A stretch of DNA of 64,000 bases from Candidatus Poribacteria bacterium. Lineage in GTDB: Bacteria; Poribacteria; WGA-4E; PCPOR2b. The stretch is from assembly GCA_022822005.1 (NCBI GenBank), contig JAJECO010000018.1, forward strand, positions 1-64,000. The letters are read 5' to 3'. Made by a program: the position numbers and the translations under genes. Under the pieces are notes generated by a model. It saw nothing but the letters and a program-made list of their open reading frames with translations. It ran no database searches and had not been told where the DNA came from. This document shows positions 1 through 64,000 of this stretch, one piece after another; positions within the stretch are counted from its first letter, which is position 1, and every line of letters starts with the position of its first letter.

Positions 1-4
1 ATAG

Positions 5-1579
5 ATGTTTTTCAAACGTCAGAGGACTGTATCCACCGGCTACGCTGCCTCCAATTTCTTGCTTACTTGTTTCATTGTTGGGCTGCTAATCCTTTCGCTT
101 GCCTTTGTGTACTATACCCATCTGCTTATCCAACACACCAAAGTTTTCGAGAAACAGGTGGAACCATTGGCGAAACTTGAGGCTTTGCTTGCAAGTATCA
201 ACAATAGGCAGCTGCAAAATCAGTTGAGCCAGATTATTAAGGAGGGACTGGTAACTGAAAGCCGGCTCTCATTCATTATCACGGATGTTAACGGTCAAGT
301 TCAAATCGCTAAGAATCTCAACAATAAGACAATTGAAAGCAAAATTAAGGATGACATTCCGCTCTCTGACGCCGAGAAATCAAAACTCAATAAAATTCTC
401 AATCGGATGAAGCGGAACAAACCGATACCACTCCGTGATTTCCTGAACGATGGGTATGTTTATCATGGCGAGGCGGATGCAGATGCGATAGATCGATTGC
501 CCTTCGTCATAGCGGATTTAAAGAATAATCCACGGCAGTGGAAAATTTGGGATGAATTGCTCACAACAAAGACAGCTACATCGGAGCAATACGAGCGGGC
601 AAAGAGATTTGTTCATAATTCCAAAGCTGTGGGGCGGTACTCTCTATTGCAAACTAATCCTGGTTCCCTTCAGGGCTATTTATACCATGAGGTTATCCCT
701 GACTACGGCATCTTCGTCATGCCCGTCGTACTGGTCGCTGTGTTCTCGAGCATCTTGACTGTTGGCTTCTTGAGTTATCGGCGGATTAAAACCGTAGAGC
801 AAGCATCGATCTGGGGCGGACTCGCAAAGGAGACTGCGCATCAGCTCGGTACCCCGATTTCCTCCTTGATGGGGTGGATCGAGCTGTCGATGGAGTTGAA
901 CAAGCAGAAGGGTGACAATACAGCCTCTGAGATTTACGCGAATATGCAGAGCGACCTCACTCGACTCCAGCGCATTACAGAACGTTTCGGCAAGATTGGC
1001 TCGTATCCACAGCAAACGCGTATAAACATTAACTCCGTAATTAACGAAGCTGTTGCCTATTTTCAGACACGCTTGCCAAATCTAAGCAAACAGGTTGAGT
1101 TGCGCCTGACTGAGTGTGAACTGCCTGAAATTGCAGCGAATCCTGATCTGCTGCAATGGGTGTTTGAGAATTTGATCCGGAATTCACTTGATGCAATAGA
1201 TAACCAGAATGGTGTCATCCAAATCAATCCCCGGCTCCATCCGAAGGGGCATCAGATTGTCGTCTCATACAAAGATAACGGGAAGGGAATTTCCCGCAAA
1301 GACCGGAATAAAATCTTTCGTCCGGGGATGACAACGAAGGAACATGGCTGGGGGCTTGGTTTGACGCTTGTTAAGCGAATCATTGAAGCGTATCATCACG
1401 GACAGATCCGGCTCGTTGAAACGAGTTCAAAAGGCACCACCTTTGAGATTGTACTGCCCGTGGAGAACGTCGAAGACGAAAAAGCGTCGAAACGGTTGAC
1501 GGGACGACTGCTCTTCCTGAAAAAGCTAAAGCAGAACAGGAGAGGGGAACACAGTGTTGGCGCAAAATATAACGCGTAA
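5..1579 (+). CDS. membrane sensor histidine kinase, PorY-like
   Basis: Predicted inner-membrane kinase that phosphorylates a partner response regulator. The 524-residue protein has one membrane segment at about residues 18-40, an extracytoplasmic domain of about 190 residues and a second segment at about 235-257. No HAMP is obvious. The H-box AHQLGTP places the phospho-accepting histidine at residue 279, and the ATPase domain shows the N-box NSLDAI, DNGKGIS and GWGLGL. This H-box style is common in Bacteroidetes-type kinases. An in-frame TAG sits directly before the ATG, so the gene is complete although its RBS is outside the window. Its last 26 bases overlap the response-regulator gene, so the two are very probably translationally coupled partners. 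The stimulus is unknown. Confidence 0.88.
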   Translation: MFFKRQRTVSTGYAASNFLLTCFIVGLLILSLAFVYYTHLLIQHTKVFEKQVEPLAKLEALLASINNRQLQNQLSQIIKEGLVTESRLSFIITDVNGQVQIAKNLNNKTIESKIKDDIPLSDAEKSKLNKILNRMKRNKPIPLRDFLNDGYVYHGEADADAIDRLPFVIADLKNNPRQWKIWDELLTTKTATSEQYERAKRFVHNSKAVGRYSLLQTNPGSLQGYLYHEVIPDYGIFVMPVVLVAVFSSILTVGFLSYRRIKTVEQASIWGGLAKETAHQLGTPISSLMGWIELSMELNKQKGDNTASEIYANMQSDLTRLQRITERFGKIGSYPQQTRININSVINEAVAYFQTRLPNLSKQVELRLTECELPEIAANPDLLQWVFENLIRNSLDAIDNQNGVIQINPRLHPKGHQIVVSYKDNGKGISRKDRNKIFRPGMTTKEHGWGLGLTLVKRIIEAYHHGQIRLVETSSKGTTFEIVLPVENVEDEKASKRLTGRLLFLKKLKQNRRGEHSVGAKYNA

Positions 1580-3128
1580 AATTCTGTGGGTAGATGATGA
1601 GATTGACGCGCTGAAACCCCACATCCTTTTGCTACGCGAGAAATCTTACGACGTCACACCGGTTTCCAATGGGACTGATGCCATTTCACTGCTGAAGGAA
1701 TCCTACTATGATGCTGTTTTGCTCGATCAGGTTATGCCGGGGCAGGATGGTATGGCAACGCTTGATCGGATTCGTGAGATTAATCCCATCTTGCCGGTGA
1801 TTATGGTCACACAAGGCAGCGAGGACCGTCTAATTGATGAAGCACTGGGAAAACGAATCAGCGACTTCTTGGTAAAGCCCATTGGTGTTGCTCAAATTGC
1901 TTCAACCTTGAAGCGCGTACTGGATCAGACGCAGATTATTGAAGCACAGGTGCCACGTAACTATACCCACGATTTTAATCAGATTCGCGCAATTAAGGAT
2001 GCGAATCCAGACTGGCGGAAATGGATAGAAATCTATCTGAAATTGCTCGAGTGGGACCTTGAGCTTAATCATTTAGCACAAACTGGGCTTGAAGAAACAC
2101 ATTTGGAACAGAAAAAGGAATGTAACGCTCTGTTTTCTGATTACGTACAGGACAACTACCTCCGTTGGTTACAGGGCGAGGATTCTCCGATCCTGTCTGT
2201 TGATGTGGTCGAAAAATTCGTTATTCCCCACCTGCGTCAGGAACGCCAAGTATACCTGATTGTGGTTGATTGTCTGCGATTGGATCATTGGATAGCAATT
2301 GAATCCGTGCTTCAACCCTATTTCTATATTGATAGAGATTACTATTTCTCCATTTTACCTAGCGCAACGCTTTACTCGCGTAATGCGATTTTTAGTGGAC
2401 TGTTTCCGCAAGAGATCGCGGAAAGATTTCCACAATATTGGCAGGAGGATGCCACGGACGAAACCAGCACGAACCGTTATGAAAGGCACCTCCTCCAACT
2501 CCAACTCCAACGTGCAGGGATCAAGCTAAAGCCAGGATTGAAATATTTTAAGATCTTCGATACAAAAGGTGGGAATGAGTTCATACGCCAAGTCTCTTCG
2601 TTTGATCGAATTAGCCTTTCTGCTTTGGTTGTTAATTTTATTGATATGCTGACTCATCAGCGCTCGCAGTCAGACATTCTGCAACAAATTGCGCCGGACG
2701 AATCTGCATTTCAGTCCTTAACAAAGTCGTGGTTTGTTCACTCGGCGCTATTTGAGATACTGAAAATTATCGCGAAGCAGGATGCCACGATTGTTCTGAC
2801 ATCGGATCATGGCTCGGTTCTTTGCAACCGGCCATCAAGAGCGTACGGAAATCGCGAAACCTCTACAAGCCTTCGCTTCAAAGTTGGCACAAATTTAGGC
2901 TGCGACAGAGACCAAGCGATCTATATCGAAAATCCGAGACAGTATAGATTACCTGCTGAAAACTCAAGCAAGAACTACATTATTGCAAAAGAAGATTATT
3001 ACTTTGTTTATCCCAATCAATTCAATGAATATACCCGCCAGTTTCGGGGAGGCTTCCAACACGGAGGAATCTCGACAGGCGAATTGATTATACCCGTGGT
3101 CACAATGACTCCGCGCGAACAAAGTTAA
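1554..3128 (+). CDS. response regulator with PglZ domain, PorX-like
   Basis: The N-terminal receiver (residues 8-125) carries the acidic pair DD at 14-15, phospho-acceptor Asp58 and the conserved Lys near 106. A helical linker follows, then a PglZ/alkaline-phosphatase-superfamily domain from about residue 225. Putative metal and nucleophile residues are Asp239 (VVDCLRLDH), Thr272 in SATLYSRNA, and Asp418-His419 in SDHGS. This is the architecture of Bacteroidetes PorX, whose PglZ domain is a phosphodiesterase and which regulates type IX secretion. I chose the GTG at 1554 (TTG at 1557 is possible) because AGGAG lies at 1538-1542. It overlaps the upstream kinase gene by 26 bases. Family assignment is firm; any role in secretion here is inference. 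Confidence 0.87.
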   Translation: MLAQNITRKILWVDDEIDALKPHILLLREKSYDVTPVSNGTDAISLLKESYYDAVLLDQVMPGQDGMATLDRIREINPILPVIMVTQGSEDRLIDEALGKRISDFLVKPIGVAQIASTLKRVLDQTQIIEAQVPRNYTHDFNQIRAIKDANPDWRKWIEIYLKLLEWDLELNHLAQTGLEETHLEQKKECNALFSDYVQDNYLRWLQGEDSPILSVDVVEKFVIPHLRQERQVYLIVVDCLRLDHWIAIESVLQPYFYIDRDYYFSILPSATLYSRNAIFSGLFPQEIAERFPQYWQEDATDETSTNRYERHLLQLQLQRAGIKLKPGLKYFKIFDTKGGNEFIRQVSSFDRISLSALVVNFIDMLTHQRSQSDILQQIAPDESAFQSLTKSWFVHSALFEILKIIAKQDATIVLTSDHGSVLCNRPSRAYGNRETSTSLRFKVGTNLGCDRDQAIYIENPRQYRLPAENSSKNYIIAKEDYYFVYPNQFNEYTRQFRGGFQHGGISTGELIIPVVTMTPREQS

Positions 3129-3720
3129 GATTGCAAGAAAATTAGATTTGAAGGATGTGCTAACAGAAAACTTATGAGAACTCGCGTTGAGCGATATCTT
3201 TCGGTTAGGGGCGGCGGATACAGAATCAGAAAGTAAAAGAGTAGAGCAACTCCGCTTTACCTTCTGCTTGCCATCTCCGCACTTCTCATGGATCGAGATC
3301 TTTGGTGTTTATGTTGTTCTCATTAGATTTTCTCACGTGATTACCGATGGTGCACATACGCTTAGTCTTTTTGATAACCAAGTTCTTACAATACGCTCGA
3401 TTATTTGGGAATTCGGATGCCATACGTGAAGCGTGATGAGCGAAATGTCTCGCGTTTCAGCTTGGGATGCAACCGTAGTAAAGATTTTCACGAACCTAGT
3501 GATGGTACAGTACGAACGAAACAGAAGAAATAAAACTGGTTCCATGGTCAATCTTGCACTGCGACAATATTATGCTATAGTCCTTGGCAATGTAAAAGCA
3601 TGCGTGACGCCGTTATCGATTAGAAGCATATTTTTCTTGAACCCTTTGTTCGTTGCCTCCATGGATAGATCGGTTGTGGGTTTTGTGACCTAGTTTTGGA
3701 ACTTAAGACCGGAGGCGACA
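3129..3720. other. 592-bp intergenic region
   Basis: Two short open frames (TTG at 3187, GTG at 3433) lack ribosome-binding sites and recognisable content, so I do not call genes. The distal part holds the promoter for the RNase G gene. Nothing else is recognisable. Confidence 0.5.
3554..3581 (+). promoter_or_regulatory. sigma70-type promoter for RNase G gene
   Basis: TTGCAC at 3554-3559 and TATAGT at 3576-3581 with a 16-bp spacer. The predicted transcript would have a leader of about 130 nt before the ATG at 3721, which has GGAGG at 3711-3715. Confidence 0.5.
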
Positions 3721-5268
3721 ATGGAAAAAGAGATTATCATTTCTGATGATGAATATGAAACGCGGTGTGCTGTCCTTGAAGATGGCGTTCTGACTGAGAT
3801 TGATATCGAACGCAAAAATGATGAGCATACGCTTAACAACACATATAAGGGCCGTGTGGAAAACGTCCTTCCCGGTATGCAGATTGCTTTCGTGAATATC
3901 GGACTCGAACGACACGCGTTTCTGCATATATCGGATATTATTCGTGATATGGAAGAAGACAGTTCTAACGGTGATTCCGAAAAACTTGATTTAAATAGAA
4001 AATCAGCCGATTCACCCAAACCTGGACGAGGATACCCGTATTCTATCAGCGACCTCATTCAACCCAAACAAGAGATTCTGGTGCAGGTTGGGAAAGAGCC
4101 CATCGGTACTAAGGGCCCCCGGGTAACCACCTGTATTACACTTCCTGGTCGCTATGTTGTTTATTTGCCGACTGCCTCGAACATTGGTGTTTCGCGACGA
4201 ATTGAGTCACCGGAAGAAAGACAGCGTCTCAGGAGCATTGCCGAGGGAATACGTGCGGAGGTCGACGGCGGGTTCATTATTCGAACTTCTGCTGAAGGAA
4301 AAAGTGAACAGGATTTTACCGCTGAAATTCAATACCTTGTTGCGCAATGGAAACGAATTGTTCGACAAGCCGAGAAGATGCCTGCCCCAAGCCTCGTCCA
4401 TAAGGAACACAGTTTTATTGTCCGAGTCATTCGGGATTCATTTACAAGTGAAGTCACCCGGCTGATCATTGATTCTAAAGAGCAGTATCAGGAAGCGATG
4501 GACTATCTTTCATCTTCTGGATCTGAGCTGCGTTCCCATGTCAAGCTTTATGACAAAACCACCCCTATTTTTGAATCTTATGGCATTGAAAAAGAACTCA
4601 GGAAGGCATTGGGCGAAAAAATATGGCTCAAGTGTGGTGGGCACCTCGTTATCCAACAGACAGAGGCAATGGTCTCTATTGATGTCAATACGGGGAAATT
4701 TGTCGGAAAAGGTGACCCCGACAGTACTATCCTAAGTGCAAACCTAGAGGCTGTTGAGGAAGTCGTAAGACAGATCCGCCTCCGAGACCTTGGGGGAATT
4801 ATCGTCATCGATTTCATTGATATGGATGATCCTGAACATCGACGAAAGGTCTATAAGTTACTGCAACAAGCCTTAGACACAGATCGAGCACGAACCAATC
4901 TCCTACACATATCCGAACTTGGGCTTGTAGAAATGACACGCCAACGAACACGTCCCAGCTTGGCGACTGTTCTTACCGAATCGTGTCCCTATTGCGATGG
5001 ACATGGCTCCGTCCTTTCAACCGATACGATCATTATTGGTTTGTTACGATCAATTAAGAAAGCCCATCGCAAATCACGAAAAAGAAGACTAAAGGTGGTT
5101 GCAAACGAACATATTGTGGCCCATCTGCTTGATGAAAAGGCAGGCAGACTGAAACAACTGGAAAAGTCGATGAACCTACAGATTCGGCTGCAAGGAGACG
5201 CAGATCTCCATCTTGAAGACTATCAACTCTTTGCTGAAGGTTCTAACCGCGAGATTTACTTGAATTAA
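3721..5268 (+). CDS. rng: ribonuclease E/G family endoribonuclease
   Basis: Cytoplasmic endoribonuclease for rRNA processing and mRNA decay. The 515-residue length fits RNase G or a short RNase E without the degradosome scaffold tail. An S1 RNA-binding domain covers about residues 37-130 (NTYKGRVENVLPGMQ). Catalytic metal-binding aspartates are Asp321 in SIDVNTGKFVG and Asp364 in VIDFIDMDD. The zinc-link cysteines CPYC are at 422-425 and would support dimer or tetramer formation. The start is supported by GGAGG six bases upstream. The L21-L27 operon follows behind its own promoter, an order seen in many bacteria (rng or rne next to rplU). All key residues are present. Confidence 0.95.
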   Translation: MEKEIIISDDEYETRCAVLEDGVLTEIDIERKNDEHTLNNTYKGRVENVLPGMQIAFVNIGLERHAFLHISDIIRDMEEDSSNGDSEKLDLNRKSADSPKPGRGYPYSISDLIQPKQEILVQVGKEPIGTKGPRVTTCITLPGRYVVYLPTASNIGVSRRIESPEERQRLRSIAEGIRAEVDGGFIIRTSAEGKSEQDFTAEIQYLVAQWKRIVRQAEKMPAPSLVHKEHSFIVRVIRDSFTSEVTRLIIDSKEQYQEAMDYLSSSGSELRSHVKLYDKTTPIFESYGIEKELRKALGEKIWLKCGGHLVIQQTEAMVSIDVNTGKFVGKGDPDSTILSANLEAVEEVVRQIRLRDLGGIIVIDFIDMDDPEHRRKVYKLLQQALDTDRARTNLLHISELGLVEMTRQRTRPSLATVLTESCPYCDGHGSVLSTDTIIIGLLRSIKKAHRKSRKRRLKVVANEHIVAHLLDEKAGRLKQLEKSMNLQIRLQGDADLHLEDYQLFAEGSNREIYLN

Positions 5269-5270
5269 GG

Positions 5271-5299
5271 TTGACTGTTGTGGCAATCTTTGTTATACT
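5271..5299 (+). promoter_or_regulatory. promoter of rplU-rpmA
   Basis: TTGACT at 5271-5276 and TATACT at 5294-5299, exactly 17 bp apart, starting 2 bases after the RNase G stop codon. It gives the ribosomal-protein pair an independent transcript with a leader of about 65 nt. Confidence 0.8.
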
Positions 5300-5312
5300 T
5301 TTTGTTCAGGTC

Positions 5313-5338
5313 TTTGCCTGCTGTGCAGGAGAGGCAAA
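5313..5338 (+). promoter_or_regulatory. hairpin in the rplU 5' leader, possible L21 leader
   Basis: TTTGCCT (5313-5319) pairs with AGGCAAA (5332-5338). A mutually exclusive inner hairpin pairs CCTGC (5317-5321) with GCAGG (5325-5329). The element lies between the promoter and the AAGGAG site at 5356-5361. L21 is autoregulated through a leader RNA in Firmicutes. The same mechanism here is inference from position and structure only. Confidence 0.45.
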
Positions 5339-5369
5339 CACGTCACAGATTTTTTAAGGAGAAAGAAAG

Positions 5370-5723
5370 ATGTATGCTGTATTTGCCTCTGGTGGGAAAC
5401 AACATCGTGTTCAGGTAGATACGTTAATTGACATTGAAAAGCTAGATACACCTGTCGGTGAAGAAGTAACCCTATCAGAAATATTGGCTATAGGTGATGG
5501 TAAAGGTAACGTGGAGGTTGGGGCGCCGTATCTCGATAATGCCGCTGTCATCGCCGAAGTTGTGCAACAGGCTAAAAACAAAAAAGTGGTTGTTTTTAAG
5601 TCGAAAAGGCGCAAAGGTTATAAACGAAAACTTGGACATCGGCAGCAATTCACCCGCTTACGTATCACAGAAATACGAAACGGACATACCGCATCTGAGG
5701 AGGGAACCCAAAATGGCTCATAA
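5370..5723 (+). CDS. rplU: 50S ribosomal protein L21
   Basis: Primary 23S rRNA-binding protein of the large subunit. The 117-residue product begins [14 protein letters not shown], the standard L21 start, and keeps the basic segment [16 protein letters not shown] near residues 75-90. It is slightly longer than the usual 102-105 residues because of a C-terminal extension (ITEIRNG onward). AAGGAG precedes the ATG by 8 bases. The last 11 bases overlap rpmA, so the two are translationally coupled as in most bacteria. Confidence 0.96.
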
Positions 5724-5979
5724 AAAAGGCGGCGGAAGTACTAGTAACGGCCGAGACAGTATCGGCAAGCGGCTTGGTGTCAAGCAGTTCTCCGGAAGTG
5801 CTGTGACCGCAGGAAGCATTCTGGTTAGACAGCGTGGGACACACATCCACGCGGGCCGAAACGTCGGGGTTGGAAACGACTACACGCTATTTTCACAAAT
5901 TGATGGGTACGTGTGGTTTGAGCGGAAAGATAAGTTCCGGAGAAAAGTTAGCGTCTATCCAGAGCGTCCCGATTTTTAG
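5713..5979 (+). CDS. rpmA: 50S ribosomal protein L27
   Basis: Large-subunit protein near the peptidyl-transferase centre. The 88-residue product starts [16 protein letters not shown], as expected for L27 without the cleavable N-terminal extension of Firmicutes. It continues with [14 protein letters not shown] and an FRRKVSVYP tail. The open frame extends upstream to 5494, but homology and the GAGGAGGGAA sequence near 5697-5706 fix the ATG at 5713, inside the end of rplU. Confidence 0.96.
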
Positions 5980-6009
5980 CCGTGCATACCATCAAATATG
6001 TTAAAATTA

Positions 6010-6038
6010 AAGCCTCGTCATTAAGCGGGGCTTTTTTT
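6010..6038 (+). terminator. rho-independent terminator of rplU-rpmA
   Basis: AAGCCTCG (6010-6017) pairs with CGGGGCTT (6026-6033) across an 8-base loop, and an uninterrupted T tract follows to 6038. It lies 31 bases after the rpmA stop. Confidence 0.9.
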
Positions 6039-6188
6039 GTATTTCTGCATATACGCTTAGACATAAAACGTGAGCTTGGCCGTCGGGCGGAATTGATGTT
6101 ATAGGAAACGTCCTATTTCATCTCCCGAATTTTCACAGGTAGTTCTAGTTTCTATCTGTTTCGAAATTCTCAGCAAAGAAATCGAACT

Positions 6189-8942
6189 ATGTCTAATTGG
6201 TATTCCCAAAAAATTCCACATCTTCTACATGAGTTCAAAACAGATCTCGAACGCGGGTTAAGTAGTGAAGAAGCGGCTGCGCAGCGTGCCAAATATGGAA
6301 ACAACGAAACGCTACAATCCCATGAAGAATCTCTCTTTTCCCTCCTGCTGAAACAATTTTCCAATCTAACCGTTGTCCTCCTGTTCGTCATTATCTGCAC
6401 TCTTTTCTACCTCCAGCGCGCGATTCATGAAATTTTGGTATTCTCAGCCATTCTCTGTTTTCATGTCCTTTGGCGCTTCATTCAAGTAGGCAAGGCGCAC
6501 TATCAACTCCAGTCTATTAGGACTCTCTTAGAAGTCAGTGTGTCTGTTATTCGGGACGAACGTGTTATCACACTGCCCCCTGTGGCTATTGTCCCTGGAG
6601 ATCTATTACTCCTGAAGGAAGGAGACTACATTCCCGCTGATGCCCGTATTGTAGAAGCAGATGGTCTGGTTGTTGATGAGGCGCCTGTGTTTGGCACGAC
6701 AACGTACACACACAAAACGGATGAAGAGATCTCGACGCCGAACTTACCGCCTGACAAGCAAGGTAATATGATCTTTGCGGGAACGTATGTTCTTGAAGGG
6801 GAAGCTCGGGCAATTGTTGTCAAAATCGGAAATCAGGTGGAAACAAGCAAATCTGCCCAACGTGCGACTGCGATCGTTGATCTAGATCCTGAAGCAGAAG
6901 TACAGATGAGCTTTTTTTACGATTATTTTCGCATTGCTGGAGCAGTATTAGCGGTGATAGCGGTTACCGTAGCACTTCTGTTTCAAGATAGGAGTGCGCA
7001 TTGGAGTGAACTTCTATTTCTCGGCCTTGGTTTTATCGTAGCAGCAATTCCTGAGGGAATCGCGTCGACAAGTCGGACTATTCTGTCTCAACACGCTTAT
7101 AGAATCTTACAGACGGGCACTGCGATTCGCAATCTTGTCAATCTGGAAAGATTGAGTAAACTTACAGCAGTTTGTGTTGATGAAGTAGGCAACTTTATGA
7201 CGGAGGAGATGACGGCTTCGCACATTTTCGTGAATGATGACCTCGTCGATCAAGAAATTTGGAAAACTTGGTTAGAATCCCACGATGAACAGATGTCGGA
7301 GGGTATCAGCGAAGATATAATTTCAGCAGCGCCATTGGATTCAGGAGTGCCTCCGGAGTTTCCACTGCTGATCTTACTCGCGAGTCGTTGCGTTGGTGAT
7401 ACACGTCCGAACGGTCTAGAGGGAACTTCGCCTGTAACACAAACAAGCGTTAGCACTACACTAAAACAAATCGCTGAAAGAATTGGATTTGATCTGGAGC
7501 GTTACAATGCGGCTTTCACTAAGATTGATGAGCAGGCTCAAACCCCGGAACGGCCATACGAAACGCTCGTTTTTGCACAGCAGGATGGAAGATTCTTGAA
7601 GCTGATGTTTGGAGAAGCGGAATCAATTCTGCAAACCTGTCATCGCGTTCAACTGGACGGCGCTGCTAACTACATGAGTTTTGACCAGAAACAGGTGATA
7701 CATCAGGCAATTGAATATCTATCAAACAGCAAAACTCGCGTTCTGGCTGTTGCGTATCGAAATTTAAACACTTTACCCTCAACGGAGGAAACGCAACACA
7801 ACATGACCTTTTTGGGCTTCATTACTTTTGTGGAGCAGGAGTACCCTGATTCACGGGAGATTATCCAATCTAGTCTTGATGCAGGCCTTAAAATTGTGAC
7901 ACTAACCGAGAGGGATAGAAACGCCGCTCTGGATATTGCTAAAGAACTTGCTATCGTTCAAGACAAACATGGTGTTGTTACACAAGAAGACTTAGCCGGG
8001 TTCACTAACGAACACTATGAGTCCATTGTAAATCGCTTGCTGGTATATTGTCGTCCTTCCACCGAACAGAAGCAGGATTTGGTGCAACATCTAAAACGCC
8101 TTGGCTATGTTGTTGGATTTTGGGGCAAATCGCCGCCGGATCTACGGGCGATGCGACTGGCAGATGTCAGTTTTGCTTCCGCTGTTCGATCGTCTCATAT
8201 TGTTCAACATCGAGCGGGGTGTGTGGTGCTTAAAGAGGGTTTTAGTGTTATTACAGATCTCTTGCGTCAGGTCCGTGAATCCTATATCAATCTGAGAGGC
8301 TCGATGCGTTGGCTGCTCTCTTGTGCACTTACGCAGGTTATCACTCTCGTCATGGGGTTCAGCTTACCGTATATTGGTTTCTTTTTCCCGCCATTACGTG
8401 ACCTACCTATGCCTTTGAATTTGCTGCAGCTGTTTTGGATTCATCTTCTCGTTAATCTGATACCATTAATGAGTTTAGGATATGAAGGCATCCGTGGAGA
8501 TTTCAGATATAGCAGACCTCAAAAAATTCCTCCCTTTCTATCGCGAGCTGATTTTCACGATGTGCTGCTGCGCAGTCTCGTTATCGCATCAATGGCTATC
8601 TTTAGTTTTATTCTTATCTCGGTGAGTTCGGATGCAACACAGCAGAACCCTCATGCTGCAGCGCAAACGGCCACCTGTACAACATTGATTTTGGGGTTGT
8701 TGATATCAAATTTCCAGTGCCATCGCCTTTTCTGGGAGTCCGTCTTTCAAAGAATAAAGGCAAATCTTCCCCTGTGTTTTACTGTTCTGGCTTGCATCGC
8801 ACTGCATCTCTCCATAGTCTATCTTCCAACAACGCAACAGATATTTGGCTTTGCACCACTCTTTAAAGAGTGGCAATGGCTGATCGCATTCTGTGCTGTT
8901 TTACTGTTCTTACCCTTAAACCTCACGATTCGTCGGCGTTAG
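6189..8942 (+). CDS. P-type ATPase homologue with degenerate catalytic motifs (probable pseudoenzyme)
   Basis: The 917-residue protein keeps the whole layout of a SERCA/PMCA-like cation ATPase: N-terminal cation-ATPase domain, actuator domain, PEGI in the M4 position, phosphorylation/nucleotide domains, and a C-terminal membrane bundle. Every hallmark is altered. TGES of the actuator reads FGTT (168-171). DKTGT reads DEVGN (331-335), so the aspartate remains but its essential Lys and Thr do not. KGAPE reads FGEAE (474-478), TGD reads TER (573-575), and the GDGxNDxPAL hinge reads FWGKSPPDL (644-652). The reading frame is otherwise intact, so this is unlikely to be fresh decay. ATP-driven transport seems excluded; a regulatory or scaffolding membrane role is inference. 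It stands alone after a terminator. Confidence 0.85.
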   Translation: MSNWYSQKIPHLLHEFKTDLERGLSSEEAAAQRAKYGNNETLQSHEESLFSLLLKQFSNLTVVLLFVIICTLFYLQRAIHEILVFSAILCFHVLWRFIQVGKAHYQLQSIRTLLEVSVSVIRDERVITLPPVAIVPGDLLLLKEGDYIPADARIVEADGLVVDEAPVFGTTTYTHKTDEEISTPNLPPDKQGNMIFAGTYVLEGEARAIVVKIGNQVETSKSAQRATAIVDLDPEAEVQMSFFYDYFRIAGAVLAVIAVTVALLFQDRSAHWSELLFLGLGFIVAAIPEGIASTSRTILSQHAYRILQTGTAIRNLVNLERLSKLTAVCVDEVGNFMTEEMTASHIFVNDDLVDQEIWKTWLESHDEQMSEGISEDIISAAPLDSGVPPEFPLLILLASRCVGDTRPNGLEGTSPVTQTSVSTTLKQIAERIGFDLERYNAAFTKIDEQAQTPERPYETLVFAQQDGRFLKLMFGEAESILQTCHRVQLDGAANYMSFDQKQVIHQAIEYLSNSKTRVLAVAYRNLNTLPSTEETQHNMTFLGFITFVEQEYPDSREIIQSSLDAGLKIVTLTERDRNAALDIAKELAIVQDKHGVVTQEDLAGFTNEHYESIVNRLLVYCRPSTEQKQDLVQHLKRLGYVVGFWGKSPPDLRAMRLADVSFASAVRSSHIVQHRAGCVVLKEGFSVITDLLRQVRESYINLRGSMRWLLSCALTQVITLVMGFSLPYIGFFFPPLRDLPMPLNLLQLFWIHLLVNLIPLMSLGYEGIRGDFRYSRPQKIPPFLSRADFHDVLLRSLVIASMAIFSFILISVSSDATQQNPHAAAQTATCTTLILGLLISNFQCHRLFWESVFQRIKANLPLCFTVLACIALHLSIVYLPTTQQIFGFAPLFKEWQWLIAFCAVLLFLPLNLTIRRR

Positions 8943-9022
8943 GATTTTTCACGTACTACGTGCCAGCCTCCGTTAGATGTAGATTCGTGAACCCACGCGC
9001 CTATTGTTAAGTAGTAACACCT

Positions 9023-10285
9023 TCATTTGTACATTTTACGTGATACACTGGGATTAAGTGCAGCAGCCATAAGAACATCCCGAAGCCTGCTGCCAACAAT
9101 CTGTTCTTCGCCTGGCTGAAGACTGAGAGAGAAGACCGTCAGTGGAGTCCTCTGGCTCTTGGTAGATTTCCCAGCGGGAGACGGCACCGCCGAGAATTCG
9201 CCCACTCGAGTTACATAAGGGTTGTAACTACATAGCACCGATATAGGTGGGTCGCCTTCGCGTAACTCCTTGGCGCATTCGTCCACGGTTAGTTCCAGAA
9301 CTTCCTCGTCCCAGTCCACAAGTAGCTGCATAAAGCGGTTACTACCGGCACGGACTCCAATTTCTGTTTCGACACCGGGTACGGACTTCAAAAACGATGC
9401 GATTTGCTCCAATGTCTTGGTCTGTTCCTGATACAGAGCATCAAGATCGATGGTCAGCCATTTTTCAAGTGCCGCCATGCACCCCATAATTTCTTCTTTG
9501 CCAACCTTCATTGCACGACATATCGCGCCTTCCACTGGTGTCGCATTAGCCAATGCCGCGTTGATGAGTTCCTGCCGCCCGAGTAATAACCCACTGGCTT
9601 GAGGTCCGCGCAACCCTTTGCCCCCACTAAACCCATAGAGGTCTACGCCCATACGCGCATACCTTCGGATATTATCAATGGGTGGAATGCCGCCGGCCGC
9701 GTCCACAAAGACCGGTATACCCGCTGATTTACATATCGATACCATCTCGCCCAGAGGGGGTGGATCAGCTGGGTTGGGATCAGCGGGGTATCCAGTGCAG
9801 AGCATGGCAGTGTCATCGTTAATGGAGCGCCGCAACGCGTCCAGTGAAGTAACCACCACCGGTTTCCCTCCTGCCAAGCGTAAGGCACTGTCGAAAATAC
9901 TACGCCCACCCCACATGATAACCTGATCCTTGAGTCCGGTGGTATCGGGTAGTTGCCAAATTTTCTCGGGATCGGTCCCCGCGATGCATGCTGCTGTGGC
10001 TAGTGCCATGGAAGCAGCAGCACCTGACGAGATCAAGCCGGACTCCGCACCTGAAATCTCTGATAAACGCCTACCTACTGCGCGCTGTAATTCGACTACA
10101 TCGACCATGTAGTGTGCTGCCTCGTCCATCGCCCGACGCACCTCTGGCCACACTACTGTTGCGCTCAGAAACGTGAACGGAAGGTTGGCATTGATGAACG
10201 GTCTTACACCCAGACGGGTATAGGCGTTAGTATCGAAATTATGATCTGTTCTTTGTCCTACCTGCTCTTTAATTGAGTAACCCAT
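9023..10285 (-). CDS. PLP-dependent SelA-like aminotransferase-fold protein
   Basis: A 420-residue fold-type I PLP protein resembling the SelA-related / D-glucosaminate-6-phosphate ammonia-lyase group. The Schiff-base lysine is predicted at Lys223 in FSGGKGLRGPQ, with Asp195 in PVFVDAAGG contacting the pyridine nitrogen and SSGAAASMAL near residue 86 in the phosphate-binding region. No selD, selB or tRNA-Sec gene is nearby, so true selenocysteine synthase is unlikely. A lyase or aminotransferase acting on an amino sugar or sugar acid is plausible. It is divergent from a Gfo/Idh/MocA oxidoreductase gene, which fits a carbohydrate-catabolism pair. AAAGGAAT sits upstream of the ATG. The substrate is unknown. 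Confidence 0.8.
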   Translation of the reverse strand: MGYSIKEQVGQRTDHNFDTNAYTRLGVRPFINANLPFTFLSATVVWPEVRRAMDEAAHYMVDVVELQRAVGRRLSEISGAESGLISSGAAASMALATAACIAGTDPEKIWQLPDTTGLKDQVIMWGGRSIFDSALRLAGGKPVVVTSLDALRRSINDDTAMLCTGYPADPNPADPPPLGEMVSICKSAGIPVFVDAAGGIPPIDNIRRYARMGVDLYGFSGGKGLRGPQASGLLLGRQELINAALANATPVEGAICRAMKVGKEEIMGCMAALEKWLTIDLDALYQEQTKTLEQIASFLKSVPGVETEIGVRAGSNRFMQLLVDWDEEVLELTVDECAKELREGDPPISVLCSYNPYVTRVGEFSAVPSPAGKSTKSQRTPLTVFSLSLQPGEEQIVGSRLRDVLMAAALNPSVSRKMYK

Positions 10286-10507
10286 TTATTCATTCCTTTG
10301 AGTTCAGATGTACGTGTCTTCACGGCGATTCAAGATCTTATCTAGCATGATGCTGGCTATATCCCACTTATCCAGAGCGTTTTTGCTCAAGAATCAGTCC
10401 GACAGTGCGAATGTGATTATAAGGATTCTCTGGATGATGTCAACGGGAAAGTCCGGTTTGCGCTGCCGTAGACCATGGGAGATTCGCGGGTTACTTCAGG
10501 AAAGGGG

Positions 10508-10536
10508 TTGACTTGGCTGATAGATTGTTTTAATCT
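10508..10536 (+). promoter_or_regulatory. promoter of the oxidoreductase gene
   Basis: TTGACT at 10508-10513 and TAATCT at 10531-10536 with a 17-bp spacer. The start codon at 10572 follows after AGGAGG, giving a short leader. It lies in the 286-bp divergent spacer. Confidence 0.65.
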
Positions 10537-10571
10537 GTTATCAAATTATAAACTTAAAGGAGGAAGGTAAG

Positions 10572-11669
10572 ATGACTAAGAAAAAGTTAGGGGTGTTGGT
10601 ACATGGAGCAGGTTGGGTTTCGACGCAGCATATCAAAGCGTTTGAAGCGAACCCTCATACAGAGGTAGTTGCGATTTCCAGCCGAAAATTGGCGAGCTGC
10701 CAAGCCCGTGCAGCCGAGTCAGGATTGAAGGGGGTTGGACTTTATGATGATTACGAGCAAGCCCTCAAGCATGATGGTGTAGAAATTGTTTCCGTTTGCA
10801 CACCTCAATACTTACACGCAGAAAACACGATTGCTGCGGCGGAGAGCGGGAGGCATGTTGTTATTGAAAAGCCAATTGCCAATAGCCTTGAGGAGATCAA
10901 GGCGATGCGCGATGCGGTCCGAGGCGCAGGGGTGAAAACAATAGTCAGTTTTGTCTTGCGTTGGAATCCTCTCTTTGAGACGCTGAAGGCAATGATCGCT
11001 GATAACGCCATCGGCGATCCCTATTTTGTCGAAACTGACTATCAGCACGACATCGCCAGTTGGTGGACAGGTTACGAAGATGCTCGAAAGAAATCAACAG
11101 GTGTGAGTGCGATGATTACAGGCGGCTGCCATGCTGCGGACTCACTTCGTTGGTTTGCCGCCAAGGGGGAGTATGAAGCTGCCGACCCTATCGAAGTATT
11201 CGCCTATTCCGGCGGCTACCGCAAAGGCCTTTCCGAGGAGTATGACTACTTCACCTCGCGATGGCAGGAGGCACCACCGTTGGAATATGACGATTTTGAA
11301 ATTTGTCTCGTCAAGTTTGCCAACGGTGTATTGGGCAAGGTCTCTGTCAATTACGGTTGTATCATGCCCTATACCTTTCCACTAGAGATTTTTGGCAACC
11401 GCGGATCGATTAAGGACAATCGGATTTGGTCACATAAGTATCCCGGCCAGAATGGGTGGGCAGAAATACCCGCTATCCTGCCAGACAGTGCTGATGTAAC
11501 GCACCATCCGTTTCAAGGACAAATGAATCACTTCGTCGATTGTATCTTGAATGATCGAGAATCGCACTGCAATCTTGAGGATGCCATTAAAACCCATGAG
11601 ATTGCTTTTGCCGCGTTGCAGTGCTATGAGACGGGGCAGCCGGTAGAATTACCGCTGCTATCCGGCTGA
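10572..11669 (+). CDS. Gfo/Idh/MocA family NAD(P)-dependent oxidoreductase
   Basis: Soluble 365-residue dehydrogenase family that typically oxidises a sugar or inositol hydroxyl with NAD(P). The N-terminal Rossmann domain runs MTKKKLGVLVHGAGWVS. The conserved EKP triad is at 99-101 (VIEKPIANS), where the lysine is the catalytic residue. The C-terminal alpha/beta domain includes GGCHAADSLRW, placed as the substrate-side histidine helix. A strong AGGAGG site precedes the ATG. Divergence from the SelA-like PLP gene suggests a shared pathway. The exact substrate cannot be read from the sequence. Confidence 0.88.
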   Translation: MTKKKLGVLVHGAGWVSTQHIKAFEANPHTEVVAISSRKLASCQARAAESGLKGVGLYDDYEQALKHDGVEIVSVCTPQYLHAENTIAAAESGRHVVIEKPIANSLEEIKAMRDAVRGAGVKTIVSFVLRWNPLFETLKAMIADNAIGDPYFVETDYQHDIASWWTGYEDARKKSTGVSAMITGGCHAADSLRWFAAKGEYEAADPIEVFAYSGGYRKGLSEEYDYFTSRWQEAPPLEYDDFEICLVKFANGVLGKVSVNYGCIMPYTFPLEIFGNRGSIKDNRIWSHKYPGQNGWAEIPAILPDSADVTHHPFQGQMNHFVDCILNDRESHCNLEDAIKTHEIAFAALQCYETGQPVELPLLSG

Positions 11670-11785
11670 ACTTTGGTTGTTGTATGTAAACCGCTGTAAT
11701 CCAAGATGAAAGCGTGGCTCTCACGCGAGAACGAAGCTATAATCGTGGGCTACAAGGAAATGTCGCATTTTCAAAATGAGGTCAT

Positions 11786-13405
11786 TTATTGAACTATTTC
11801 CATTTCCCCCGATTGGTAACGGCTCCAATAGTCCCTGACTTTTTCCAGGACCTGCGGTGCGAGGATAATACTTCCAATGATATTCGGAAAAGCCATACCG
11901 AGAACCATCGCATCCGAAAAGTCTAAGACAGCATCCAATTTATTGACTGCACCAACGATAACAAAAAGGATAAAAATAATTCTGAAGACGACAACAGTTT
12001 TTAGGCCCGCGCCACCGAAATGGTCGAGCAGGTAGATCCAACCCCGTTCGCCGTAGTAAGCCCAAGAAATCATTGTGGAATAGGCAAACAGCCCTATACT
12101 GACGGTAAGGACTAACGGGAACCAACCTATAGCACTTTCAAACGCTGTTGTCGTTAGCGTAACGCCATCAGACTGCGATAGGCTGGGGTCATTCCATGCG
12201 CCCGTAATGATGACTACCATCGCTGTCATGAAACATACAATGATAGTATCAATGAAGGGACCAACCATCGCCACGATACCTTCTCGAACAGGTTCTTCTG
12301 TCTTTGCTGCTGCGTGAGCAATAGCAGCACTGCCGATCCCCGCCTCATTTGAAAAAGATGCGCGTTTGATCCCCCAGACCAGTACGCCAAAAAATCCGCC
12401 GTAGAAAGCATTACCTGTGAAAGCCATGCTAAAGATAAGACCGATGGCTTCTGGGATTTTGGTAAAGTTCATCAAAATTATTAGGAGCGAGACGCATACA
12501 TATAAACCGCACATGGCAGGTACAATTTTAGAGGTTGCTGCGCCAATTCGTTTAATTCCACCGATAATCACTGCGCCCACCAAAATTGCTATTACAATAC
12601 CGATGATCCAGTTCGCGCCTGCTGAAAGTCCGAAGGTACTCCGAAACGCCTCGGCTGTCTGATTGACCTGAAACATATTGCCGACACCGATGGAACCTCC
12701 CATCACCATCAGTGCATACATGATTGCTAGCACCTTCCCCAAAGATGCCCAACCTCCCCCGATCTGCTTCAATCCGATATCGATGTAGTACATGGGACCG
12801 CCGGAGATGCTACCATCTGCATTTGTCTGCCGATACAGTTGGGATAAGGTACAACTACTGAACTTTGCAGTCATCCCGAATACCGCTGCGATAAGCATCC
12901 AAAAAACAGCGCCCGGACCGCCTAACTGAATAGCAATCGCGACGCCTGCAATGTTGCCGAGACCGACCGTTGCAGACAACGCGCTTGTCAGGGCACGGAA
13001 ATGGGAGATTTCCCCGGTATCCTCTGGATTATCATACTTCCCTTGGATGACGTTGACGGAGTGTTTCAATCCCCGCACGTTGATCCAGCGATACCAGAAG
13101 GTAAAAAAGATTGCACCGAGGATGAGGACAACAATAAGGAAAGGGAGACTCACAACCTTTTTCTGGGGATTGCCGGATGTGTCCAGCACCGGATTTCCAT
13201 CTCGGTCGACCTCATCAATCTGAATAGCACCAAAGGCGATGTCAAAAAAGAGAACCGCGCCAATCGTCGCGTTAGCTTTGTAAAGGACAGAAGGTTCTGC
13301 GCTTTCTTGTGCCCAAGCAGATGCCACATATAGAATCGTCAATAACGCTATGAGTAGGGTAGCCACTCCTGCCTTATTATAAAACCACGGTGCTTTTTGC
13401 TGCAT
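11786..13405 (-). CDS. sodium:alanine/glycine symporter, AGCS family
   Basis: Polytopic inner-membrane transporter that imports small neutral amino acids with sodium. The 539-residue protein has about ten hydrophobic segments and the family signatures ALSATVGLGNIAGVAIAI near residue 145 and GGPMYYI near 205. It is longer than a typical AGCS member because of an extra N-terminal hydrophobic segment ending ASAWAQ and a polar stretch of about 50 residues before the core, which may be a signal peptide plus exported loop. The ATG has GGAG upstream. It lies downstream of livM but past a terminator hairpin, so expression may depend on readthrough or an unseen promoter. Confidence 0.9.
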   Translation of the reverse strand: MQQKAPWFYNKAGVATLLIALLTILYVASAWAQESAEPSVLYKANATIGAVLFFDIAFGAIQIDEVDRDGNPVLDTSGNPQKKVVSLPFLIVVLILGAIFFTFWYRWINVRGLKHSVNVIQGKYDNPEDTGEISHFRALTSALSATVGLGNIAGVAIAIQLGGPGAVFWMLIAAVFGMTAKFSSCTLSQLYRQTNADGSISGGPMYYIDIGLKQIGGGWASLGKVLAIMYALMVMGGSIGVGNMFQVNQTAEAFRSTFGLSAGANWIIGIVIAILVGAVIIGGIKRIGAATSKIVPAMCGLYVCVSLLIILMNFTKIPEAIGLIFSMAFTGNAFYGGFFGVLVWGIKRASFSNEAGIGSAAIAHAAAKTEEPVREGIVAMVGPFIDTIIVCFMTAMVVIITGAWNDPSLSQSDGVTLTTTAFESAIGWFPLVLTVSIGLFAYSTMISWAYYGERGWIYLLDHFGGAGLKTVVVFRIIFILFVIVGAVNKLDAVLDFSDAMVLGMAFPNIIGSIILAPQVLEKVRDYWSRYQSGEMEIVQ

Positions 13406-13443
13406 ATTTGCTCCTTTTTTATTTCTATCCTATGTCCTGCTAC

Positions 13444-13476
13444 AAAAAAATACCAGCAACGAAATTTCATTGCTGG
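13444..13476 (-). terminator. terminator after livKHM
   Basis: On the minus strand CCAGCAA (complement of 13470-13476) pairs with TTGCTGG (complement of 13453-13459) and a T run (complement of 13444-13450) follows. It ends the livK-livH-livM transcript before the symporter gene. Confidence 0.75.
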
Positions 13477-13505
13477 CAATTTAAGTGACTCCGTCTAACC
13501 TTGTG

Positions 13506-13585
13506 AAAAATCTCATTCAATTACGCTCACAACTTGTCGAAAATCAAACACGAAATCGGATTTGACCGTTGTTTCTCTGCATTGA
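13506..13585 (-). pseudogene. C-terminal remnant of a lipoprotein paralogue
   Basis: On the minus strand one frame reads SDFVFDFRQVVSVIE followed by a stop. This nearly equals the last residues (SDFVFDFRQVVSVKE) of the Tyr-rich lipoprotein encoded at 17012-17842. The preceding codons continue the similarity (IINAEKQRS against IINKKKKRS) only after a frameshift. The remainder of the gene is missing and livM ends 12 bases away. This looks like the stump of a duplicated gene replaced or deleted when the liv cluster took its present position. Confidence 0.7.
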
Positions 13586-13596
13586 TAATTTTATGG

Positions 13597-14583
13597 TTAG
13601 TCCTGCTCCTTCTTTGATAGTAATCCTGCCGGACGGAAACGCATTATAAGGATTAGGAGGATGCCAAAAATTAGATAGCGCCATCCACCGAATTCGCGTA
13701 GAAGCTCTCCTAAAACCCCTAAGATGCCGGCACCGAGAATTGATCCCTTGATGGTTCCCATTCCACCGAGCACAACCATACATAGAATGAAAATAGATTC
13801 CCAGAATTCAAACACGCCCGCGCTGATATTGACCTGAAACTGCGCGAAGAATGCCCCTCCAACGGCTCCGATTGCCGCGCTGACTGCAAAAGCGAGGGAT
13901 TTGTATTCGCGTAGGTTAATCCCCATGCTCTCTGCTGCCCGCTCGTCCTCCCGAATTGCTGCCCATGCTCGCCCAACACGCGAATGCTGCAAACGATGCA
14001 CAACGACAATTGTGAGAACTAACAAGATCAGGATATGGTAATACTGTTGCCAGTATTTGTTGAGTTGATATCCAAAAAGGATAGGGGGTGGAATGTCGTT
14101 TACAAATCCGTTGGGACCACCGATGAGCCACTGTTCATTTTTCACAATTCTGAAGAGGAGTTCCGAGAACCCAAAGGTTACGATAGCAAAATAATCTCCT
14201 GTCAGACGCAAGGTAGGCGCACCGCGTAATAGACCCCAGAGTGCGCCATGAACTGCAGCAAGTGGCAGCACAATCCAGTAGCTCCAGCCGAGTCTCGCCA
14301 TCAGCAACCCCGCCGTATACCCGCCGACAAGGTAAAATCCTACATATCCCAAGTCAAGCAATCCTGTGAATCCCGGCACGATGTTGAGCCCTAAAGCCAG
14401 CAGCATATAAAGGCAAGCCTGCACGACGACTCGGAGGATGTAGTCTCCACTTGGTAGCGGTAGAGCAATGCCACGTTCATATAACAGATCGACAATACGG
14501 TCGGAACCGTAGGCTATCAGCGGGAATAAACATACCGCTACAAAAAGGATAACGGTTTTGGAAGTAAATAGCTTTCTCGGCAT
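13597..14583 (-). CDS. livM: branched-chain amino acid ABC transporter permease LivM
   Basis: Inner-membrane permease subunit of the LIV-type importer. The 328-residue protein has about ten hydrophobic segments, with LALGLNIVPGFTGLLDLGY near residue 60 and the EAA-like region RLTGDYFAIVTFGFSELL and MGINLREYKSLAFAVSA, all typical of LivM. It starts 14 bases after the livH stop and pairs with LivH as the membrane heterodimer. The ATPases LivG and LivF are not here but at 27142-28618. Confidence 0.93.
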   Translation of the reverse strand: MPRKLFTSKTVILFVAVCLFPLIAYGSDRIVDLLYERGIALPLPSGDYILRVVVQACLYMLLALGLNIVPGFTGLLDLGYVGFYLVGGYTAGLLMARLGWSYWIVLPLAAVHGALWGLLRGAPTLRLTGDYFAIVTFGFSELLFRIVKNEQWLIGGPNGFVNDIPPPILFGYQLNKYWQQYYHILILLVLTIVVVHRLQHSRVGRAWAAIREDERAAESMGINLREYKSLAFAVSAAIGAVGGAFFAQFQVNISAGVFEFWESIFILCMVVLGGMGTIKGSILGAGILGVLGELLREFGGWRYLIFGILLILIMRFRPAGLLSKKEQD

Positions 14584-14597
14584 GTCGGTTTAGTGGA

Positions 14598-15491
14598 TTA
14601 AGCCCGTGTCGCTGTTGATTTTCCCAACAGTCCAGATGGTCGAAAGATAATAACGAGAATCATGATAATATAAGCAATCGCCAGGCGGTATCCAGAGGAG
14701 ACGTAGCCAGCACCGAGCGCTTCAGCAACGCCGAGGACCACACCGCCAAGCATTGCGCCGGTAATGTTGCCAATTCCTCCAAGCACAGCGGCGGCAAATG
14801 CTGCGACCCCTTTGTAGTACCCCATCGCCGGCTCTGTGACTTCACGTAGTCCAACCATGACACCAGCAACAGCTCCCAGCGCAGAACCAATTGCGAACGT
14901 TACGGTGATTACGCGATTGGTATCAATGCCCATCAAGCTGGCTGCGACTCTGTTTTGAGCACAAGCCCGCATCGCTTTTCCAATTTTTGTTAAGTGAATC
15001 AACCGGTTTAAGCCAATCATCAAGCCTACGGCGAGCAAGATAATAAAGACATCGAGGAATGAAACTTGTGCCCCACCGGGTAAGGGGATAGCATTTCCCG
15101 TCAAGACCGTAGGGGTCGCTTCGACGGGGAATTTCCGCCATCTTGCCCCCCAAATCTCTCGGGCGAGATTTTGTAGCACCAGAGACATACCAATGGCGGT
15201 AATCAGTGCGGAGAGACGTGGGGCGTTACGGAGCGGCCGGTAGGCAACGAAGTCGATCAACATTCCCATCACGGCACACATAGCCATGCTGAGTGGTAAT
15301 GCAACCCAGAATGAAAGTCCAAAGGTTGTAACGCATAAGAAGGCGAAATACGCACCAAACATAAAAATCTCGCCGTGTGCAAAGTTGATGAGCTGGATGA
15401 TGCCGTAGACCATCGTGTAACCCACGGCAATTAGGGCGTAGATGCCACCAAGGACGAGGCCGTTAATAATTTGTTCCAGAAATTGAGCCAT
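14598..15491 (-). CDS. livH: branched-chain amino acid ABC transporter permease LivH
   Basis: Inner-membrane permease partner of LivM. The open frame reaches 15566, but family alignment begins at MAQFLEQIINGLVLGGIYAL, placing the start at 15491 (297 residues). AGGAG lies about 14 bases upstream. The signature YTMVYGIIQLINFAHGEIFM appears near residue 25 and LGGIGNITGAMLGG near 240. It sits between livK (115 bases upstream) and livM (14 bases downstream). Confidence 0.92.
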   Translation of the reverse strand: MAQFLEQIINGLVLGGIYALIAVGYTMVYGIIQLINFAHGEIFMFGAYFAFLCVTTFGLSFWVALPLSMAMCAVMGMLIDFVAYRPLRNAPRLSALITAIGMSLVLQNLAREIWGARWRKFPVEATPTVLTGNAIPLPGGAQVSFLDVFIILLAVGLMIGLNRLIHLTKIGKAMRACAQNRVAASLMGIDTNRVITVTFAIGSALGAVAGVMVGLREVTEPAMGYYKGVAAFAAAVLGGIGNITGAMLGGVVLGVAEALGAGYVSSGYRLAIAYIIMILVIIFRPSGLLGKSTATRA

Positions 15492-15605
15492 ACAAAAATC
15501 AAAAGCTCCTACGACGTTATGTGTGAAATGTAAAATGTCAACAGACAAGTCCGCGAAACAAAGCAACAGTTTTCACAGCAGCTACGTGAGACACCGCCGT
15601 GCCCG

Positions 15606-16778
15606 TTAATCTATACCAAGCATCTGCTCCGCAGCGGGGACGAACTGACCATCTTCGACAATTTTAACATAAGCTGGCTTGGTGCAATCCCCATTCTCAT
15701 CAAAATAGGTTAAACCTGTGATGCCGTCATATCCTTTTTCGGGGCTGGTAATTGATGCTAAATGGTCGCGAATGGCTTTTCGATTTTCACCACCTTTTTC
15801 GATTGCTTCGACAATCATACCGACCGCATCATAGGTCAGTGCCGCCCAAGTATCGGGGGCAACCCCATGCATTTCCTCAAATGCTGTCGCCATCTTTTGA
15901 GCTTTGGGGTCGTCGAGTCTAAAGACAAACGGTGTCGTGACGTACGTACCTTCAGCCGCATCGCCAGCAATTTCAAGAAAATCCGGAGAATCGACACCAT
16001 CTGCACCAAAGAGTTGTGCGGCGATCCCTACCTCACGGGCTTGTGAAGCGATCAATCCCGCCTGACTGTACAACCCTGAGAGAAAAATTAGATCCGGTTG
16101 CTTCGCTTTAATGCTTGTCAATTGCGCCTTAAAGTCAGTGTTATCCCGATCATACGCTTCTATCCCAACGATTTCCAGTCCAAGTTCTTTGGCCTCAGCA
16201 GTGAAGCTGTCTTTAAGGCCGCTCCCATAGTCATCGTTATCAAAGAAGACAGCAACTTTTTGGATGTCCCCTAAGATATTTTTGATATACTTTGCTGCAA
16301 ATGCAGCTTGAAAATCATCACGGTAGATATTTCTAAATGTCCAGTCGCTTCCCGCAGCAACATTGACATTGGTAGAGCCGGGCGAGAGTTCAACAATACC
16401 AGCACGTTTATAGATCGGCTTACCCGCTAACGAGCAGGCACTATTGAAGTGTCCAACGACTGCAAGAATTTGTCGATTGCTGGCGATTCGCTCTGCAACT
16501 AAACTCGCTTCTTTATCTTTGCCAGCATCGTCCTCAAAAATAAGCGTTAATGTTTTGCCGTTAACACCGCCTGCCGTATTAATCTCTTTTGCCTTGAGCT
16601 CCGCACCACGCTTAATCATCTCCCCAAAAGCGGCAACAGAGCCGGTATAGGGGCCCGCAACAGCGATTTTAATCTCATTCGTAGTTTCGCATCCGGTAAA
16701 TGCAAAACTGGTAATCATAGCAGATGTCGTGAGAAAAATGGCAAGCAAAACGGTTGAACGTACTCTATTTTTCTTCAT
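15606..16778 (-). CDS. livK: branched-chain amino acid ABC transporter substrate-binding lipoprotein
   Basis: Periplasmic-type binding protein of the Liv importer, 390 residues. The start at 16778 is chosen over the longer frame because AAGGAG lies 6-7 bases upstream and the signal peptide follows at once (MKKNRVRSTVLLAIFL). A lipobox-like FTGC suggests a lipid-anchored form. The type I periplasmic-binding fold is recognisable from KIAVAGPYTGSVAAFGEM and ELKAKEINTAGGVNG to the C-terminal FDENGDC. It is the first gene of livK-livH-livM. Ligand specificity within amino acids and amides is uncertain. Confidence 0.92.
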   Translation of the reverse strand: MKKNRVRSTVLLAIFLTTSAMITSFAFTGCETTNEIKIAVAGPYTGSVAAFGEMIKRGAELKAKEINTAGGVNGKTLTLIFEDDAGKDKEASLVAERIASNRQILAVVGHFNSACSLAGKPIYKRAGIVELSPGSTNVNVAAGSDWTFRNIYRDDFQAAFAAKYIKNILGDIQKVAVFFDNDDYGSGLKDSFTAEAKELGLEIVGIEAYDRDNTDFKAQLTSIKAKQPDLIFLSGLYSQAGLIASQAREVGIAAQLFGADGVDSPDFLEIAGDAAEGTYVTTPFVFRLDDPKAQKMATAFEEMHGVAPDTWAALTYDAVGMIVEAIEKGGENRKAIRDHLASITSPEKGYDGITGLTYFDENGDCTKPAYVKIVEDGQFVPAAEQMLGID

Positions 16779-16870
16779 ATGTATCTCCTTGATTGACTCA
16801 TCTTGAGACAAACTAAGCAATTCTATCTATGGTGAATTCTAAAAACAGATAAACACTTTCGCCCCCGGTA

Positions 16871-16997
16871 GGTTCGGTTTCCTAACCGCACCGCATCGGC
16901 ACAGTTTCCAACAGTGCCTACCAAACGGGAGAACGGTAGGTGCGGTTTCTAACCGCACCGGTTTGGAGTGTCCAATTAATTCTAAAATCTACTATAA
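16871..16997. repeat. palindromic repeat block upstream of livK
   Basis: Two versions of a hairpin unit occur: 16871-16892 (imperfect) and 16939-16959, whose nine-base arms GGTGCGGTT / AACCGCACC enclose a TCT loop. The block ends with GAGTGTCCAATTAATTC plus TAAAATCTACTATA (16965-16997). The hairpin recurs at 25534-25554 and the tail at 22142-22173 and 25593-25624, so this is a dispersed family. Confidence 0.75.
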
Positions 16998-17011
16998 TCC
17001 TGTCAAAGATT

Positions 17012-17842
17012 TCATTCTTTTACACTGACAACTTGTCGAAAGTCAAACACGAAATCAGATCGCGACCGCTTTTTCTTTTTGTTGATAATCTGAGTTTCTG
17101 GCAAGATAACCTTTACATCTGTTGCACCCATGTCCAGTCTATCAAACACCAAGAGACCATCACGTTTGCCGCCTGAAAAAAGTGGACCGCCATCGAACAC
17201 CGTTTCACGTGCGACCATCCGTTCGTGATTCGCAGCAGCCGGATCCGGATAGTAATCGTACACCCTATACGGCGTGTAAGGATAGCGGTAGCCATACCGG
17301 TATCCCAAGCGATAGTTGTAGGGGCGGTGGTAAGGGGAGCGGTAGGGATTTCGATAGTGAGAACGTGGGTAAGGATAACGGTATCGATATCCGGGGTCGT
17401 AGAATGCCACTGTTCGCGGACTCAGGTTCTCATAGAGTTCTTTGAAGTAATCGTAGGGGAGGGCGGCAGACTGTTCACCGTTTAGATCGACTAAAATCGC
17501 TGACGAATCAACGATGACTCGCGAATTGGATCTGTTTTCGATGTGGATACCAAAGACGGTATACAGCGGTTCGACATTACCCCAACGATCAATCCCAAGA
17601 TACGGATTAATCCCTGGATCTTCCGTTAGTTCAAACAGGTCCACTTCATCAAGCGGTTCAAGCGTGATCTGAACGCCGTACTGATTCACGGAGATAGAAC
17701 CCGTTTGTGCATCGACTTGAGATCCTTTTCTGCCGGTTACAGGCTCCAGATAAATTTCAACCTGCGGCTTTGGTGCACACCCCGTTAAGATGCTGATGGT
17801 TGTGAGGAGGGCAAAGATGCCCACTAACTTTCGGCGCGTCAT
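17012..17842 (-). CDS. lipoprotein with Tyr/Arg/Pro-rich tract, unknown function
   Basis: I do not recognise a family. The 276-residue protein starts with a lipoprotein signal (ISILTGC, Cys22), then a folded region of about 115 residues (GSISVNQYGVQITLEPLDEVDLFEL and a segment with FGIHIENRSNSRVIVDSS, like a beta-sandwich). Residues about 147-205 are dominated by Tyr, Arg and Pro in YRYPY/NPYRSPY repeats. The C-terminus is LLVFDRLDMGATDVKVILPE and a basic KKKKRSRS patch. Lipid anchoring and aromatic-basic repeats suggest envelope or surface binding; this is inference. A frameshifted stump of a paralogue lies at 13506-13585. Confidence 0.75.
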   Translation of the reverse strand: MTRRKLVGIFALLTTISILTGCAPKPQVEIYLEPVTGRKGSQVDAQTGSISVNQYGVQITLEPLDEVDLFELTEDPGINPYLGIDRWGNVEPLYTVFGIHIENRSNSRVIVDSSAILVDLNGEQSAALPYDYFKELYENLSPRTVAFYDPGYRYRYPYPRSHYRNPYRSPYHRPYNYRLGYRYGYRYPYTPYRVYDYYPDPAAANHERMVARETVFDGGPLFSGGKRDGLLVFDRLDMGATDVKVILPETQIINKKKKRSRSDFVFDFRQVVSVKE

Positions 17843-18035
17843 TTTTTCACTCCTTAAAATTAGATATGTGGGTTACCGGGTACTTATCAATACCTTAAAC
17901 CACTATCAACTAATCAGCATTGGTGGATAACGCCGTAACGGTTGTTTCTCAAGAGCTCTACAAGTTTCTCTCAAAACTTTCATAGTTTAACATAGAACGT
18001 AGGTAATTGCAATTCATTCTATCGGCTTTTTCTAA

Positions 18036-18064
18036 TTGCTTTAGATTCAAAGGTTCTGTATAAT
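18036..18064 (+). promoter_or_regulatory. promoter of the ATP-grasp gene
   Basis: TTGCTT at 18036-18041 and a perfect TATAAT at 18059-18064, 17 bp apart. The transcript would begin near 18071, downstream of the TTG at 18065 that opens the frame, so translation must start at the ATG at 18098. Confidence 0.7.
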
Positions 18065-18097
18065 TTGCCAAGCGAGTTCCCAACTGGAAAATCTGTT

Positions 18098-19348
18098 ATG
18101 AACCCAAGCAAAAAACGCATTCTTCTACTCTTGCCGACCAAGACATATCGTGCGAAAGCATTTCTCTCTGCCGCATCGCAGTTAGGTGTAACCGTTGCGA
18201 TTGGGTCTGATCAGCCACAGACGTTGTCTGAGCTATCACCTCGAAAATCCTTGGTCCTTAACTTCAGCAAACCTGAGAAGGCGACAGAGGAGATTATTGC
18301 GTTTGCCCAAACCTATCCGATTGATGCCGTTGTCGGTGTTGATGACGATACAACAATTTTGGTGTCAATGGTAGCGAAGGCGTTATCCCTACCGCATAAT
18401 TCCGTGGAATCCGCTCGCACTACCCGTAGCAAATATGAGATGCGCAAAGTGCTTGCAACGGGAGGCATTCCTTCGCCGCACTTTGAAGTTGTCTCAATCA
18501 GCGCGAATCCGGCAGAAGTAGCGAGTGGTATAACCTATCCGTGTGTTCTCAAGCCGCTTTCCCTTTCGGCGAGCCGGGGTGTCATCCGTGCGAACGATCC
18601 GAGGGAGTTTGTGAACGCATTTCAGAGAATTGTTGGTATTCTGGGTTCCTCTGACGTTAAATCAACAAAGGGTAGTACAGCACAGCAAATTCTTATCGAA
18701 GATTTTATACCGGGGATAGAAGTTGCTCTTGAGGGCATTCTGATTCAAGGGGATCTCAAGGTACTAGCTATTTTTGATAAACCTGATCCGTTAGATGGGC
18801 CGTTCTTTGAGGAGACGCTCTACGTTACCCCATCCCGCTTACCTGTTGATATTCAAAACGAAATTATAGCGTGTACAGCACAGACCGCAAAAGTACTCGG
18901 ATTGCGGGAGGGGCCTGTCCACGCAGAGCTGCGAGTTAATGGCGATGGCGCGTGGATAATCGAAATCGCCGCTCGGTCAATTGGTGGACTTTGTGCACGT
19001 ACGTTGCGCTTTGGTACGGGGGTTTCGCTGGAAGAACTCATCATTCGGCACGCTATCGGGATGGAGGTTGAATCGCTGCAGCGTGAACGGAAGCCGGCCG
19101 GTGTGATGATGATTCCCATTCCTCATGCGGGAATTTTGCGAGAGGTGCGAGGCAAGACAGATGCAGAACAAGTTTCAGGTATTGAGGAAGTTACAATCAG
19201 TATACCGATCGGGCAGGACGTCCTCCCTCTGCCGGAAGGCGCGAGCTACCTTGGATTTATCTTCGCAAGGGGAACCACTCCAGAGAGTGTTGAAGCCTCT
19301 TTACGTGAAGCGCATCGTCGGTTAGAGTTTGTCATCGCAGTTGAATGA
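18098..19348 (+). CDS. ATP-grasp domain carboxylate-amine/thiol ligase
   Basis: Cytosolic 416-residue ligase that should activate a carboxylate with ATP and join it to an amine or thiol. The N-terminal pre-ATP-grasp region reads RILLLLPTKTYRAKAFLSAA. The ATP-grasp core shows TYPCVLKPLSLSASRGV (nucleotide lysine), QILIEDFIPGIEVALEGI, and the Mg-binding segment VHAELRVNGDGAWIIEIAARSIGG. It resembles BL00235/PurK-like and dipeptide-ligase-type members of the superfamily without a specific match. It appears monocistronic, followed by a 223-bp repeat, so context gives no substrate. Confidence 0.82.
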   Translation: MNPSKKRILLLLPTKTYRAKAFLSAASQLGVTVAIGSDQPQTLSELSPRKSLVLNFSKPEKATEEIIAFAQTYPIDAVVGVDDDTTILVSMVAKALSLPHNSVESARTTRSKYEMRKVLATGGIPSPHFEVVSISANPAEVASGITYPCVLKPLSLSASRGVIRANDPREFVNAFQRIVGILGSSDVKSTKGSTAQQILIEDFIPGIEVALEGILIQGDLKVLAIFDKPDPLDGPFFEETLYVTPSRLPVDIQNEIIACTAQTAKVLGLREGPVHAELRVNGDGAWIIEIAARSIGGLCARTLRFGTGVSLEELIIRHAIGMEVESLQRERKPAGVMMIPIPHAGILREVRGKTDAEQVSGIEEVTISIPIGQDVLPLPEGASYLGFIFARGTTPESVEASLREAHRRLEFVIAVE

Positions 19349-19370
19349 CGCTAATTTACATAGCAATTTT

Positions 19371-19593
19371 GTAGGTTGGGTTGAACGGCAACCCTAAAAC
19401 ATACTAGGTAACTCCATTTAGATTACAGGGTGCTGTACAGCTTGAAGTCTCATAAATAGAGTGAAACCCAATTCTTGATACATGGATTGGGTGTTGGGTT
19501 TCACTCCATCTATCAATAAAACGGTGTTATCAAAAGATCGAACCTCTATTGTCTTTGATAGCGATTCGTTTTGAACCGTTCAACCCAACCTAC
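19371..19593. repeat. MITE-like element, copy 1
   Basis: A 223-bp unit bounded by perfect 18-bp terminal inverted repeats, GTAGGTTGGGTTGAACGG (19371-19388) and its complement (19576-19593). Inside is a second inverted repeat, GAGTGAAACCCAA against TTGGGTTTCACTC. It has no coding capacity. A second copy of the same length lies at 21823-22045 in the same orientation, so the pair flanks the gene at 19866-21716. Confidence 0.88.
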
Positions 19594-19600
19594 GTTGCTT

Positions 19601-19744
19601 TCGCTCTAGAGGAGCGATATGTCTATAGAACGGTGAGAAGGGAAATGCCTGCGCTCCAGAGGAGCGCAATGTAAAGGTTCATCAATTCAATCAACCAATG
19701 AACGAATAAACCAACAAAAAGCCCCAGCGGGGCGACATGTGATA
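19601..19744 (+). repeat. cluster of short hairpin repeats
   Basis: Three related units each form a small GC hairpin followed by an ATGT motif: CGCTCTAGAGGAGCG with ATATGTCTATAGAA (19601-19630), GCGCTCCAGAGGAGCGC with AATGT (19651-19672), and GCCCCAGCGGGGC with GACATGTGATA (19721-19744). A fourth member lies at 26627-26657. The cluster occupies the space between MITE copy 1 and the metallopeptidase gene. Confidence 0.65.
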
Positions 19745-19865
19745 CGATAAAGAGAAGGTTATGAAGTTAAAGAAAAAATCATCACGATGTGGAACAAGTC
19801 CTATGTGCCCCCTTCATCGCGTTTCTGATTCTCCTAATCCGCAGAATATGAGGAGCATGCTTTTA

Positions 19866-21716
19866 ATGCTGTCAAAAATAGGGTTGGGTATTGCTATTGT
19901 TCTGACGATACTGGTTGCAAGTGGATGCAGCAGCGAAGGAGTATTTGAAAATCCTGACAGCATCAGAGTGACAACCCTTGAAGCCATACACGGCAGACAG
20001 GGACATCTGGTGGACTTTAACATAGGGCCGAATAAAAACCTGGGGTCAGAAGATGTCGGAATGACGAAACAGGTGGTGCTGGAGTTGCGGGATGCCGAGG
20101 TAACCACCGCAACGGTATATCTGGTGATAAAAACCGACAGCATCAGCATGGGCAGAGCAATTGACCTGCTGAAAAGTGCGACAGATGTCGCCATTGTCCC
20201 TGCCCTACCGGAAGACACCGAACCGTGGACCCGAATGGTGCTGTCATTCGGAGGTGCAGGAGGTGATCCGTACGCAGGATACCTGCGCATCACCGCACCG
20301 ACAGAAACAACGTTTATCTCATTGCGGGGAACGACCACGCAGGAGAGCATAGAATGGTTCTTGCAGGGAATCAGAAAACCACCGAAGGTGCTGGACACTC
20401 TGCCGGCAACGGTCACCGAAATCAGCTACTACAGCGACAGCACCCTCACCATGCCGCTCGCTGATACAGTCCTCGCAGGAGACACCATCTACACCAAAGT
20501 GGTGTTCTCAAAGGATGTCCCCGTCACCTTTTCCGACGACGGACCTTCCCAACCGAGCATTACATCAGAGATAACAGCCCAGGTACAGTATTCAATCAGA
20601 TTTCCGATTGAGTTTCAGTACCGCATGCAACCGGGAAACACTATCCTGCAGAGCGGTGAGGCAAGGCCCTACCGGAGCTCCAATAGCACCTTCATCTGCA
20701 GGTATGATGTAAAGAGAGACGATCTCAGCGGGCTATTCCGCACCGCTGCCGGCCACCACGAAATACAAGGTAGTCCGCTGCGGGTCGTATTCTTTAGACA
20801 CACCGGCCAATTACCCGCAAACACCGGTGAAACCGTCACCAGCTGGCAACCGAATGACTTTGTCGGACAGGTATACACCATAGACTCGTATGAAGCAGCC
20901 ATAGGAGAAAATCTGCACCGCGGCATGAAAGTGGCGGTGGCAGGGGTAACGGTAACCATTGTCGCGGGACCACGCGCAGGCGAGAGCACCGTCACCGACA
21001 AAAATGGTCGCTACCGCTTCCTGAACGTTGCGGGAAACAATCTGCACCTCCGCACCGAAAGAAAGCACTTTGAGACAAAAGAGGTACTCGTGTACCGCTC
21101 CCACCCCACAATCCTGCCGGACGGCTCAGTCCCCAACTACAAAAAAGATCCGCAAAAAGAGCCGGGCAACATCCTGATAGGACAGGTATGGCCGAAAGGG
21201 GTGCGAATCCTGCTCAAAGAGGTGCTGCTGGTGCACGACCTGTTGTATATTGATCTCGGAACACCTCCAGAAAATCAGGTTATCAGGTTTACAGGGGCAT
21301 ACGGCGATGGAATTGTTCTCATATTCGGTGAAGAATTTTACACCAAGTCAGATCCGATTAAATGGGCACTTGGGACTTTTAGCCACGAAATCGCCCACGC
21401 ACACCAACATGCTGTGGTCTCCGTTGACGGCAGTGGAAACATCAGTCAGTGGCAGCATTCCCCGGAAGCAAAAACATATGAAGAGGCAAGGAAGAAGGAT
21501 GTGGAAGTATTGGGAAAAATAACATACTATGACACTCCGGCTTCGTACTTTAACACCAGCCTCCTGGAAAACGCAGCCGAACACTGTGCCAACTACTGGG
21601 GAACCGAAAGAGGCGAAGAGCCGGGATACACAGGCATCAATCAGGTAGGAAAAACATTAGAAGAGCTTGCGCCCAACCGTTACAAATGGGCACAAGAATG
21701 GCTCACTAAAAAATAA
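19866..21716 (+). CDS. lipoprotein with regulatory-like beta domain and putative HEXXH metallopeptidase
   Basis: I find no specific named family. I place the start at ATG 19866 because AGGAG lies 10 bases upstream and a lipoprotein signal (LTILVASGC) follows directly; the frame is open back to ATG 19761. The middle contains a carboxypeptidase-regulatory-like module (GVTVTIVAGPRAGESTVTDKNGRYRF region). Near the C-terminus SHEIAHAHQH at 21378-21407 contains HEXXH, and ENAAEHCANYW about 45 residues later supplies a possible third zinc ligand. This suggests a surface zinc peptidase; activity is inference. The gene is boxed between two direct 223-bp MITE-like repeats and its codon use looks richer in GC than its neighbours by eye, as expected for a transferred cassette. 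Confidence 0.72.
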   Translation: MLSKIGLGIAIVLTILVASGCSSEGVFENPDSIRVTTLEAIHGRQGHLVDFNIGPNKNLGSEDVGMTKQVVLELRDAEVTTATVYLVIKTDSISMGRAIDLLKSATDVAIVPALPEDTEPWTRMVLSFGGAGGDPYAGYLRITAPTETTFISLRGTTTQESIEWFLQGIRKPPKVLDTLPATVTEISYYSDSTLTMPLADTVLAGDTIYTKVVFSKDVPVTFSDDGPSQPSITSEITAQVQYSIRFPIEFQYRMQPGNTILQSGEARPYRSSNSTFICRYDVKRDDLSGLFRTAAGHHEIQGSPLRVVFFRHTGQLPANTGETVTSWQPNDFVGQVYTIDSYEAAIGENLHRGMKVAVAGVTVTIVAGPRAGESTVTDKNGRYRFLNVAGNNLHLRTERKHFETKEVLVYRSHPTILPDGSVPNYKKDPQKEPGNILIGQVWPKGVRILLKEVLLVHDLLYIDLGTPPENQVIRFTGAYGDGIVLIFGEEFYTKSDPIKWALGTFSHEIAHAHQHAVVSVDGSGNISQWQHSPEAKTYEEARKKDVEVLGKITYYDTPASYFNTSLLENAAEHCANYWGTERGEEPGYTGINQVGKTLEELAPNRYKWAQEWLTKK

Positions 21717-21822
21717 CTCAAACCCCCGGCAAGGCGTTGCGAAGCACGACTTGGAACGTATTAGGGAGGCGAAGCAGGATTGATAGTGATTTCTAAAAGG
21801 ACTGTAGTTTGGACAATTTTCC

Positions 21823-22045
21823 GTAGGTTGGGTTGAACGGCAACCCTAAAACATACTAAGTAACTCCACTTGGGTTACAAGGCGCTGTGCAGCTTGAAAT
21901 CTCATAAACAGAGTGAAACCCAACTCTTGACACATGGCTTGGGTGTTGGGTTTCACTTCATCTATCCCTAAAACGGTGTTATCGAAAGATTGAATCTCTA
22001 TTGTCTTTGATGGCGATTCGGTTTGAACCGTTCAACCCAACCTAC
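21823..22045. repeat. MITE-like element, copy 2
   Basis: Direct copy of the unit at 19371-19593 with the same 223-bp length, the same perfect 18-bp termini (21823-21840 and 22028-22045) and the same nested inverted repeat. Internal differences are scattered substitutions. Flanks also resemble copy 1 (CAATTTT before, CTTTCGCTC after), so the ancestral repeat may be slightly longer than the inverted-repeat-bounded core. Confidence 0.88.
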
Positions 22046-22079
22046 AGTCTTTCGCTCCAGTTTTGAATCCCGATTTATC

Positions 22080-22127
22080 GGGGCGGGGTGACAGGGGGGG
22101 GGCAGGGGGGTTGGGGGATTTAGGGGG
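22080..22127 (+). other. G-run cluster, predicted G-quadruplex
   Basis: Six G runs of length 4, 4, 9, 6, 5 and 5 lie within 48 bases on the plus strand, separated by 1-5 bases. This satisfies the usual four-run quadruplex pattern. It lies between MITE copy 2 and the FIST gene, about 200 bp upstream of that start codon. Confidence 0.7.
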
Positions 22128-22141
22128 TTAGTTGTCTATTG

Positions 22142-22173
22142 GGAGTGTCTCATTAATTCTAAAATCTACCATA
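22142..22173. repeat. dispersed tail repeat, middle copy
   Basis: GGAGTGTCTCATTAATTC followed by TAAAATCTACCATAG matches the tails at 16965-16997 and 25593-25624 with few changes. This copy lacks the adjacent nine-base-arm hairpin. It stands upstream of the FIST gene. Confidence 0.65.
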
Positions 22174-22326
22174 GTAGGAGGGAATTCCGATTCCCGACTA
22201 TTGCGTTGGTTTCTAATACTGGACTTATCAACTAGCAGCTTAGGTTTTTATATGAAGCCTAATAGGATATAATCATAGCAAGCAAGACGCTAACATTCTG
22301 AACTACAGAAAGGCAAGGTGAGGTCG

Positions 22327-23502
22327 ATGATACGTGCTGGTGTCGGACATAGCCTTAGTGCTTCAGGATCTGAAGCCGCTCAACAAGCAACCACAATGGC
22401 AATGGGGGTGGCAAAATTAGCGAAAGCAGACCTTGCATTTGTTTTCGCAACGGGGGATTATCAGAACGAATACACGCAGCTCTGCGAGGAAGTACAGAAA
22501 ATATCAGGGTGTGAACACCTGATCGGTTGTAGCGGGATGGGTGTCCTCACTTCGGACCGTGAGTTTGAAGGGGAATCTGTTGTGGCGGTCCTTGTGGTGC
22601 GTTCAGATCAGTTATCCGCTCTGTCTTTCTGTGTTTCTGAAGATGGCGTGTCGCCTGTTGGCACAACCATACGCAACCAAATACGGTCAGAACTACGCGA
22701 GAATTCACTCTTGGTTGTCCTGCCAGATGTGCGATGTGTCCAACCTGCTGAACTCGTCCAACAGATTGAAGGAAATGGCGATGCGCTTCCCATCGTTGGA
22801 GGGGCAGCCTCCGGAGATCCGATGACCGGTCAGATGCACCAATGGTGTGGGACGGAAATTACGGAGTCAAGCGTCGCAGGTGTGCTGCTAACTGGGGATT
22901 TCCATACCGAGATCGGCGTTGCTCAAGGGTGTCAACCCATTGGAAGTCCTGTTGAAATTACCCGTGCAGAGGACAACCTGATTCTTGAGTTGGAGGGCAG
23001 GGACGCGGTAGAGGTGTTACAGGAATCGCTTGCACTGCTGACCGAGGAAGATATACAGCGTTCCGGTAGGATGATTTTCATAGGTATCGCAATGGACAAG
23101 TCAAATCGATCGCCGGGTCCGGGTGACTACCTGATTCGTAACGTCACGGGTATCGATCCGCAAAACTCCGCAGTCGGAGTTGCAGAAAGAGTCGAAACAG
23201 GACAGATCGTACAGTTTCATCTGCGAAATCCTTTTGCTGCCTCGGAAGACATCCATGCCATCGTGAATCGGCTGCATGAAAGATCGCAGGAACACCCACC
23301 GGCTTTTGGGCTTTACTTCAACTGCTTGGGCAGGGGTGCTGGATTATATGGCGAGCCAAATCATGATATTCAGATAATCAAGGAAAAATTTCCGGATCTA
23401 CCGATTATCGGTTTCTTCGGAAACGCTGAATTTGCTCCCATCGGTAATCGAAATTTCGCACATGCCTACACGGGTGCACTTGTCCTCTGTTCGGAGATTT
23501 AA
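22327..23502 (+). CDS. FIST domain sensory protein
   Basis: Soluble 391-residue protein made of FIST N and FIST C domains, which are small-ligand sensor modules often found in signalling proteins. The N-terminal half shows the family pattern AGVGHSLSASG, ADLAFVFATGDYQ and EHLIGCSGMGVLTSDREFEG. The C-terminal half has LYFNCLGRGAGLYGEPNHDI and IIGFFGNAEFAPIG, the hallmark FIST C end. I prefer ATG 22327 over GTG 22318 because AAGGTGAGG directly precedes it. No kinase, GGDEF or chemoreceptor domain is attached. The stop overlaps the end of the convergent hydrolase gene by 4 bases. Confidence 0.88.
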   Translation: MIRAGVGHSLSASGSEAAQQATTMAMGVAKLAKADLAFVFATGDYQNEYTQLCEEVQKISGCEHLIGCSGMGVLTSDREFEGESVVAVLVVRSDQLSALSFCVSEDGVSPVGTTIRNQIRSELRENSLLVVLPDVRCVQPAELVQQIEGNGDALPIVGGAASGDPMTGQMHQWCGTEITESSVAGVLLTGDFHTEIGVAQGCQPIGSPVEITRAEDNLILELEGRDAVEVLQESLALLTEEDIQRSGRMIFIGIAMDKSNRSPGPGDYLIRNVTGIDPQNSAVGVAERVETGQIVQFHLRNPFAASEDIHAIVNRLHERSQEHPPAFGLYFNCLGRGAGLYGEPNHDIQIIKEKFPDLPIIGFFGNAEFAPIGNRNFAHAYTGALVLCSEI

Positions 23503-25331
23503 GAACCAAGTGGCTCTATAGGCAGCACGATGCAAGAAGCATGATCCATCTCATGATAGATGGTATTTTCGGCGATACGCCATCGTCTATCATTTGGATC
23601 GCCGGTGTTACGGTTGATGTCAAAGTTTGGAAAATTGCTGCTGCAAATATCTACGCGAACCCGGTGGTTCGCCGCAAACAGGTTAGCGGATGGCTCAAGC
23701 GGAATTTCAATCTGATATATCTTCTCCGGCTCCATCGGCTTCGATGTCTCCCACGCCTCCCGGTAACGGGCACGGAGGATACCTTCAGATACCGGGAAGG
23801 CGTAACCGGTCGGATAATCCGAACTCGGAGGATAAAGATCGATCAGCTTCACGAAAAAATCGGTATCGGGAGAATCGGACGATACCCACAGGATTACCTT
23901 TATATTTCCGGCGATTCTGACCTCTTCAGATAGCGGTTGGCTCTGGAAAACCAATACATCAGGACGGGAGGCGATAGGCATACCCGGAATTCCATGTCCC
24001 GGCAAGGTTTCCAATTCAATCTGATCGCGCGGTCCCATTCCGGAGAAACCACCCTCGGCGGCTGGTCCGTACGGGATAATACAGCGCCCGTTACTGGAAA
24101 CCGTGTTTCGCGGATCATAGGTGTAGGTCGTCCGTGCGTTCTCCTGACTCGGTTTCTCCTGTGATAGAATACCATCTGGATGCAGGTAGAATGGGGTCGG
24201 TTGGATCTCTTCGGGGGGCCAAATATCACCGTAATGCCATTCTCCACCGTGCTTCAGCCTTCCGTCATTGCCACGTTTCCCGCTCCCACCGCCCATCGTG
24301 AATACCTTGACCGGCGTTCCAGTGTCGGCGTTTTGATCGTCCTTGAGCCAGCGATCAAACCATGTCAGTTCCAAGTTTAAGAAATCGTCGTAGCTGTGAA
24401 TGGTTCCTGACGTGCCAAAATTCACATCCCCGCACAGCGAATTGAAGTTGTTATGCGTCCAGGGACCAACGAGGAGATACTGGTTTTCACGCTCCATCTT
24501 CATCATCTTTTGGTAGCCATCAATGATGGTGCGTGGATACCAGTCATACCAACCAACGACCCACAGGATGGGAATATCCGGAAAGCATTCAAAATACTCA
24601 TCCATCGCAAAACCGGGTTGCCGCCAAAAGTCGGTATAGTCGTAGTTCTCAAAATAGAGTTGAAAGGCAGCCTCTTCATATTTTGGAACAATACTGAGCG
24701 GTGTCTGTCCCCGTTTCCACGGGATCCGAGAAGCCCAATCCAGAAAGTTCTGACCTGAACTCATCGTCCGAACAGCTTCGGCAACCGCGGGATTCTGTTG
24801 TGCTTCTTGACTGGTTGTTGCCGTTTCAAGAATCCACTTCAAAAGCCCCAAGTGCAGCGCACCACCCACGCGCATACTGTAGTGATACGCATTGATGGGC
24901 CCCTCATAAGGGATGATTGTGGCTAATCCCGGCGGGTTCTGCGTTGCTGCGTGGAACTGCACCCACGCCATGTGAGAACAGCCATACATACCCACCTTCC
25001 CGTTGCAAGAAGGGTGATCTGCAAGCCATACCACCGTGTCATAGCCATCTTGTGGCTCATCTCGAAACGGGAAGAAATCGCCTCCAGATTTGAAGCGGCC
25101 ACGGCAATCCTGTACTACTGACAGGTAGCCGTGTTTAGCGAAGAAACTCCCCATGTGCTCGTAGCTTTCCTTTTTGTAGGGGGTTCGCTGTAAAACAGCA
25201 GGAAGTTTTCCCTCCACCGGACGACCGTCTGCTGCAGGGAAGTAAAGATCTGCGACTAAATTCACGCCATCTCGCATAGGGACCATAACGTCCCGCACAA
25301 CAATGACATCCCACGTCTTTTTTTTTGTCAT
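23499..25331 (-). CDS. CocE/NonD family alpha/beta hydrolase
   Basis: A 610-residue serine hydrolase of the X-Pro dipeptidyl-peptidase S15 / cocaine esterase type, which cleaves esters, amides or acyl-amino linkages. The alpha/beta core begins MVPMRDGVNLVADLYFP and includes VQDCRGRFKSGGDF. The nucleophile is predicted at Ser119 in GMYGCSHMAW; family members more often have Tyr after this serine, here His. The C-terminal jelly-roll domain starts near residue 440 (IAGNIKVILWVSSDSPDTDFFVKLID). No signal peptide is visible, so it is probably cytoplasmic. It is convergent with the FIST gene. The natural substrate is not evident. Confidence 0.88.
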   Translation of the reverse strand: MTKKKTWDVIVVRDVMVPMRDGVNLVADLYFPAADGRPVEGKLPAVLQRTPYKKESYEHMGSFFAKHGYLSVVQDCRGRFKSGGDFFPFRDEPQDGYDTVVWLADHPSCNGKVGMYGCSHMAWVQFHAATQNPPGLATIIPYEGPINAYHYSMRVGGALHLGLLKWILETATTSQEAQQNPAVAEAVRTMSSGQNFLDWASRIPWKRGQTPLSIVPKYEEAAFQLYFENYDYTDFWRQPGFAMDEYFECFPDIPILWVVGWYDWYPRTIIDGYQKMMKMERENQYLLVGPWTHNNFNSLCGDVNFGTSGTIHSYDDFLNLELTWFDRWLKDDQNADTGTPVKVFTMGGGSGKRGNDGRLKHGGEWHYGDIWPPEEIQPTPFYLHPDGILSQEKPSQENARTTYTYDPRNTVSSNGRCIIPYGPAAEGGFSGMGPRDQIELETLPGHGIPGMPIASRPDVLVFQSQPLSEEVRIAGNIKVILWVSSDSPDTDFFVKLIDLYPPSSDYPTGYAFPVSEGILRARYREAWETSKPMEPEKIYQIEIPLEPSANLFAANHRVRVDICSSNFPNFDINRNTGDPNDRRWRIAENTIYHEMDHASCIVLPIEPLGS

Positions 25332-25533
25332 ATTTTTCCTACTTGTCTTTTCTGCTCTGATTTTGATACACTAGACACATCTATAACCATCTTTAAGCAA
25401 TTATAGAAAATCGCTAAAACAGACTATAGTGGATTAGGCCTTACGCACTTGGGTTTGTAGTAGCGCAATTCATTGCGCGTCGAAGAGCATGTTCAGACTC
25501 CAACCTACCGTAGGCAGGGGCTCGTCGGGATGT

Positions 25534-25624
25534 GGTGCGGTTAGAAACCGCACCTGCCGGGGTGATAGCCCGGATTATCCCATCCCCGGTACAGAGTGCC
25601 CAATTAATTCTAAACTTTACTATA
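25534..25624. repeat. palindromic repeat block upstream of phyH gene
   Basis: The hairpin with arms GGTGCGGTT and AACCGCACC (25534-25554) is followed after about 40 bp by the tail GAGTGCCCAATTAATTC plus TAAACTTTACTATA (25593-25624). The order matches the block at 16939-16997. The tail ends 24 bases before the dioxygenase start and includes a TACTATA stretch that could act as a -10 element. Confidence 0.7.
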
Positions 25625-25647
25625 AGTTGACTTTGGAGGAGATATTG

Positions 25648-26619
25648 ATGAGCCTCACCAACGCGGAACGACAACAGTTTAATGAGGAAGGATACGTAGT
25701 AAAATCCGGTGTTTTTTCGACGGAAGCTCTACAACCAATCCAAGATGCGCTTGGCGAAATTGTCGATATTGAAGCAAGACGTCTGCAATCTGAAGGTGCG
25801 TTGGAGGACATTTATCCCGACGAACCTTTCGGCAATCGCCTGGGGCGTATCAGAAAATCCAACCTTGACGCTGCAATAGAGATTACCAGAGGTGTCATGG
25901 GGTCAGGCGGCGGCGGTTTTAGTGGGGCATCAATGTTTGGTATGCTCACCCATCGCCCCTTGCTATCTTGCGTCGAAAGTCTTATCGGGCCCACCATTAT
26001 CGGTGCATCGGCATACCGCATCCGTCCAAAGCTGCCAGAGTGGGAACGCGGTGAGGTGCCGTGGCATCAAGATTCCGGGTATTTCCTCCCCCACTGTGAT
26101 AAACACCTGCTTGTTACCTGCTGGATTCCGCTGGTTGATTCGACCCGCCATAACGGCTGCCTCTACGTGATGCCGAAGGTACATCGGCAGGGCGTTTATC
26201 AGCATTATACCGGGGGGCATGGCGGATTCCTTGAAATACCGAGCGACGAATTTCCGGACACGGGACCCATTCCGATGGAGATGAGAGCGGGGGATGTGCT
26301 ATTCTTGACCAACTTAACGCCACACGCCTCATTTGAAAATCACAGTGAACAGGTGCGTTGGAGCGTAGACTTGCGCTATCAAAACGCCGAAGCCCCAAAC
26401 AACACAGACGAAGGTCCGGAATCCTACACGCCCGAACGTGAAACCGTTACTATGGCGTGTTACCCACCAGAAGCCGATTTTGTCCTACGTAATCCCGACC
26501 ACCCAGAACAAGAAGTTCGCAACCCTGAAGAATTCCGAAAAATTAGAGAGCGTTATCAGGGGGCGGGAGCCCACCATCCCGGACGAGGGTGGACACGGCT
26601 TGAAGATAAAGATATTTGA
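25648..26619 (+). CDS. phytanoyl-CoA dioxygenase (PhyH) family protein
   Basis: Predicted Fe(II)/2-oxoglutarate-dependent hydroxylase, 323 residues, cytosolic. The open frame reaches 25489, but GGAGGAG (25635-25641) and family alignment place the start at ATG 25648 (MSLTNAERQQFNEEGYVV). Iron ligands are His140 and Asp142 in VPWHQDSGYF and His226 in TPHASFENH, with Arg237 (QVRWSVDLRY) for 2-oxoglutarate. All cofactor residues are present. PhyH-like proteins are numerous in Poribacteria-type genomes, which fits the suggested host. The substrate is unknown. A dispersed repeat ends 24 bp upstream and may supply its promoter. Confidence 0.9.
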   Translation: MSLTNAERQQFNEEGYVVKSGVFSTEALQPIQDALGEIVDIEARRLQSEGALEDIYPDEPFGNRLGRIRKSNLDAAIEITRGVMGSGGGGFSGASMFGMLTHRPLLSCVESLIGPTIIGASAYRIRPKLPEWERGEVPWHQDSGYFLPHCDKHLLVTCWIPLVDSTRHNGCLYVMPKVHRQGVYQHYTGGHGGFLEIPSDEFPDTGPIPMEMRAGDVLFLTNLTPHASFENHSEQVRWSVDLRYQNAEAPNNTDEGPESYTPERETVTMACYPPEADFVLRNPDHPEQEVRNPEEFRKIRERYQGAGAHHPGRGWTRLEDKDI

Positions 26620-26626
26620 AGCCTGC

Positions 26627-26657
26627 AAAGCCCCAGTAGGGCGAAATGTGTATAGAA
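26627..26657 (+). repeat. short hairpin repeat, fourth copy
   Basis: AAAGCCCCAGTAGGGC followed by GAAATGTGTATAGAA, the same family as the units at 19601-19744. It lies between the phyH gene and the small membrane-protein gene. Confidence 0.6.
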
Positions 26658-26696
26658 TCCCTCCACCGAACTAAGGGAAAACAGAGGAGAAATTCC

Positions 26697-27092
26697 ATGA
26701 CAATCCTAGGCAAAAATAAACTTCACTATATTGAAAAAGTTTTACTGTATACGCCGATAATGGTGGGTATTTTCATCGCATTATCTGTTTGGAGTGGAGA
26801 ACTCACTGTTGGGTTTATGGTTGTTGGGTTGATGCTGATAGGTGTTTTGCTAAATATCATCAAAAAAATCACAGGAAGCAATAGACTGCCTACGGTCTCA
26901 ATCCTCATTGTTGCTATTGGGATCTATGTTTTAATAAATGGGGATAGCTATATGGGCATATTTTACATCTTGCTCGGTATTAGTTTGATATTTAACGAGT
27001 TTTTGAAAGGGAAGTGGAGTCATATCTGCTATGCTATCACTATGTGGTTCGCTGTGGTTGCCTTCATTTTATACCTTGTGCGTAACGCTTAA
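26697..27092 (+). CDS. small four-helix membrane protein, unknown function
   Basis: No family recognised. The 131-residue product is mostly hydrophobic, with four predicted membrane segments at about residues 16-34, 38-55, 66-95 (possibly broken) and 106-129, and short polar loops (KKITGSNRLP and LKGKWSH). The start at ATG 26697 is preferred over the frame's upstream GTG/ATG positions because AGAGGAGA lies 7 bases before it. It follows a dispersed hairpin repeat and is convergent with livF. Unlike its neighbours it is notably rich in A and T by eye. Confidence 0.65.
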   Translation: MTILGKNKLHYIEKVLLYTPIMVGIFIALSVWSGELTVGFMVVGLMLIGVLLNIIKKITGSNRLPTVSILIVAIGIYVLINGDSYMGIFYILLGISLIFNEFLKGKWSHICYAITMWFAVVAFILYLVRNA

Positions 27093-27141
27093 CAGCAGCG
27101 AAAATGAAACCCAACACTTACAGATCCTTCCTGCCTTACCT

Positions 27142-27846
27142 CTATTCCCCCAGATACGCCTCCCGTACGCGTTCATCGTTCAGAAGTTCCGATGACGTGC
27201 CTTCGATAGCTATCTCCCCTGTCTCCATAACGTAGCCGCGATGGGTAGTCTGTAAGGCGAGATACGCGTTCTGCTCAACCAGAAGAATAGTCGTGCCTTG
27301 GTTATTGATTTCTTGGATGATCTCAAAAATTTGTTCAACCAGAAGTGGCGCAAGTCCGAGCGAAGGTTCATCGAGCAGCAGGAGACGGGGATGCGACATT
27401 AGCGCACGACCGATAGCCAGCATTTGCTGTTCACCACCGCTCAATGTGCCGCCTTGCTGCGTTCTCCGCTCTCGCAAAACCGGAAAAAGGTCAAAAACTC
27501 GATCAAGATCTTCTCTGATGACGGGTGTATCCTTGCGCAGGAATGCACCAAGTTCAAGATTTTCTAACACGGTCATTTCAGGGAAGATTAGCCGCCCCTC
27601 GGGGACTTGTGAAATTCCTAATTCAACACGCTTTTCTGCGGAGGTATCGGTTAAATCGTCACCCTCAAAGGTAATTGTCCCTTGAACGGGGTGATGGATG
27701 CCCGATATCGTCATCAAGGTTGTTGATTTGCCCGCCCCATTTGCTCCAATCAGGCAGACCATTTCCCCTTCTTCAACGTAAAGGGAGACGCCCCTGATAG
27801 CGCGAATATTGCCATAGTAGGTGTGAATCTCGTTAAGTTTCAGCAT
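27142..27846 (-). CDS. livF: branched-chain amino acid ABC transporter ATPase LivF
   Basis: Cytoplasmic nucleotide-binding subunit of the Liv importer, 234 residues from the start at 27846 (MLKLNEIHTYYG); a TTG at 27861 would add five residues. Walker A is GANGAGKST, the ABC signature is LSGGEQQML, and Walker B is LLLLDEPSLGLAP. It overlaps livG by 14 bases, with GGGGA upstream inside livG. The permeases and binding protein are at 13597-16778. Confidence 0.94.
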   Translation of the reverse strand: MLKLNEIHTYYGNIRAIRGVSLYVEEGEMVCLIGANGAGKSTTLMTISGIHHPVQGTITFEGDDLTDTSAEKRVELGISQVPEGRLIFPEMTVLENLELGAFLRKDTPVIREDLDRVFDLFPVLRERRTQQGGTLSGGEQQMLAIGRALMSHPRLLLLDEPSLGLAPLLVEQIFEIIQEINNQGTTILLVEQNAYLALQTTHRGYVMETGEIAIEGTSSELLNDERVREAYLGE

Positions 27847-28618
27847 CGTAGGATTCCCCAAGGTACGCTCTGATTACACGCTCATCGTTTTGAACTGCTT
27901 CAGGTTCGCCTGCACTAATTTTTTCTCCCTGAGCGATTACAGTAACCCAGTCTGAAATCTGCATGACCATTTTCATATCATGTTCGATTAGCAAAATCGT
28001 AATTTCTTGCTCACGGATTGCATGGATGAGTTCTATCAACTGTTGTGTTTCCTGTGGATTCATGCCCGCCGCAGGTTCGTCTAAAAGAAGCAGTTTCGGT
28101 CCCATCGCTAATGCCCGCGCAATTTCAACTCGCCGTTGATCCCCATACGAAAGATTTCCAGCCAGATGGTCCCGCAGCCCTTCCAGTCCAACGAAGCTGA
28201 GTTGCTGAAACGCATGAGATGTGATGTGTGATTCTTCTTGACGCTGTTTTTGGTTGCGGCTGACGGAGCTCCAGAGGCGGCTCTTTGACCGGCAGTGCCT
28301 GCCGATTTTCACATTATCCAAGACTGTCAGCTGCGAAAATAGGCGAATGTTTTGAAATGTCCGTGCCATTCCAATTTCGGCAATCTGGTCTGGACGCAGA
28401 CCAACGATGTTTTGATCTTGAAACTTAACGCTCCCCTCGGATGGAGATTCTAGTCCTGTCACACAGTTAAAAAGTGTCGTTTTTCCTGCGCCGTTGGGCC
28501 CAATGAGGCTGGCAATCTGCCCTTCTTGCACAGATATATCGATATTTGATACCGCGGTCACACCGCCAAAATGCTTGGTCAGGTTGGTAATTTCAAGAAT
28601 TGAAGCTGGTTCGCTCAT
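27833..28618 (-). CDS. livG: branched-chain amino acid ABC transporter ATPase LivG
   Basis: ATPase partner of LivF, 261 residues. Walker A is GPNGAGKTT, the signature is LSYGDQRRVEIARAL, and Walker B is LLLLDEPAAGMNP, all typical of LivG. The insert GLRPDQIAEIGMARTFQNIRLF matches the family. It begins 42 bases after the thrC stop and overlaps livF, so it is probably the third gene of an argF-thrC-livG-livF transcript. Confidence 0.94.
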   Translation of the reverse strand: MSEPASILEITNLTKHFGGVTAVSNIDISVQEGQIASLIGPNGAGKTTLFNCVTGLESPSEGSVKFQDQNIVGLRPDQIAEIGMARTFQNIRLFSQLTVLDNVKIGRHCRSKSRLWSSVSRNQKQRQEESHITSHAFQQLSFVGLEGLRDHLAGNLSYGDQRRVEIARALAMGPKLLLLDEPAAGMNPQETQQLIELIHAIREQEITILLIEHDMKMVMQISDWVTVIAQGEKISAGEPEAVQNDERVIRAYLGESYDAET

Positions 28619-28660
28619 AGTTTTTTGTCTGCATTTTGAATAAACAGTTGACAGAGGGAT

Positions 28661-29809
28661 TCACGCCTGATATCCACCTGTATTGAACAATACCACCCTG
28701 TTTTCGGGTTGAATTTCCCCAGTAGCTACTAGTTTGCAGAGCCCTGCAACAGTCGCGGCACCCTCAGGACAAGCTAAAACGCCTTCATGTGTCGCTAAAG
28801 TTGCCATCGCCTCCTGTATCTCATCGTCGGTAACAGCGATCGCAGCTCCACCACTCTGATAGATAGCGTCGAGGATCAAGAAATCACCGACCGCCTGTGG
28901 CACTCGCAAACCCGCTGCGGTTGTCTGCGCGTTTGTCCACGGCTCGGCTTCAGTTGCCCCTTCCTGCCACGCTTTGACGATCGGAGCACAGCCAACCGAT
29001 TGTACAGAGATCATGCGCGGACGTTTCGCATCAATCCATCCAATGGTTTCCAGTTCTTGAAATACCTTCCACATTCCGACAATCCCTGTCCCACCACCTG
29101 TCGGATACAGGATGACATCGGGCAGGTCCCAGTTAAACTGTTCCGCAATCTCAAGCCCCATTGTTTTTTTTCCTTCAACGCGGTAAGGTTCCTTGAGCGT
29201 TGAGACATCGAACCAGCCTTCCTCCTCCTTGCGTTCAGCAACTATTTTTCCCGCATCCGTAATCAGTCCATCAATGAGGGTAACGTTTGCGCCCGCCAAC
29301 TGGCAAGTGTTGCGGTTAAACGGAGGAGCGTCTTGGGGCATGAAGATGTGCGCCTCCATCCCCGCTTGAGCCGCATAGCTAGAGAGTGCAGTCGCTGCGT
29401 TACCAGCGGATGGAATCGCGAGTTTGGTCAATCCGAGTTCTTTGGCTTTGGAAACTGCCATCGCCAATCCACGCGCCTTGAAGCTGCCCGTTGGCAGGCG
29501 GGACTCATCCTTTACCCATAAGGCTTCGATGCCTAAAGAAGCAGCGAGCTGTTGCGTTGGGAGGAGTGGCGTCATCGTCTCATTTAGAGACACAATGTTT
29601 GCGGGGTCGATCACGGGAAGAAGTTCAGCATAGCGCCACATTGATGCCTCGCGGTCCGATAGGGAAGATTTATCCCAATCTTGAGCGATCTTAGCCAGTG
29701 CATAACGTGGAAATAGCGGCTTCCCGCACTCAGTGCACAGGTTCTGTGGGACGTTAAGGTCGTAGGTTTGGGCGCAACGGCTGCATTCGAGGTGAGTGAA
29801 ATAACTCAT
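28661..29809 (-). CDS. thrC: threonine synthase
   Basis: PLP enzyme converting O-phosphohomoserine to threonine, 382 residues, cytosolic. An N-terminal zinc-ribbon-like segment has two CXXC pairs (Cys9/12 and Cys25/28), found in one class of threonine synthases. The PLP lysine is Lys111 in PTGSFKARG and the phosphate-binding loop is YPTGGGTGIVG. It overlaps the upstream carbamoyltransferase gene by ATGA, so translation is coupled. Homoserine kinase (thrB) lies about 5 kb away in a separate cluster. A cystathionine- or threonine-dehydratase-like role is less likely given the ribbon and loop. Confidence 0.9.
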   Translation of the reverse strand: MSYFTHLECSRCAQTYDLNVPQNLCTECGKPLFPRYALAKIAQDWDKSSLSDREASMWRYAELLPVIDPANIVSLNETMTPLLPTQQLAASLGIEALWVKDESRLPTGSFKARGLAMAVSKAKELGLTKLAIPSAGNAATALSSYAAQAGMEAHIFMPQDAPPFNRNTCQLAGANVTLIDGLITDAGKIVAERKEEEGWFDVSTLKEPYRVEGKKTMGLEIAEQFNWDLPDVILYPTGGGTGIVGMWKVFQELETIGWIDAKRPRMISVQSVGCAPIVKAWQEGATEAEPWTNAQTTAAGLRVPQAVGDFLILDAIYQSGGAAIAVTDDEIQEAMATLATHEGVLACPEGAATVAGLCKLVATGEIQPENRVVLFNTGGYQA

Positions 29810-30720
29810 AGTGCTCCCAACAGTTTCAGGATTGCCCCTTTCATACTATGAAGTCGATTCTCCGACTGATCAAACATAATTGATCTCGGATCTTCGACGA
29901 TTTCGCCGGAAATCTCATAACCGCGGTGGGCGGGCAGACAGTGCATAACGAGAACATCCTGCCCGGCGAGTAGCTCCGCGTTCAACTGATAAGGGGAAAG
30001 TGTCTTAATCCGTCGTTCTTTCTCATCCTTAAATGCTGGATCCGTGAAAAATTCCATATCCACCCATGTGTCCGTATAGACAACATCGCTGCTTTCGATC
30101 GCTTCATGGATCTGATCTGATGTTTTATAAGTCCCCGCTTTACGTGCTGTTTCATATAGCTCTTCATCGACAGCTGCGGGGTTTGTCTCAGGTGCAACAA
30201 CAGTTACTTCCATACCCGTCTTCATCCCAGCGATAATCAGCGAATTGCATACGTTATTGTGTACCCCAACGTAAGTAAGTTTAACCCCTTCAATACGTCC
30301 CAATTTTTCCTGTATGGTCATCAGGTCACCGAGTGCCTGCGTCGGATGGTAACGGTCGCAGCACCCATTGATGAGGGGAACCGTCGCACTCTCTGCCGCT
30401 TTCACAACATCGGCATGTTTAAGGAAACGTGCGAGAATTACATCTGAGTAAGCAGATAACACACGGATTTCATCGCGTAAGTCTGCAAGGGCGAAATTAG
30501 TAGTACGCCAATCAAGAAAGACCGCATGGCCACCCAATTGGGTCATACCGACTTCCCCGGCACAACGGGTTCGGGTTGAGGTTTTCTGGAACAGCATAGC
30601 AAGGCTGCGCTGGCTTGTAGCCTCCGCGTACTGCTCCGGATTGTTTTTAATTGCGATGCTGCCCTCAACAACCTCAGTCACATCTTCTGTCGACCAATTT
30701 TTTAGTGTAACAAGATCCAT
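29806..30720 (-). CDS. argF: ornithine carbamoyltransferase-like protein
   Basis: Transfers carbamoyl from carbamoyl phosphate to an amine, classically ornithine to citrulline. The start is 30720, not 30750, because the consensus promoter at 30752-30780 would initiate near 30745 and GGGAGA lies 6 bases upstream. Carbamoyl-phosphate residues are present: STRTR (48-52), HPTQ (125-128) and HCLP (260-263). The ornithine SMG loop is absent; the corresponding site reads TDTWVDMEFF near 217-226. Substrate is therefore uncertain, and the protein could use another amine. Overlap with thrC by ATGA and the following livGF place it in an amino-acid operon. Confidence 0.82.
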   Translation of the reverse strand: MDLVTLKNWSTEDVTEVVEGSIAIKNNPEQYAEATSQRSLAMLFQKTSTRTRCAGEVGMTQLGGHAVFLDWRTTNFALADLRDEIRVLSAYSDVILARFLKHADVVKAAESATVPLINGCCDRYHPTQALGDLMTIQEKLGRIEGVKLTYVGVHNNVCNSLIIAGMKTGMEVTVVAPETNPAAVDEELYETARKAGTYKTSDQIHEAIESSDVVYTDTWVDMEFFTDPAFKDEKERRIKTLSPYQLNAELLAGQDVLVMHCLPAHRGYEISGEIVEDPRSIMFDQSENRLHSMKGAILKLLGAL

Positions 30721-30751
30721 GATAGGTCTCCCAAAAAGTTTGAAAGGCATG

Positions 30752-30780
30752 ATTATACTTTATGGCACCCCTCATGTCAA
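30752..30780 (-). promoter_or_regulatory. consensus promoter of argF-thrC-livG-livF
   Basis: On the minus strand a perfect TTGACA (complement of 30775-30780) is followed by 17 bp and a perfect TATAAT (complement of 30752-30757). Initiation is expected near 30745, with a leader of about 25 nt. Confidence 0.88.
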
Positions 30781-30912
30781 GCCAGAATGACGTAAAAAGG
30801 GTTTGACGTTGATATATGGTTCTGCGAGAATAGAGATGTGTATGATTTCTCCTTTCCTGCCCATCGCTCGATGAGTTCAATGTACAGCCATAAAACTTGA
30901 GGGGCTCAATCA

Positions 30913-31203
30913 ATGAATAAAATTAAACTCCAGCTTTACACGAAGGCGGACTGCCCGCTTTGCGATGAAGCGAAGGAATCCCTTCAATCACTCGCAGCGG
31001 AGGTCCCACTCCAGATTGAAGAAATTGATATCACGGCGAACTTGGAACTGTTCATAAAATATAAAGAGCTAATCCCTGTGCTGGAGTTGGAAGGGAAGCG
31101 ATTATTTGTGCATCGGATCCATGTGAAAGTCCTCAAGCGCAAATTGATGTGGCAGCGATGGCGTCGCTGGTTTATAGACAGGGGAACGGGATCAAAAAAA
31201 TAA
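30913..31203 (+). CDS. glutaredoxin-like protein, DUF836 type
   Basis: Small 96-residue thioredoxin-fold protein. The N-terminus IKLQLYTKADCPLCDEAK carries a CPLC redox pair at Cys14 and Cys17. The cis-proline region is LIPVLELEG at about residues 53-61. The C-terminal part is basic (RKLMWQRWRRW). The length and motif match the DUF836/glutaredoxin-like group. It precedes a peroxiredoxin gene on the same strand, but that gene has its own promoter, so a functional link is only suggestive. Confidence 0.8.
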   Translation: MNKIKLQLYTKADCPLCDEAKESLQSLAAEVPLQIEEIDITANLELFIKYKELIPVLELEGKRLFVHRIHVKVLKRKLMWQRWRRWFIDRGTGSKK

Positions 31204-31269
31204 CCCACAGAGAATTTCTTGATCTAATGTGTCGCAGCTGAGGCTTAAGTGAACTGGTCTACTCTCTAC

Positions 31270-31298
31270 TTGACACACCTATGAATTTGTGATAGACT
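31270..31298 (+). promoter_or_regulatory. promoter of peroxiredoxin gene
   Basis: TTGACA at 31270-31275 and TAGACT at 31293-31298 with a 17-bp spacer. Initiation near 31305 rules out the upstream frame opening at 31289 and supports the ATG at 31367. Confidence 0.75.
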
Positions 31299-31366
31299 TT
31301 GCCCCGCAAACATTACTGTATCAACTATCGAATCACAACAAAATTTTTAGGAGGAGGTTGACTTAT

Positions 31367-31834
31367 ATGGCAGATGTAGGAAGTGCTGCACCTGATTTTA
31401 CACTTACTGGGACTCTCGGCTCCGAGGATACAGAGGTCTCTTTGGACAGCTTCAAAGGAAAGAATTTAGTGGTAATCTTTTATCCACTCGACTTCTCCCC
31501 GGTTTGCTCCGAACAGATTCCTGATTTTAATGAAAAGGTCGATGAGATTCGGGCTAAAAATGCTGACATCGTCGCAATTAACCGTGACTCAGCGTTTGCA
31601 CATAAAGCGTGGAGCGATCATCTTGGTGGTGTTAAATTCCCGCTGCTTGCTGACATGAATCTCGAAGTATCCAAACAGTTTGGGATGGCACTTGAAGAGG
31701 TCGGCATCACGAATCGCGGCGTTATCATCATTGATGCAGAAGGTAATATCGCTTTCAAGCATGTCGAAGACGCACCGCCGGACAACACGCTCGCCGTGAA
31801 TCAGGTGTTGAATGAACTCGATAAATTGAATTAG
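31367..31834 (+). CDS. peroxiredoxin, AhpC/TSA superfamily, single-cysteine type
   Basis: Thiol peroxidase that reduces hydroperoxides; 155 residues, cytosolic. The start is fixed by AGGAGGAGG at 31349-31357 and the promoter upstream. The only cysteine in the protein is the peroxidatic one in FSPVCSEQ (Cys47), where the usual Thr of TXXC is Ser. This makes it a 1-Cys form, closest in pattern to AhpE/BCP-like members, and it would need an external thiol. The glutaredoxin-like protein encoded just upstream is a possible reductant (inference). A strong terminator follows. Confidence 0.9.
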   Translation: MADVGSAAPDFTLTGTLGSEDTEVSLDSFKGKNLVVIFYPLDFSPVCSEQIPDFNEKVDEIRAKNADIVAINRDSAFAHKAWSDHLGGVKFPLLADMNLEVSKQFGMALEEVGITNRGVIIIDAEGNIAFKHVEDAPPDNTLAVNQVLNELDKLN

Positions 31835-31874
31835 ATCGCTATTCCGAATCCAATCTGGAACATTAAAGTAATTG

Positions 31875-31914
31875 ACGGGCTTCAGAGATTAAATCTGTGA
31901 AGCCCGTTTTTTTT
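31875..31914 (+). terminator. terminator of peroxiredoxin gene
   Basis: ACGGGCTTCA (31875-31884) pairs with TGAAGCCCGT (31898-31907), with further pairing of AGATT and AATCT inside, followed by a T run to 31914. Confidence 0.92.
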
Positions 31915-32023
31915 ATTAGAGGCTGCTTGAACCTTTGGGGAAACAGCAAAGAAATTCGCGATAATCTCGGCAGTTGATTCGTGTTCGAATGTCGGAGATT
32001 TTGGCTTGAGCGTGATACACTTC

Positions 32024-33172
32024 TCACGCTTCTATCCTGTGCATGACAACCAAATTATCCCGATGAATTACTTCGTTATAGGAATAGTAACCGAGTAACT
32101 TTTCGATTTCGCTGGTCTGTTTGCCCATAATTCGCTTCAACTCGTGGGTGTTGTAATTGACAAGTCCTCTGGCAAGTTCAACACCGTCTTCATCTACACA
32201 GGAGACTGTGTCCCCATGATTAAAGTTCCCTTCCACTTGCTGAATCCCGGATGGCAGGAGACTTTTACCGTGATGTACCAGTGCACGAGAGGCTCCACTG
32301 TCTACAGTCAGGTGACCCTTCGGTGGACGTGAATAGGCTATCCACCGTTTCCGACCGGACATCCGTTCCTGCGGGAGAAACAGCGTCCCAATCTTCTCAC
32401 CCGAAAGAATTCGATTGACAACTTGGGGTTCGGTGCCATTCGCAAGCACCATCATCTCACCGGATCCGGTGACAATTTCGGCGGCGTGCAGCTTTGTAGC
32501 CATACCGCCGGTTCCGCTCTGGCTGCCCGCGTTTCCCGCCGATCGTTTGAGTTCATCGGTAACGTCATAAACAAGACTAATCAATTTCGCATCGGAGTCT
32601 TTGCGGGGATCTGCGGTATAGAATCCATTTTGATCTGACAAAATAATCAATAGGTCCGCCTCGACAAGGTTGGTCACATACGCTGCAAGTGTGTCATTAT
32701 CGCCGACCTTAATTTCTTCTACTGCAACGGTATCATTCTCGTTGATAATTGGGAGCACTCCAAGCCGCAGCAGCGCGCGTAATGTATTGCTCATGTGTGT
32801 ATAGCGTTCGCGGTAGTTGAAATCGTCCTGCGTCAGCAGCATCGTTCCTGTAATTTGGTTATATTGCGAAAACCGATGCTCATAAGCGTGCATTAAGCGG
32901 GTCTGTCCTACCGAGGCTGCCGCCTGCAAGCCGGGAAGCGTTTGAGGCCGCTGTGTGAGTCCCAACCTCCCTGTTCCCGCGGCGATCGCACCAGAAGTTA
33001 CAAGTATAATCTCTTTGCCTTTCTGTTTCAAAGATGCGAGATCTTGTACCAGTGCGTCTATACGTTGAGAATCCAGATCGAAGTTTCTGGAAACAGTTGT
33101 GCTGCCAACCTTCACCACGACTCGACGAGCACGTGCTAACAGTTGACGGGGGTCAATTTGTGTTGATTTCAT
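32024..33172 (-). CDS. proB: glutamate 5-kinase with PUA domain
   Basis: First step of proline synthesis, phosphorylating glutamate with ATP. The amino-acid-kinase domain opens ARRVVVKVGSTTVS and has NENDTVAVEEIKVGDNDTLAAYV. A C-terminal PUA domain follows from about residue 275, as in E. coli ProB. The frame opens at 33199, but family alignment and overlap with obg favour ATG 33172 (382 residues). The start lies inside the last 20 bases of obg, an arrangement common in bacteria (obg-proB). proA is not in the window. Confidence 0.94.
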   Translation of the reverse strand: MKSTQIDPRQLLARARRVVVKVGSTTVSRNFDLDSQRIDALVQDLASLKQKGKEIILVTSGAIAAGTGRLGLTQRPQTLPGLQAAASVGQTRLMHAYEHRFSQYNQITGTMLLTQDDFNYRERYTHMSNTLRALLRLGVLPIINENDTVAVEEIKVGDNDTLAAYVTNLVEADLLIILSDQNGFYTADPRKDSDAKLISLVYDVTDELKRSAGNAGSQSGTGGMATKLHAAEIVTGSGEMMVLANGTEPQVVNRILSGEKIGTLFLPQERMSGRKRWIAYSRPPKGHLTVDSGASRALVHHGKSLLPSGIQQVEGNFNHGDTVSCVDEDGVELARGLVNYNTHELKRIMGKQTSEIEKLLGYYSYNEVIHRDNLVVMHRIEA

Positions 33173-34451
33173 CGGCGCTATATGTGAACTCGAAGGCATC
33201 GACTTGGACGGTGTCGCCTTCTGTGATACCAGCTTTGATGAGCGCGTTCAGGATGCCCATTTTTTTTAGTTTGCGATGGAGGAGTACCAGTGCCTGATCG
33301 TTTTCCATGTCGGTCATGAGGACGGCGCGGCGCGGTCCTTCGCCACGCACGATAAAACGATTTTTCTCCGTGATAAGTTCAAATCGTTCATCAGATTTGG
33401 GTATGTGGAAGGTTGGTTGGGATTGCGCGGTGTCTTGTCTTTCGCGAATTCGTGTATTAATTCGCTGCAAGAGTGAATAGGTTGCTCTGATTAGGTTATC
33501 TATCCCTTGCCCAGTGACCCCGGAGATCGGAAAGACACGCCGTTTCCCAAAATACGCTTTGACGCGGTGTAAATTGGCTTGCGCATCAGGAAGGTCAATT
33601 TTATTAAGAACAACCAGCTGTGGCAGGCGAGTTAGGCGGGGATTGTACCGTTCAAGTTCTGTATTGATCTGTTCGTAATCCGTGATGGGATCTCGACCGT
33701 CAACCGAACCGGTATCAATAACGTGGAGGAGCATCTTGGTGCGTTCAACATGCCGCAAAAAATCATGTCCCAATCCTGCGCCTTCGTGTGCGCCCTCAAT
33801 GAGCCCCGGGATATCCGCAAGCACAAAGTTGCGTTCGGAATCGACGCGGACAACACCTAAGTTGGGAGCCAACGTCGTAAAAGGATAATCCGCTATCTTC
33901 GGTTTTGCGGCAGAGGTACGTGCAAGTAGTGTCGATTTACCTCCGTTTGGGTAACCTACCAACCCGACGTCCGCAATCAATTTGACCTCTAAGGCGATGT
34001 AGCGTTCCTCCCCCGGCTCTCCCTTCTCAGCGACGCGTGGGGTCTGAAACGTGCTGCTCTTAAAGCGTGCATTTCCTTTGCCGCCAATCCCACCACGTGC
34101 GATCACCGCACGTTGTCCCACTTTTTGCAGATCGACAATGACTTCCTCTGTATCTGGACTTCGCACAATTGTACCAGTTGGCACTTTGACGATTCGATCC
34201 TCGGCATCCGCACCGTGCATCAGTTTTCCCATGCCATGTTGACCATTATCCGCAACCTGATGGGGGTTATATCGGAAGTCAATGAGTGTGCTTATCCCTT
34301 CGACGACTTCCAAGATAACACTTCCACCCTGTCCGCCATCACCTCCATTGGGACCGCCCCGCGGAACGAATTTTTCGCGACGAAAACTAATACAGCCATT
34401 TCCGCCCGTGCCGCCCTTCGCATAGATTTTTGCGGTGTCTGTGTTTAGCAT
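33153..34451 (-). CDS. obg: GTPase Obg/CgtA
   Basis: Essential GTPase that associates with the 50S subunit and links ribosome assembly to the stringent response. The 432-residue protein has a glycine-rich OBG domain (AKGGTGGNGCISFRREKF), a G domain with GYPNGGKSTL, DIPGLIEGAHEGAGLG and NKID, and a C-terminal OCT domain (ITEKNRFIVRGEGPRRAVLM). It overlaps proB by 20 bases. Obg and rpmA are usually adjacent; here they are 28 kb apart. Confidence 0.95.
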   Translation of the reverse strand: MLNTDTAKIYAKGGTGGNGCISFRREKFVPRGGPNGGDGGQGGSVILEVVEGISTLIDFRYNPHQVADNGQHGMGKLMHGADAEDRIVKVPTGTIVRSPDTEEVIVDLQKVGQRAVIARGGIGGKGNARFKSSTFQTPRVAEKGEPGEERYIALEVKLIADVGLVGYPNGGKSTLLARTSAAKPKIADYPFTTLAPNLGVVRVDSERNFVLADIPGLIEGAHEGAGLGHDFLRHVERTKMLLHVIDTGSVDGRDPITDYEQINTELERYNPRLTRLPQLVVLNKIDLPDAQANLHRVKAYFGKRRVFPISGVTGQGIDNLIRATYSLLQRINTRIRERQDTAQSQPTFHIPKSDERFELITEKNRFIVRGEGPRRAVLMTDMENDQALVLLHRKLKKMGILNALIKAGITEGDTVQVDAFEFTYSADEINTN

Positions 34452-34569
34452 TTGATCGCTCCATTATTCTATAACGCCTGATTGCTAGTGGACGAAACAA
34501 GAAAAAGATAGGGTAGGAAGGGTGAGTCGGAGGCTGCGTATAGGAATATGAGAGATAGGACTTGAGCGC

Positions 34570-35484
34570 TTAGGTGCCAGTCGTTTGCACGGTTGCACCG
34601 GTGGAATCGATGGACAGCACCTTGATGTCGCATGAAATCTGATTGCGCTTAAATGCTCCGACCATTCGAGTCGCGACTTCATCTGTTGATGTTGTACAGT
34701 AGGCTGCAACGCTTGGACCTGCTCCGCTCAGAGCCACGCTTAGCGCACCTGCACGCATCGCGGATTCAGCGACATCATCAAATCCAGGGATTAGGGAAGT
34801 TCTATATGGTTGGTGGAGCCGATCCGCCATTGCAAGTGATAACATTTCCAGTTTTCCCGTCGCAATTGCTGCTACCAACATGGAAGAACGACTCACGTTG
34901 TGGATGGCATCAGCGAAGTCAACTGTCGGAGGCAGAACCCCCCGCGCTGCCTTAGTTGACAGCGAGAAGTTTGGGATTGCCACAACAACCCGTAGATCTG
35001 AATCACAATCTAATTGAATCCAGTGTACATGGTTGTCCTCCATCATAGAGATGACTAAGCCACCTAATAGCGATGCTGCAACATTATCCGGATGTCCCTC
35101 AAATTCCGTGGCGAAGTCGAGCAATTCCGAGCGGGAAAAAGGTTCGTCGCATAAGGCATTCGCTGTCAACAAGCCTCCGAGTATCGCGGTGCCGCTGCCG
35201 CCCAGTCCTCGGATCGCAGGGATTCCATTTGTTAGAACCAACCGCAGGCCGCTCGGCTTATAGCCAGCCTTGTCGAAAACCACATTTGCAGCGCGATACG
35301 CAATATTGTTTTTATTGTTAGCGAGCTTATCTACATCAACGCCCGCGACCTGAATTTCCGTTCCCGCGTCAATCTCTTCAAGCGAAATTGTGCTATAGAG
35401 TTGGAGTGCAAGTCCAAGGACATCAAAACCCGGTCCTAAGTTTGTCGTGCTGGCTGGAACGCGAGCCGTTGCTTTGCTGGGCAT
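34570..35484 (-). CDS. thrB: homoserine kinase
   Basis: GHMP-family kinase phosphorylating homoserine for threonine synthesis; 304 residues. The N-terminus ARVPASTTNLGPGFDVLGLAL is typical, the ATP loop is RGLGGSGTAILGGLLTANAL, and the C-terminal motif is VALSGAGPSVAAY. It follows the aminotransferase gene by 27 bases, suggesting an aspartate-family amino-acid operon. Its pathway partner ThrC is encoded at 28661-29809. Confidence 0.94.
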   Translation of the reverse strand: MPSKATARVPASTTNLGPGFDVLGLALQLYSTISLEEIDAGTEIQVAGVDVDKLANNKNNIAYRAANVVFDKAGYKPSGLRLVLTNGIPAIRGLGGSGTAILGGLLTANALCDEPFSRSELLDFATEFEGHPDNVAASLLGGLVISMMEDNHVHWIQLDCDSDLRVVVAIPNFSLSTKAARGVLPPTVDFADAIHNVSRSSMLVAAIATGKLEMLSLAMADRLHQPYRTSLIPGFDDVAESAMRAGALSVALSGAGPSVAAYCTTSTDEVATRMVGAFKRNQISCDIKVLSIDSTGATVQTTGT

Positions 35485-35511
35485 TAATCCTACCTACAGA
35501 GATAAAAGCAG

Positions 35512-36678
35512 CTATCGAATTCTTGAGATTGCCGAGTCCATGCGCGCCAAGGCCTCTTGGATATTCTCTAACGAATTTGCATACGACAGCCGCAAGTAGC
35601 CATCGCCATATTTACCGAAAGCGGTGCCGGGCAGGACCGCAACGCCTGCATCTTCAAGTAGGTAGTCGGATAGGTCTTGACAGGAAAGGGGTAGTCGTGA
35701 AACATTTGGAAATACGTAGAATGCGCCAAGGGGCTTGATACAGCTTACACCTTCAATTGCATTTAAACCGTCAACGATGGCATCACGCCGCAGTCTAAAC
35801 TCGGTGACCATATCGTGGACAAAATCTTGTGGCCCCGTCAACGCCTCCATCCCTGCAAATTGTGTAAAAGTGGCGGTACACGAGTTGGAGTTAATGGTTA
35901 GCTGTGTAATCTTATCCGCGAGTTCTACAGGAGCCACTCCATAACCCAACCGCCAGCCGGTCATAGCATAGGTCTTGGAGTGTCCCTCAAGCAGAATCGT
36001 TCGCTCCTTCATACCCGGCAAACTGATTAGACTGTCGTGCACACCTTCATAAAGGATTCGCGAGTAAACTTCATCTGTTAGCACATAGAAATCATGCTTC
36101 GTGGCTAACTCTGCGATTGCTTCCAAGTCACTCTTTTCCAGTGTGCCTCCTGTCGGGTTTTGCGGTGAGTTGATAATCAAGAGTTTTGTCCGGTCTGATA
36201 TAGCATCCTCAAGATCTTCAATCCGAAAGCGGAAGCCAACCTCCTCACGTAGTGGAAGCGGGACGGCTTTGGCGTCAATGAAGTCAATGACAGATTCATA
36301 AATAGGAAATCCGGGGTTAGGATAAATAACTTCATCTCCCTCATCGACAAGTGCCAAGATGGTAAAGAAAATGATAGGTTTGGCACCAGGTGTAACCGTG
36401 ACTTCATCCGGATGAATTGCTATACCACGCGTTTCCGAAATATGTTCAGCAATAACTTCACGAAACTCCAGTAGCCCCGCGGAGGGACCGTATCCAGTGT
36501 GACCGTCCTTCATCGCCTTGAAGGCTGCTTCACAAATATTTGCAGGGGTTATGAAATCAGGCTGACCGATTTCAAGGTGAACAATGTCTCTCCCCTGCGC
36601 TTCCAGTCCCTTGGCTTTGGCAAGTACTTCGAAGGCAGATTCCGTTCCCAAACGGTCCATTCGATCTGCAAATTCCAT
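35512..36678 (-). CDS. class I/II pyridoxal-phosphate aminotransferase, aspartate aminotransferase-like
   Basis: Cytosolic 388-residue transaminase. The PLP lysine lies in LEGHSKTYAMTGWRLGYG near residue 232, with NSPQNPTGG (about 168) for the cofactor and substrate carboxylate and YLRLSYANS near the C-terminus. The sequence fits the aspartate/aromatic/MalY-like Ib group common in bacteria. Position immediately before thrB points to aspartate or oxaloacetate metabolism, but alanine or another amino acid remains possible. Confidence 0.9.
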   Translation of the reverse strand: MEFADRMDRLGTESAFEVLAKAKGLEAQGRDIVHLEIGQPDFITPANICEAAFKAMKDGHTGYGPSAGLLEFREVIAEHISETRGIAIHPDEVTVTPGAKPIIFFTILALVDEGDEVIYPNPGFPIYESVIDFIDAKAVPLPLREEVGFRFRIEDLEDAISDRTKLLIINSPQNPTGGTLEKSDLEAIAELATKHDFYVLTDEVYSRILYEGVHDSLISLPGMKERTILLEGHSKTYAMTGWRLGYGVAPVELADKITQLTINSNSCTATFTQFAGMEALTGPQDFVHDMVTEFRLRRDAIVDGLNAIEGVSCIKPLGAFYVFPNVSRLPLSCQDLSDYLLEDAGVAVLPGTAFGKYGDGYLRLSYANSLENIQEALARMDSAISRIR

Positions 36679-36741
36679 CTATCACCTCAATTTTTGAAAA
36701 TAGATTCCCCTAACTTAGGATTGTGCTCGAACTGATAGGTT

Positions 36742-37779
36742 CTACTTTGATGATGACACAACGAAACCATTATTGCCAGCAACCCAAACGTTGTTTGCAT
36801 CCAACACAAAAATACCGTTTGCGGGCACCTTACTGATGATGGGATCATCAATGGTTTGCGTTACCCATGTCGCTCCACCGTCGGTCGTATGAAGGATAAT
36901 ACTGACACCTAATCCACCCCCGGCAGCCCAGCCTACTGCACTATCGGCGAAGCTGACGCTTAACAGTTTTTCTTCCGTCCCGCTCGGTTGGATATCCCAA
37001 CTATCGCCGCCATTGGTAGTGTGTAGGACGATGCCGTTTTCGCCTACCGCCCAACCGTTATTGGCATCCACAAAGAAAATATCTTCGAGAATGTCGGGAA
37101 TATTGGTAGGTTGATCCGTCCATGTTTGTCCGGCATCAGTCGTCTTCTGGACTAAGCCATCTTGCCCTCCAGTTTCCGGACTAATCCGAACCCCTGTCAC
37201 CCAACCTGTCGATTCATCAATAAACTGGACCGCGTTAAGCACAACAGTTTCCTCATCCCCCACAGCAGCGGCTACCTCACCACCACGTAAGACACTCCAC
37301 TGTTTGCCTCCGTTAGTAGTTTTTACAATCGTTTCGTTCATTCCAACCGCGTAGCCTACCTTGGGGCTGACGAAGTTTACGCCTTTAAGCCAGTTTCCTA
37401 CCTTACTCGTTTGGATGTCCCAGCGTTTGCCGCCATTTGATGTTGCAACAATCATCCCCTGCTGCCCGACTGCCCATCCATTTTTCTTGTCAAAAAAGTA
37501 GATATCTGTAAGCATTTGCTCGATAGGCACTTCCGCTTTTTCCCACGTTCTACCACCGTCTCTGGTGTGTCCAATATATCCCGGGCTCTCCATATCTAAA
37601 GCCGATACACCTGCGACCCAGCCTTCCCTTGAGCTAATAAAAGCGATTCCATTATAATCCCGAACATCCTCTTGGTCCATCTGTTGCAAAATATCCCATT
37701 GTCCACCAGCGTGGGGTACGGTTGTTGTGAAGACAACCCCCAAAATCATTCCCAATAAAGCAACTCTTTTTTTCAACAT
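36742..37779 (-). CDS. exported YCF48/HCF136-like beta-propeller protein
   Basis: A 345-residue secreted or periplasmic protein with an N-terminal signal peptide (LLGMILGVVFTTTVPHAGG) and a series of about six YCF48/BNR-type blades. Each blade has variants of GWAVG followed by HTTNGGDSWDIQ or KTTDAGQTWT. In plants and cyanobacteria the family helps assemble photosystem II, but in non-photosynthetic bacteria its role is unknown. It has its own promoter on the minus strand and appears monocistronic. Confidence 0.88.
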   Translation of the reverse strand: MLKKRVALLGMILGVVFTTTVPHAGGQWDILQQMDQEDVRDYNGIAFISSREGWVAGVSALDMESPGYIGHTRDGGRTWEKAEVPIEQMLTDIYFFDKKNGWAVGQQGMIVATSNGGKRWDIQTSKVGNWLKGVNFVSPKVGYAVGMNETIVKTTNGGKQWSVLRGGEVAAAVGDEETVVLNAVQFIDESTGWVTGVRISPETGGQDGLVQKTTDAGQTWTDQPTNIPDILEDIFFVDANNGWAVGENGIVLHTTNGGDSWDIQPSGTEEKLLSVSFADSAVGWAAGGGLGVSIILHTTDGGATWVTQTIDDPIISKVPANGIFVLDANNVWVAGNNGFVVSSSK

Positions 37780-37897
37780 ACCTCAGTAACTCCTTTCACA
37801 GTTTTTATATTTACCTATCCTCAAGACTCAAACTTTCGTAACCTCAAGATTCGATAGGCTTATTGTGGATGCGACCTATTTTTTTAGAATGGGTTTT

Positions 37898-37926
37898 AGT
37901 ATAGCACCCATCACATATGCTGTCAA
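37898..37926 (-). promoter_or_regulatory. promoter of YCF48-like gene
   Basis: On the minus strand TTGACA (complement of 37921-37926) and TATACT (complement of 37898-37903) are 17 bp apart. The leader is about 110 nt. Confidence 0.82.
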
Positions 37927-37965
37927 GCACAAACATGTTGTTCCGGAGCGTACCGTTGGGTACGC

Positions 37966-38008
37966 AAAAAAAGCCCCAAGACACAATAGTTCTGCATCTT
38001 GGGGCTTT
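37966..38008 (-). terminator. terminator of E1-like gene operon
   Basis: AAAGCCCCAAGA (37970-37981) and TCTTGGGGCTTT (37997-38008) form a 12-bp stem. On the minus strand a T run (complement of 37966-37972) follows the stem, 21 bases after the stop of the E1-like gene. Confidence 0.88.
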
Positions 38009-38028
38009 ATTACATGAGGTTAATACAA

Positions 38029-38835
38029 CTACCAACGCACTTGACAAAATTCCTCATAATCAATCAGTTCGTGGATCGTTGGGTTCTTACCACACGCGGG
38101 ACAACTAGGATCTTGCCTAAGCGTGAGTTTCTTAAACTCCATTGATAAAGCGTTGAACAGAAGTAGTTGGCCGACTAACGGTTTTCCAATGTCTAATAAA
38201 ACTTTGATAGCTTCAACTGCCTGTACATTTCCGACAATGCCCGGTAGCACACCGATTACGCCTGCTTCTTGACAACTGGGCACCATATCAGGAGGTGGAG
38301 GGGTTGGGTAAAGACAACGGTAACACGGGCCCCTGCCGGGATGGAAGACGGTTACCTGCCCTTCAAACTGAAAGATACTGCCGTGTACTATTGGTTTGCC
38401 GAGCATTACAGTGGCGTCATTCAGCAGATAGCGGGTAGGTAAATTGTCACACCCATCAACAATAAGGTCGTAACCTTCAAGGATATCGAAAGCGTTTGCC
38501 GATGTAATCTTGTCGGGATGTGTTATGACCTTGACGTCAGGATTGATGTCGTTGATCGTTTCCCTTGCAGACTCGGTTTTCAATTTTCCTACGTCACTTG
38601 TCCCATGCAGTACCTGTCGTTGGAGGTTGCTCATATCGACAACATCATCGTCAACGATTCCGAGCGTTCCCACACCGGCTGCGGCAAGATACAACCCCGC
38701 GGGGGATCCAAGTCCACCTGCGCCGATGAGAAGCACCTTCGATTCCAGCAGCTTCGTTTGCCCCATCCCTCCGACCTCTTTGAGGATGATATGGCGACTG
38801 TATCGCTCAATTTGTTCACTACTAAAGTTGTACAT
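38029..38835 (-). CDS. moeB: E1-like adenylyltransferase, MoeB/ThiF/HesA family
   Basis: Adenylates the C-terminus of a ubiquitin-like sulfur carrier (MoaD, ThiS or a relative). The 268-residue protein has the nucleotide loop IGAGGLGSPAGLYLAAAGVG near residue 38, the DNLPTRYLLN aspartate region, and a structural zinc site made by CYRC and CPAC. A candidate catalytic cysteine lies in PPPPDMVPSCQEAG. No carrier gene is adjacent. It is the last gene after a HEPN-like, PIN, HicB-like and unknown gene, 37 bases after the latter. Choice between MoeB and ThiF is uncertain. Confidence 0.85.
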   Translation of the reverse strand: MYNFSSEQIERYSRHIILKEVGGMGQTKLLESKVLLIGAGGLGSPAGLYLAAAGVGTLGIVDDDVVDMSNLQRQVLHGTSDVGKLKTESARETINDINPDVKVITHPDKITSANAFDILEGYDLIVDGCDNLPTRYLLNDATVMLGKPIVHGSIFQFEGQVTVFHPGRGPCYRCLYPTPPPPDMVPSCQEAGVIGVLPGIVGNVQAVEAIKVLLDIGKPLVGQLLLFNALSMEFKKLTLRQDPSCPACGKNPTIHELIDYEEFCQVRW

Positions 38836-38872
38836 CTATAAGTTCCTTCGTTGTGAATCGCAAGAATGGATT

Positions 38873-39454
38873 CTAATTGTTTTCCAAGTTTGCCAGTAGA
38901 TCGGAAAGTCCCTTGCCTGAACGGGCAGAGATTTGAACCGCAAACCGTTCCCGAATATCTTCAAATGCAAGTTCAACCGTAAAGTCGTCCCCACCGTACA
39001 TCTGCTCTAGCACCGCGGTTAGGTCCGGCTGAATCGCCTCAAACATCTCTTGGGTGTTCGGTGCAATATGGCGGTTATTAATAAAAAACAGAATCTCATC
39101 TCCGTTTAGGTGTACAGCGTTCTCTAGTTCTTCGGCCTCTTCTAAACGGACGCACCTTTGAAGCGTTTCAGTGAATGCTTGATGAATCTTTTCGCGGTTA
39201 TCTCCATCTACTTTATGCTTCCGGTTATAGAGGAAGCCGTGACGACTGCTGGCTGCATCTATGCTGTAATTGGTGCTTGCGGAAATTAGCAATACACCGG
39301 GACCCGCATGGGTAAACGAGTAATCAGCATAGTTCAGGTATTCATCCGGCTCACCTTCCGCCATCCACCTGTTAAATACCCTGATAAAATTTTCGTAGTT
39401 GATATGACTGTCTTCTGTCGTGAAGACCTTGATGTTAATTTGTTGTAGATCCAT
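38873..39454 (-). CDS. uncharacterised protein between HicB-like and E1-like genes
   Basis: No family recognised. The 193-residue protein is acidic and soluble with no signal or membrane segment. Notable parts are INYENFIRVFNRWMAEG (helical), a beta-like VLLISASTNYSIDAA stretch, HKVDGDNREKIHQAF and a C-terminal AVQISARSGKGLSDLLANLE. It starts within the last 20 bases of the HicB-like gene and lacks its own RBS, so it is probably coupled to it. Coupling to both neighbours suggests involvement with one of them. Confidence 0.7.
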   Translation of the reverse strand: MDLQQINIKVFTTEDSHINYENFIRVFNRWMAEGEPDEYLNYADYSFTHAGPGVLLISASTNYSIDAASSRHGFLYNRKHKVDGDNREKIHQAFTETLQRCVRLEEAEELENAVHLNGDEILFFINNRHIAPNTQEMFEAIQPDLTAVLEQMYGGDDFTVELAFEDIRERFAVQISARSGKGLSDLLANLENN

Positions 39455-39677
39455 AGTTTGCTGTAGTTAGAAACTCCTTTTTTATAGATGATTTTAATAC
39501 TTTTTCTTGATAAGCAATTGCCAGCCACTCATCAACAATCTGGCATAATTCCCGATAAACTTCAACTTCATCGTACCCATGACAACACGGACCAATTACT
39601 CCCGGACAACAACCGATGAAGCATTGGTCCTCTTCAGACCATTCGACAATCTTGATGTACTTTGTGCTTTGGGTCAT
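39435..39677 (-). CDS. HicB-like antitoxin-type protein
   Basis: An 80-residue protein resembling HicB-type antitoxins in the opening YIKIVEWSEEDQCFIGCCPG, which matches the degraded RNase H-like HicB fold. It continues HGYDEVEVYRELCQIVDEWL. Five cysteines cluster in the first 45 residues (CFIGCCPG and GPCC), unusual for the family. No HicA gene lies next to it. It starts 27 bases after the PIN-domain gene and overlaps the next gene by 20 bases. It may have been retained for another role or may pair with an unrelated toxin. Confidence 0.72.
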   Translation of the reverse strand: MTQSTKYIKIVEWSEEDQCFIGCCPGVIGPCCHGYDEVEVYRELCQIVDEWLAIAYQEKVLKSSIKKEFLTTANYGSTTN

Positions 39678-39704
39678 CTTTCTGATTTCATATTTGTTGC
39701 ATGG

Positions 39705-40091
39705 TCACCATTCTCTGTCTACGCCGTAAGCATCAAAGACTGTGTCCACACTAATGATTGGAACTTCTTCAACGAGTCCTTGAGCAATTATCAAACGGTC
39801 AAACGGATCTCGGTGATGAAAAGGTAACGTGGTCAGCTTGATGAGACTATCAACTGTGATATCCAATACCTCAATGCGATTGAGTTGCAGTTGTTTTGGG
39901 AACATCTGTTCAAACGGTTCGGCTAAATCAAGTTTCCCTAACGCCGTTTTAATTGCTATCTCCCATAAGCTGACGATGCTGAGGAAACTCTCATTGTTGG
40001 AGTTCTCGATTAACTGTCGTGCTCTGTCGCTGAGTTTTTTGTCGTTAGTGAGAAACCAAAGCAGCGTATGTGTATCAAGCAGATACTTCAT
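39705..40091 (-). CDS. PIN-domain ribonuclease, VapC-like
   Basis: 128-residue PIN-domain protein with putative metal-binding acidic residues Asp6 (LLDTHTLLW), Glu44 (SLWEIAIK), Asp95/Asp98 (HHRDPFDRLI) and Asp116 (ISVDTVFDAY). VapC toxins cleave tRNA or rRNA. The normal small VapB antitoxin is missing. Instead the ATG overlaps, by ATGA, the stop of a 249-residue HEPN/AbiU2-like gene. All active-site residues are intact, so it should be a functional nuclease needing neutralisation. Confidence 0.9.
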   Translation of the reverse strand: MKYLLDTHTLLWFLTNDKKLSDRARQLIENSNNESFLSIVSLWEIAIKTALGKLDLAEPFEQMFPKQLQLNRIEVLDITVDSLIKLTTLPFHHRDPFDRLIIAQGLVEEVPIISVDTVFDAYGVDREW

Positions 40092-40837
40092 TCCATATAC
40101 TCTTTGAAATCTGGGAGTTCCTCGTCAAAATCTTCACGAATATGAATAAGTCCTTTCGCGCTCCCAGCGACAGCCTTTAACCATGGCTCCAGAAAAATCT
40201 TCTTCCACTCATATTGATAGGTTGGCATCAACGTACTTGTTCCTTCAGCATAAAACAGGAGATGGTACTTCACATACATCTTGTCCAGTAATTTAATACA
40301 ATCATCTAGTTCCCCAAATGTCGGTATAACGTCCGGCTCACCCTTATCCCAATGCGCTATCCGTTTGTCAGCAAACTCCTCATGTTTTTCTACTGCCGAT
40401 TTGAGCGTGTCCAGATCGTCTTTTACCATCTGGGGACAAACATGCTCTCCACTGGCATCTGCGTAGGGTGCGAAATCATCCATCTCGATTTGGCTCACGT
40501 CAGGTCCATCAGGATTAACACAGAGAGAACGGTAGTAGTTCCGAGACAACTCTTCAGGATTCTTGGCAATATCCTCAAGCAACCCCACAAGAGATATACT
40601 ATCCTTCTGCGGTTTGATTTGCCGACGCAGCCCTGCCAGCGCATGAGAAAGATACGTCCTTCCAAGATAGCGATAGAAAGCACTTGGTTTTTGGATACGC
40701 GGATTCTCGCGGATGATGTCTTGGACCTCCCAAAACATGTTCGCGTCCACAACAAGACCATAAATCTCTTTTTCGATAGTCTCCATCCATCTGAGCCACT
40801 TTTCCAATTTTGGGCTTATCTTAAAATTCTGATTCAT
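40088..40837 (-). CDS. possible HEPN/AbiU2-like protein coupled to the PIN gene
   Basis: 249-residue soluble, mainly helical protein. A segment EEFADKRIAHWDKGE near residue 160 and the flanking helices resemble AbiU2-type HEPN proteins, although the usual RX4-6H spacing is not seen (RIAH), so assignment is tentative. The N-terminal region EIYGLVVDANMFWEVQDI and RYLGRTYLSHALAGLRRQIKP is also of this type. Its stop overlaps the vapC-like start by ATGA. This places it in the position of an antitoxin or partner toxin. It is the first gene of the run down to the E1-like gene. Confidence 0.6.
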   Translation of the reverse strand: MNQNFKISPKLEKWLRWMETIEKEIYGLVVDANMFWEVQDIIRENPRIQKPSAFYRYLGRTYLSHALAGLRRQIKPQKDSISLVGLLEDIAKNPEELSRNYYRSLCVNPDGPDVSQIEMDDFAPYADASGEHVCPQMVKDDLDTLKSAVEKHEEFADKRIAHWDKGEPDVIPTFGELDDCIKLLDKMYVKYHLLFYAEGTSTLMPTYQYEWKKIFLEPWLKAVAGSAKGLIHIREDFDEELPDFKEYME

Positions 40838-40869
40838 GGTTGAATGCCTGTTCAGACAAAAAAGTTCAA

Positions 40870-41097
40870 TTATTTCATTCTAAGAAGAGCACGGCGGGGG
40901 CAGTACCATTCCCATACAGCTTGCTGCAGATGTTCAACGGTTTCTGGGGAAAAGTGCTTTTCTCCTGTGTCAACATTTACGCGGGCGGACACGTCCTCAA
41001 TAATGACGAACCGTACATCAACTTCAATACACTATACCTTACCCTTTTCTCAACTAATGTTTCACTCCACTCTTCATTGTTGAACATTTTCTTTTCT
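40870..41097 (-). pseudogene. frameshifted YgiT/MqsA-related antitoxin-like remnant
   Basis: On the minus strand a frame from ATG 41097 reads MFNNEEWSETLVEKRV and is lost near 41035. A shifted frame then reads IEVDVRFVIIEDVSARVNVD and SPETVEHLQQAVW to the stop at 40870. Together they match the VEKRV ... FVVIENVPARV ... FSPETVERLQ pattern of YgiT-type antitoxin-like proteins, lacking their cysteines. One frameshift separates the halves; a sequencing error is an alternative explanation. Confidence 0.6.
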
Positions 41098-41247
41098 CTT
41101 CGTCTTGAAGTCAATCCAGCAGATCGTTGCTTAATCAAATAATTAAGTTGTGAAGGGTGCTTGCCGGGACACCGAAAATACAAACCCATCGTTAGTCTGT
41201 TGATATAATCAAGCGGTTGGAACTTTGCCAAGCGAGAGTATCTTTGC

Positions 41248-41427
41248 CTATACAGATTCGAAAATTGAATCTCGAATGAAGGCACTAGCATTTAGGATTT
41301 CGATACCAATGAGTTCTCCATTATCATTCAATTCTGCCGTAATAGTGGGACTCAGTTCAATGCTTCCTGTCTCTGGTTCATCAGAAATCTTCAAATGCAA
41401 TATATCTTCTCGCTCAAAATATGCCAT
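41248..41427 (-). CDS. DUF2283 family small protein
   Basis: A 59-residue product from ATG 41427: MAYFEREDILHLKISDEPE, then LSPTITAELNDNGELIGIEIL. The acidic DUF2283 pattern (Y..ED.LYI.. E........ ..DEDG.IVGIEIL) is clear. DUF2283 genes often sit beside DUF4258 toxins, but no intact partner is present here. A GTG at 41475 would add 16 residues. Function of the family is unknown; an antitoxin-like role has been proposed from its context. Confidence 0.7.
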   Translation of the reverse strand: MAYFEREDILHLKISDEPETGSIELSPTITAELNDNGELIGIEILNASAFIRDSIFESV

Positions 41428-41483
41428 CTTTGTCTTATTCAAGAATATGTCTCCCGCCCTGAAAGTCCTAATCACGCATCTTT

Positions 41484-41660
41484 CTACCGACGTTCTCTGT
41501 ATTGCTGAATTTGATGGGGCAGGGCATAGAGATAATCCAGCAAAAAATCTAAGAAACTTACAATATCACGCGCGTTTTGTGGATTGGTGGGGGCTTGTTC
41601 CGGATTTGGGTGCGCAGAGTCGTTACCCAGTTCCCGCACATGATCAGACCAATCCTTCAT
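41484..41660 (-). pseudogene. C-terminal remnant of a DUF4145-like protein
   Basis: On the minus strand a frame from 41660 reads WSDHVRELGNDSAHPNPEQA and ends DIVSFLDFLLDYLYALPHQI followed by QQYRERR and a stop. The RELGNDAAHP motif and helical tail are typical of the C-terminus of DUF4145 (HEPN-like) proteins. An upstream segment in another frame contains TCPFCKEFYH, so the N-terminal part may survive only as fragments. Called a remnant because stops interrupt the upstream frame. Confidence 0.55.
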
Positions 41661-41854
41661 AGTCGGTGGTAAAATTCCTTACAAAAAGGACAAGTGATTC
41701 TGTGTTCTGCCAATCTTTCTCCATCATATCCAGAACCTTCTCCTAATTGCCACCAGCTATCCATTCACCATCTCCAGTCAGAACTTGAAACCAGACAAAA
41801 TCTTTCCGCACAATCCTACAATCGAAATCTCAGTGTGGATCGTTTTCTTATCTT

Positions 41855-41901
41855 AAAAAAATAAAGCGTGACAAACCCTGCTGCAGTCCATCACGCTTTA
41901 C
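41855..41901 (-). terminator. terminator of sulfite reductase gene
   Basis: AAAGCGTGA (41863-41871) and TCACGCTTT (41891-41899) form a 9-bp stem. On the minus strand it is followed by a T run (complement of 41855-41861). It is located just past the sulfite-reductase stop. Confidence 0.85.
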
Positions 41902-41920
41902 TTTGGCAACCCCTTATCCG

Positions 41921-44359
41921 TTATTCACCTTTACGAATCACGAGCCGATAGTGCTGACCGACCTTCTTGGTGTCAGTAATTTCATGTCCGTCGTTCGTGA
42001 GGCTCTTGGGAACGTTTTCAATCGGTTCACCATCGTCAATCGTAATTTCGAGCAGCTGACCAACGTTCATCGTCTCCAAGCGGATTTTGGCTTGCACGTA
42101 ATTAAACGGACACGCCACACCTTTGAGGTCAAGACTGTCAACGATCTCCTCGACCACCTCGGCTTTCGGCGGTGCCTTGGGGATACGCGCCGGTCTGGCT
42201 TCCCGTTTCTGAGTAGCTGATTCCTCCTCCTGCCGAATGCGCATCCGTCCGTAGACGTTATGTGCTTCCTCGACAAAGAGGGTTGCTTCCTCAACACGGC
42301 GGTGAGTGAGTTCCCTATCAAAGGTGCTGGCATCCTCCTCAGTCGCCTTGAATATATGCGCGCCAAATCCGGGGAAGACGATTCCCGGTTCAAAGAAGCG
42401 ACTACGGAACTCCCTAACTGTCGTCTCATTGTCAATATGTTGCTGCCCCTCGGTCGTCAGCAGCGCGTCTGCGGCTTTGATCATCGCTTCATAAGCGTGT
42501 TCAGCAGAATTCACATATTGATCGCGCTCCAGATCGATTCCTGCCTCATAGATGAGTCGATCCGCCTCTTCAAGTATGAACGAGACCAATTCTACCAATG
42601 CCCCCGCACACTCGCCAACGCCCGTCTTGAGTTGGAATTCCTTCGTATCGCCGGTGTCGATATAGTAACTGGGGTCTTCCTCGAAACTCGGAATCTTATC
42701 ATACTCACGAAGGATCGCCTTGATCTCGACCTTGCCGAGTCTTGCAATATAGTCGGTGAAAGACTCATCTTCATGCCGTTCATCAAGGTACTTTCCGGTC
42801 AGATGCTCGATGAATTGCGGGATGTTCCTTCCGTGGATCTTTCCGGCAGCAAGCCCATAAGCGCTTGCATTCTCAACAGCGTGACCGCCCAACAGAACCT
42901 GATAATACGGGGCGATATGTTTCCCCATACGTCGTGATGAGCCAAAGAACCCGATGTTTGCGATGTGGTGTTGACCACACGAATTGGGGCAACCGCTGAT
43001 CTTGATTCGCAGGTCTTGGATCTCTTCGTTCACACCGGTTTCGATGAAGTAATTCCGCAAGTAAGCTGCTAATCCACGAGAAGATGAGATACCCAGTTTG
43101 CAAGAATCAGTGCCAGGGCACGCTGTGATATCAACTGTGCTTTCAGCACCCGATGCTCCTAAACCGATCGCCTGCAAATCCTGATAAAGGGCTGGTAGAT
43201 CGCTCATGCTAACCCAGCGCAGAACAAGATTCTGCTCGACGGTGGTGCGAATAGTGTCCTTGACATACTTGCGTGAAATATCTGCCAATGCACGTGTCTG
43301 ATCTGCGGTGATGTCTCCGAGCGGCAGCGTGATACTGACGACCGCGTATCCGGGCTGTCGTTGGGGACGCACGTTTGTGGCATGCCACTCATCAAAACCC
43401 TCCGGGTTTGATGCACCGTTCAGCTGCGTCGGCGGTTTAAGCGGTGTTTCATCAAAGGCATCGAGGTTATCAAGATGAGCTGTCCAAGCTGGGTCATGAC
43501 GCAGTTGTTCGCGTTCCTCCAACACGAGACGACGAAATTCTTCGATACCAAGATTTGAGACTACAAATTTCATCCGCGCCTTGTTGCGATTCTTCCGCTC
43601 TCCAAGGCGGGTGAACACTCTCGAAATTGCCTGCGAGATTGGCAGTAATTCCTCTTCAGGCACAAACTCGTCAAAGACTTTTGCCTGATGTGGAACAGCA
43701 CCAAGACCGCCACCTACCAGTAATTTAAACCCGCGTTTCGGCTGTCCATCAACTTCCTTAATCGCTGCGACTGCGCCGATATCGTGCATGTATCCTAAGC
43801 CACAAGCGTGTTCGTGACACCCAGAAAACGCGATCTTGAACTTGCGTCCGAAGTCTTGTGCATCTTGGTGACCCAATAGGAAGGCGGACAACGCCTTAGA
43901 GTGGGGTGTCACATCAAAAGGTTCATCGTTACATACCCCTGACAGCGGGCAGGCGGTGACATTCCGAACCACATTGCCGCACGCTTCCTTGGTAGTTATG
44001 CCAACCGACGCCAGCCGTCGCATTAGCTCCGGCGTATTGTTGATATCGACGTAGTGATACTGCACGTCTTGGCGAGTCGTGATGTGAATGATGTTATCCG
44101 AAAATTCTTCGGCAACATCAGCGAGCATTTCCAGTTGTTGTGCATTTAAGCCACCGAACGGAATTTTTACGCGAATCATCTGTGATCCTTCATCGCGCTG
44201 TCCGTAGACGCCGTGACGCAGTCTAAATTCGAGGAAGATCTCCTCTGGCATCTGACCCGCTTGGACACGCCCGAGCTGCATTTCATAAATTTCAATTGCG
44301 CGGGCCTCCTCCGAATCTATTGCATCAGCGTTAAAAGGTGCTAAACTTTCTGTCGCCAT
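41921..44359 (-). CDS. siroheme sulfite/nitrite reductase fused to a TusA-like domain
   Basis: Cytoplasmic six-electron reductase of sulfite or nitrite. Residues 1-560 form the duplicated ferredoxin-like and siroheme domains. The coupled [4Fe-4S]-siroheme cysteines are Cys414, Cys420, Cys457 and Cys461 (CX5C and CX3C). Residues about 600-720 form a helical region (EEADRLIYEAGIDLERDQYV) resembling HEPN-type helices. Residues 740-812 form a TusA/SirA-like sulfur-carrier domain with Cys750 in LKGVACPFNYVQAK. The fusion suggests that sulfide or sulfane sulfur is passed to the carrier domain. Electron donor and choice of sulfite against nitrite are unresolved. It is monocistronic with a terminator. 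Confidence 0.88.
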   Translation of the reverse strand: MATESLAPFNADAIDSEEARAIEIYEMQLGRVQAGQMPEEIFLEFRLRHGVYGQRDEGSQMIRVKIPFGGLNAQQLEMLADVAEEFSDNIIHITTRQDVQYHYVDINNTPELMRRLASVGITTKEACGNVVRNVTACPLSGVCNDEPFDVTPHSKALSAFLLGHQDAQDFGRKFKIAFSGCHEHACGLGYMHDIGAVAAIKEVDGQPKRGFKLLVGGGLGAVPHQAKVFDEFVPEEELLPISQAISRVFTRLGERKNRNKARMKFVVSNLGIEEFRRLVLEEREQLRHDPAWTAHLDNLDAFDETPLKPPTQLNGASNPEGFDEWHATNVRPQRQPGYAVVSITLPLGDITADQTRALADISRKYVKDTIRTTVEQNLVLRWVSMSDLPALYQDLQAIGLGASGAESTVDITACPGTDSCKLGISSSRGLAAYLRNYFIETGVNEEIQDLRIKISGCPNSCGQHHIANIGFFGSSRRMGKHIAPYYQVLLGGHAVENASAYGLAAGKIHGRNIPQFIEHLTGKYLDERHEDESFTDYIARLGKVEIKAILREYDKIPSFEEDPSYYIDTGDTKEFQLKTGVGECAGALVELVSFILEEADRLIYEAGIDLERDQYVNSAEHAYEAMIKAADALLTTEGQQHIDNETTVREFRSRFFEPGIVFPGFGAHIFKATEEDASTFDRELTHRRVEEATLFVEEAHNVYGRMRIRQEEESATQKREARPARIPKAPPKAEVVEEIVDSLDLKGVACPFNYVQAKIRLETMNVGQLLEITIDDGEPIENVPKSLTNDGHEITDTKKVGQHYRLVIRKGE

Positions 44360-44730
44360 TATTGGCTCCTTCCAAATTAGAGTTGAAGGGTTAGTACAAT
44401 CAACGTTGCTCCCGATGGGGTTCGATATTTCAATCTATTGCGCGGTTATCAATGCGAGTACTTTGGTAGGTTGCTACAGCTCATATTGCGATGGTCCAAT
44501 AGGACACATTTTCTGCTCATTCTTAGGTCTGAGGCATAAAGACACTGATTGGTGCGCTTTTTCTTGCAAAGTTATAGATTTATATTATAACAAAAAAGAA
44601 AACATACATCAAGTGCTTATGCTTATGTTCGACAAGAAATTTAGGGTTCAATTGAGATAGTGATGCCTGGTTCCTTCCATAGTATGTATGATTATATCTT
44701 ACTTTTATGACTTTGACAAAGAAATTTGCC

Positions 44731-44765
44731 TGCCTCTGACTATTTGAGGCGATCCCTCAGAGGCA
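44731..44765 (+). promoter_or_regulatory. inverted repeat immediately upstream of promoter
   Basis: TGCCTCTGA (44731-44739) and TCAGAGGCA (44757-44765) are perfect 9-bp inverted arms, ending six bases before the -35 box at 44772. It could be an activator or repressor site, or a weak hairpin. The 370 bases upstream of it, back to the reductase gene, hold nothing recognisable. Confidence 0.45.
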
Positions 44766-44771
44766 CGCTGT

Positions 44772-44800
44772 TTGACAGGGACTTAGACATAAAGTATAAT
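44772..44800 (+). promoter_or_regulatory. perfect consensus promoter upstream of OmpR-type regulator
   Basis: TTGACA at 44772-44777 and TATAAT at 44795-44800, exactly 17 bp apart. Initiation is expected near 44807, over 300 nt before the regulator's ATG, so it drives either a long leader or a separate small RNA. Confidence 0.88.
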
Positions 44801-44806
44801 AATTCC

Positions 44807-45122
44807 AACCGGGGCGTGGAGATAATTGGCGTCGCGCAATTAGGTGTGATATTGGGGCGCTGTAGAATCAATCGGTGACGCATTTTAACTGCCTAACTCC
44901 CCGTCTAATTAAGAAAAGTTAGCCAGCATAAGATGTCTAAATTCGCCCTCTACTGTGCGTCTGTTATGGAAAAATTTAGTGTAGAGCTTGGCGCTGGGCA
45001 GATCCTCTTACTATAAACCGCAGCATGCGAATCTTAAATGGGACTGAGTTCGCCAAAGTGTGCTTCCCGCCTCAACACGGGATACTTTGAATCTATAGAC
45101 TATGCTACGGCAGGTAACCTTA
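44807..45122 (+). ncRNA. possible small RNA or structured leader
   Basis: About 316 nt between a perfect promoter and the OmpR-type regulator gene contain no credible open frame. CTAACT and AGTTAG arms at about 44893-44922 form a hairpin, and GGGG near 44811 could pair with CCCC near 44900. No known RNA family is recognised. Transcription past this point into the regulator is possible because no obvious terminator is seen. Confidence 0.35.
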
Positions 45123-45821
45123 ATGAAAAGTTTTAAAATCCTCGTTGTTGATGATGAGATGGATATCGTTGATTTCATTGGTGAATACTTAGCAGCCGAG
45201 GGATATGACGTCATCAAAGCTTACGACGGGATTGAAGCACTCGATAAAGTGCGACAAGCTCACCCTGATTTAGTTGTCCTTGATATAATGCTGCCGGAAA
45301 TGGATGGGTTTGAAGTCTGTAAACAGATACGAGCAGAATCTGCTATTCCGATTTTGATGCTCACAGCAAAAGACAGGGATGTGGATAAAATCGTTGGTCT
45401 AGAGATAGGCGCAGACGATTATATACCCAAGCCGTTCAATCCCCGTGAGTTGATAGCACGAGTCAAAGCAATCTTACGTAGATCTTATCGCCAAGACTAT
45501 CAAACCCGTAACCAGTCGCCGACATTGAAATACAGAGGTCTCTCGATTGATACAGAACGGCGCAGCGCAACCATCGGAAACCGGGTGCTGGAACTTACGA
45601 TGAAGGAGTTTGATCTCTTGGCATTCCTGATGCGAAGCCCCGGTCGCGTTTATTCGCGCGACCATCTGCTTGACTTTGTGTGGGGCAAAGATAGCTTCGT
45701 TGGTGCTCGTACCGTTGATGTACACGTCCGACGACTGCGGGAGCAAATTGAGACAGATGCAGGCCATCCGCAGTACATCAAAACTGTCTGGGGAGTTGGT
45801 TATAAATTTTCCGATGAGTAA
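45123..45821 (+). CDS. OmpR/PhoB family response regulator
   Basis: Two-domain transcription regulator, 232 residues. The receiver has DDE at 10-12, phospho-acceptor Asp54 in VVLDIMLPEMDG, and Lys in YIPKPFNPRELIARV. The winged-helix domain runs from about residue 135 (LTMKEFDLLAFLMRSPGRVYSR) to YIKTVWGVGYKF. The ATG at 45123 (MKSFKILVVDDE) is preferred over 45102 because the receiver begins there. No histidine kinase gene adjoins it. It is followed directly by an outer-membrane protein gene that may overlap its stop, suggesting co-transcription. Confidence 0.92.
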   Translation: MKSFKILVVDDEMDIVDFIGEYLAAEGYDVIKAYDGIEALDKVRQAHPDLVVLDIMLPEMDGFEVCKQIRAESAIPILMLTAKDRDVDKIVGLEIGADDYIPKPFNPRELIARVKAILRRSYRQDYQTRNQSPTLKYRGLSIDTERRSATIGNRVLELTMKEFDLLAFLMRSPGRVYSRDHLLDFVWGKDSFVGARTVDVHVRRLREQIETDAGHPQYIKTVWGVGYKFSDE

Positions 45822-45900
45822 TTTTTCGGCTGGAAAGAGGCATGAAACCAGAGGCAGGGGCTGGTTGTTCCGCTCTTTTGGGGGGGTGAATCACCCTATA

Positions 45901-46923
45901 ATGCCTCTTTCCCACCCCAACGTCCTAACCTTCCGTTCCCTGCTCCTCCCATTTGATTCTATTTTTGCTCTTGTTCGGTCGCTACTTTTTCTGCTGCTGG
46001 CTGGGGTTAGTGTCGCACAATTCCCCGTGCCGGCGTATGCAGCTTTTGAAGATGGGTTTATCGGCGCACGCGCTTTCGCGATGGGTGGGGCGTATGCCGC
46101 CATTGGGAATGAATCAGATGGGCTGTTAGTTAACCCCGCATCAATTGCGAACCTCCGGCACAATCCAGAGTCGAGTCAATCTGCACAACAAGTCTCGGCA
46201 ACGACAGCGAGATTACATGTCGGACTGAGCGATGACACCTCGATTACACAGAACTTGGTAAGCTATGCCTATTCCCAACCAACCCGTGGCGCCATAGGTT
46301 TCCTGTGGAAACGGCTGGATGCCGCAAATTTATATTCAGAGGATTACCTCCTCATTGGGTTAAGCAGAAGCTACGATTTAGGAACGGAAAACAAACGCCG
46401 CATCTCCTTCGGGAGCGCGGTTAAGCTGTTAAGTTGGGACACAGCTCCTACAATCGGGGCAGACGGCTTGGTTGTAGAAGACCTACGAGGGCGCAGTCGG
46501 TTAGCTCTGGATATTGGCATGATCTTTCGCCCATCGCCAAATATTCCAATTGCTCTCTCCATTCAGAATCTTAACACACCTAATATTGCTTCCCGTGACT
46601 CATTTTCCCGAGAAAGTCTTGCACGTCAGGTAATGCTTGGAATTGGTATTATTACTAGCAACTCCACATGGGGAATGGATCTCGTTTTCAGAGAGAGTGA
46701 GGTCAATGTCAAAGTTGGCATCGAGTCTCAGTTCTACGAAGATAGTTTGACACTCCGCGGCGGATTTCGATTGGAAAATTTAGCATGGGGGACAAACTTG
46801 ACGCTCGGTGGCGGTTATCGTCCATTCAGAAGCTTGCGAATTGACTATGGGTTCCTTTTCCCTATTGGCGGGATACGTGACACATCGGGTAGCCACCGAT
46901 TTAGCGTTGTCTACGATTTTTGA
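45901..46923 (+). CDS. outer-membrane protein, PorV/UPF0164-like
   Basis: Predicted outer-membrane beta-barrel of 340 residues with a signal peptide ending near PVPAYA (about residue 34). After it comes the family pattern GARAFAMGGAYAAIGNESDG followed by LLVNPASIANL, like PorV/UPF0164 proteins of FCB bacteria. Later beta-rich strands end SHRFSVVYDF with a terminal aromatic as in barrels. The start is uncertain: ATG 45901 has GGGGGGTGA upstream, while ATG 45814 overlaps the regulator stop and would add 29 residues. PorV is a type IX secretion component in Bacteroidetes; that function here is speculation, though a PorX-like regulator is also in the window. Confidence 0.75.
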   Translation: MPLSHPNVLTFRSLLLPFDSIFALVRSLLFLLLAGVSVAQFPVPAYAAFEDGFIGARAFAMGGAYAAIGNESDGLLVNPASIANLRHNPESSQSAQQVSATTARLHVGLSDDTSITQNLVSYAYSQPTRGAIGFLWKRLDAANLYSEDYLLIGLSRSYDLGTENKRRISFGSAVKLLSWDTAPTIGADGLVVEDLRGRSRLALDIGMIFRPSPNIPIALSIQNLNTPNIASRDSFSRESLARQVMLGIGIITSNSTWGMDLVFRESEVNVKVGIESQFYEDSLTLRGGFRLENLAWGTNLTLGGGYRPFRSLRIDYGFLFPIGGIRDTSGSHRFSVVYDF

Positions 46924-47005
46924 AGAGATACTATTGAATGGTACTTATGACACGTCTATAAAGTCAAAGGCTTCTCTTTGTGACTCTTCCAGTCTCAATC
47001 ATCTC

Positions 47006-47034
47006 TTGACCAGAAAACCGAGTCATGATAATAT
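47006..47034 (+). promoter_or_regulatory. promoter of recJ
   Basis: TTGACC at 47006-47011 and TAATAT at 47029-47034 with a 17-bp spacer. It lies 81 bases before the recJ start. Confidence 0.7.
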
Positions 47035-47114
47035 AGCGAATGTGTGTTGGCAACAGTTAGGTCAATGAAACTTAGAGCGCAAGGCACTCAACCGGGAGGT
47101 GGATTGTATCTGGC

Positions 47115-49694
47115 ATGAAAGAAGGTCAACAAAAAATCTGGGAATCTACGATACCTGACATTGAGAAAAGTTCTCGGTTGGCGGTAAGGCTTGGGATTTC
47201 ACCGTTGATGGCACATCTTCTCGTCAATCGGGGAATTGAAACGGAAGATGCCGCGTATGCGTATTTGTATCCAACACCCGATCAGCTGCATTCGCCGTTT
47301 CTACTACACGGGATGGAGCAGGTGGTTGAACGTATCCGTTTAGCGATGAAGCATGGCGAACAGATCTGGATCTTTGGCGACTATGATGCAGATGGCACGA
47401 CAGCCGCCTCGCTCCTAATTAATACGTTTCAGCACCTTGACTTTCCGGTGAGCCCGTATATCCCCGATCGCTTTGGGGAGGGGTATGGTCTCAATAAGAA
47501 AGCTATCAAGACCTTAAAGAGAAGTGGCTGCGATTTACTGATTACCGTTGATTGTGGCATCACGTCGATTGCTGAAGTTGAGTATGCTAACAACCTTGGT
47601 ATAGACGTAATTATCACTGACCATCATCAACCACGCCCCGACGCACTGCCTCCGGCGACTGGGATCATCACACCTAAAATGCCCGAAAGTGAATATCCCT
47701 TCGATGGACTTGCGGGGGTCGGGTTGGCTTTCAAGTTAGCGCATGCGGTGATGGGCGGTGGCGATCTGGATCCGTTTTTGCGGTCCCAACTGGACCTTGT
47801 GACACTCGGTACGGTTGTAGACATTGCCCCGCTGACAGGAGAAAACCGAGTCCTTACGAGTCTTGGTTTAGCAGAAATCAATAAACGCGAACGACCGGGA
47901 ATCAAGGCACTCTGTGATGTAGCAAACTATCACGATAACAAACCGATTGTTGGATATACATTATCGTTTGTTTTAGGACCCCGAATCAACGCGGCAGGAC
48001 GGATGAACACCGCGGACCAGGTAGTTAAACTACTGACAGCAGAATCCTATGAGGAAGCAATACCACTTGCTGAGGAACTTGATGCTTCCAATCTGGAGCG
48101 TCGGGAAGTGGAAAACAAAATTCGGGACGAAGCAATCGCTACGATTGAAAAGAATAATGATCATAACCAGAAAAATGGGTTGGTTGTTGCTGATGAGGGG
48201 TGGCATCGGGGAGTTGTTGGAATCGTTGCGTCCCGGATTCTCAATCGTTATTATCGCCCGGTTTTTGTACTGGCAGTTGAAGGAGACGAAGCCCACGGTT
48301 CGGGACGGTGTATTGAGGGGATGAATCTTGCCGACAGCTTAAACGCATGTGACGAGTTGTTGGTGAAACATGGTGGTCACGCGCGGGCGGCGGGACTAAC
48401 AGTCAAAACGGAGAACATCGAGGAATTCGCTCTCCGATTCAACCAATATGCCTGCGAACATCTCACTGATGAAGACCTGATTCCGAAGTTAAAAGTTGAT
48501 CTTGAGGTGCAATCTTCTTATCTGACATTACAAGCTATAGAGGAATTGCAACAACTGGAACCGTTCGGTGAAGACAATGTGCCACCGCGACTTGCGATGC
48601 ACAATCTTCGACTTCAAAAGCCACCCAGCATAATAGGGAAAGAGCAGAACCATCTCAAGCTATTTGTGACGGACGGAGAGCAAACGCTTACGGCACTCGG
48701 CTGGAACATGTCGGATCACTTCACTGCGTTGAAGAATAAAAATATTCGATTGGACTTGGCTTTTGAGCCAGAGATTAACGAATGGAATAATACCCGCAGT
48801 GTCCAACTAAAGATCGAAGATTTACGCATCCACACCCTCGAACGGAACACTGTTGCGGCAATGTTTCCCACCGAGGAAGAAGAAAGTCCCGTAAAATTTA
48901 TTGACCGTAGGAATCTCGAAAGCAAACAGCATTACTTGGCGAATCTCCTCGAACAGCAGGAGAGAACAGTATTATATGTACGCGACGACAGAGCGTTGGA
49001 TCAACTTTTCGAGCTGCTTAGCCCCACGGAAAGGATTGGACGGTGTGAAGCCGATATGTCCGACGCTGATAAGATACAACTCACAGATAAATTGGCGCGT
49101 GGCGAATTACTTGCAATCGCTTCGAGTTGTACATTGACCGATCTGCCTCAAATCCGCCACTTAGTCTTCTGTCATCCAACCCCTCAACACATAACCTTCT
49201 TTGATCGGTGCCAACCTGCGTTCAAAGGGCTTGAGGCGACGTATATCCATCTTATCTATCAACCCAAGGATGTTGAATGGATGGAGGAATGCATCGCTCG
49301 CCAATATCCAAGTGAGCAGGTGCTACGGGAGCTTTACAAATGCCTACATACAATGAACGGCGACAATGAGGGCAGACTCACTCTTGCAAGCGTCCTAGAG
49401 GCTGCACAGACCGATGCTATCCCGGCGGAAGCTGTCACCAATGGCATTTCAATCTTTGAAGAATTGGAACTGCTGAAACAATACCCGCATTCCCCAGAAC
49501 AGGACATCCAACTTTTGCCTTCACCAGCGAAGAAGCGTCAACTCACTGAATCCGACATCTATCTGGACGGGGAACAGATGAAACAAACGAGCCTGCATTT
49601 TTTAGACTTTCAATTGAGGAAGAATATCAAACAGATTTGGGAGAGAGTGTCGTATGAGTGTCAACTATCTGGTGCGCCAAATTCAGGCATATAA
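47115..49694 (+). CDS. recJ: single-stranded-DNA exonuclease RecJ, long form
   Basis: 5'-3' single-strand exonuclease for recombination and repair. The 859-residue protein has the DHH catalytic core: GDYDADGTT with Asp residues 89-93, DHH at 169-171 and later GWHRGVVGIVASRI. The DHHA1 motif GGHARAAG and the OB-like region are also present. It is about 280 residues longer than E. coli RecJ; the extra C-terminal domain (from about 580) resembles the extended RecJ of Firmicutes and others. GGAGGTGG lies 13 bases before the ATG. Its end overlaps relA by 41 bases, so the two are co-transcribed. Confidence 0.94.
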   Translation: MKEGQQKIWESTIPDIEKSSRLAVRLGISPLMAHLLVNRGIETEDAAYAYLYPTPDQLHSPFLLHGMEQVVERIRLAMKHGEQIWIFGDYDADGTTAASLLINTFQHLDFPVSPYIPDRFGEGYGLNKKAIKTLKRSGCDLLITVDCGITSIAEVEYANNLGIDVIITDHHQPRPDALPPATGIITPKMPESEYPFDGLAGVGLAFKLAHAVMGGGDLDPFLRSQLDLVTLGTVVDIAPLTGENRVLTSLGLAEINKRERPGIKALCDVANYHDNKPIVGYTLSFVLGPRINAAGRMNTADQVVKLLTAESYEEAIPLAEELDASNLERREVENKIRDEAIATIEKNNDHNQKNGLVVADEGWHRGVVGIVASRILNRYYRPVFVLAVEGDEAHGSGRCIEGMNLADSLNACDELLVKHGGHARAAGLTVKTENIEEFALRFNQYACEHLTDEDLIPKLKVDLEVQSSYLTLQAIEELQQLEPFGEDNVPPRLAMHNLRLQKPPSIIGKEQNHLKLFVTDGEQTLTALGWNMSDHFTALKNKNIRLDLAFEPEINEWNNTRSVQLKIEDLRIHTLERNTVAAMFPTEEEESPVKFIDRRNLESKQHYLANLLEQQERTVLYVRDDRALDQLFELLSPTERIGRCEADMSDADKIQLTDKLARGELLAIASSCTLTDLPQIRHLVFCHPTPQHITFFDRCQPAFKGLEATYIHLIYQPKDVEWMEECIARQYPSEQVLRELYKCLHTMNGDNEGRLTLASVLEAAQTDAIPAEAVTNGISIFEELELLKQYPHSPEQDIQLLPSPAKKRQLTESDIYLDGEQMKQTSLHFLDFQLRKNIKQIWERVSYECQLSGAPNSGI

Positions 49695-51819
49695 CCCTGA
49701 TGCGGATTGTGATCTGTTGCGAAGAAGCTATGAATATAGCCAAGCTTGTCATCACGGTCAACAGCGGATATCTGGGGATGCGTATTTTACCCACTGTTTT
49801 GAGACAGCCAAGACCTTAGTCGAACTGAAGTTGGATACCGATACGATCTGTGCCGGGCTGTTGCATGATGTGCTAGAAGACACGGCAGCTACCCGTGACG
49901 AGCTTGTCGATCAATTTGGTGAAACCATTACTGAATTGGTTGAGGGTGTGACCAATATCAGTAAGTATAAATTCAAAGGTGGGGTTCAACAGAGGCAAGC
50001 CGAGAACTACTTGCGGCTGCTTCTAGCTACAGCGAAGGACACGCGAGTCATTCTGATTAAGTTAGCCGATAGATTGCATAATATGCAAACGCTCTCCTCG
50101 CTTCCCCCACATAAACAAGAGCGCATTGCCAAGCAAACTTTTGAAGTGTACGCACCACTTGCCCACCGATTGGGCATTGCGCGGATTAAGAGTAGGCTTG
50201 AAGATTTGGCATTCAAGTACCTGCACGCCTCCGAATACAGAGAGGTTGCAGATTTGCTTGCGGCAAAATTGGGTGAACGAGAGGCGTATACAAAGTGGAT
50301 GGTGGATGTCGTACAACAGGAATTGGATCTAATGGGGGTTAAGGCGCGGGTATACGGTCGTCCCAAGCATATCTACAGCATTTATCAGAAGATTCATCAG
50401 CGAGGCGTTCCATTTGATCAGATTCGCGATCTGTTTGGACTTCGTGTCTTGGTCAATAGTGTGGGGGACTGCTATGCAGTGATTGGCATTCTGCATAATA
50501 AGTGGAATCATATCCCTGAACAGTTTAAGGATTTTATCGGTCTTCCTAAGGCGAATGGCTATCGATCTTTACACACGACAATTTTAGATCGTGGGCAGCC
50601 TGTAGAGATTCAGATTCGGACCCACGAAATGCACCAGATTGCTGAATATGGAATCGCTGCTCATTGGCGATACAAGGAAGGGATGCCGTCGGAAACAGAT
50701 AACGAAAGGATTTTTGCGTGGTTCAGAGAGATGCTTGCGGAGATTCAAGAGTTCAAAGATCCGTTCCAGTTTATCCGCTCTATGAAAGGTGAGTTGTTTC
50801 CAGATGAGGTTTTTGTCTTTACGCCCAAGGGGGATCTCCATAGCCTACCAGCAGGCTCTACGCCAATCGACTTCGCGTACAAAATACACACCGACATTGG
50901 ACAGACTTGTGCCGGTGCGGAAGTTAATGGTGCCATAGTCCCCTTCAAATATCGGTTGCAAAATGGGGATAGGATAGAAATCCAGACGCGTCCGAATGGA
51001 CAACCTAGTCGCGACTGGCTGCGATGGGTTAAAACGGCGAGGGCGCGCAATAAAATCCAGTCGTGGCTCAACGAGCAAAATCGTGCGCAGGCGATTGATT
51101 TGGGAAAACGACTACTCGAACTTGAGATGAGGCAGCGCCATCTAAGCCTGAAGAACTATCTCAGATCGGCAGAGCTACGTGACGTTGCGGAAAAACTGGT
51201 TTCAAAAAAGAAAACTCAATTGCCGTTAATTGATGAGCTTTTTCGGCAAATCGGGAATGGTAAAGAGTCAGCAACGCATATTGCCAACCTTTTGAGTCCC
51301 GAGCTACCTCCCGCTGCCGAGAAAAAAGAAAAGGCAACACGACCTCCCCAATCCGCGCCTTCAATCGAACTTGAAGGCATTGATCTCGATCTAGCGCGTA
51401 TTATGAAGTGTTGCCATCCGATACCGGGCGATGAGATCATAGGCTATCTCACGCGGGGGCGCGGGATCTCGGTTCACAGGGCGGACTGCCCTCGAATTAT
51501 TAATGAACCAGAAAGAATTGTTGATATCGACTGGACACCAATTGAGAATCTTACTTATCCTGCACCGATTACTGTTGAGTGTGATAATCGCCCCGGGATG
51601 TTAGCGGAAATTACTACCTTAATTGCCCAGTACAAGGTCAATATCGATAACATCGGTTCTCACAGGGTCAATAAGGAAACGGGGCACGATCAGTTCACTT
51701 TGGAAGTGAATGGAATTGAACAGTTGGAGGCTATCATGGAGTCAATCCGTTACCTGAGAGGAGTGCGAACCGTCTCCCGGATTATATCTCTTGCATCTGA
51801 AAGGCGTCGGAGCAGATGA
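49654..51819 (+). CDS. relA: bifunctional (p)ppGpp synthetase/hydrolase, RelA/SpoT type
   Basis: Stringent-response enzyme, 721 residues. The N-terminal HD hydrolase domain has His71-Asp72 in LLHDVLEDT and KLADRLHNM. The synthetase domain has GLRVLV and GYRSLHTT (302-309). TGS follows (VFVFTPKGDLHSLPAGST), then a zinc-finger-like segment MKCCHPIPGDEIIGY and a C-terminal ACT domain (DNRPGMLAEITTLI). Both catalytic domains look intact, so both synthesis and hydrolysis are expected. The start lies within the last 41 bases of recJ. Confidence 0.95.
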   Translation: MSVNYLVRQIQAYNPDADCDLLRRSYEYSQACHHGQQRISGDAYFTHCFETAKTLVELKLDTDTICAGLLHDVLEDTAATRDELVDQFGETITELVEGVTNISKYKFKGGVQQRQAENYLRLLLATAKDTRVILIKLADRLHNMQTLSSLPPHKQERIAKQTFEVYAPLAHRLGIARIKSRLEDLAFKYLHASEYREVADLLAAKLGEREAYTKWMVDVVQQELDLMGVKARVYGRPKHIYSIYQKIHQRGVPFDQIRDLFGLRVLVNSVGDCYAVIGILHNKWNHIPEQFKDFIGLPKANGYRSLHTTILDRGQPVEIQIRTHEMHQIAEYGIAAHWRYKEGMPSETDNERIFAWFREMLAEIQEFKDPFQFIRSMKGELFPDEVFVFTPKGDLHSLPAGSTPIDFAYKIHTDIGQTCAGAEVNGAIVPFKYRLQNGDRIEIQTRPNGQPSRDWLRWVKTARARNKIQSWLNEQNRAQAIDLGKRLLELEMRQRHLSLKNYLRSAELRDVAEKLVSKKKTQLPLIDELFRQIGNGKESATHIANLLSPELPPAAEKKEKATRPPQSAPSIELEGIDLDLARIMKCCHPIPGDEIIGYLTRGRGISVHRADCPRIINEPERIVDIDWTPIENLTYPAPITVECDNRPGMLAEITTLIAQYKVNIDNIGSHRVNKETGHDQFTLEVNGIEQLEAIMESIRYLRGVRTVSRIISLASERRRSR

Positions 51820-51849
51820 ATGGTCACATACCCATACCGGCTTAGGCAC

Positions 51850-52083
51850 TCAGTTACCGTAGGCAACCTGTCCTCCACCCGAAATCGATTTTATGATTCT
51901 GTCGGAACGTAAACATCGCGCGCATACGCGGACTCGTTGACTTCCGTTTTCCGCTTGGATACGGACCCGTTGTAGGTTTGGTAATTGTCTATGCTTTGAG
52001 CGCTTGCTAATCTGCCCACGAGTTCGAGCAACCTTATTACCGGCCATCGGTTTTTTTCCACAGACATGGCAAACTCGAGCCAA
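51850..52083 (-). CDS. rpmB: 50S ribosomal protein L28, zinc-binding form
   Basis: 77-residue L28 beginning MARVCHVCGKKPMAGN, then HRQLPNLQRVRI and RVRVCARCLRS. Cysteine pairs CHVC and CARC make the zinc-ribbon (C+) variant. The open frame begins at GTG 52092, but AAGGAGG lies 8 bases before the TTG at 52083 and the family start is MARVC, so the rare start codon TTG is the likely initiator; the GTG would overlap the ribosome-binding site. It is convergent with relA. Confidence 0.9.
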   Translation of the reverse strand: MARVCHVCGKKPMAGNKVARTRGQISKRSKHRQLPNLQRVRIQAENGSQRVRVCARCLRSDRIIKSISGGGQVAYGN

Positions 52084-52284
52084 TCGAACCACCTCCTTTC
52101 TTCAGTAGTGCAACCCATTTAACATACCATACGATCGTTTGAAATGCAAGGTTTTTTATGCTTTGCTACGTGTCCCCCTGCATTGGGTGTTTTGAATTCA
52201 ATGTTAGATCGGGACAGAGCGCCTGGCTCTCTTCCGAAGGCGTATTTGAGCATTGAACGCTGTAAAACCTAATGCCTGACAATG

Positions 52285-53856
52285 CTAACCTCCGGGCGGT
52301 GCGATTCGTTCTACCTCAAGTCCTTCGGGACGGAGGAATTCCTTGTAGCGTGTCTGGATTTCAACACCGTTCAGGCTACGGGTAAAGCCCGCGGTCTTTG
52401 TCAGATGTCTCGTTTCAATTTCAAGCGTATTCTCTCCCCGTTTGAGATCAGCCAGTTCTAACTTGTACCGAAACCAGTGAGCAGACATACCAAGCGGTGC
52501 TTGGAGGCTCATTGAACCGGCAAGCTTTACTGGAATAGTCAATGCCCGTTCATCGGTGACCTCTGCTTCCTCCCAAGGCAGCAGCCTACCATTGAAGCGA
52601 AAATTAATATCGTCCTCAATACAGAAAAATGAGAAACGCAGAGTGAGGATAGATTTGCCCATTTCTCCGTCTTGTCTGGCACCTTCAATGTCATCGGCAA
52701 CCCAGATATTGGTAGTAACCGTTTCTCCCTCTCTAAGTTGTAGGGGTAACTGGCGCTGTGGGGTAGTTGTGGGTTTGTCCAATTCGCCTTCTCGCGGCTG
52801 GAGGAGATAACGTTTGCTCCGTCGTGCGTGGACTTCCGGGTACCCGACCTCTCGTAGAATCTGATACTCCCTTTCACTGAAGGGCCAGGACAAGTAGCCG
52901 TCGTAAATACCTGCCCACCCATCCCAATTTAGCGTCTGCGCCAAGGCATTGTACATCTCACTGCTTGGCAAGCCTGTCCGTTCATCGTAAACTCGTCGGG
53001 GTGGACGATAGTACGCTGCAGCGCCGGCTGCGTTGGCAGCATCCGGCAGCCATCGAGGCTTCGGTTCTGTATCCGTCAGTACATAGGGGTCTTGCCCGAC
53101 CACGTAATCGATACTCCCCTGCTTTAGCCATGCTGCTGCATCCAGGCCCATCGCCAGATTTTTTTCTTCCATTAAATCAACGCGCGCCATGATAGGGATT
53201 TCTCTGCCCTGCTGAGTTCCAATAGTGTTTGCCATCTCCCGAATCTCAGCTATGAAGCGATTCATCAATGGGGTGTTCTCCTCAATCTCAGGCTGCTTGA
53301 AATAATATGAATCGAACATAAAATCTAACTCTATCCCATCGGCTTCGTAATCTACCAGTATCTCTTTAAGCACAGCTAATTTGTCTTGACGCACCAGTTC
53401 GTGAGAGAAGTCATAACACCATTCTGCTCTCCCCTCTTCTCCGATACATACCTCTGCGCCGTGGTTCCATTTTAATAGCCCACACCGTTCGCTTCCTGGC
53501 GGTGAACTTGCTTGCAATTTCAGGGAGGGGAACACGGTCAAGCCCATCTCACGGCCCCTCTTGATAACCTCGCGTACTTGGTCGGTGCCCATATTTTGAG
53601 CCTCTTCCACCATCCGCATAATTCGCCAATCGATGTAGTTTTCCCACACTTCTTTCATCTGTCCTACAACACGCCCTACTTTACTGTTGTGGAAATAAAC
53701 ATCAGCATAGCCCAAACCTAGCACCAGTAGATCCACACCGGTACCAAGCACCTCATCAACGGGCCATTGTAGCTTATGAATGGAAGCCGGCGGTTCTATC
53801 CGCTTTGCGTTGAAATGATGAGCGTCGTTATAGTATATCAGTCGAGGACTTTGCAT
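52285..53856 (-). CDS. GHL10-like TIM-barrel protein, putative glycoside hydrolase
   Basis: A 523-residue protein without a signal peptide. The first 350 residues look like a TIM barrel of the glycoside-hydrolase-like GHL10 group: DEVLGTGVDLLVLGLGYADV, the repeated acidic motif DYEADGIELDFMFDSYYF, and a TLNWDGWAGIYDGYLSWPF strand. A C-terminal beta-sandwich follows from about 380 (VTTNIWVADDIEGARQDG). Acidic residues in GIELDF are candidate catalytic groups. Substrate and cellular location are not evident. Such proteins are common in uncultured marine and sponge-associated genomes. Confidence 0.72.
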   Translation of the reverse strand: MQSPRLIYYNDAHHFNAKRIEPPASIHKLQWPVDEVLGTGVDLLVLGLGYADVYFHNSKVGRVVGQMKEVWENYIDWRIMRMVEEAQNMGTDQVREVIKRGREMGLTVFPSLKLQASSPPGSERCGLLKWNHGAEVCIGEEGRAEWCYDFSHELVRQDKLAVLKEILVDYEADGIELDFMFDSYYFKQPEIEENTPLMNRFIAEIREMANTIGTQQGREIPIMARVDLMEEKNLAMGLDAAAWLKQGSIDYVVGQDPYVLTDTEPKPRWLPDAANAAGAAAYYRPPRRVYDERTGLPSSEMYNALAQTLNWDGWAGIYDGYLSWPFSEREYQILREVGYPEVHARRSKRYLLQPREGELDKPTTTPQRQLPLQLREGETVTTNIWVADDIEGARQDGEMGKSILTLRFSFFCIEDDINFRFNGRLLPWEEAEVTDERALTIPVKLAGSMSLQAPLGMSAHWFRYKLELADLKRGENTLEIETRHLTKTAGFTRSLNGVEIQTRYKEFLRPEGLEVERIAPPGG

Positions 53857-53932
53857 CTCTGCGTTTCTCCTGTGTGATGGATTTTTGGAAATAAGTCAAT
53901 GGTTGCCAACGATTTTTGGGATAAGGATCATC

Positions 53933-55510
53933 TCACTGTGTATGTGATGCCACAATTCGCGCTGGCAAGTCGCGCTGGAGGACAATATGCTTCCTCCATT
54001 CGACATCGTCCTGTTCAGGAAAATCCTCCCGATAGTGTGTGCCGCGACTCTCGGTACGCATAAGTGCTGCTTCGGTCGTTATCGATGCAACATCACACAT
54101 GTTTTGAAATTCAAGCCCTTCAAGGCACTGCGAATATCGATTGCGCCTCAGTGATCTGAACTCATCAAGCATTCGTTCCAACTGTTCTCCACTCCTAACA
54201 AGCCCAACGTGTTGCCACATCATCTTTTGGAGAGTTTCCTTTGCTGCCGAGATATCAATATCCGGGGGTATCGTCTGCGACGGAGTGAGATCATCGTCAG
54301 AGCAGATGCGGACGTTCGCATAACTGTCCGACTGGATTGATCGTGTATATTCTGCAGCTGCACTGCCTGCGCGTGCGCCAAACACAATACACTCAAGCAA
54401 AGGATTATTACCCAACTGACTGGCCCCATGGACACCGGTACATGCTACTTCCCCACAAGCATACAGCCCGCGGAGGGTTGTTTCTGTGTTCAGTGTTGTG
54501 CATACGCCACCGATCATGAAATGGGCACCCGATCTGATAGGAATGACGTCGGTAGTGATATCAATACCATACTGATAGCAAAATTGATAGATACTCGTAA
54601 AACGGCTGCGTATGAAATCAGCGGACAAGTGGGTTATATCCAAGTAGACACATGGCGTCCCAGTTAATTCCATTTCATTCAGGATGGCGCGACTTACAAT
54701 CTCACCCGGAGCAAGTTCCTCCATCTCGTGATACCTTCTCATGAACCTTTCTCCGCGCGAATTAATTAAAATCCCACCTGCCTCACGTACTTTCCCACTA
54801 ATGGGGAGATGCGGGGCATCAACCAAAAACAGCGTGGTAGGATAGAATTGGACAAATTCCATATCTATCATATCACAGCTTGCTCGCCATGCTGCTGCGA
54901 AACCATCGCCTGTTGAATCTGCTCCGTTGGATGTGCATTGGTAGATATGACCAAGGCCGCCTGAAGCGAGTATGGTAGCCTTGGCAAAAATGCAGTGAAG
55001 CGTGTCATCAAGGAGCACAACCACCCCGTAGCATCTATCTCCTTCGGTCATAAAGTCGACGACGAAGGCTTGTTCGATGAGTTGTACCTGCTCTGGGTTG
55101 GAGAAATGAGTCGGAAAATTCGACTTCTCTTCCCAATGGTTCGTTACGGATTGCATCAGTTCAGGGACATGCTTAACGCCTTCCTTAACCATCACGTCAA
55201 CAGCTATTTCATTGCAGAGTTCTCCTCCTGCTTTCAGAGTCCGCTGGATATGGCCATCGACGGCGACCTTTCTATCTGGGGTGGAAGCTATCTCCCACTG
55301 GGTGCAAGGAAGATTATGCTGTTCTGCGCTGGTTTTAGTGATCAGCAAAACATCGCCGTGTTGACTGACTTCGGTTGCTGCAGATAATCCGGCACTCCCG
55401 GCTCCAATTATAAGAAAATCGGTGTCAATCCTTGGTAAGTTGGCTGAGTCAAATTGGACGAGATATCGACGAGTCATTGTGGATTTGATATGCTTAGGAG
55501 GTTTACTCAC
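53933..55510 (-). CDS. nadB: L-aspartate oxidase
   Basis: FAD enzyme oxidising aspartate to iminoaspartate for NAD synthesis; 525 residues. The dinucleotide-binding loop GAGSAG is at 36-41, the succinate-dehydrogenase-like flavoprotein core contains ILASGGLGHIYQCTSNGAD, and the Arg-rich active-site region reads GREKV-like HFMIGGVCT with the C-terminal helical domain. A GTG at 55510 with GGAG 8 bases upstream is chosen; an ATG at 55477 is possible. nadA and nadC are not in the window. Distinguished from succinate dehydrogenase by length and NadB-like C-terminus. Confidence 0.87.
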   Translation of the reverse strand: MSKPPKHIKSTMTRRYLVQFDSANLPRIDTDFLIIGAGSAGLSAATEVSQHGDVLLITKTSAEQHNLPCTQWEIASTPDRKVAVDGHIQRTLKAGGELCNEIAVDVMVKEGVKHVPELMQSVTNHWEEKSNFPTHFSNPEQVQLIEQAFVVDFMTEGDRCYGVVVLLDDTLHCIFAKATILASGGLGHIYQCTSNGADSTGDGFAAAWRASCDMIDMEFVQFYPTTLFLVDAPHLPISGKVREAGGILINSRGERFMRRYHEMEELAPGEIVSRAILNEMELTGTPCVYLDITHLSADFIRSRFTSIYQFCYQYGIDITTDVIPIRSGAHFMIGGVCTTLNTETTLRGLYACGEVACTGVHGASQLGNNPLLECIVFGARAGSAAAEYTRSIQSDSYANVRICSDDDLTPSQTIPPDIDISAAKETLQKMMWQHVGLVRSGEQLERMLDEFRSLRRNRYSQCLEGLEFQNMCDVASITTEAALMRTESRGTHYREDFPEQDDVEWRKHIVLQRDLPARIVASHTQ

Positions 55511-55622
55511 CCTCCCTGCTCCTGCGGGGAAGCTATATTTCGATTAAGGAAGGTTCTTTCCTTAGGTCAGGCAGATGTAGGAATGCTGCGCAGACCCAGA
55601 ACGCGAACAAAGTAGACGGACC

Positions 55623-56033
55623 CTAAAAGGTGCCAGTAGCTCTCATCACCTTCCCGCTTCCTTCAACAATTCGCTCACCCTGCTCTGAATCGATGTGTGC
55701 TTTGACCTCAACGAGGCGTTTACTCATTTTTACGCGCTTGGCTGTGACGATCAGTTTGTCACCTGCCATTGCAGGTTTCTTGAATCGGATCTCAAGTTGG
55801 GCTGTTACTGCGGGACCATCAAAACTAGCGATACCGACATAGGTAATAGCTTCATCAAGAAGTGTACTTAGGATTCCGCCGTGGATGACGTTTGCCCAAC
55901 CCTGAAAGTGGCTAGGCGGTGTGCACTCAATTTTCACTTGGCGTCCATCAGCGGTGATATCCGGATTGACCTGCAACCCAACGGGATTTTCTTTGCCACA
56001 GGCAAAACAACGATTATTGTTCTCAACGCGCAT
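55623..56033 (-). CDS. PaaI-type hotdog-fold thioesterase
   Basis: 136-residue acyl-CoA thioesterase-like protein of the PaaI/4HBT group. The signature HFQGWANVIHGGILSTLLDEAI includes the helix dipole and Asp/Glu of the active site, and EIRFKKPAMAGDKL is the characteristic second half. An N-terminal CFACG pair is seen in several such proteins. Substrate unknown. It is monocistronic and oriented with nadB. Confidence 0.85.
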   Translation of the reverse strand: MRVENNNRCFACGKENPVGLQVNPDITADGRQVKIECTPPSHFQGWANVIHGGILSTLLDEAITYVGIASFDGPAVTAQLEIRFKKPAMAGDKLIVTAKRVKMSKRLVEVKAHIDSEQGERIVEGSGKVMRATGTF

Positions 56034-56184
56034 CCATCAGCTCCTATTACTTTTAAAGCGTAACAAAAATCGTATTGTAGCACAGGGTATGCGAAAAGGC
56101 AAACGAAATCACGAGTCTGCTCAATGATTGTAGCGGAGATTCAGTTATCGGCTATCGTGACCGAAATTTTTGCTGATAATTCCC

Positions 56185-56213
56185 TTGACAGAAAAACGAA
56201 TATTTTGTAAACT
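56185..56213 (+). promoter_or_regulatory. promoter of HEAT lipoprotein gene
   Basis: Perfect TTGACA at 56185-56190 and TAAACT at 56208-56213 with a 17-bp spacer. Initiation near 56220 excludes the frame opening at 56170 and supports the ATG at 56302. Confidence 0.75.
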
Positions 56214-56301
56214 TAGGTTCTATGCAAAAAATACATGCGCTAAACAGACGTTCTACCCAATACAATCCCTTAAATTTGAAAGAGGAGAAAAAGAGTTAGA
56301 T

Positions 56302-57522
56302 ATGAGACAAATTTCAACCCTACTGATGTTTGTTATGTTGGTGGCTGGTTTTGGGTGCACTCAGGAACAGCCGATTACACAACTGGAAGTTGGCAAAAAA
56401 AAGCTGCTCGGAGCCGGTTTGACAATTGAAGCGGTCGATCACCTAAAACGAGCAGAACTTGAGGAAGCCGAAACCGCAGCCGAAAAGGTGGAACCGCGAG
56501 CACTGTTACTTATTGCTTACTCACATGCCATCGCTACCGGAGATGCTAAAACTCAAGAAGTTGAAATCCCTGGACTTGAAGCCGAATATAAACAGGCGCG
56601 GAGTGAAAGAATTGCGGCATTAAGCAATACCGAAATGAAGAAAATCCTTCAATTGCTCGCTGAACGACATCGCACGCAAGATGCAACGATACAGATTCTG
56701 GTCGATAAAGGCGCAGAAGCTGTTCCCACATTAATTGAGTATCTCGGCATACGAAGATATCTGGTTCTTAGAAACGATCTGATTGAAATGTTATATCAGA
56801 TCGGTTCAGATGGTGTCGAACATTTAACTGCTGCGCTCGGAGATGCCCAAACCTCTTCAGAAGTCAAAGTGATTCTGACGCGACTGATTGGACGAATCAA
56901 CGATCCGAGCGCAATTCCTGCTTTAGAAGCAATCCAAAGTGGAAGCTCTCCAGGGTTGCGGATGGAAGTTAACATCGCGCTCTATAACCTTGGGAGGGAA
57001 GAGTATAGAACTGAAATTATCGACGGGTTAAGCGATAGTAATGTTGATGTCCGACGTGCAGCTGCCCAAGCAATGCTCCGACTTGATAACCCCCCTGTGG
57101 ACGCACTCGTTAGTGCTCTGGCTGATTCCGATGCGCAGGTGCGTACGTATGCAGGTCGGACGCTTGAAAACTATCCAACCGAAAAAGCTATCGATCAGCT
57201 TATTGAAATGGTTGCCTATGATGCAGACGAAGGTGCGAAGGAAGCAGCCGCAAAAGCGTTGATTGCTCATGGTGCTCAGGATTACGGAAAACAGCTGGCC
57301 CGACGCCTGATCAAGGTGTTACCAAATGTGAGTGACCCGCAAGACCGAATACGCATTGTCTTGGTACTCAAGAAAGACGCACTCATGGAGCAGATCAAGA
57401 ATGCCCCAAGAGAACACGATGACAATATTGAACTCGATTTGTATTACTATTTTCAAAATGATGAACAGAATGACATGGTTAAAGAAGAGATCAATATGTT
57501 GTTGAACAATCTAGGGCGTTAA
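56302..57522 (+). CDS. HEAT-repeat lipoprotein
   Basis: 406-residue lipid-anchored protein, start at ATG 56302 with AGAGGAGA upstream. The signal MRQISTLLMFVMLVAGFGC ends at Cys19. Residues about 30-130 are helical and acidic. From about 140 a series of HEAT/PBS-lyase-like repeats follows (YRTEIIDGLSDSNVDVRRAA, PPVDALVSALADSDAQVRTY, KEAAAKALIAHGAQDYGK), forming a superhelical protein-binding scaffold. Partner and function unknown; periplasmic location is predicted from the lipobox. Confidence 0.85.
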   Translation: MRQISTLLMFVMLVAGFGCTQEQPITQLEVGKKKLLGAGLTIEAVDHLKRAELEEAETAAEKVEPRALLLIAYSHAIATGDAKTQEVEIPGLEAEYKQARSERIAALSNTEMKKILQLLAERHRTQDATIQILVDKGAEAVPTLIEYLGIRRYLVLRNDLIEMLYQIGSDGVEHLTAALGDAQTSSEVKVILTRLIGRINDPSAIPALEAIQSGSSPGLRMEVNIALYNLGREEYRTEIIDGLSDSNVDVRRAAAQAMLRLDNPPVDALVSALADSDAQVRTYAGRTLENYPTEKAIDQLIEMVAYDADEGAKEAAAKALIAHGAQDYGKQLARRLIKVLPNVSDPQDRIRIVLVLKKDALMEQIKNAPREHDDNIELDLYYYFQNDEQNDMVKEEINMLLNNLGR

Positions 57523-57969
57523 GGCTTGTTTCCAGCAACGATGTTATTCTGGTGTTCTCCTCGATCTGTACAAGTTAGTATAAAGAAACTCTGGTCATGA
57601 CCAGAGCAGCCGGCGTCTAACTCTAATCCTCGATTGGGTAAAGTTATGCCGTGTGAGACACGGGGGAGTAGAGCGCATGTGTAGAGGGTTGTTCAGTCGC
57701 TATATATCGGTCTATGGGGTCGGGCAGAAGAGTGTTTTGAATTAACTTAACTCAACTTTCCTTTTTGGGGAGTAAAGTTAGAGATCGCAAACTCGATCAA
57801 CAAGATTTTATCCGGCGATGTATCTAACTGACTGTATCGTACCATTCGCAAAATTTAAACCCAGTTGAACTAAGCTTGTATGGTACTCTGTAGATGTCCA
57901 GAGTCTTCATATTAAGCATGAGGCATATTGATAATAATCCCTTGGACGGTTATTGGAACTAGGCAGACG
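57523..57969. other. intergenic region with 18-bp perfect palindrome
   Basis: CTCTGGTCATGACCAGAG at 57589-57606 is a perfect palindrome. A weaker pair, GTACCAT (57839-57845) and ATGGTAC (57880-57886), lies nearer the acetyltransferase gene. No gene or convincing promoter is seen, and the palindrome has no T run, so an operator is as likely as a hairpin. Confidence 0.45.
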
Positions 57970-58662
57970 ATGATGGCCCCGCCTTCCCCAAATAGAGATG
58001 CGATAAAAGCGCATACTCATGTTGGTGTGCCTAAGCAAACAGACTATGAAGGTAAGTTTATCGTCCTATCGACCGTCGTCCCAGAAACTGATGCTGACGA
58101 GCTTTACCAGTACACCCACGGCTCGCGTAATAAAGAGCAGATCTGGACCTACATGGGTTACGGGCCTTTTGACGACGTGTGCAGCATGCGAAGCTGGCTC
58201 AAAGGTAGAGCAGAGTCGAACGATCCACTTTTTTTTGTGGTCTACCACCGAGACTTACAGCGGCGAGTGGGGATGGTAAGCTTCCTTAACATCGTTCCGG
58301 ATATGCGCCGATTAGAACTGGGGCATATCTGGTATGCTGTTGATGCTCAAAGATCAAGCGTCAACACGGAAGCCATATATCTCATGCTCTGCGAGGCATT
58401 TGATAACCTGAAATATCGGCGGGTTGAGTGGAAGTGTGATTCTTTGAACGAGCGGTCACGGTTAGCTGCGCTACGCCTCGGTTTTCGATTTGAAGGTATC
58501 TTTCGACAGCATATGATCGTCAAGGAGCGAAATCGGGATACCGCGTGGTACTCACTACTGGATAATGAATGGCCAGATGTCAAGAAGAATATGGAGCTTT
58601 GGTTGTATCAGAACCCAAGCCAGCAGCTGTCCTTAACGGAACTTAATAACAGTGATTCCTAG
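57970..58662 (+). CDS. GNAT family N-acetyltransferase, RimJ/RimL-like
   Basis: 230-residue acetyltransferase of the RimJ/RimL group, acetylating a protein N-terminus or small amine. The core reads VGMVSFLNIVPDMRRLELGH, then NTEAIYLMLCEAFDNLKYRR and LNERSRLAALRLGFRFEGIFRQHMI, the classic RimJ-type acetyl-CoA fold with the C-terminal bulge. The frame opens at 57928; ATG 57970 or 57973 is the better start. Substrate unknown. It is flanked by long intergenic regions. Confidence 0.85.
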   Translation: MMAPPSPNRDAIKAHTHVGVPKQTDYEGKFIVLSTVVPETDADELYQYTHGSRNKEQIWTYMGYGPFDDVCSMRSWLKGRAESNDPLFFVVYHRDLQRRVGMVSFLNIVPDMRRLELGHIWYAVDAQRSSVNTEAIYLMLCEAFDNLKYRRVEWKCDSLNERSRLAALRLGFRFEGIFRQHMIVKERNRDTAWYSLLDNEWPDVKKNMELWLYQNPSQQLSLTELNNSDS

Positions 58663-58927
58663 GCAGTTAGGGGCGTTTGCAATGGCCATAATTCAAGAGT
58701 ATCTATAGTTTCGGATCGATAATGAATGTCCCCAACATTTTAGATGTCGTTTTTTTTCTTAGTAACATCATGGATTAAAAATCACCTACTACCCACCTCT
58801 CCTACCACTATGTAGTTCAGGTTTTCGTTCGGAAGTGCCCATTCCCAACCGAAATAGTCACTGTGGTAGATCTGAATCCTTCCCGATTTTTCCTAGTTTT
58901 GACCAACGGTTGCGCCCAAAGTTACTA
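58663..58927. other. intergenic region without recognisable features
   Basis: About 265 bases between the acetyltransferase gene and the TamB-like promoter. No credible open frame, repeat or hairpin was found. Confidence 0.5.
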
Positions 58928-58936
58928 TGATATAAT
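58928..58936 (+). promoter_or_regulatory. extended -10 element of TamB-like gene
   Basis: TGA directly before a perfect TATAAT (58931-58936) forms an extended -10 box. No good -35 at 17 bp is present. The start codon lies 36 bases downstream. Confidence 0.5.
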
Positions 58937-58971
58937 TCGGAGCGAATTGCAACTATTACGCTTGGGAGTTC

Positions 58972-61900
58972 ATGCAGTCGAAATCTTTCCATCCCAAAAA
59001 GATTGAGATAAATTCTATGCGCATACGTAGCAAACACCTAATCCTATTTGCCTGTCTTGGGGTGACTTTGATCCTTGCAGGTGTTCTTTTTTTACGTTCT
59101 GCCTATGTTCTTAACCGGGTGCGCCTCGTCTTAGAATCTGAACTCCAGAAGCGCACAAAACACCCGGTCGCCATTGATACGGTTTCGGGCAATCTATTCA
59201 CTGGCTTGAATATCAAAGGAATTCAAATCACAGATGCAAATCCGGCAAACCCGCCTCTGATTGCTATAGAAGAGATTCGCGTAAAATATAGCTTATGGAA
59301 CTTGGCGCAAAGGAAAATCCTCATCCCCCAATTTCATGTTCACCAACCCCGGGTTAATACGCGCATGGCAGCTGATGGAACCATTAATTTAACCGAGCTA
59401 ATTCCAGAAGTTGAATCAGGTGGGGGGGGGAAATTTCCGCTGCAGCTGCTGATTTCTGAAATAGTTATTGAGGATATCAGTGTCGAAGATGGTATTATTG
59501 TTTTTGAGGCTGCAGACGGTTCCCACAGAGTCAGAATCGGTGGTATCTACAGCCGCAGTCGTGTTGATGGTTCTCTAAGGAACTGGAACTACCGTGGCCA
59601 GTTAGAAATACGAGATGGAGGTCTTGAACTGAACGGTGTTGAAACGCCGATTGACGAGTTTAGAACGGAATTTGAGCTCCAGAAGGATCGGGGTGTGCTG
59701 CACTCTTTACGCTTGGCACTGGGAAATTCTCTTCTGATCCTTGCTGGTGAGGCCAACAATCTTGGTCAACGGTCTTCGCAGCTTGAAACACAAATGCAAA
59801 TGACCTTTGACTTTCGCGACATGCAGAAAATTTTTCCTATTCCAGCCGAAGTGGAAGGGGTGGGAGAGATGAACGGCGAAATCAGTGGTCCAGTATCAGA
59901 AATCGCTGGCAGCATCGCAGTTAGCCTCCCTTCCGTCCGGTTAAGTACTCTCCAATTCGAGAATCTCGCAATTCGAGCCGAGTTCACACCCCATAGCGTC
60001 CGTATTACCAATATGGATGCGCTGTTCGCGTCCGGAAAGCTGACAGGGGGAGCAGAAATAAATTTACAACCCCAACAAGAAGAAAGTCCTACCTACAAAG
60101 GTTGGGCACGGTTTGACTCCCTTCGAGCAGAGGAAGTCCTACCGCTTATAGATTTTCCCCAAAGTGTTTTGGACCTCAATGCTGATTTGAACGGGATGGT
60201 TCAATTCACCGGCAATAGCTCAGACCTTCGGAAGCTCAGCCTTGACGGAAGTATGGAATTAGATGATGCGCGTCTAAATGGGGTGCCAATTCGACCATCG
60301 GTCGCGCGATACCGGCTCAAAGATGATCATCTATCAGTTGCGGCAAACCTTGATGACGCAGAAATCCAAATCCATGGCAGGGCAGGGTTAACTGGATCGC
60401 ACGATATGGCTTTGCGGATTGAAAGAATTGACGTAGGCAAACTGTCGCGAATCATGAAGATACCGGATCTTGGCGGCGAAGGTGTGCTCACCGGAAAAAG
60501 TAGTGCCGGGGCAGGGGATAACCCCGAATACTCCCTACAGGGCTTTCTCCGGGTTCCTGAAGCTACCCTGTACGATGTGCCAATCGGTGTGCTGACAACA
60601 GACTTTCTCTATACGGAAAATCAGGTGTTGCTGAACTCAATCCGCCTTGCTAAAGGGGACAGTGAGTTGATCGCCGATGGAATCGCCCGGTTAACGGAGG
60701 ACACGCCAATCGAGCTTAAGGTGCGCGCTCTCCCACTCCAAATTGCCGACTATGTGCGATTGGCAGGTGATGATTACCCAATCGAAGGGGTTGCAACGGG
60801 CAAGTTAGTATTAGATGGAACACTAGCTCGCCTTAATGGTCGCGGCGTGCTGCAAATTCAGAGTGCCAAGGCTTGGGATCTAATGCTTGATCCGTTGGTG
60901 TTGCCAATAGAGATTGAGAACTATGTCGTCAAAGTGCCAGATTTTGAGGTATTCACTCGCGGTCAGAAAGGCATCCTTAACGCACAGATTAATCCGAATC
61001 AAGACTATATCCTCGATTTTCAGAGTGAATCCATGAAACTAGCAGAGATAGCCCTCGCACGTGGATTGACCGATTTCTTATTGGACGCTGATCTAATTGT
61101 TACAGCAAAGGGGCAAGCAAATGCGGTAGATCCTGTTGTAGATGTTGCCTTCGATTTCTCAAACGTTACTTATGCGGGCAACCCACTGGAAGATGTCCAC
61201 ATAACGGGCATCTACACAAATAATGCCCTGAACTTTGAAGGAGTAGGATTTAATGATACCTGCCAAATCAGAGGGGTTTTGGAGTCTGTGGAAGGAATTC
61301 CATATCAGATAGCTGTTGATGCGGTCGGAACCAATCTCCTCCCATTCCTGCGGATCTTTAACTTGGCGGACTATTTTACCGGTACGGCTGATGGTAGAAT
61401 TGAAATCGAAGGAATTCTTGATGATCTGTCCCAGCTTAAGTTTGACATGACGTTGTCCAACGCTGCGCTTGATGTGAAGGGACGTCGGGTGACTAATCCC
61501 GCTCCTATTCGGGTGGCCTTTATGGACAACCTGTGGCGTGTTGAATCCTTTGTACTTGCAGATAGCCGGGACGCTACTCCGTTCCTGAATGCGGTCGGCA
61601 CTTTCCCCATTCGGAGCGAGATAGGAACACCTGCCCGCACGGAGACCACCAGTGAATTTGCTTTTACAGTAGAGGCAGACAGATTCCCACTTGAAGGCTT
61701 AGCGCGCTTATTGGGATTAGCACCGCTCTGTTCGGGAGATATCAACTATAGACTGACGGGCAGTGGAACCTATGAAGCCCCACAGTTGGAACTCCATTGG
61801 AATATTCCCGATATGATGCTCCACACTCCCATTGGGCAGATATCGATTCGTGAAGCTGTAGGTGGGCTCGCCTATAAGGATGGCAGTCTTAACGTTGAGT

Positions 61901-64000
61901 CCTTCGATCTTTTCTTGCTGGACAATCCGGTTCAGATTGAGGGCGGTCTACACGTAGATTTTCAGTCGTTTGAATCTTCACGCCTTAATCTCCACACCTC
62001 ATGCCCTAATTTCAAGTTAGATTCTAAGGATTTTCAAAATCTACCGGACTATCTGCATAATTATCGTATCTTATTTGATTTGGAGGCGAAGATTACTGGT
62101 GATTTGGCTCAACCGGAGTTAACTGCTTCGATTGATGCATTCCAAAGAACGCTGCAGGTGTTGGATCTACCTCAACCTATTGAAAACTTGAAGGTTGTGA
62201 TTGAAGTTTCAGCCGGACAGAAAGAATCACCTGACTTACTTGCGGTTAATGTAAAATCGGCGGATTGGCAGTTCGCTGGCGGACGATATCATGCGTCGGG
62301 CGTTTGGAACCTACCCAGACTGGACGCTGGCTTGCCCTTGACTTCAATTGTCGAGGTTTTGGAGCAACATGATTCTGTCCGGTTCCAGCTTCACGTCAAC
62401 GGGGTAGGTGTGAATATAGGCGCTGCTTTGAATTATATAACAAAGCGTGAATTATATGATGTAGGCGGACAGGCTAATATAGGACTTACCCTACAGGGGG
62501 ATGGTTATAGCCTAGACCAGATATCAGCGACCCTCACATGTGATAGGATGCGGGCAAAAATTCATAATCGTCATTTAAGAAATATGAATCAGATCCGATG
62601 TCACTTCTCAAATCGGGAGTTTACATTTAGTCCAGTGAAGATCGGAGACAGAGACACCGCTTGGCTTAACGCTACAGGACGTATTGACCTTGATGGAAAT
62701 ATGGACTTCGCTTTAGCGTTAGATCGACTGCCTTATGGTGTGTTGGTGCCGGCGATTACGTTAACACTTTTCGACCAATCTTTCCTTAAATTTGATGGCT
62801 TTCTAACCAGTCAGATTCGTGTCAGCGGGGATATAGTGAATCCGATCATGACCGCAGAGTGGGAGTCAGACGGGCAGGTAGGAAACGCTAACCTTAGGGA
62901 TAGCGGGAGGGCAGAGTATCAGGACAAATTGCTTTCCATCCAGAATACACAGCGAATTGCTGGCGTACAAAAGCAGTTGGAAATGTCTGGGACGATTCCA
63001 ATCAACCTTGCCGTACAACCACTTCCTCTGGAGGATCGACTTCTGGATTTGCCCATTGACTTAAAACTCAAAGGGCAGCAGATTTCCTTGGTGCCGCTTG
63101 GTTTGTTGCTCCACCCGTTGATTGAACAAGCGGAGGGTATCGCCGATATAGATCTCAGAATACAGGGTACAACCGCATCGCCTTATCCCGAAGGCACGTT
63201 CTCGGCTCAACAGGGGACGCTCAAGTTGCTAAATTTTGACACGCCTATTTCTAACGGGACGTTTAAGTTACAGGCTAGCCGAGGACAAATCCGTATCCCT
63301 ACACTCAGTTTCCGGTTAGGTCAGGGGGAATATACAGCGGAAATCAACTGCGCGCTGGATGGGCTCATCGCCACAGATTTTGAAATTACCCGGTTCAGTG
63401 CACAGAAAGTACGACTTGCTGATTTTATCGGAGATCAGTCACGGTTTCTTAATCCTACGGTATCGAGGTTTCTGCGGTCCGAACCGATTGGTGCGGAAGT
63501 AATGTCAGCCGGGACTCTGAATGGATATATCACCGCGGAAGCTAGCATGCAGATTCCAATAAAGGCGTTCCTCACTCATGGTGAAACCGCATGGCTCCCG
63601 GAATTCATTAAACCTTTCAACCTCCCAAATGTAATTAAATATGTAACAGGTCAGTTAAATATCCAAGATATTCTAATCGAAGGTTTAGGCTATCAGATTC
63701 GTAATCCTAGGCCGATTGAAATCCGACTCGCCAACCAGAAACTTAGCTTAGAAGAAGGATTTAGCCTTGAAGATCAAAAATCAACCGAAGCAGAAGCTAA
63801 ACGTCTTCGAATGATTGGGTTCGGGAGTTGGGAACTCGGGAAAAGACTACTCTTCCACGTTGACATAAAAAATCTTGACCTCGGATTTATTTCGGGTTTC
63901 TTGCCTGAAGCTTATGCCGTTCGTGGTTCGTTGAATTCCTCGCTTGATGTGCGTGGGACGGATGCGGAACCGAAGATCTCATTTACATGGGAAACCCCGC
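58972..64000 (+). CDS. large TamB/AsmA-like envelope protein, 3' end outside window
   Basis: The frame is open from ATG 58972 (GGGAG four bases upstream) to the window edge, at least 1,676 residues. One membrane segment near residues 22-41 anchors the N-terminus. The rest is a long array of amphipathic beta strands, including N-terminal LESELQKRTKHPVAIDTVSG and repeated patterns such as VEGVGEMNGEISGPVSEI, typical of TamB/AsmA/DUF748-type bridge proteins that carry lipids across the periplasm or help outer-membrane assembly. The family's C-terminal TamB domain would lie beyond the window. A run of nine G at 59422-59430 lies within the frame and could be a slippage site. ATG 59017 is an alternative start. 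Confidence 0.85.
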   Translation, partial: MQSKSFHPKKIEINSMRIRSKHLILFACLGVTLILAGVLFLRSAYVLNRVRLVLESELQKRTKHPVAIDTVSGNLFTGLNIKGIQITDANPANPPLIAIEEIRVKYSLWNLAQRKILIPQFHVHQPRVNTRMAADGTINLTELIPEVESGGGGKFPLQLLISEIVIEDISVEDGIIVFEAADGSHRVRIGGIYSRSRVDGSLRNWNYRGQLEIRDGGLELNGVETPIDEFRTEFELQKDRGVLHSLRLALGNSLLILAGEANNLGQRSSQLETQMQMTFDFRDMQKIFPIPAEVEGVGEMNGEISGPVSEIAGSIAVSLPSVRLSTLQFENLAIRAEFTPHSVRITNMDALFASGKLTGGAEINLQPQQEESPTYKGWARFDSLRAEEVLPLIDFPQSVLDLNADLNGMVQFTGNSSDLRKLSLDGSMELDDARLNGVPIRPSVARYRLKDDHLSVAANLDDAEIQIHGRAGLTGSHDMALRIERIDVGKLSRIMKIPDLGGEGVLTGKSSAGAGDNPEYSLQGFLRVPEATLYDVPIGVLTTDFLYTENQVLLNSIRLAKGDSELIADGIARLTEDTPIELKVRALPLQIADYVRLAGDDYPIEGVATGKLVLDGTLARLNGRGVLQIQSAKAWDLMLDPLVLPIEIENYVVKVPDFEVFTRGQKGILNAQINPNQDYILDFQSESMKLAEIALARGLTDFLLDADLIVTAKGQANAVDPVVDVAFDFSNVTYAGNPLEDVHITGIYTNNALNFEGVGFNDTCQIRGVLESVEGIPYQIAVDAVGTNLLPFLRIFNLADYFTGTADGRIEIEGILDDLSQLKFDMTLSNAALDVKGRRVTNPAPIRVAFMDNLWRVESFVLADSRDATPFLNAVGTFPIRSEIGTPARTETTSEFAFTVEADRFPLEGLARLLGLAPLCSGDINYRLTGSGTYEAPQLELHWNIPDMMLHTPIGQISIREAVGGLAYKDGSLNVESFDLFLLDNPVQIEGGLHVDFQSFESSRLNLHTSCPNFKLDSKDFQNLPDYLHNYRILFDLEAKITGDLAQPELTASIDAFQRTLQVLDLPQPIENLKVVIEVSAGQKESPDLLAVNVKSADWQFAGGRYHASGVWNLPRLDAGLPLTSIVEVLEQHDSVRFQLHVNGVGVNIGAALNYITKRELYDVGGQANIGLTLQGDGYSLDQISATLTCDRMRAKIHNRHLRNMNQIRCHFSNREFTFSPVKIGDRDTAWLNATGRIDLDGNMDFALALDRLPYGVLVPAITLTLFDQSFLKFDGFLTSQIRVSGDIVNPIMTAEWESDGQVGNANLRDSGRAEYQDKLLSIQNTQRIAGVQKQLEMSGTIPINLAVQPLPLEDRLLDLPIDLKLKGQQISLVPLGLLLHPLIEQAEGIADIDLRIQGTTASPYPEGTFSAQQGTLKLLNFDTPISNGTFKLQASRGQIRIPTLSFRLGQGEYTAEINCALDGLIATDFEITRFSAQKVRLADFIGDQSRFLNPTVSRFLRSEPIGAEVMSAGTLNGYITAEASMQIPIKAFLTHGETAWLPEFIKPFNLPNVIKYVTGQLNIQDILIEGLGYQIRNPRPIEIRLANQKLSLEEGFSLEDQKSTEAEAKRLRMIGFGSWELGKRLLFHVDIKNLDLGFISGFLPEAYAVRGSLNSSLDVRGTDAEPKISFTWETP

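Follow-up and report, generated by a model that had tools for sequence, protein, structure and literature searches.

A phylum-wide family of P2A-like ATPases with altered catalytic motifs in Poribacteria

The P-type ATPase homologue encoded in the 64,000-nucleotide stretch of poribacterial DNA analysed here (the window) is a member of a phylum-wide family rather than one odd gene, and the original observation of its altered catalytic motifs holds more strongly than first stated. Members of the family have full-length homology to P2A ATPases, have lost catalytic residues and M5/M6 cation ligands family-wide, form one clade, and are under strong purifying selection in every domain. The inactivity and conservation of this pseudo-ATPase are well supported; its functional role is inferred. 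Very probably, a catalytically inactive pump fold has been retained for another role, with the absence of activity and of a phosphoenzyme inferred without experiment. The explanation that we favour, with moderate confidence, is a pseudoenzyme of P2A-type fold that lost pumping in an early ancestor of the Poribacteria and was kept as a membrane regulator or scaffold of fixed conformation.

The pseudo-ATPase frame begins with ATG and has no internal stops. It is open under translation table 11, and an alternative genetic code is unneeded. Both the complete 917-residue frame and the readable P-type fold layout given in the preliminary description are confirmed. Pfam matches comprise the P-type cation-ATPase N-terminus, the E1-E2 ATPase (A) domain and the cation-ATPase C-terminus, which together satisfy full-length homology as a mark of P2A descent; the Pfam hydrolase (P) and Cation_ATPase (N) models do not match the 917-aa protein. 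Its top NCBIfam model is the PMR1-type P2A, at 251.7 bits far under the cutoff of 798.3, and PHROGs return only a generic ATPase match. Among proteins of solved structure, SPCA1 and Listeria LMCA1 are nearest in sequence. AlphaFold2 predicts the full P2 fold both for the window protein (pLDDT 84.5, pTM 0.77) and for a second member with 22% identity to it (pLDDT 82.4, pTM 0.79), and with Foldseek the two models meet the expectation of a P2 ATPase with a long M5 and A, P and N domains. For both models the best matches are E1-state P2 ATPases, at TM values reaching 0.79; most E2 states score 0.47–0.61. This E1-like shape may reflect training bias, as no canonical control was modelled.

SERCA-equivalent positions of the window protein were read from the columns of an alignment of the family with canonical sequences, using SERCA residue numbering (Table 1). 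All five of the motifs listed in the preliminary description are indeed changed, but its ‘loss of all five’ is overstated, since D331 and D651 (the D707 equivalent) remain. The changed catalytic positions are E183 (T170 in the window protein), K352 (E332), T353 (V333), T355 (N335), K515 (F474), G626 (E574), D627 (R575), D703 (K647) and N706 (P650); still there are D351 (D331), T625 (T573), K684 (K628) and D707 (D651). The comparison of ion-binding residues in M4–M6 with SERCA, proposed at the outset, finds every M5/M6 cation ligand replaced (N768 by A713, E771 by Q716, N796 by H752, T799 by V755 and D800 by N756). The Ca2+-ATPase ligand set E309/N768/E771/N796/T799/D800 is thus not met, and the M4 Glu (E289) alone is kept, in the window genus. 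Because D331 and the M4 Glu remain in this genus, residual or altered activity of the window protein cannot be excluded.

Table 1. Positions in the window of the pseudo-ATPase, its altered or retained motifs, and genes and features of its present and ancestral neighbourhoods
Feature	Position	Strand	Remark
rplU (5370–5723) and rpmA (about 5713–5979)	5370–5979	+	New upstream neighbours after the inferred inversion; sequence read directly
Terminator-like hairpin and T-run between rpmA and pseudo-ATPase	6009–6034	+	One consensus match; shuffles average more
Pseudo P-type (P2A-like) ATPase	6189–8942	+	917 aa; full A/P/N domains and membrane bundle
A-domain dephosphorylation loop, TGES to FGTT	6690–6701	+	Residues 168–171
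M4 PEGI	7050–7061	+	Residues 288–291; kept in window genus; Glu gone in most other genera
DKTGT to DEVGN	7179–7193	+	Residues 331–335; Asp kept here, N/Q/E/S/H in many orthologues
N-domain KGAPE to FGEAE	7608–7622	+	Residues 474–478; no family member with Lys
TGD to TER	7905–7913	+	Residues 573–575; G626 position acidic in 66/68 orthologues
K628, SERCA K684 equivalent	8070–8072	+	Basic (K/R) in 67/68 orthologues
GDGxND to GKSPPD	8124–8141	+	Residues 646–651; D703 gone; D707 equivalent (D651) kept in 67/68
M5 cation site, N768/E771 to A713/Q716	8325–8336	+	
M6 cation site, N796/T799/D800 to H752/V755/N756	8442–8456	+	
ObgE GTPase	33153–34451	-	In relatives beside rplU-rpmA; adjoins thrB in the window, at the other inferred inversion breakpoint
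Homoserine kinase ThrB	34570–35484	-	Adjoins pseudo-ATPase in other Poribacteria families
Aspartate-type aminotransferase	35512–36678	-	75% identical to pseudo-ATPase neighbour elsewhere
YCF48-like exported protein	36742–37779	-	Third member of ancestral cluster

The same losses recur throughout the family. We tabulated motifs and key residues for 68 pseudo and 40 canonical sequences. In the 68, the K515 position is Phe in 57 and never Lys, the D703 position is mostly Q, E, K or R, and the K352 position is Glu in 59; the G626 position is Glu or Asp in 66, while 67 sequences have a basic residue at 684 and 67 keep the Asp at D707. One family supplies most of these sequences, and the count was therefore redone with one sequence per genus (n = 18). 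K515, D703, N768, E771 and D800 occur in none of these representatives, while position 684 is basic in all 18, D707 is Asp in 17, and position 626 is acidic in 16. Measured against an active P-type ATPase, the TGE motif fails (E183 is replaced in nearly all orthologues, with possible, alignment-dependent retention of the TGES Glu in the G077 orthologue), as do the nucleotide-binding Lys of KGAPE (0/68), the Mg2+-binding Asp pair of GDGxND (D703 in 0/18, D707 kept) and DKTGT, of which the window protein keeps the Asp with the remainder altered and about half of the genera lack even the Asp. More broadly, canonical sequences have 141 columns with conservation of 90% or more; of these, 33, many in the A-domain core, are kept in at least 80% of genus representatives, and 53, including many catalytic positions, are kept in at most 20%.

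The family is nearly universal in its phylum. Of 73 genomes of the order, 72 have a matching P-type homologue, and so do 84 of the 85 Poribacteria genomes. The pseudo form is encoded in 83 of these 85; G017 (81% complete) gave no match, and G074 has only a canonical P2A copy whose catalytic motifs are intact. The orthologues are single-copy and nearly all are single open frames, some interrupted by contig ends. Near relatives, in L032 and L033, are 94% and 79% identical. Orthologues sharing the changes, which the preliminary description had proposed to look for, thus exist phylum-wide. The catalytic set is absent from all 68 near-full-length Poribacteria homologues examined, several of them from single-contig genomes. 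This agreement among independent genomes stands in for the proposed resequencing and rules out sequencing error or a misassembled MAG as the source of the altered motifs.

Outside the phylum, a search of 302 genomes with the family profile found no match in the family range: scores drop from at least 820 bits for full-length Poribacteria copies to at most 614, so that these genomes give no sign of horizontal spread beyond Poribacteria. Forty of the outside matches were retrieved. One (L154) was left out as read in the wrong frame and another (L161) is a fragment, in which those motifs that it contains are intact; the other 38, readable in full, all have canonical motifs. Because the 68 Poribacteria homologues share the loss and these 38 sequences are canonical in the same alignment, the motif loss is not due to chance or sequencing error.

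Phylogenetic analysis separates the two forms once. In a quick tree of 77 sequences, which came with a warning of long branches, a single change divides pseudo from canonical forms (98 SH-aLRT). A more careful mixture-model tree of 36 sequences has a single pseudo/canonical split at 100/100, present in all 200 bootstrap trees examined, and this rules out multiple origins. Nearest the canonical side of the split is the pseudo copy of G073, a genome from another class of the phylum; this copy has no gene neighbours in common with the family, and its placement rests on the tree alone. G073 also holds canonical P2A fragments (L038, L041 and L042). The co-occurrence is a possible sign of origin by duplication, and it fits a paralogue that later became the sole P2-type copy in the class of the window, although MAG contamination is not excluded.

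The position of the catalytic Asp varies within the family. Among the 18 genus representatives it is Asp in nine, Asn in five, Glu in two, Gln in one and Ser in one, and in the wider orthologue set N, Q, E, S or H occur in many lineages. At least six state changes map to the tree, with the gene kept throughout. Because the Asp has been replaced in so many lineages, we infer that phosphorylation is dispensable. The family could instead be a working non-canonical P-type transporter, as claimed for ERMA, driven by ATP or another phosphoryl donor and moving a different substrate. Such a transporter would accommodate D331 in the window genus and the Asp in nine of 18 representatives, together with the nearly invariant D707 and basic 684, and it has a reported precedent: one group described ATP-dependent, Asp-dependent Mg2+ transport by ERMA despite its DKQGI and GSSANL motifs and missing TGES (PMC13322241). 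However, that activity is disputed by another group, who report neither ATPase activity nor bound Mg2+ in six cryo-EM conditions (PMC12134183). In Poribacteria, moreover, the nucleophile is N, Q, E, S or H in half of the genera with the remainder of the family still constrained, no member has K515 or D703, and the ion ligands of M5/M6 are gone. We regard a working transporter as quite improbable.

Selection on the gene is strong. We estimated dN/dS by the Nei-Gojobori method for pairs with at least 75% amino-acid identity. Values for the pseudo-ATPase range from 0.075 to 0.199 and lie at about 0.11 (0.13 for the window against its 94%-identical relative); neighbouring genes in comparable genome pairs give 0.03–0.23. 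The family thereby meets the definition of a pseudoenzyme, purifying selection despite the loss of catalytic residues. Domain medians are 0.106 for A, 0.078 for P (the lowest), 0.126 for N and 0.095 for M5–M10. The P domain has lost its chemistry yet is the most constrained, which argues for a function of this domain and not for decay. A gene in decay, a pseudogene in progress that has so far escaped stop codons, would explain the missing catalytic motifs, and one copy is in fact broken: in G078 (64% complete; L043, 5689–8555) the gene is split over two frames by a real frameshift or an assembly error. Retention in 83 of 85 genomes, with divergence down to 22% identity, dN/dS of about 0.11 and nearly all copies in single open frames, nonetheless rules out the pseudogene reading; as a general account it is refuted, and we give it practically no weight. 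The early inference of selection rather than recent decay is thus upheld, both by the suggested dN/dS check (0.08–0.20, well away from 1) and by the phylum-wide orthologues with the same losses.

The constraint on the membrane bundle bears on a further alternative, that a passive, motor-less bundle acts as a lipid or solute binder, a channel or an uncoupled carrier. Strong constraint on M5–M10 and the change of charged ion ligands to neutral residues are both consistent with this, and lipid is present in the membrane domain of TMEM94 (PMC12134183). A membrane-only role, however, would not be expected to leave the cytosolic P domain as the most constrained part of the protein, and we consider this alternative unlikely without dismissing it.

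The gene neighbourhood is conserved in much of the family. Gene context and REARRANGEMENT give the order YCF48-like protein, aspartate-type aminotransferase, homoserine kinase and pseudo-ATPase, on one strand, in 44–45 of 60 loci, and the gap between the last two genes is mostly <200 bases in clustered loci. Homoserine kinase and aminotransferase adjoin the pseudo-ATPase across Poribacteria families. In relatives of the window, rplU lies directly upstream of obgE (G003, G012) or a few kb away (G001, G004). The simplest account of the window arrangement is a ∼28-kb inversion, confined to this genus, with breakpoints at rpmA/obgE and thrB/pseudo-ATPase within 6000–37779. The pseudo-ATPase stayed intact after the inversion separated it from the ancestral cluster, which suggests that it is not kept merely as a cluster member. 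A dedicated partner operon is ruled out: the linkage to homoserine kinase and aminotransferase is broken in the window genus, so these are not required neighbours. The hairpin between rpmA and the pseudo-ATPase can be called terminator-like only, as such matches are common by chance, and a promoter scan found no sigma-70-like site above chance and none convincing directly upstream of the pseudo-ATPase.

Other genes of the window are of separate interest. At 5–3128, a PorX-like response regulator that carries a PglZ domain follows a histidine kinase, and the pair is conserved upstream of rng-rplU-rpmA in the genus; regulators of this type are best known from T9SS control in Bacteroidota. An unusual fusion of 812 aa (41921–44359) joins a nitrite/sulfite reductase-like protein to a TusA domain at its C-terminus. 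At 58972–63999, an ORF of at least 1,676 aa that runs past the window end combines an AsmA/YhdP-like N-terminus with a TamB-like stretch, of the inter-membrane lipid transport type.

The pseudo-ATPase might act on another P-type ATPase in the same cell, as the regulatory subunit of a heterodimer, and most genomes do encode exactly one further P-type ATPase. In the window genome, however, this further ATPase has a CPC motif and is of the P1B-like heavy-metal type, only 23% identical over partial length. In some genomes no second copy is seen, though completeness is an issue, and P-type ATPases are mostly monomers. Such a partnership seems to us very unlikely.

Under the pseudoenzyme explanation, pumping would have stopped in an early Poribacteria ancestor, followed by single-copy, vertical inheritance, and the present protein would run no Post-Albers cycle. 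We conjecture that the P domain was remodelled and now holds a fixed structure. The phosphate-contacting Gly of TGD is replaced by an acidic residue (66/68); its carboxylate, held by K/R684 near D707, could replace the phosphate, and the contact would keep the headpiece in a fixed position against the membrane bundle. Held in this E1-like shape, the protein would bind another protein or a ligand and serve in the membrane as a regulator or scaffold. The carboxylate-for-phosphate lock remains a hypothesis read from sequence columns alone. The regulator or scaffold role in one fixed conformation is itself tentative, at somewhat less than even confidence, and no partner has been identified. The non-catalytic role proposed in the preliminary description is accordingly supported as to catalytic loss and conservation, but any specific role stays an inference. 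More speculative still is the full scenario of a Ca2+ pump turned into a near-universal, single-copy structural or signalling protein, with an internal carboxylate in place of phosphate and a single conformation, as a counterpart of the pseudokinases.

Compared with P2A Ca2+-ATPases (bacterial LMCA1, human SPCA1/PMR1 and SERCA), the Poribacteria family is alike in full-length homology, domain order and predicted fold, but all of its catalytic motifs are altered, its M5/M6 ligands are gone, and it forms a clade separate from all canonical P2A sequences sampled. Like pseudokinases and other pseudoenzymes, whose roles are experimentally known, it has a fold under selection after the loss of catalytic residues, although the fold differs. 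The nearest known parallel, by analogy, is TMEM94/ERMA, itself disputed. Both have P-type architecture, and TMEM94 lacks TGES, has DKTGT changed to DKQGI and GDGVND to GSSANL, and is of doubtful activity (PMC12134183, PMC13322241); it differs in being eukaryotic (human ER membrane) and larger and in keeping DK. In profile and fold searches the canonical P2 ATPases come first, and TMEM94 is not among the matches listed, with no direct comparison made. The P4-ATPase domain of the apicomplexan guanylyl cyclase PfGCbeta, described as degenerate (PMC6592433), is likewise a P-type module, reported to be missing most of the signature residues and found beside a signalling function; it belongs to a protist protein in which a P4-type domain and a cyclase are fused, whereas the Poribacteria protein is free-standing, P2A-like and bacterial. 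In the open literature searched (subscription papers were outside its scope) we found no paper on a bacterial P-type pseudoenzyme family, nor any joining ‘pseudo-ATPase’ or ‘pseudoenzyme’ with P-type ATPases, and a keyword search of a 2023 superfamily review shows no mention of such a bacterial family. The initial statement that no P-type family of this kind is established therefore stands for bacteria as far as this search reaches, but the disputed TMEM94/ERMA and the degenerate PfGCbeta domain precede it.

P-type ATPases are regarded as obligate pumps, and TMEM94/ERMA, the main non-catalytic candidate, is disputed. As a case found in nature, the Poribacteria family is clearer: it is bacterial and phylum-wide, its nucleophile has been lost repeatedly, and its fold and P domain are under strong selection. 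It also supplies many independent sequences for asking what the pump fold does without ATP.
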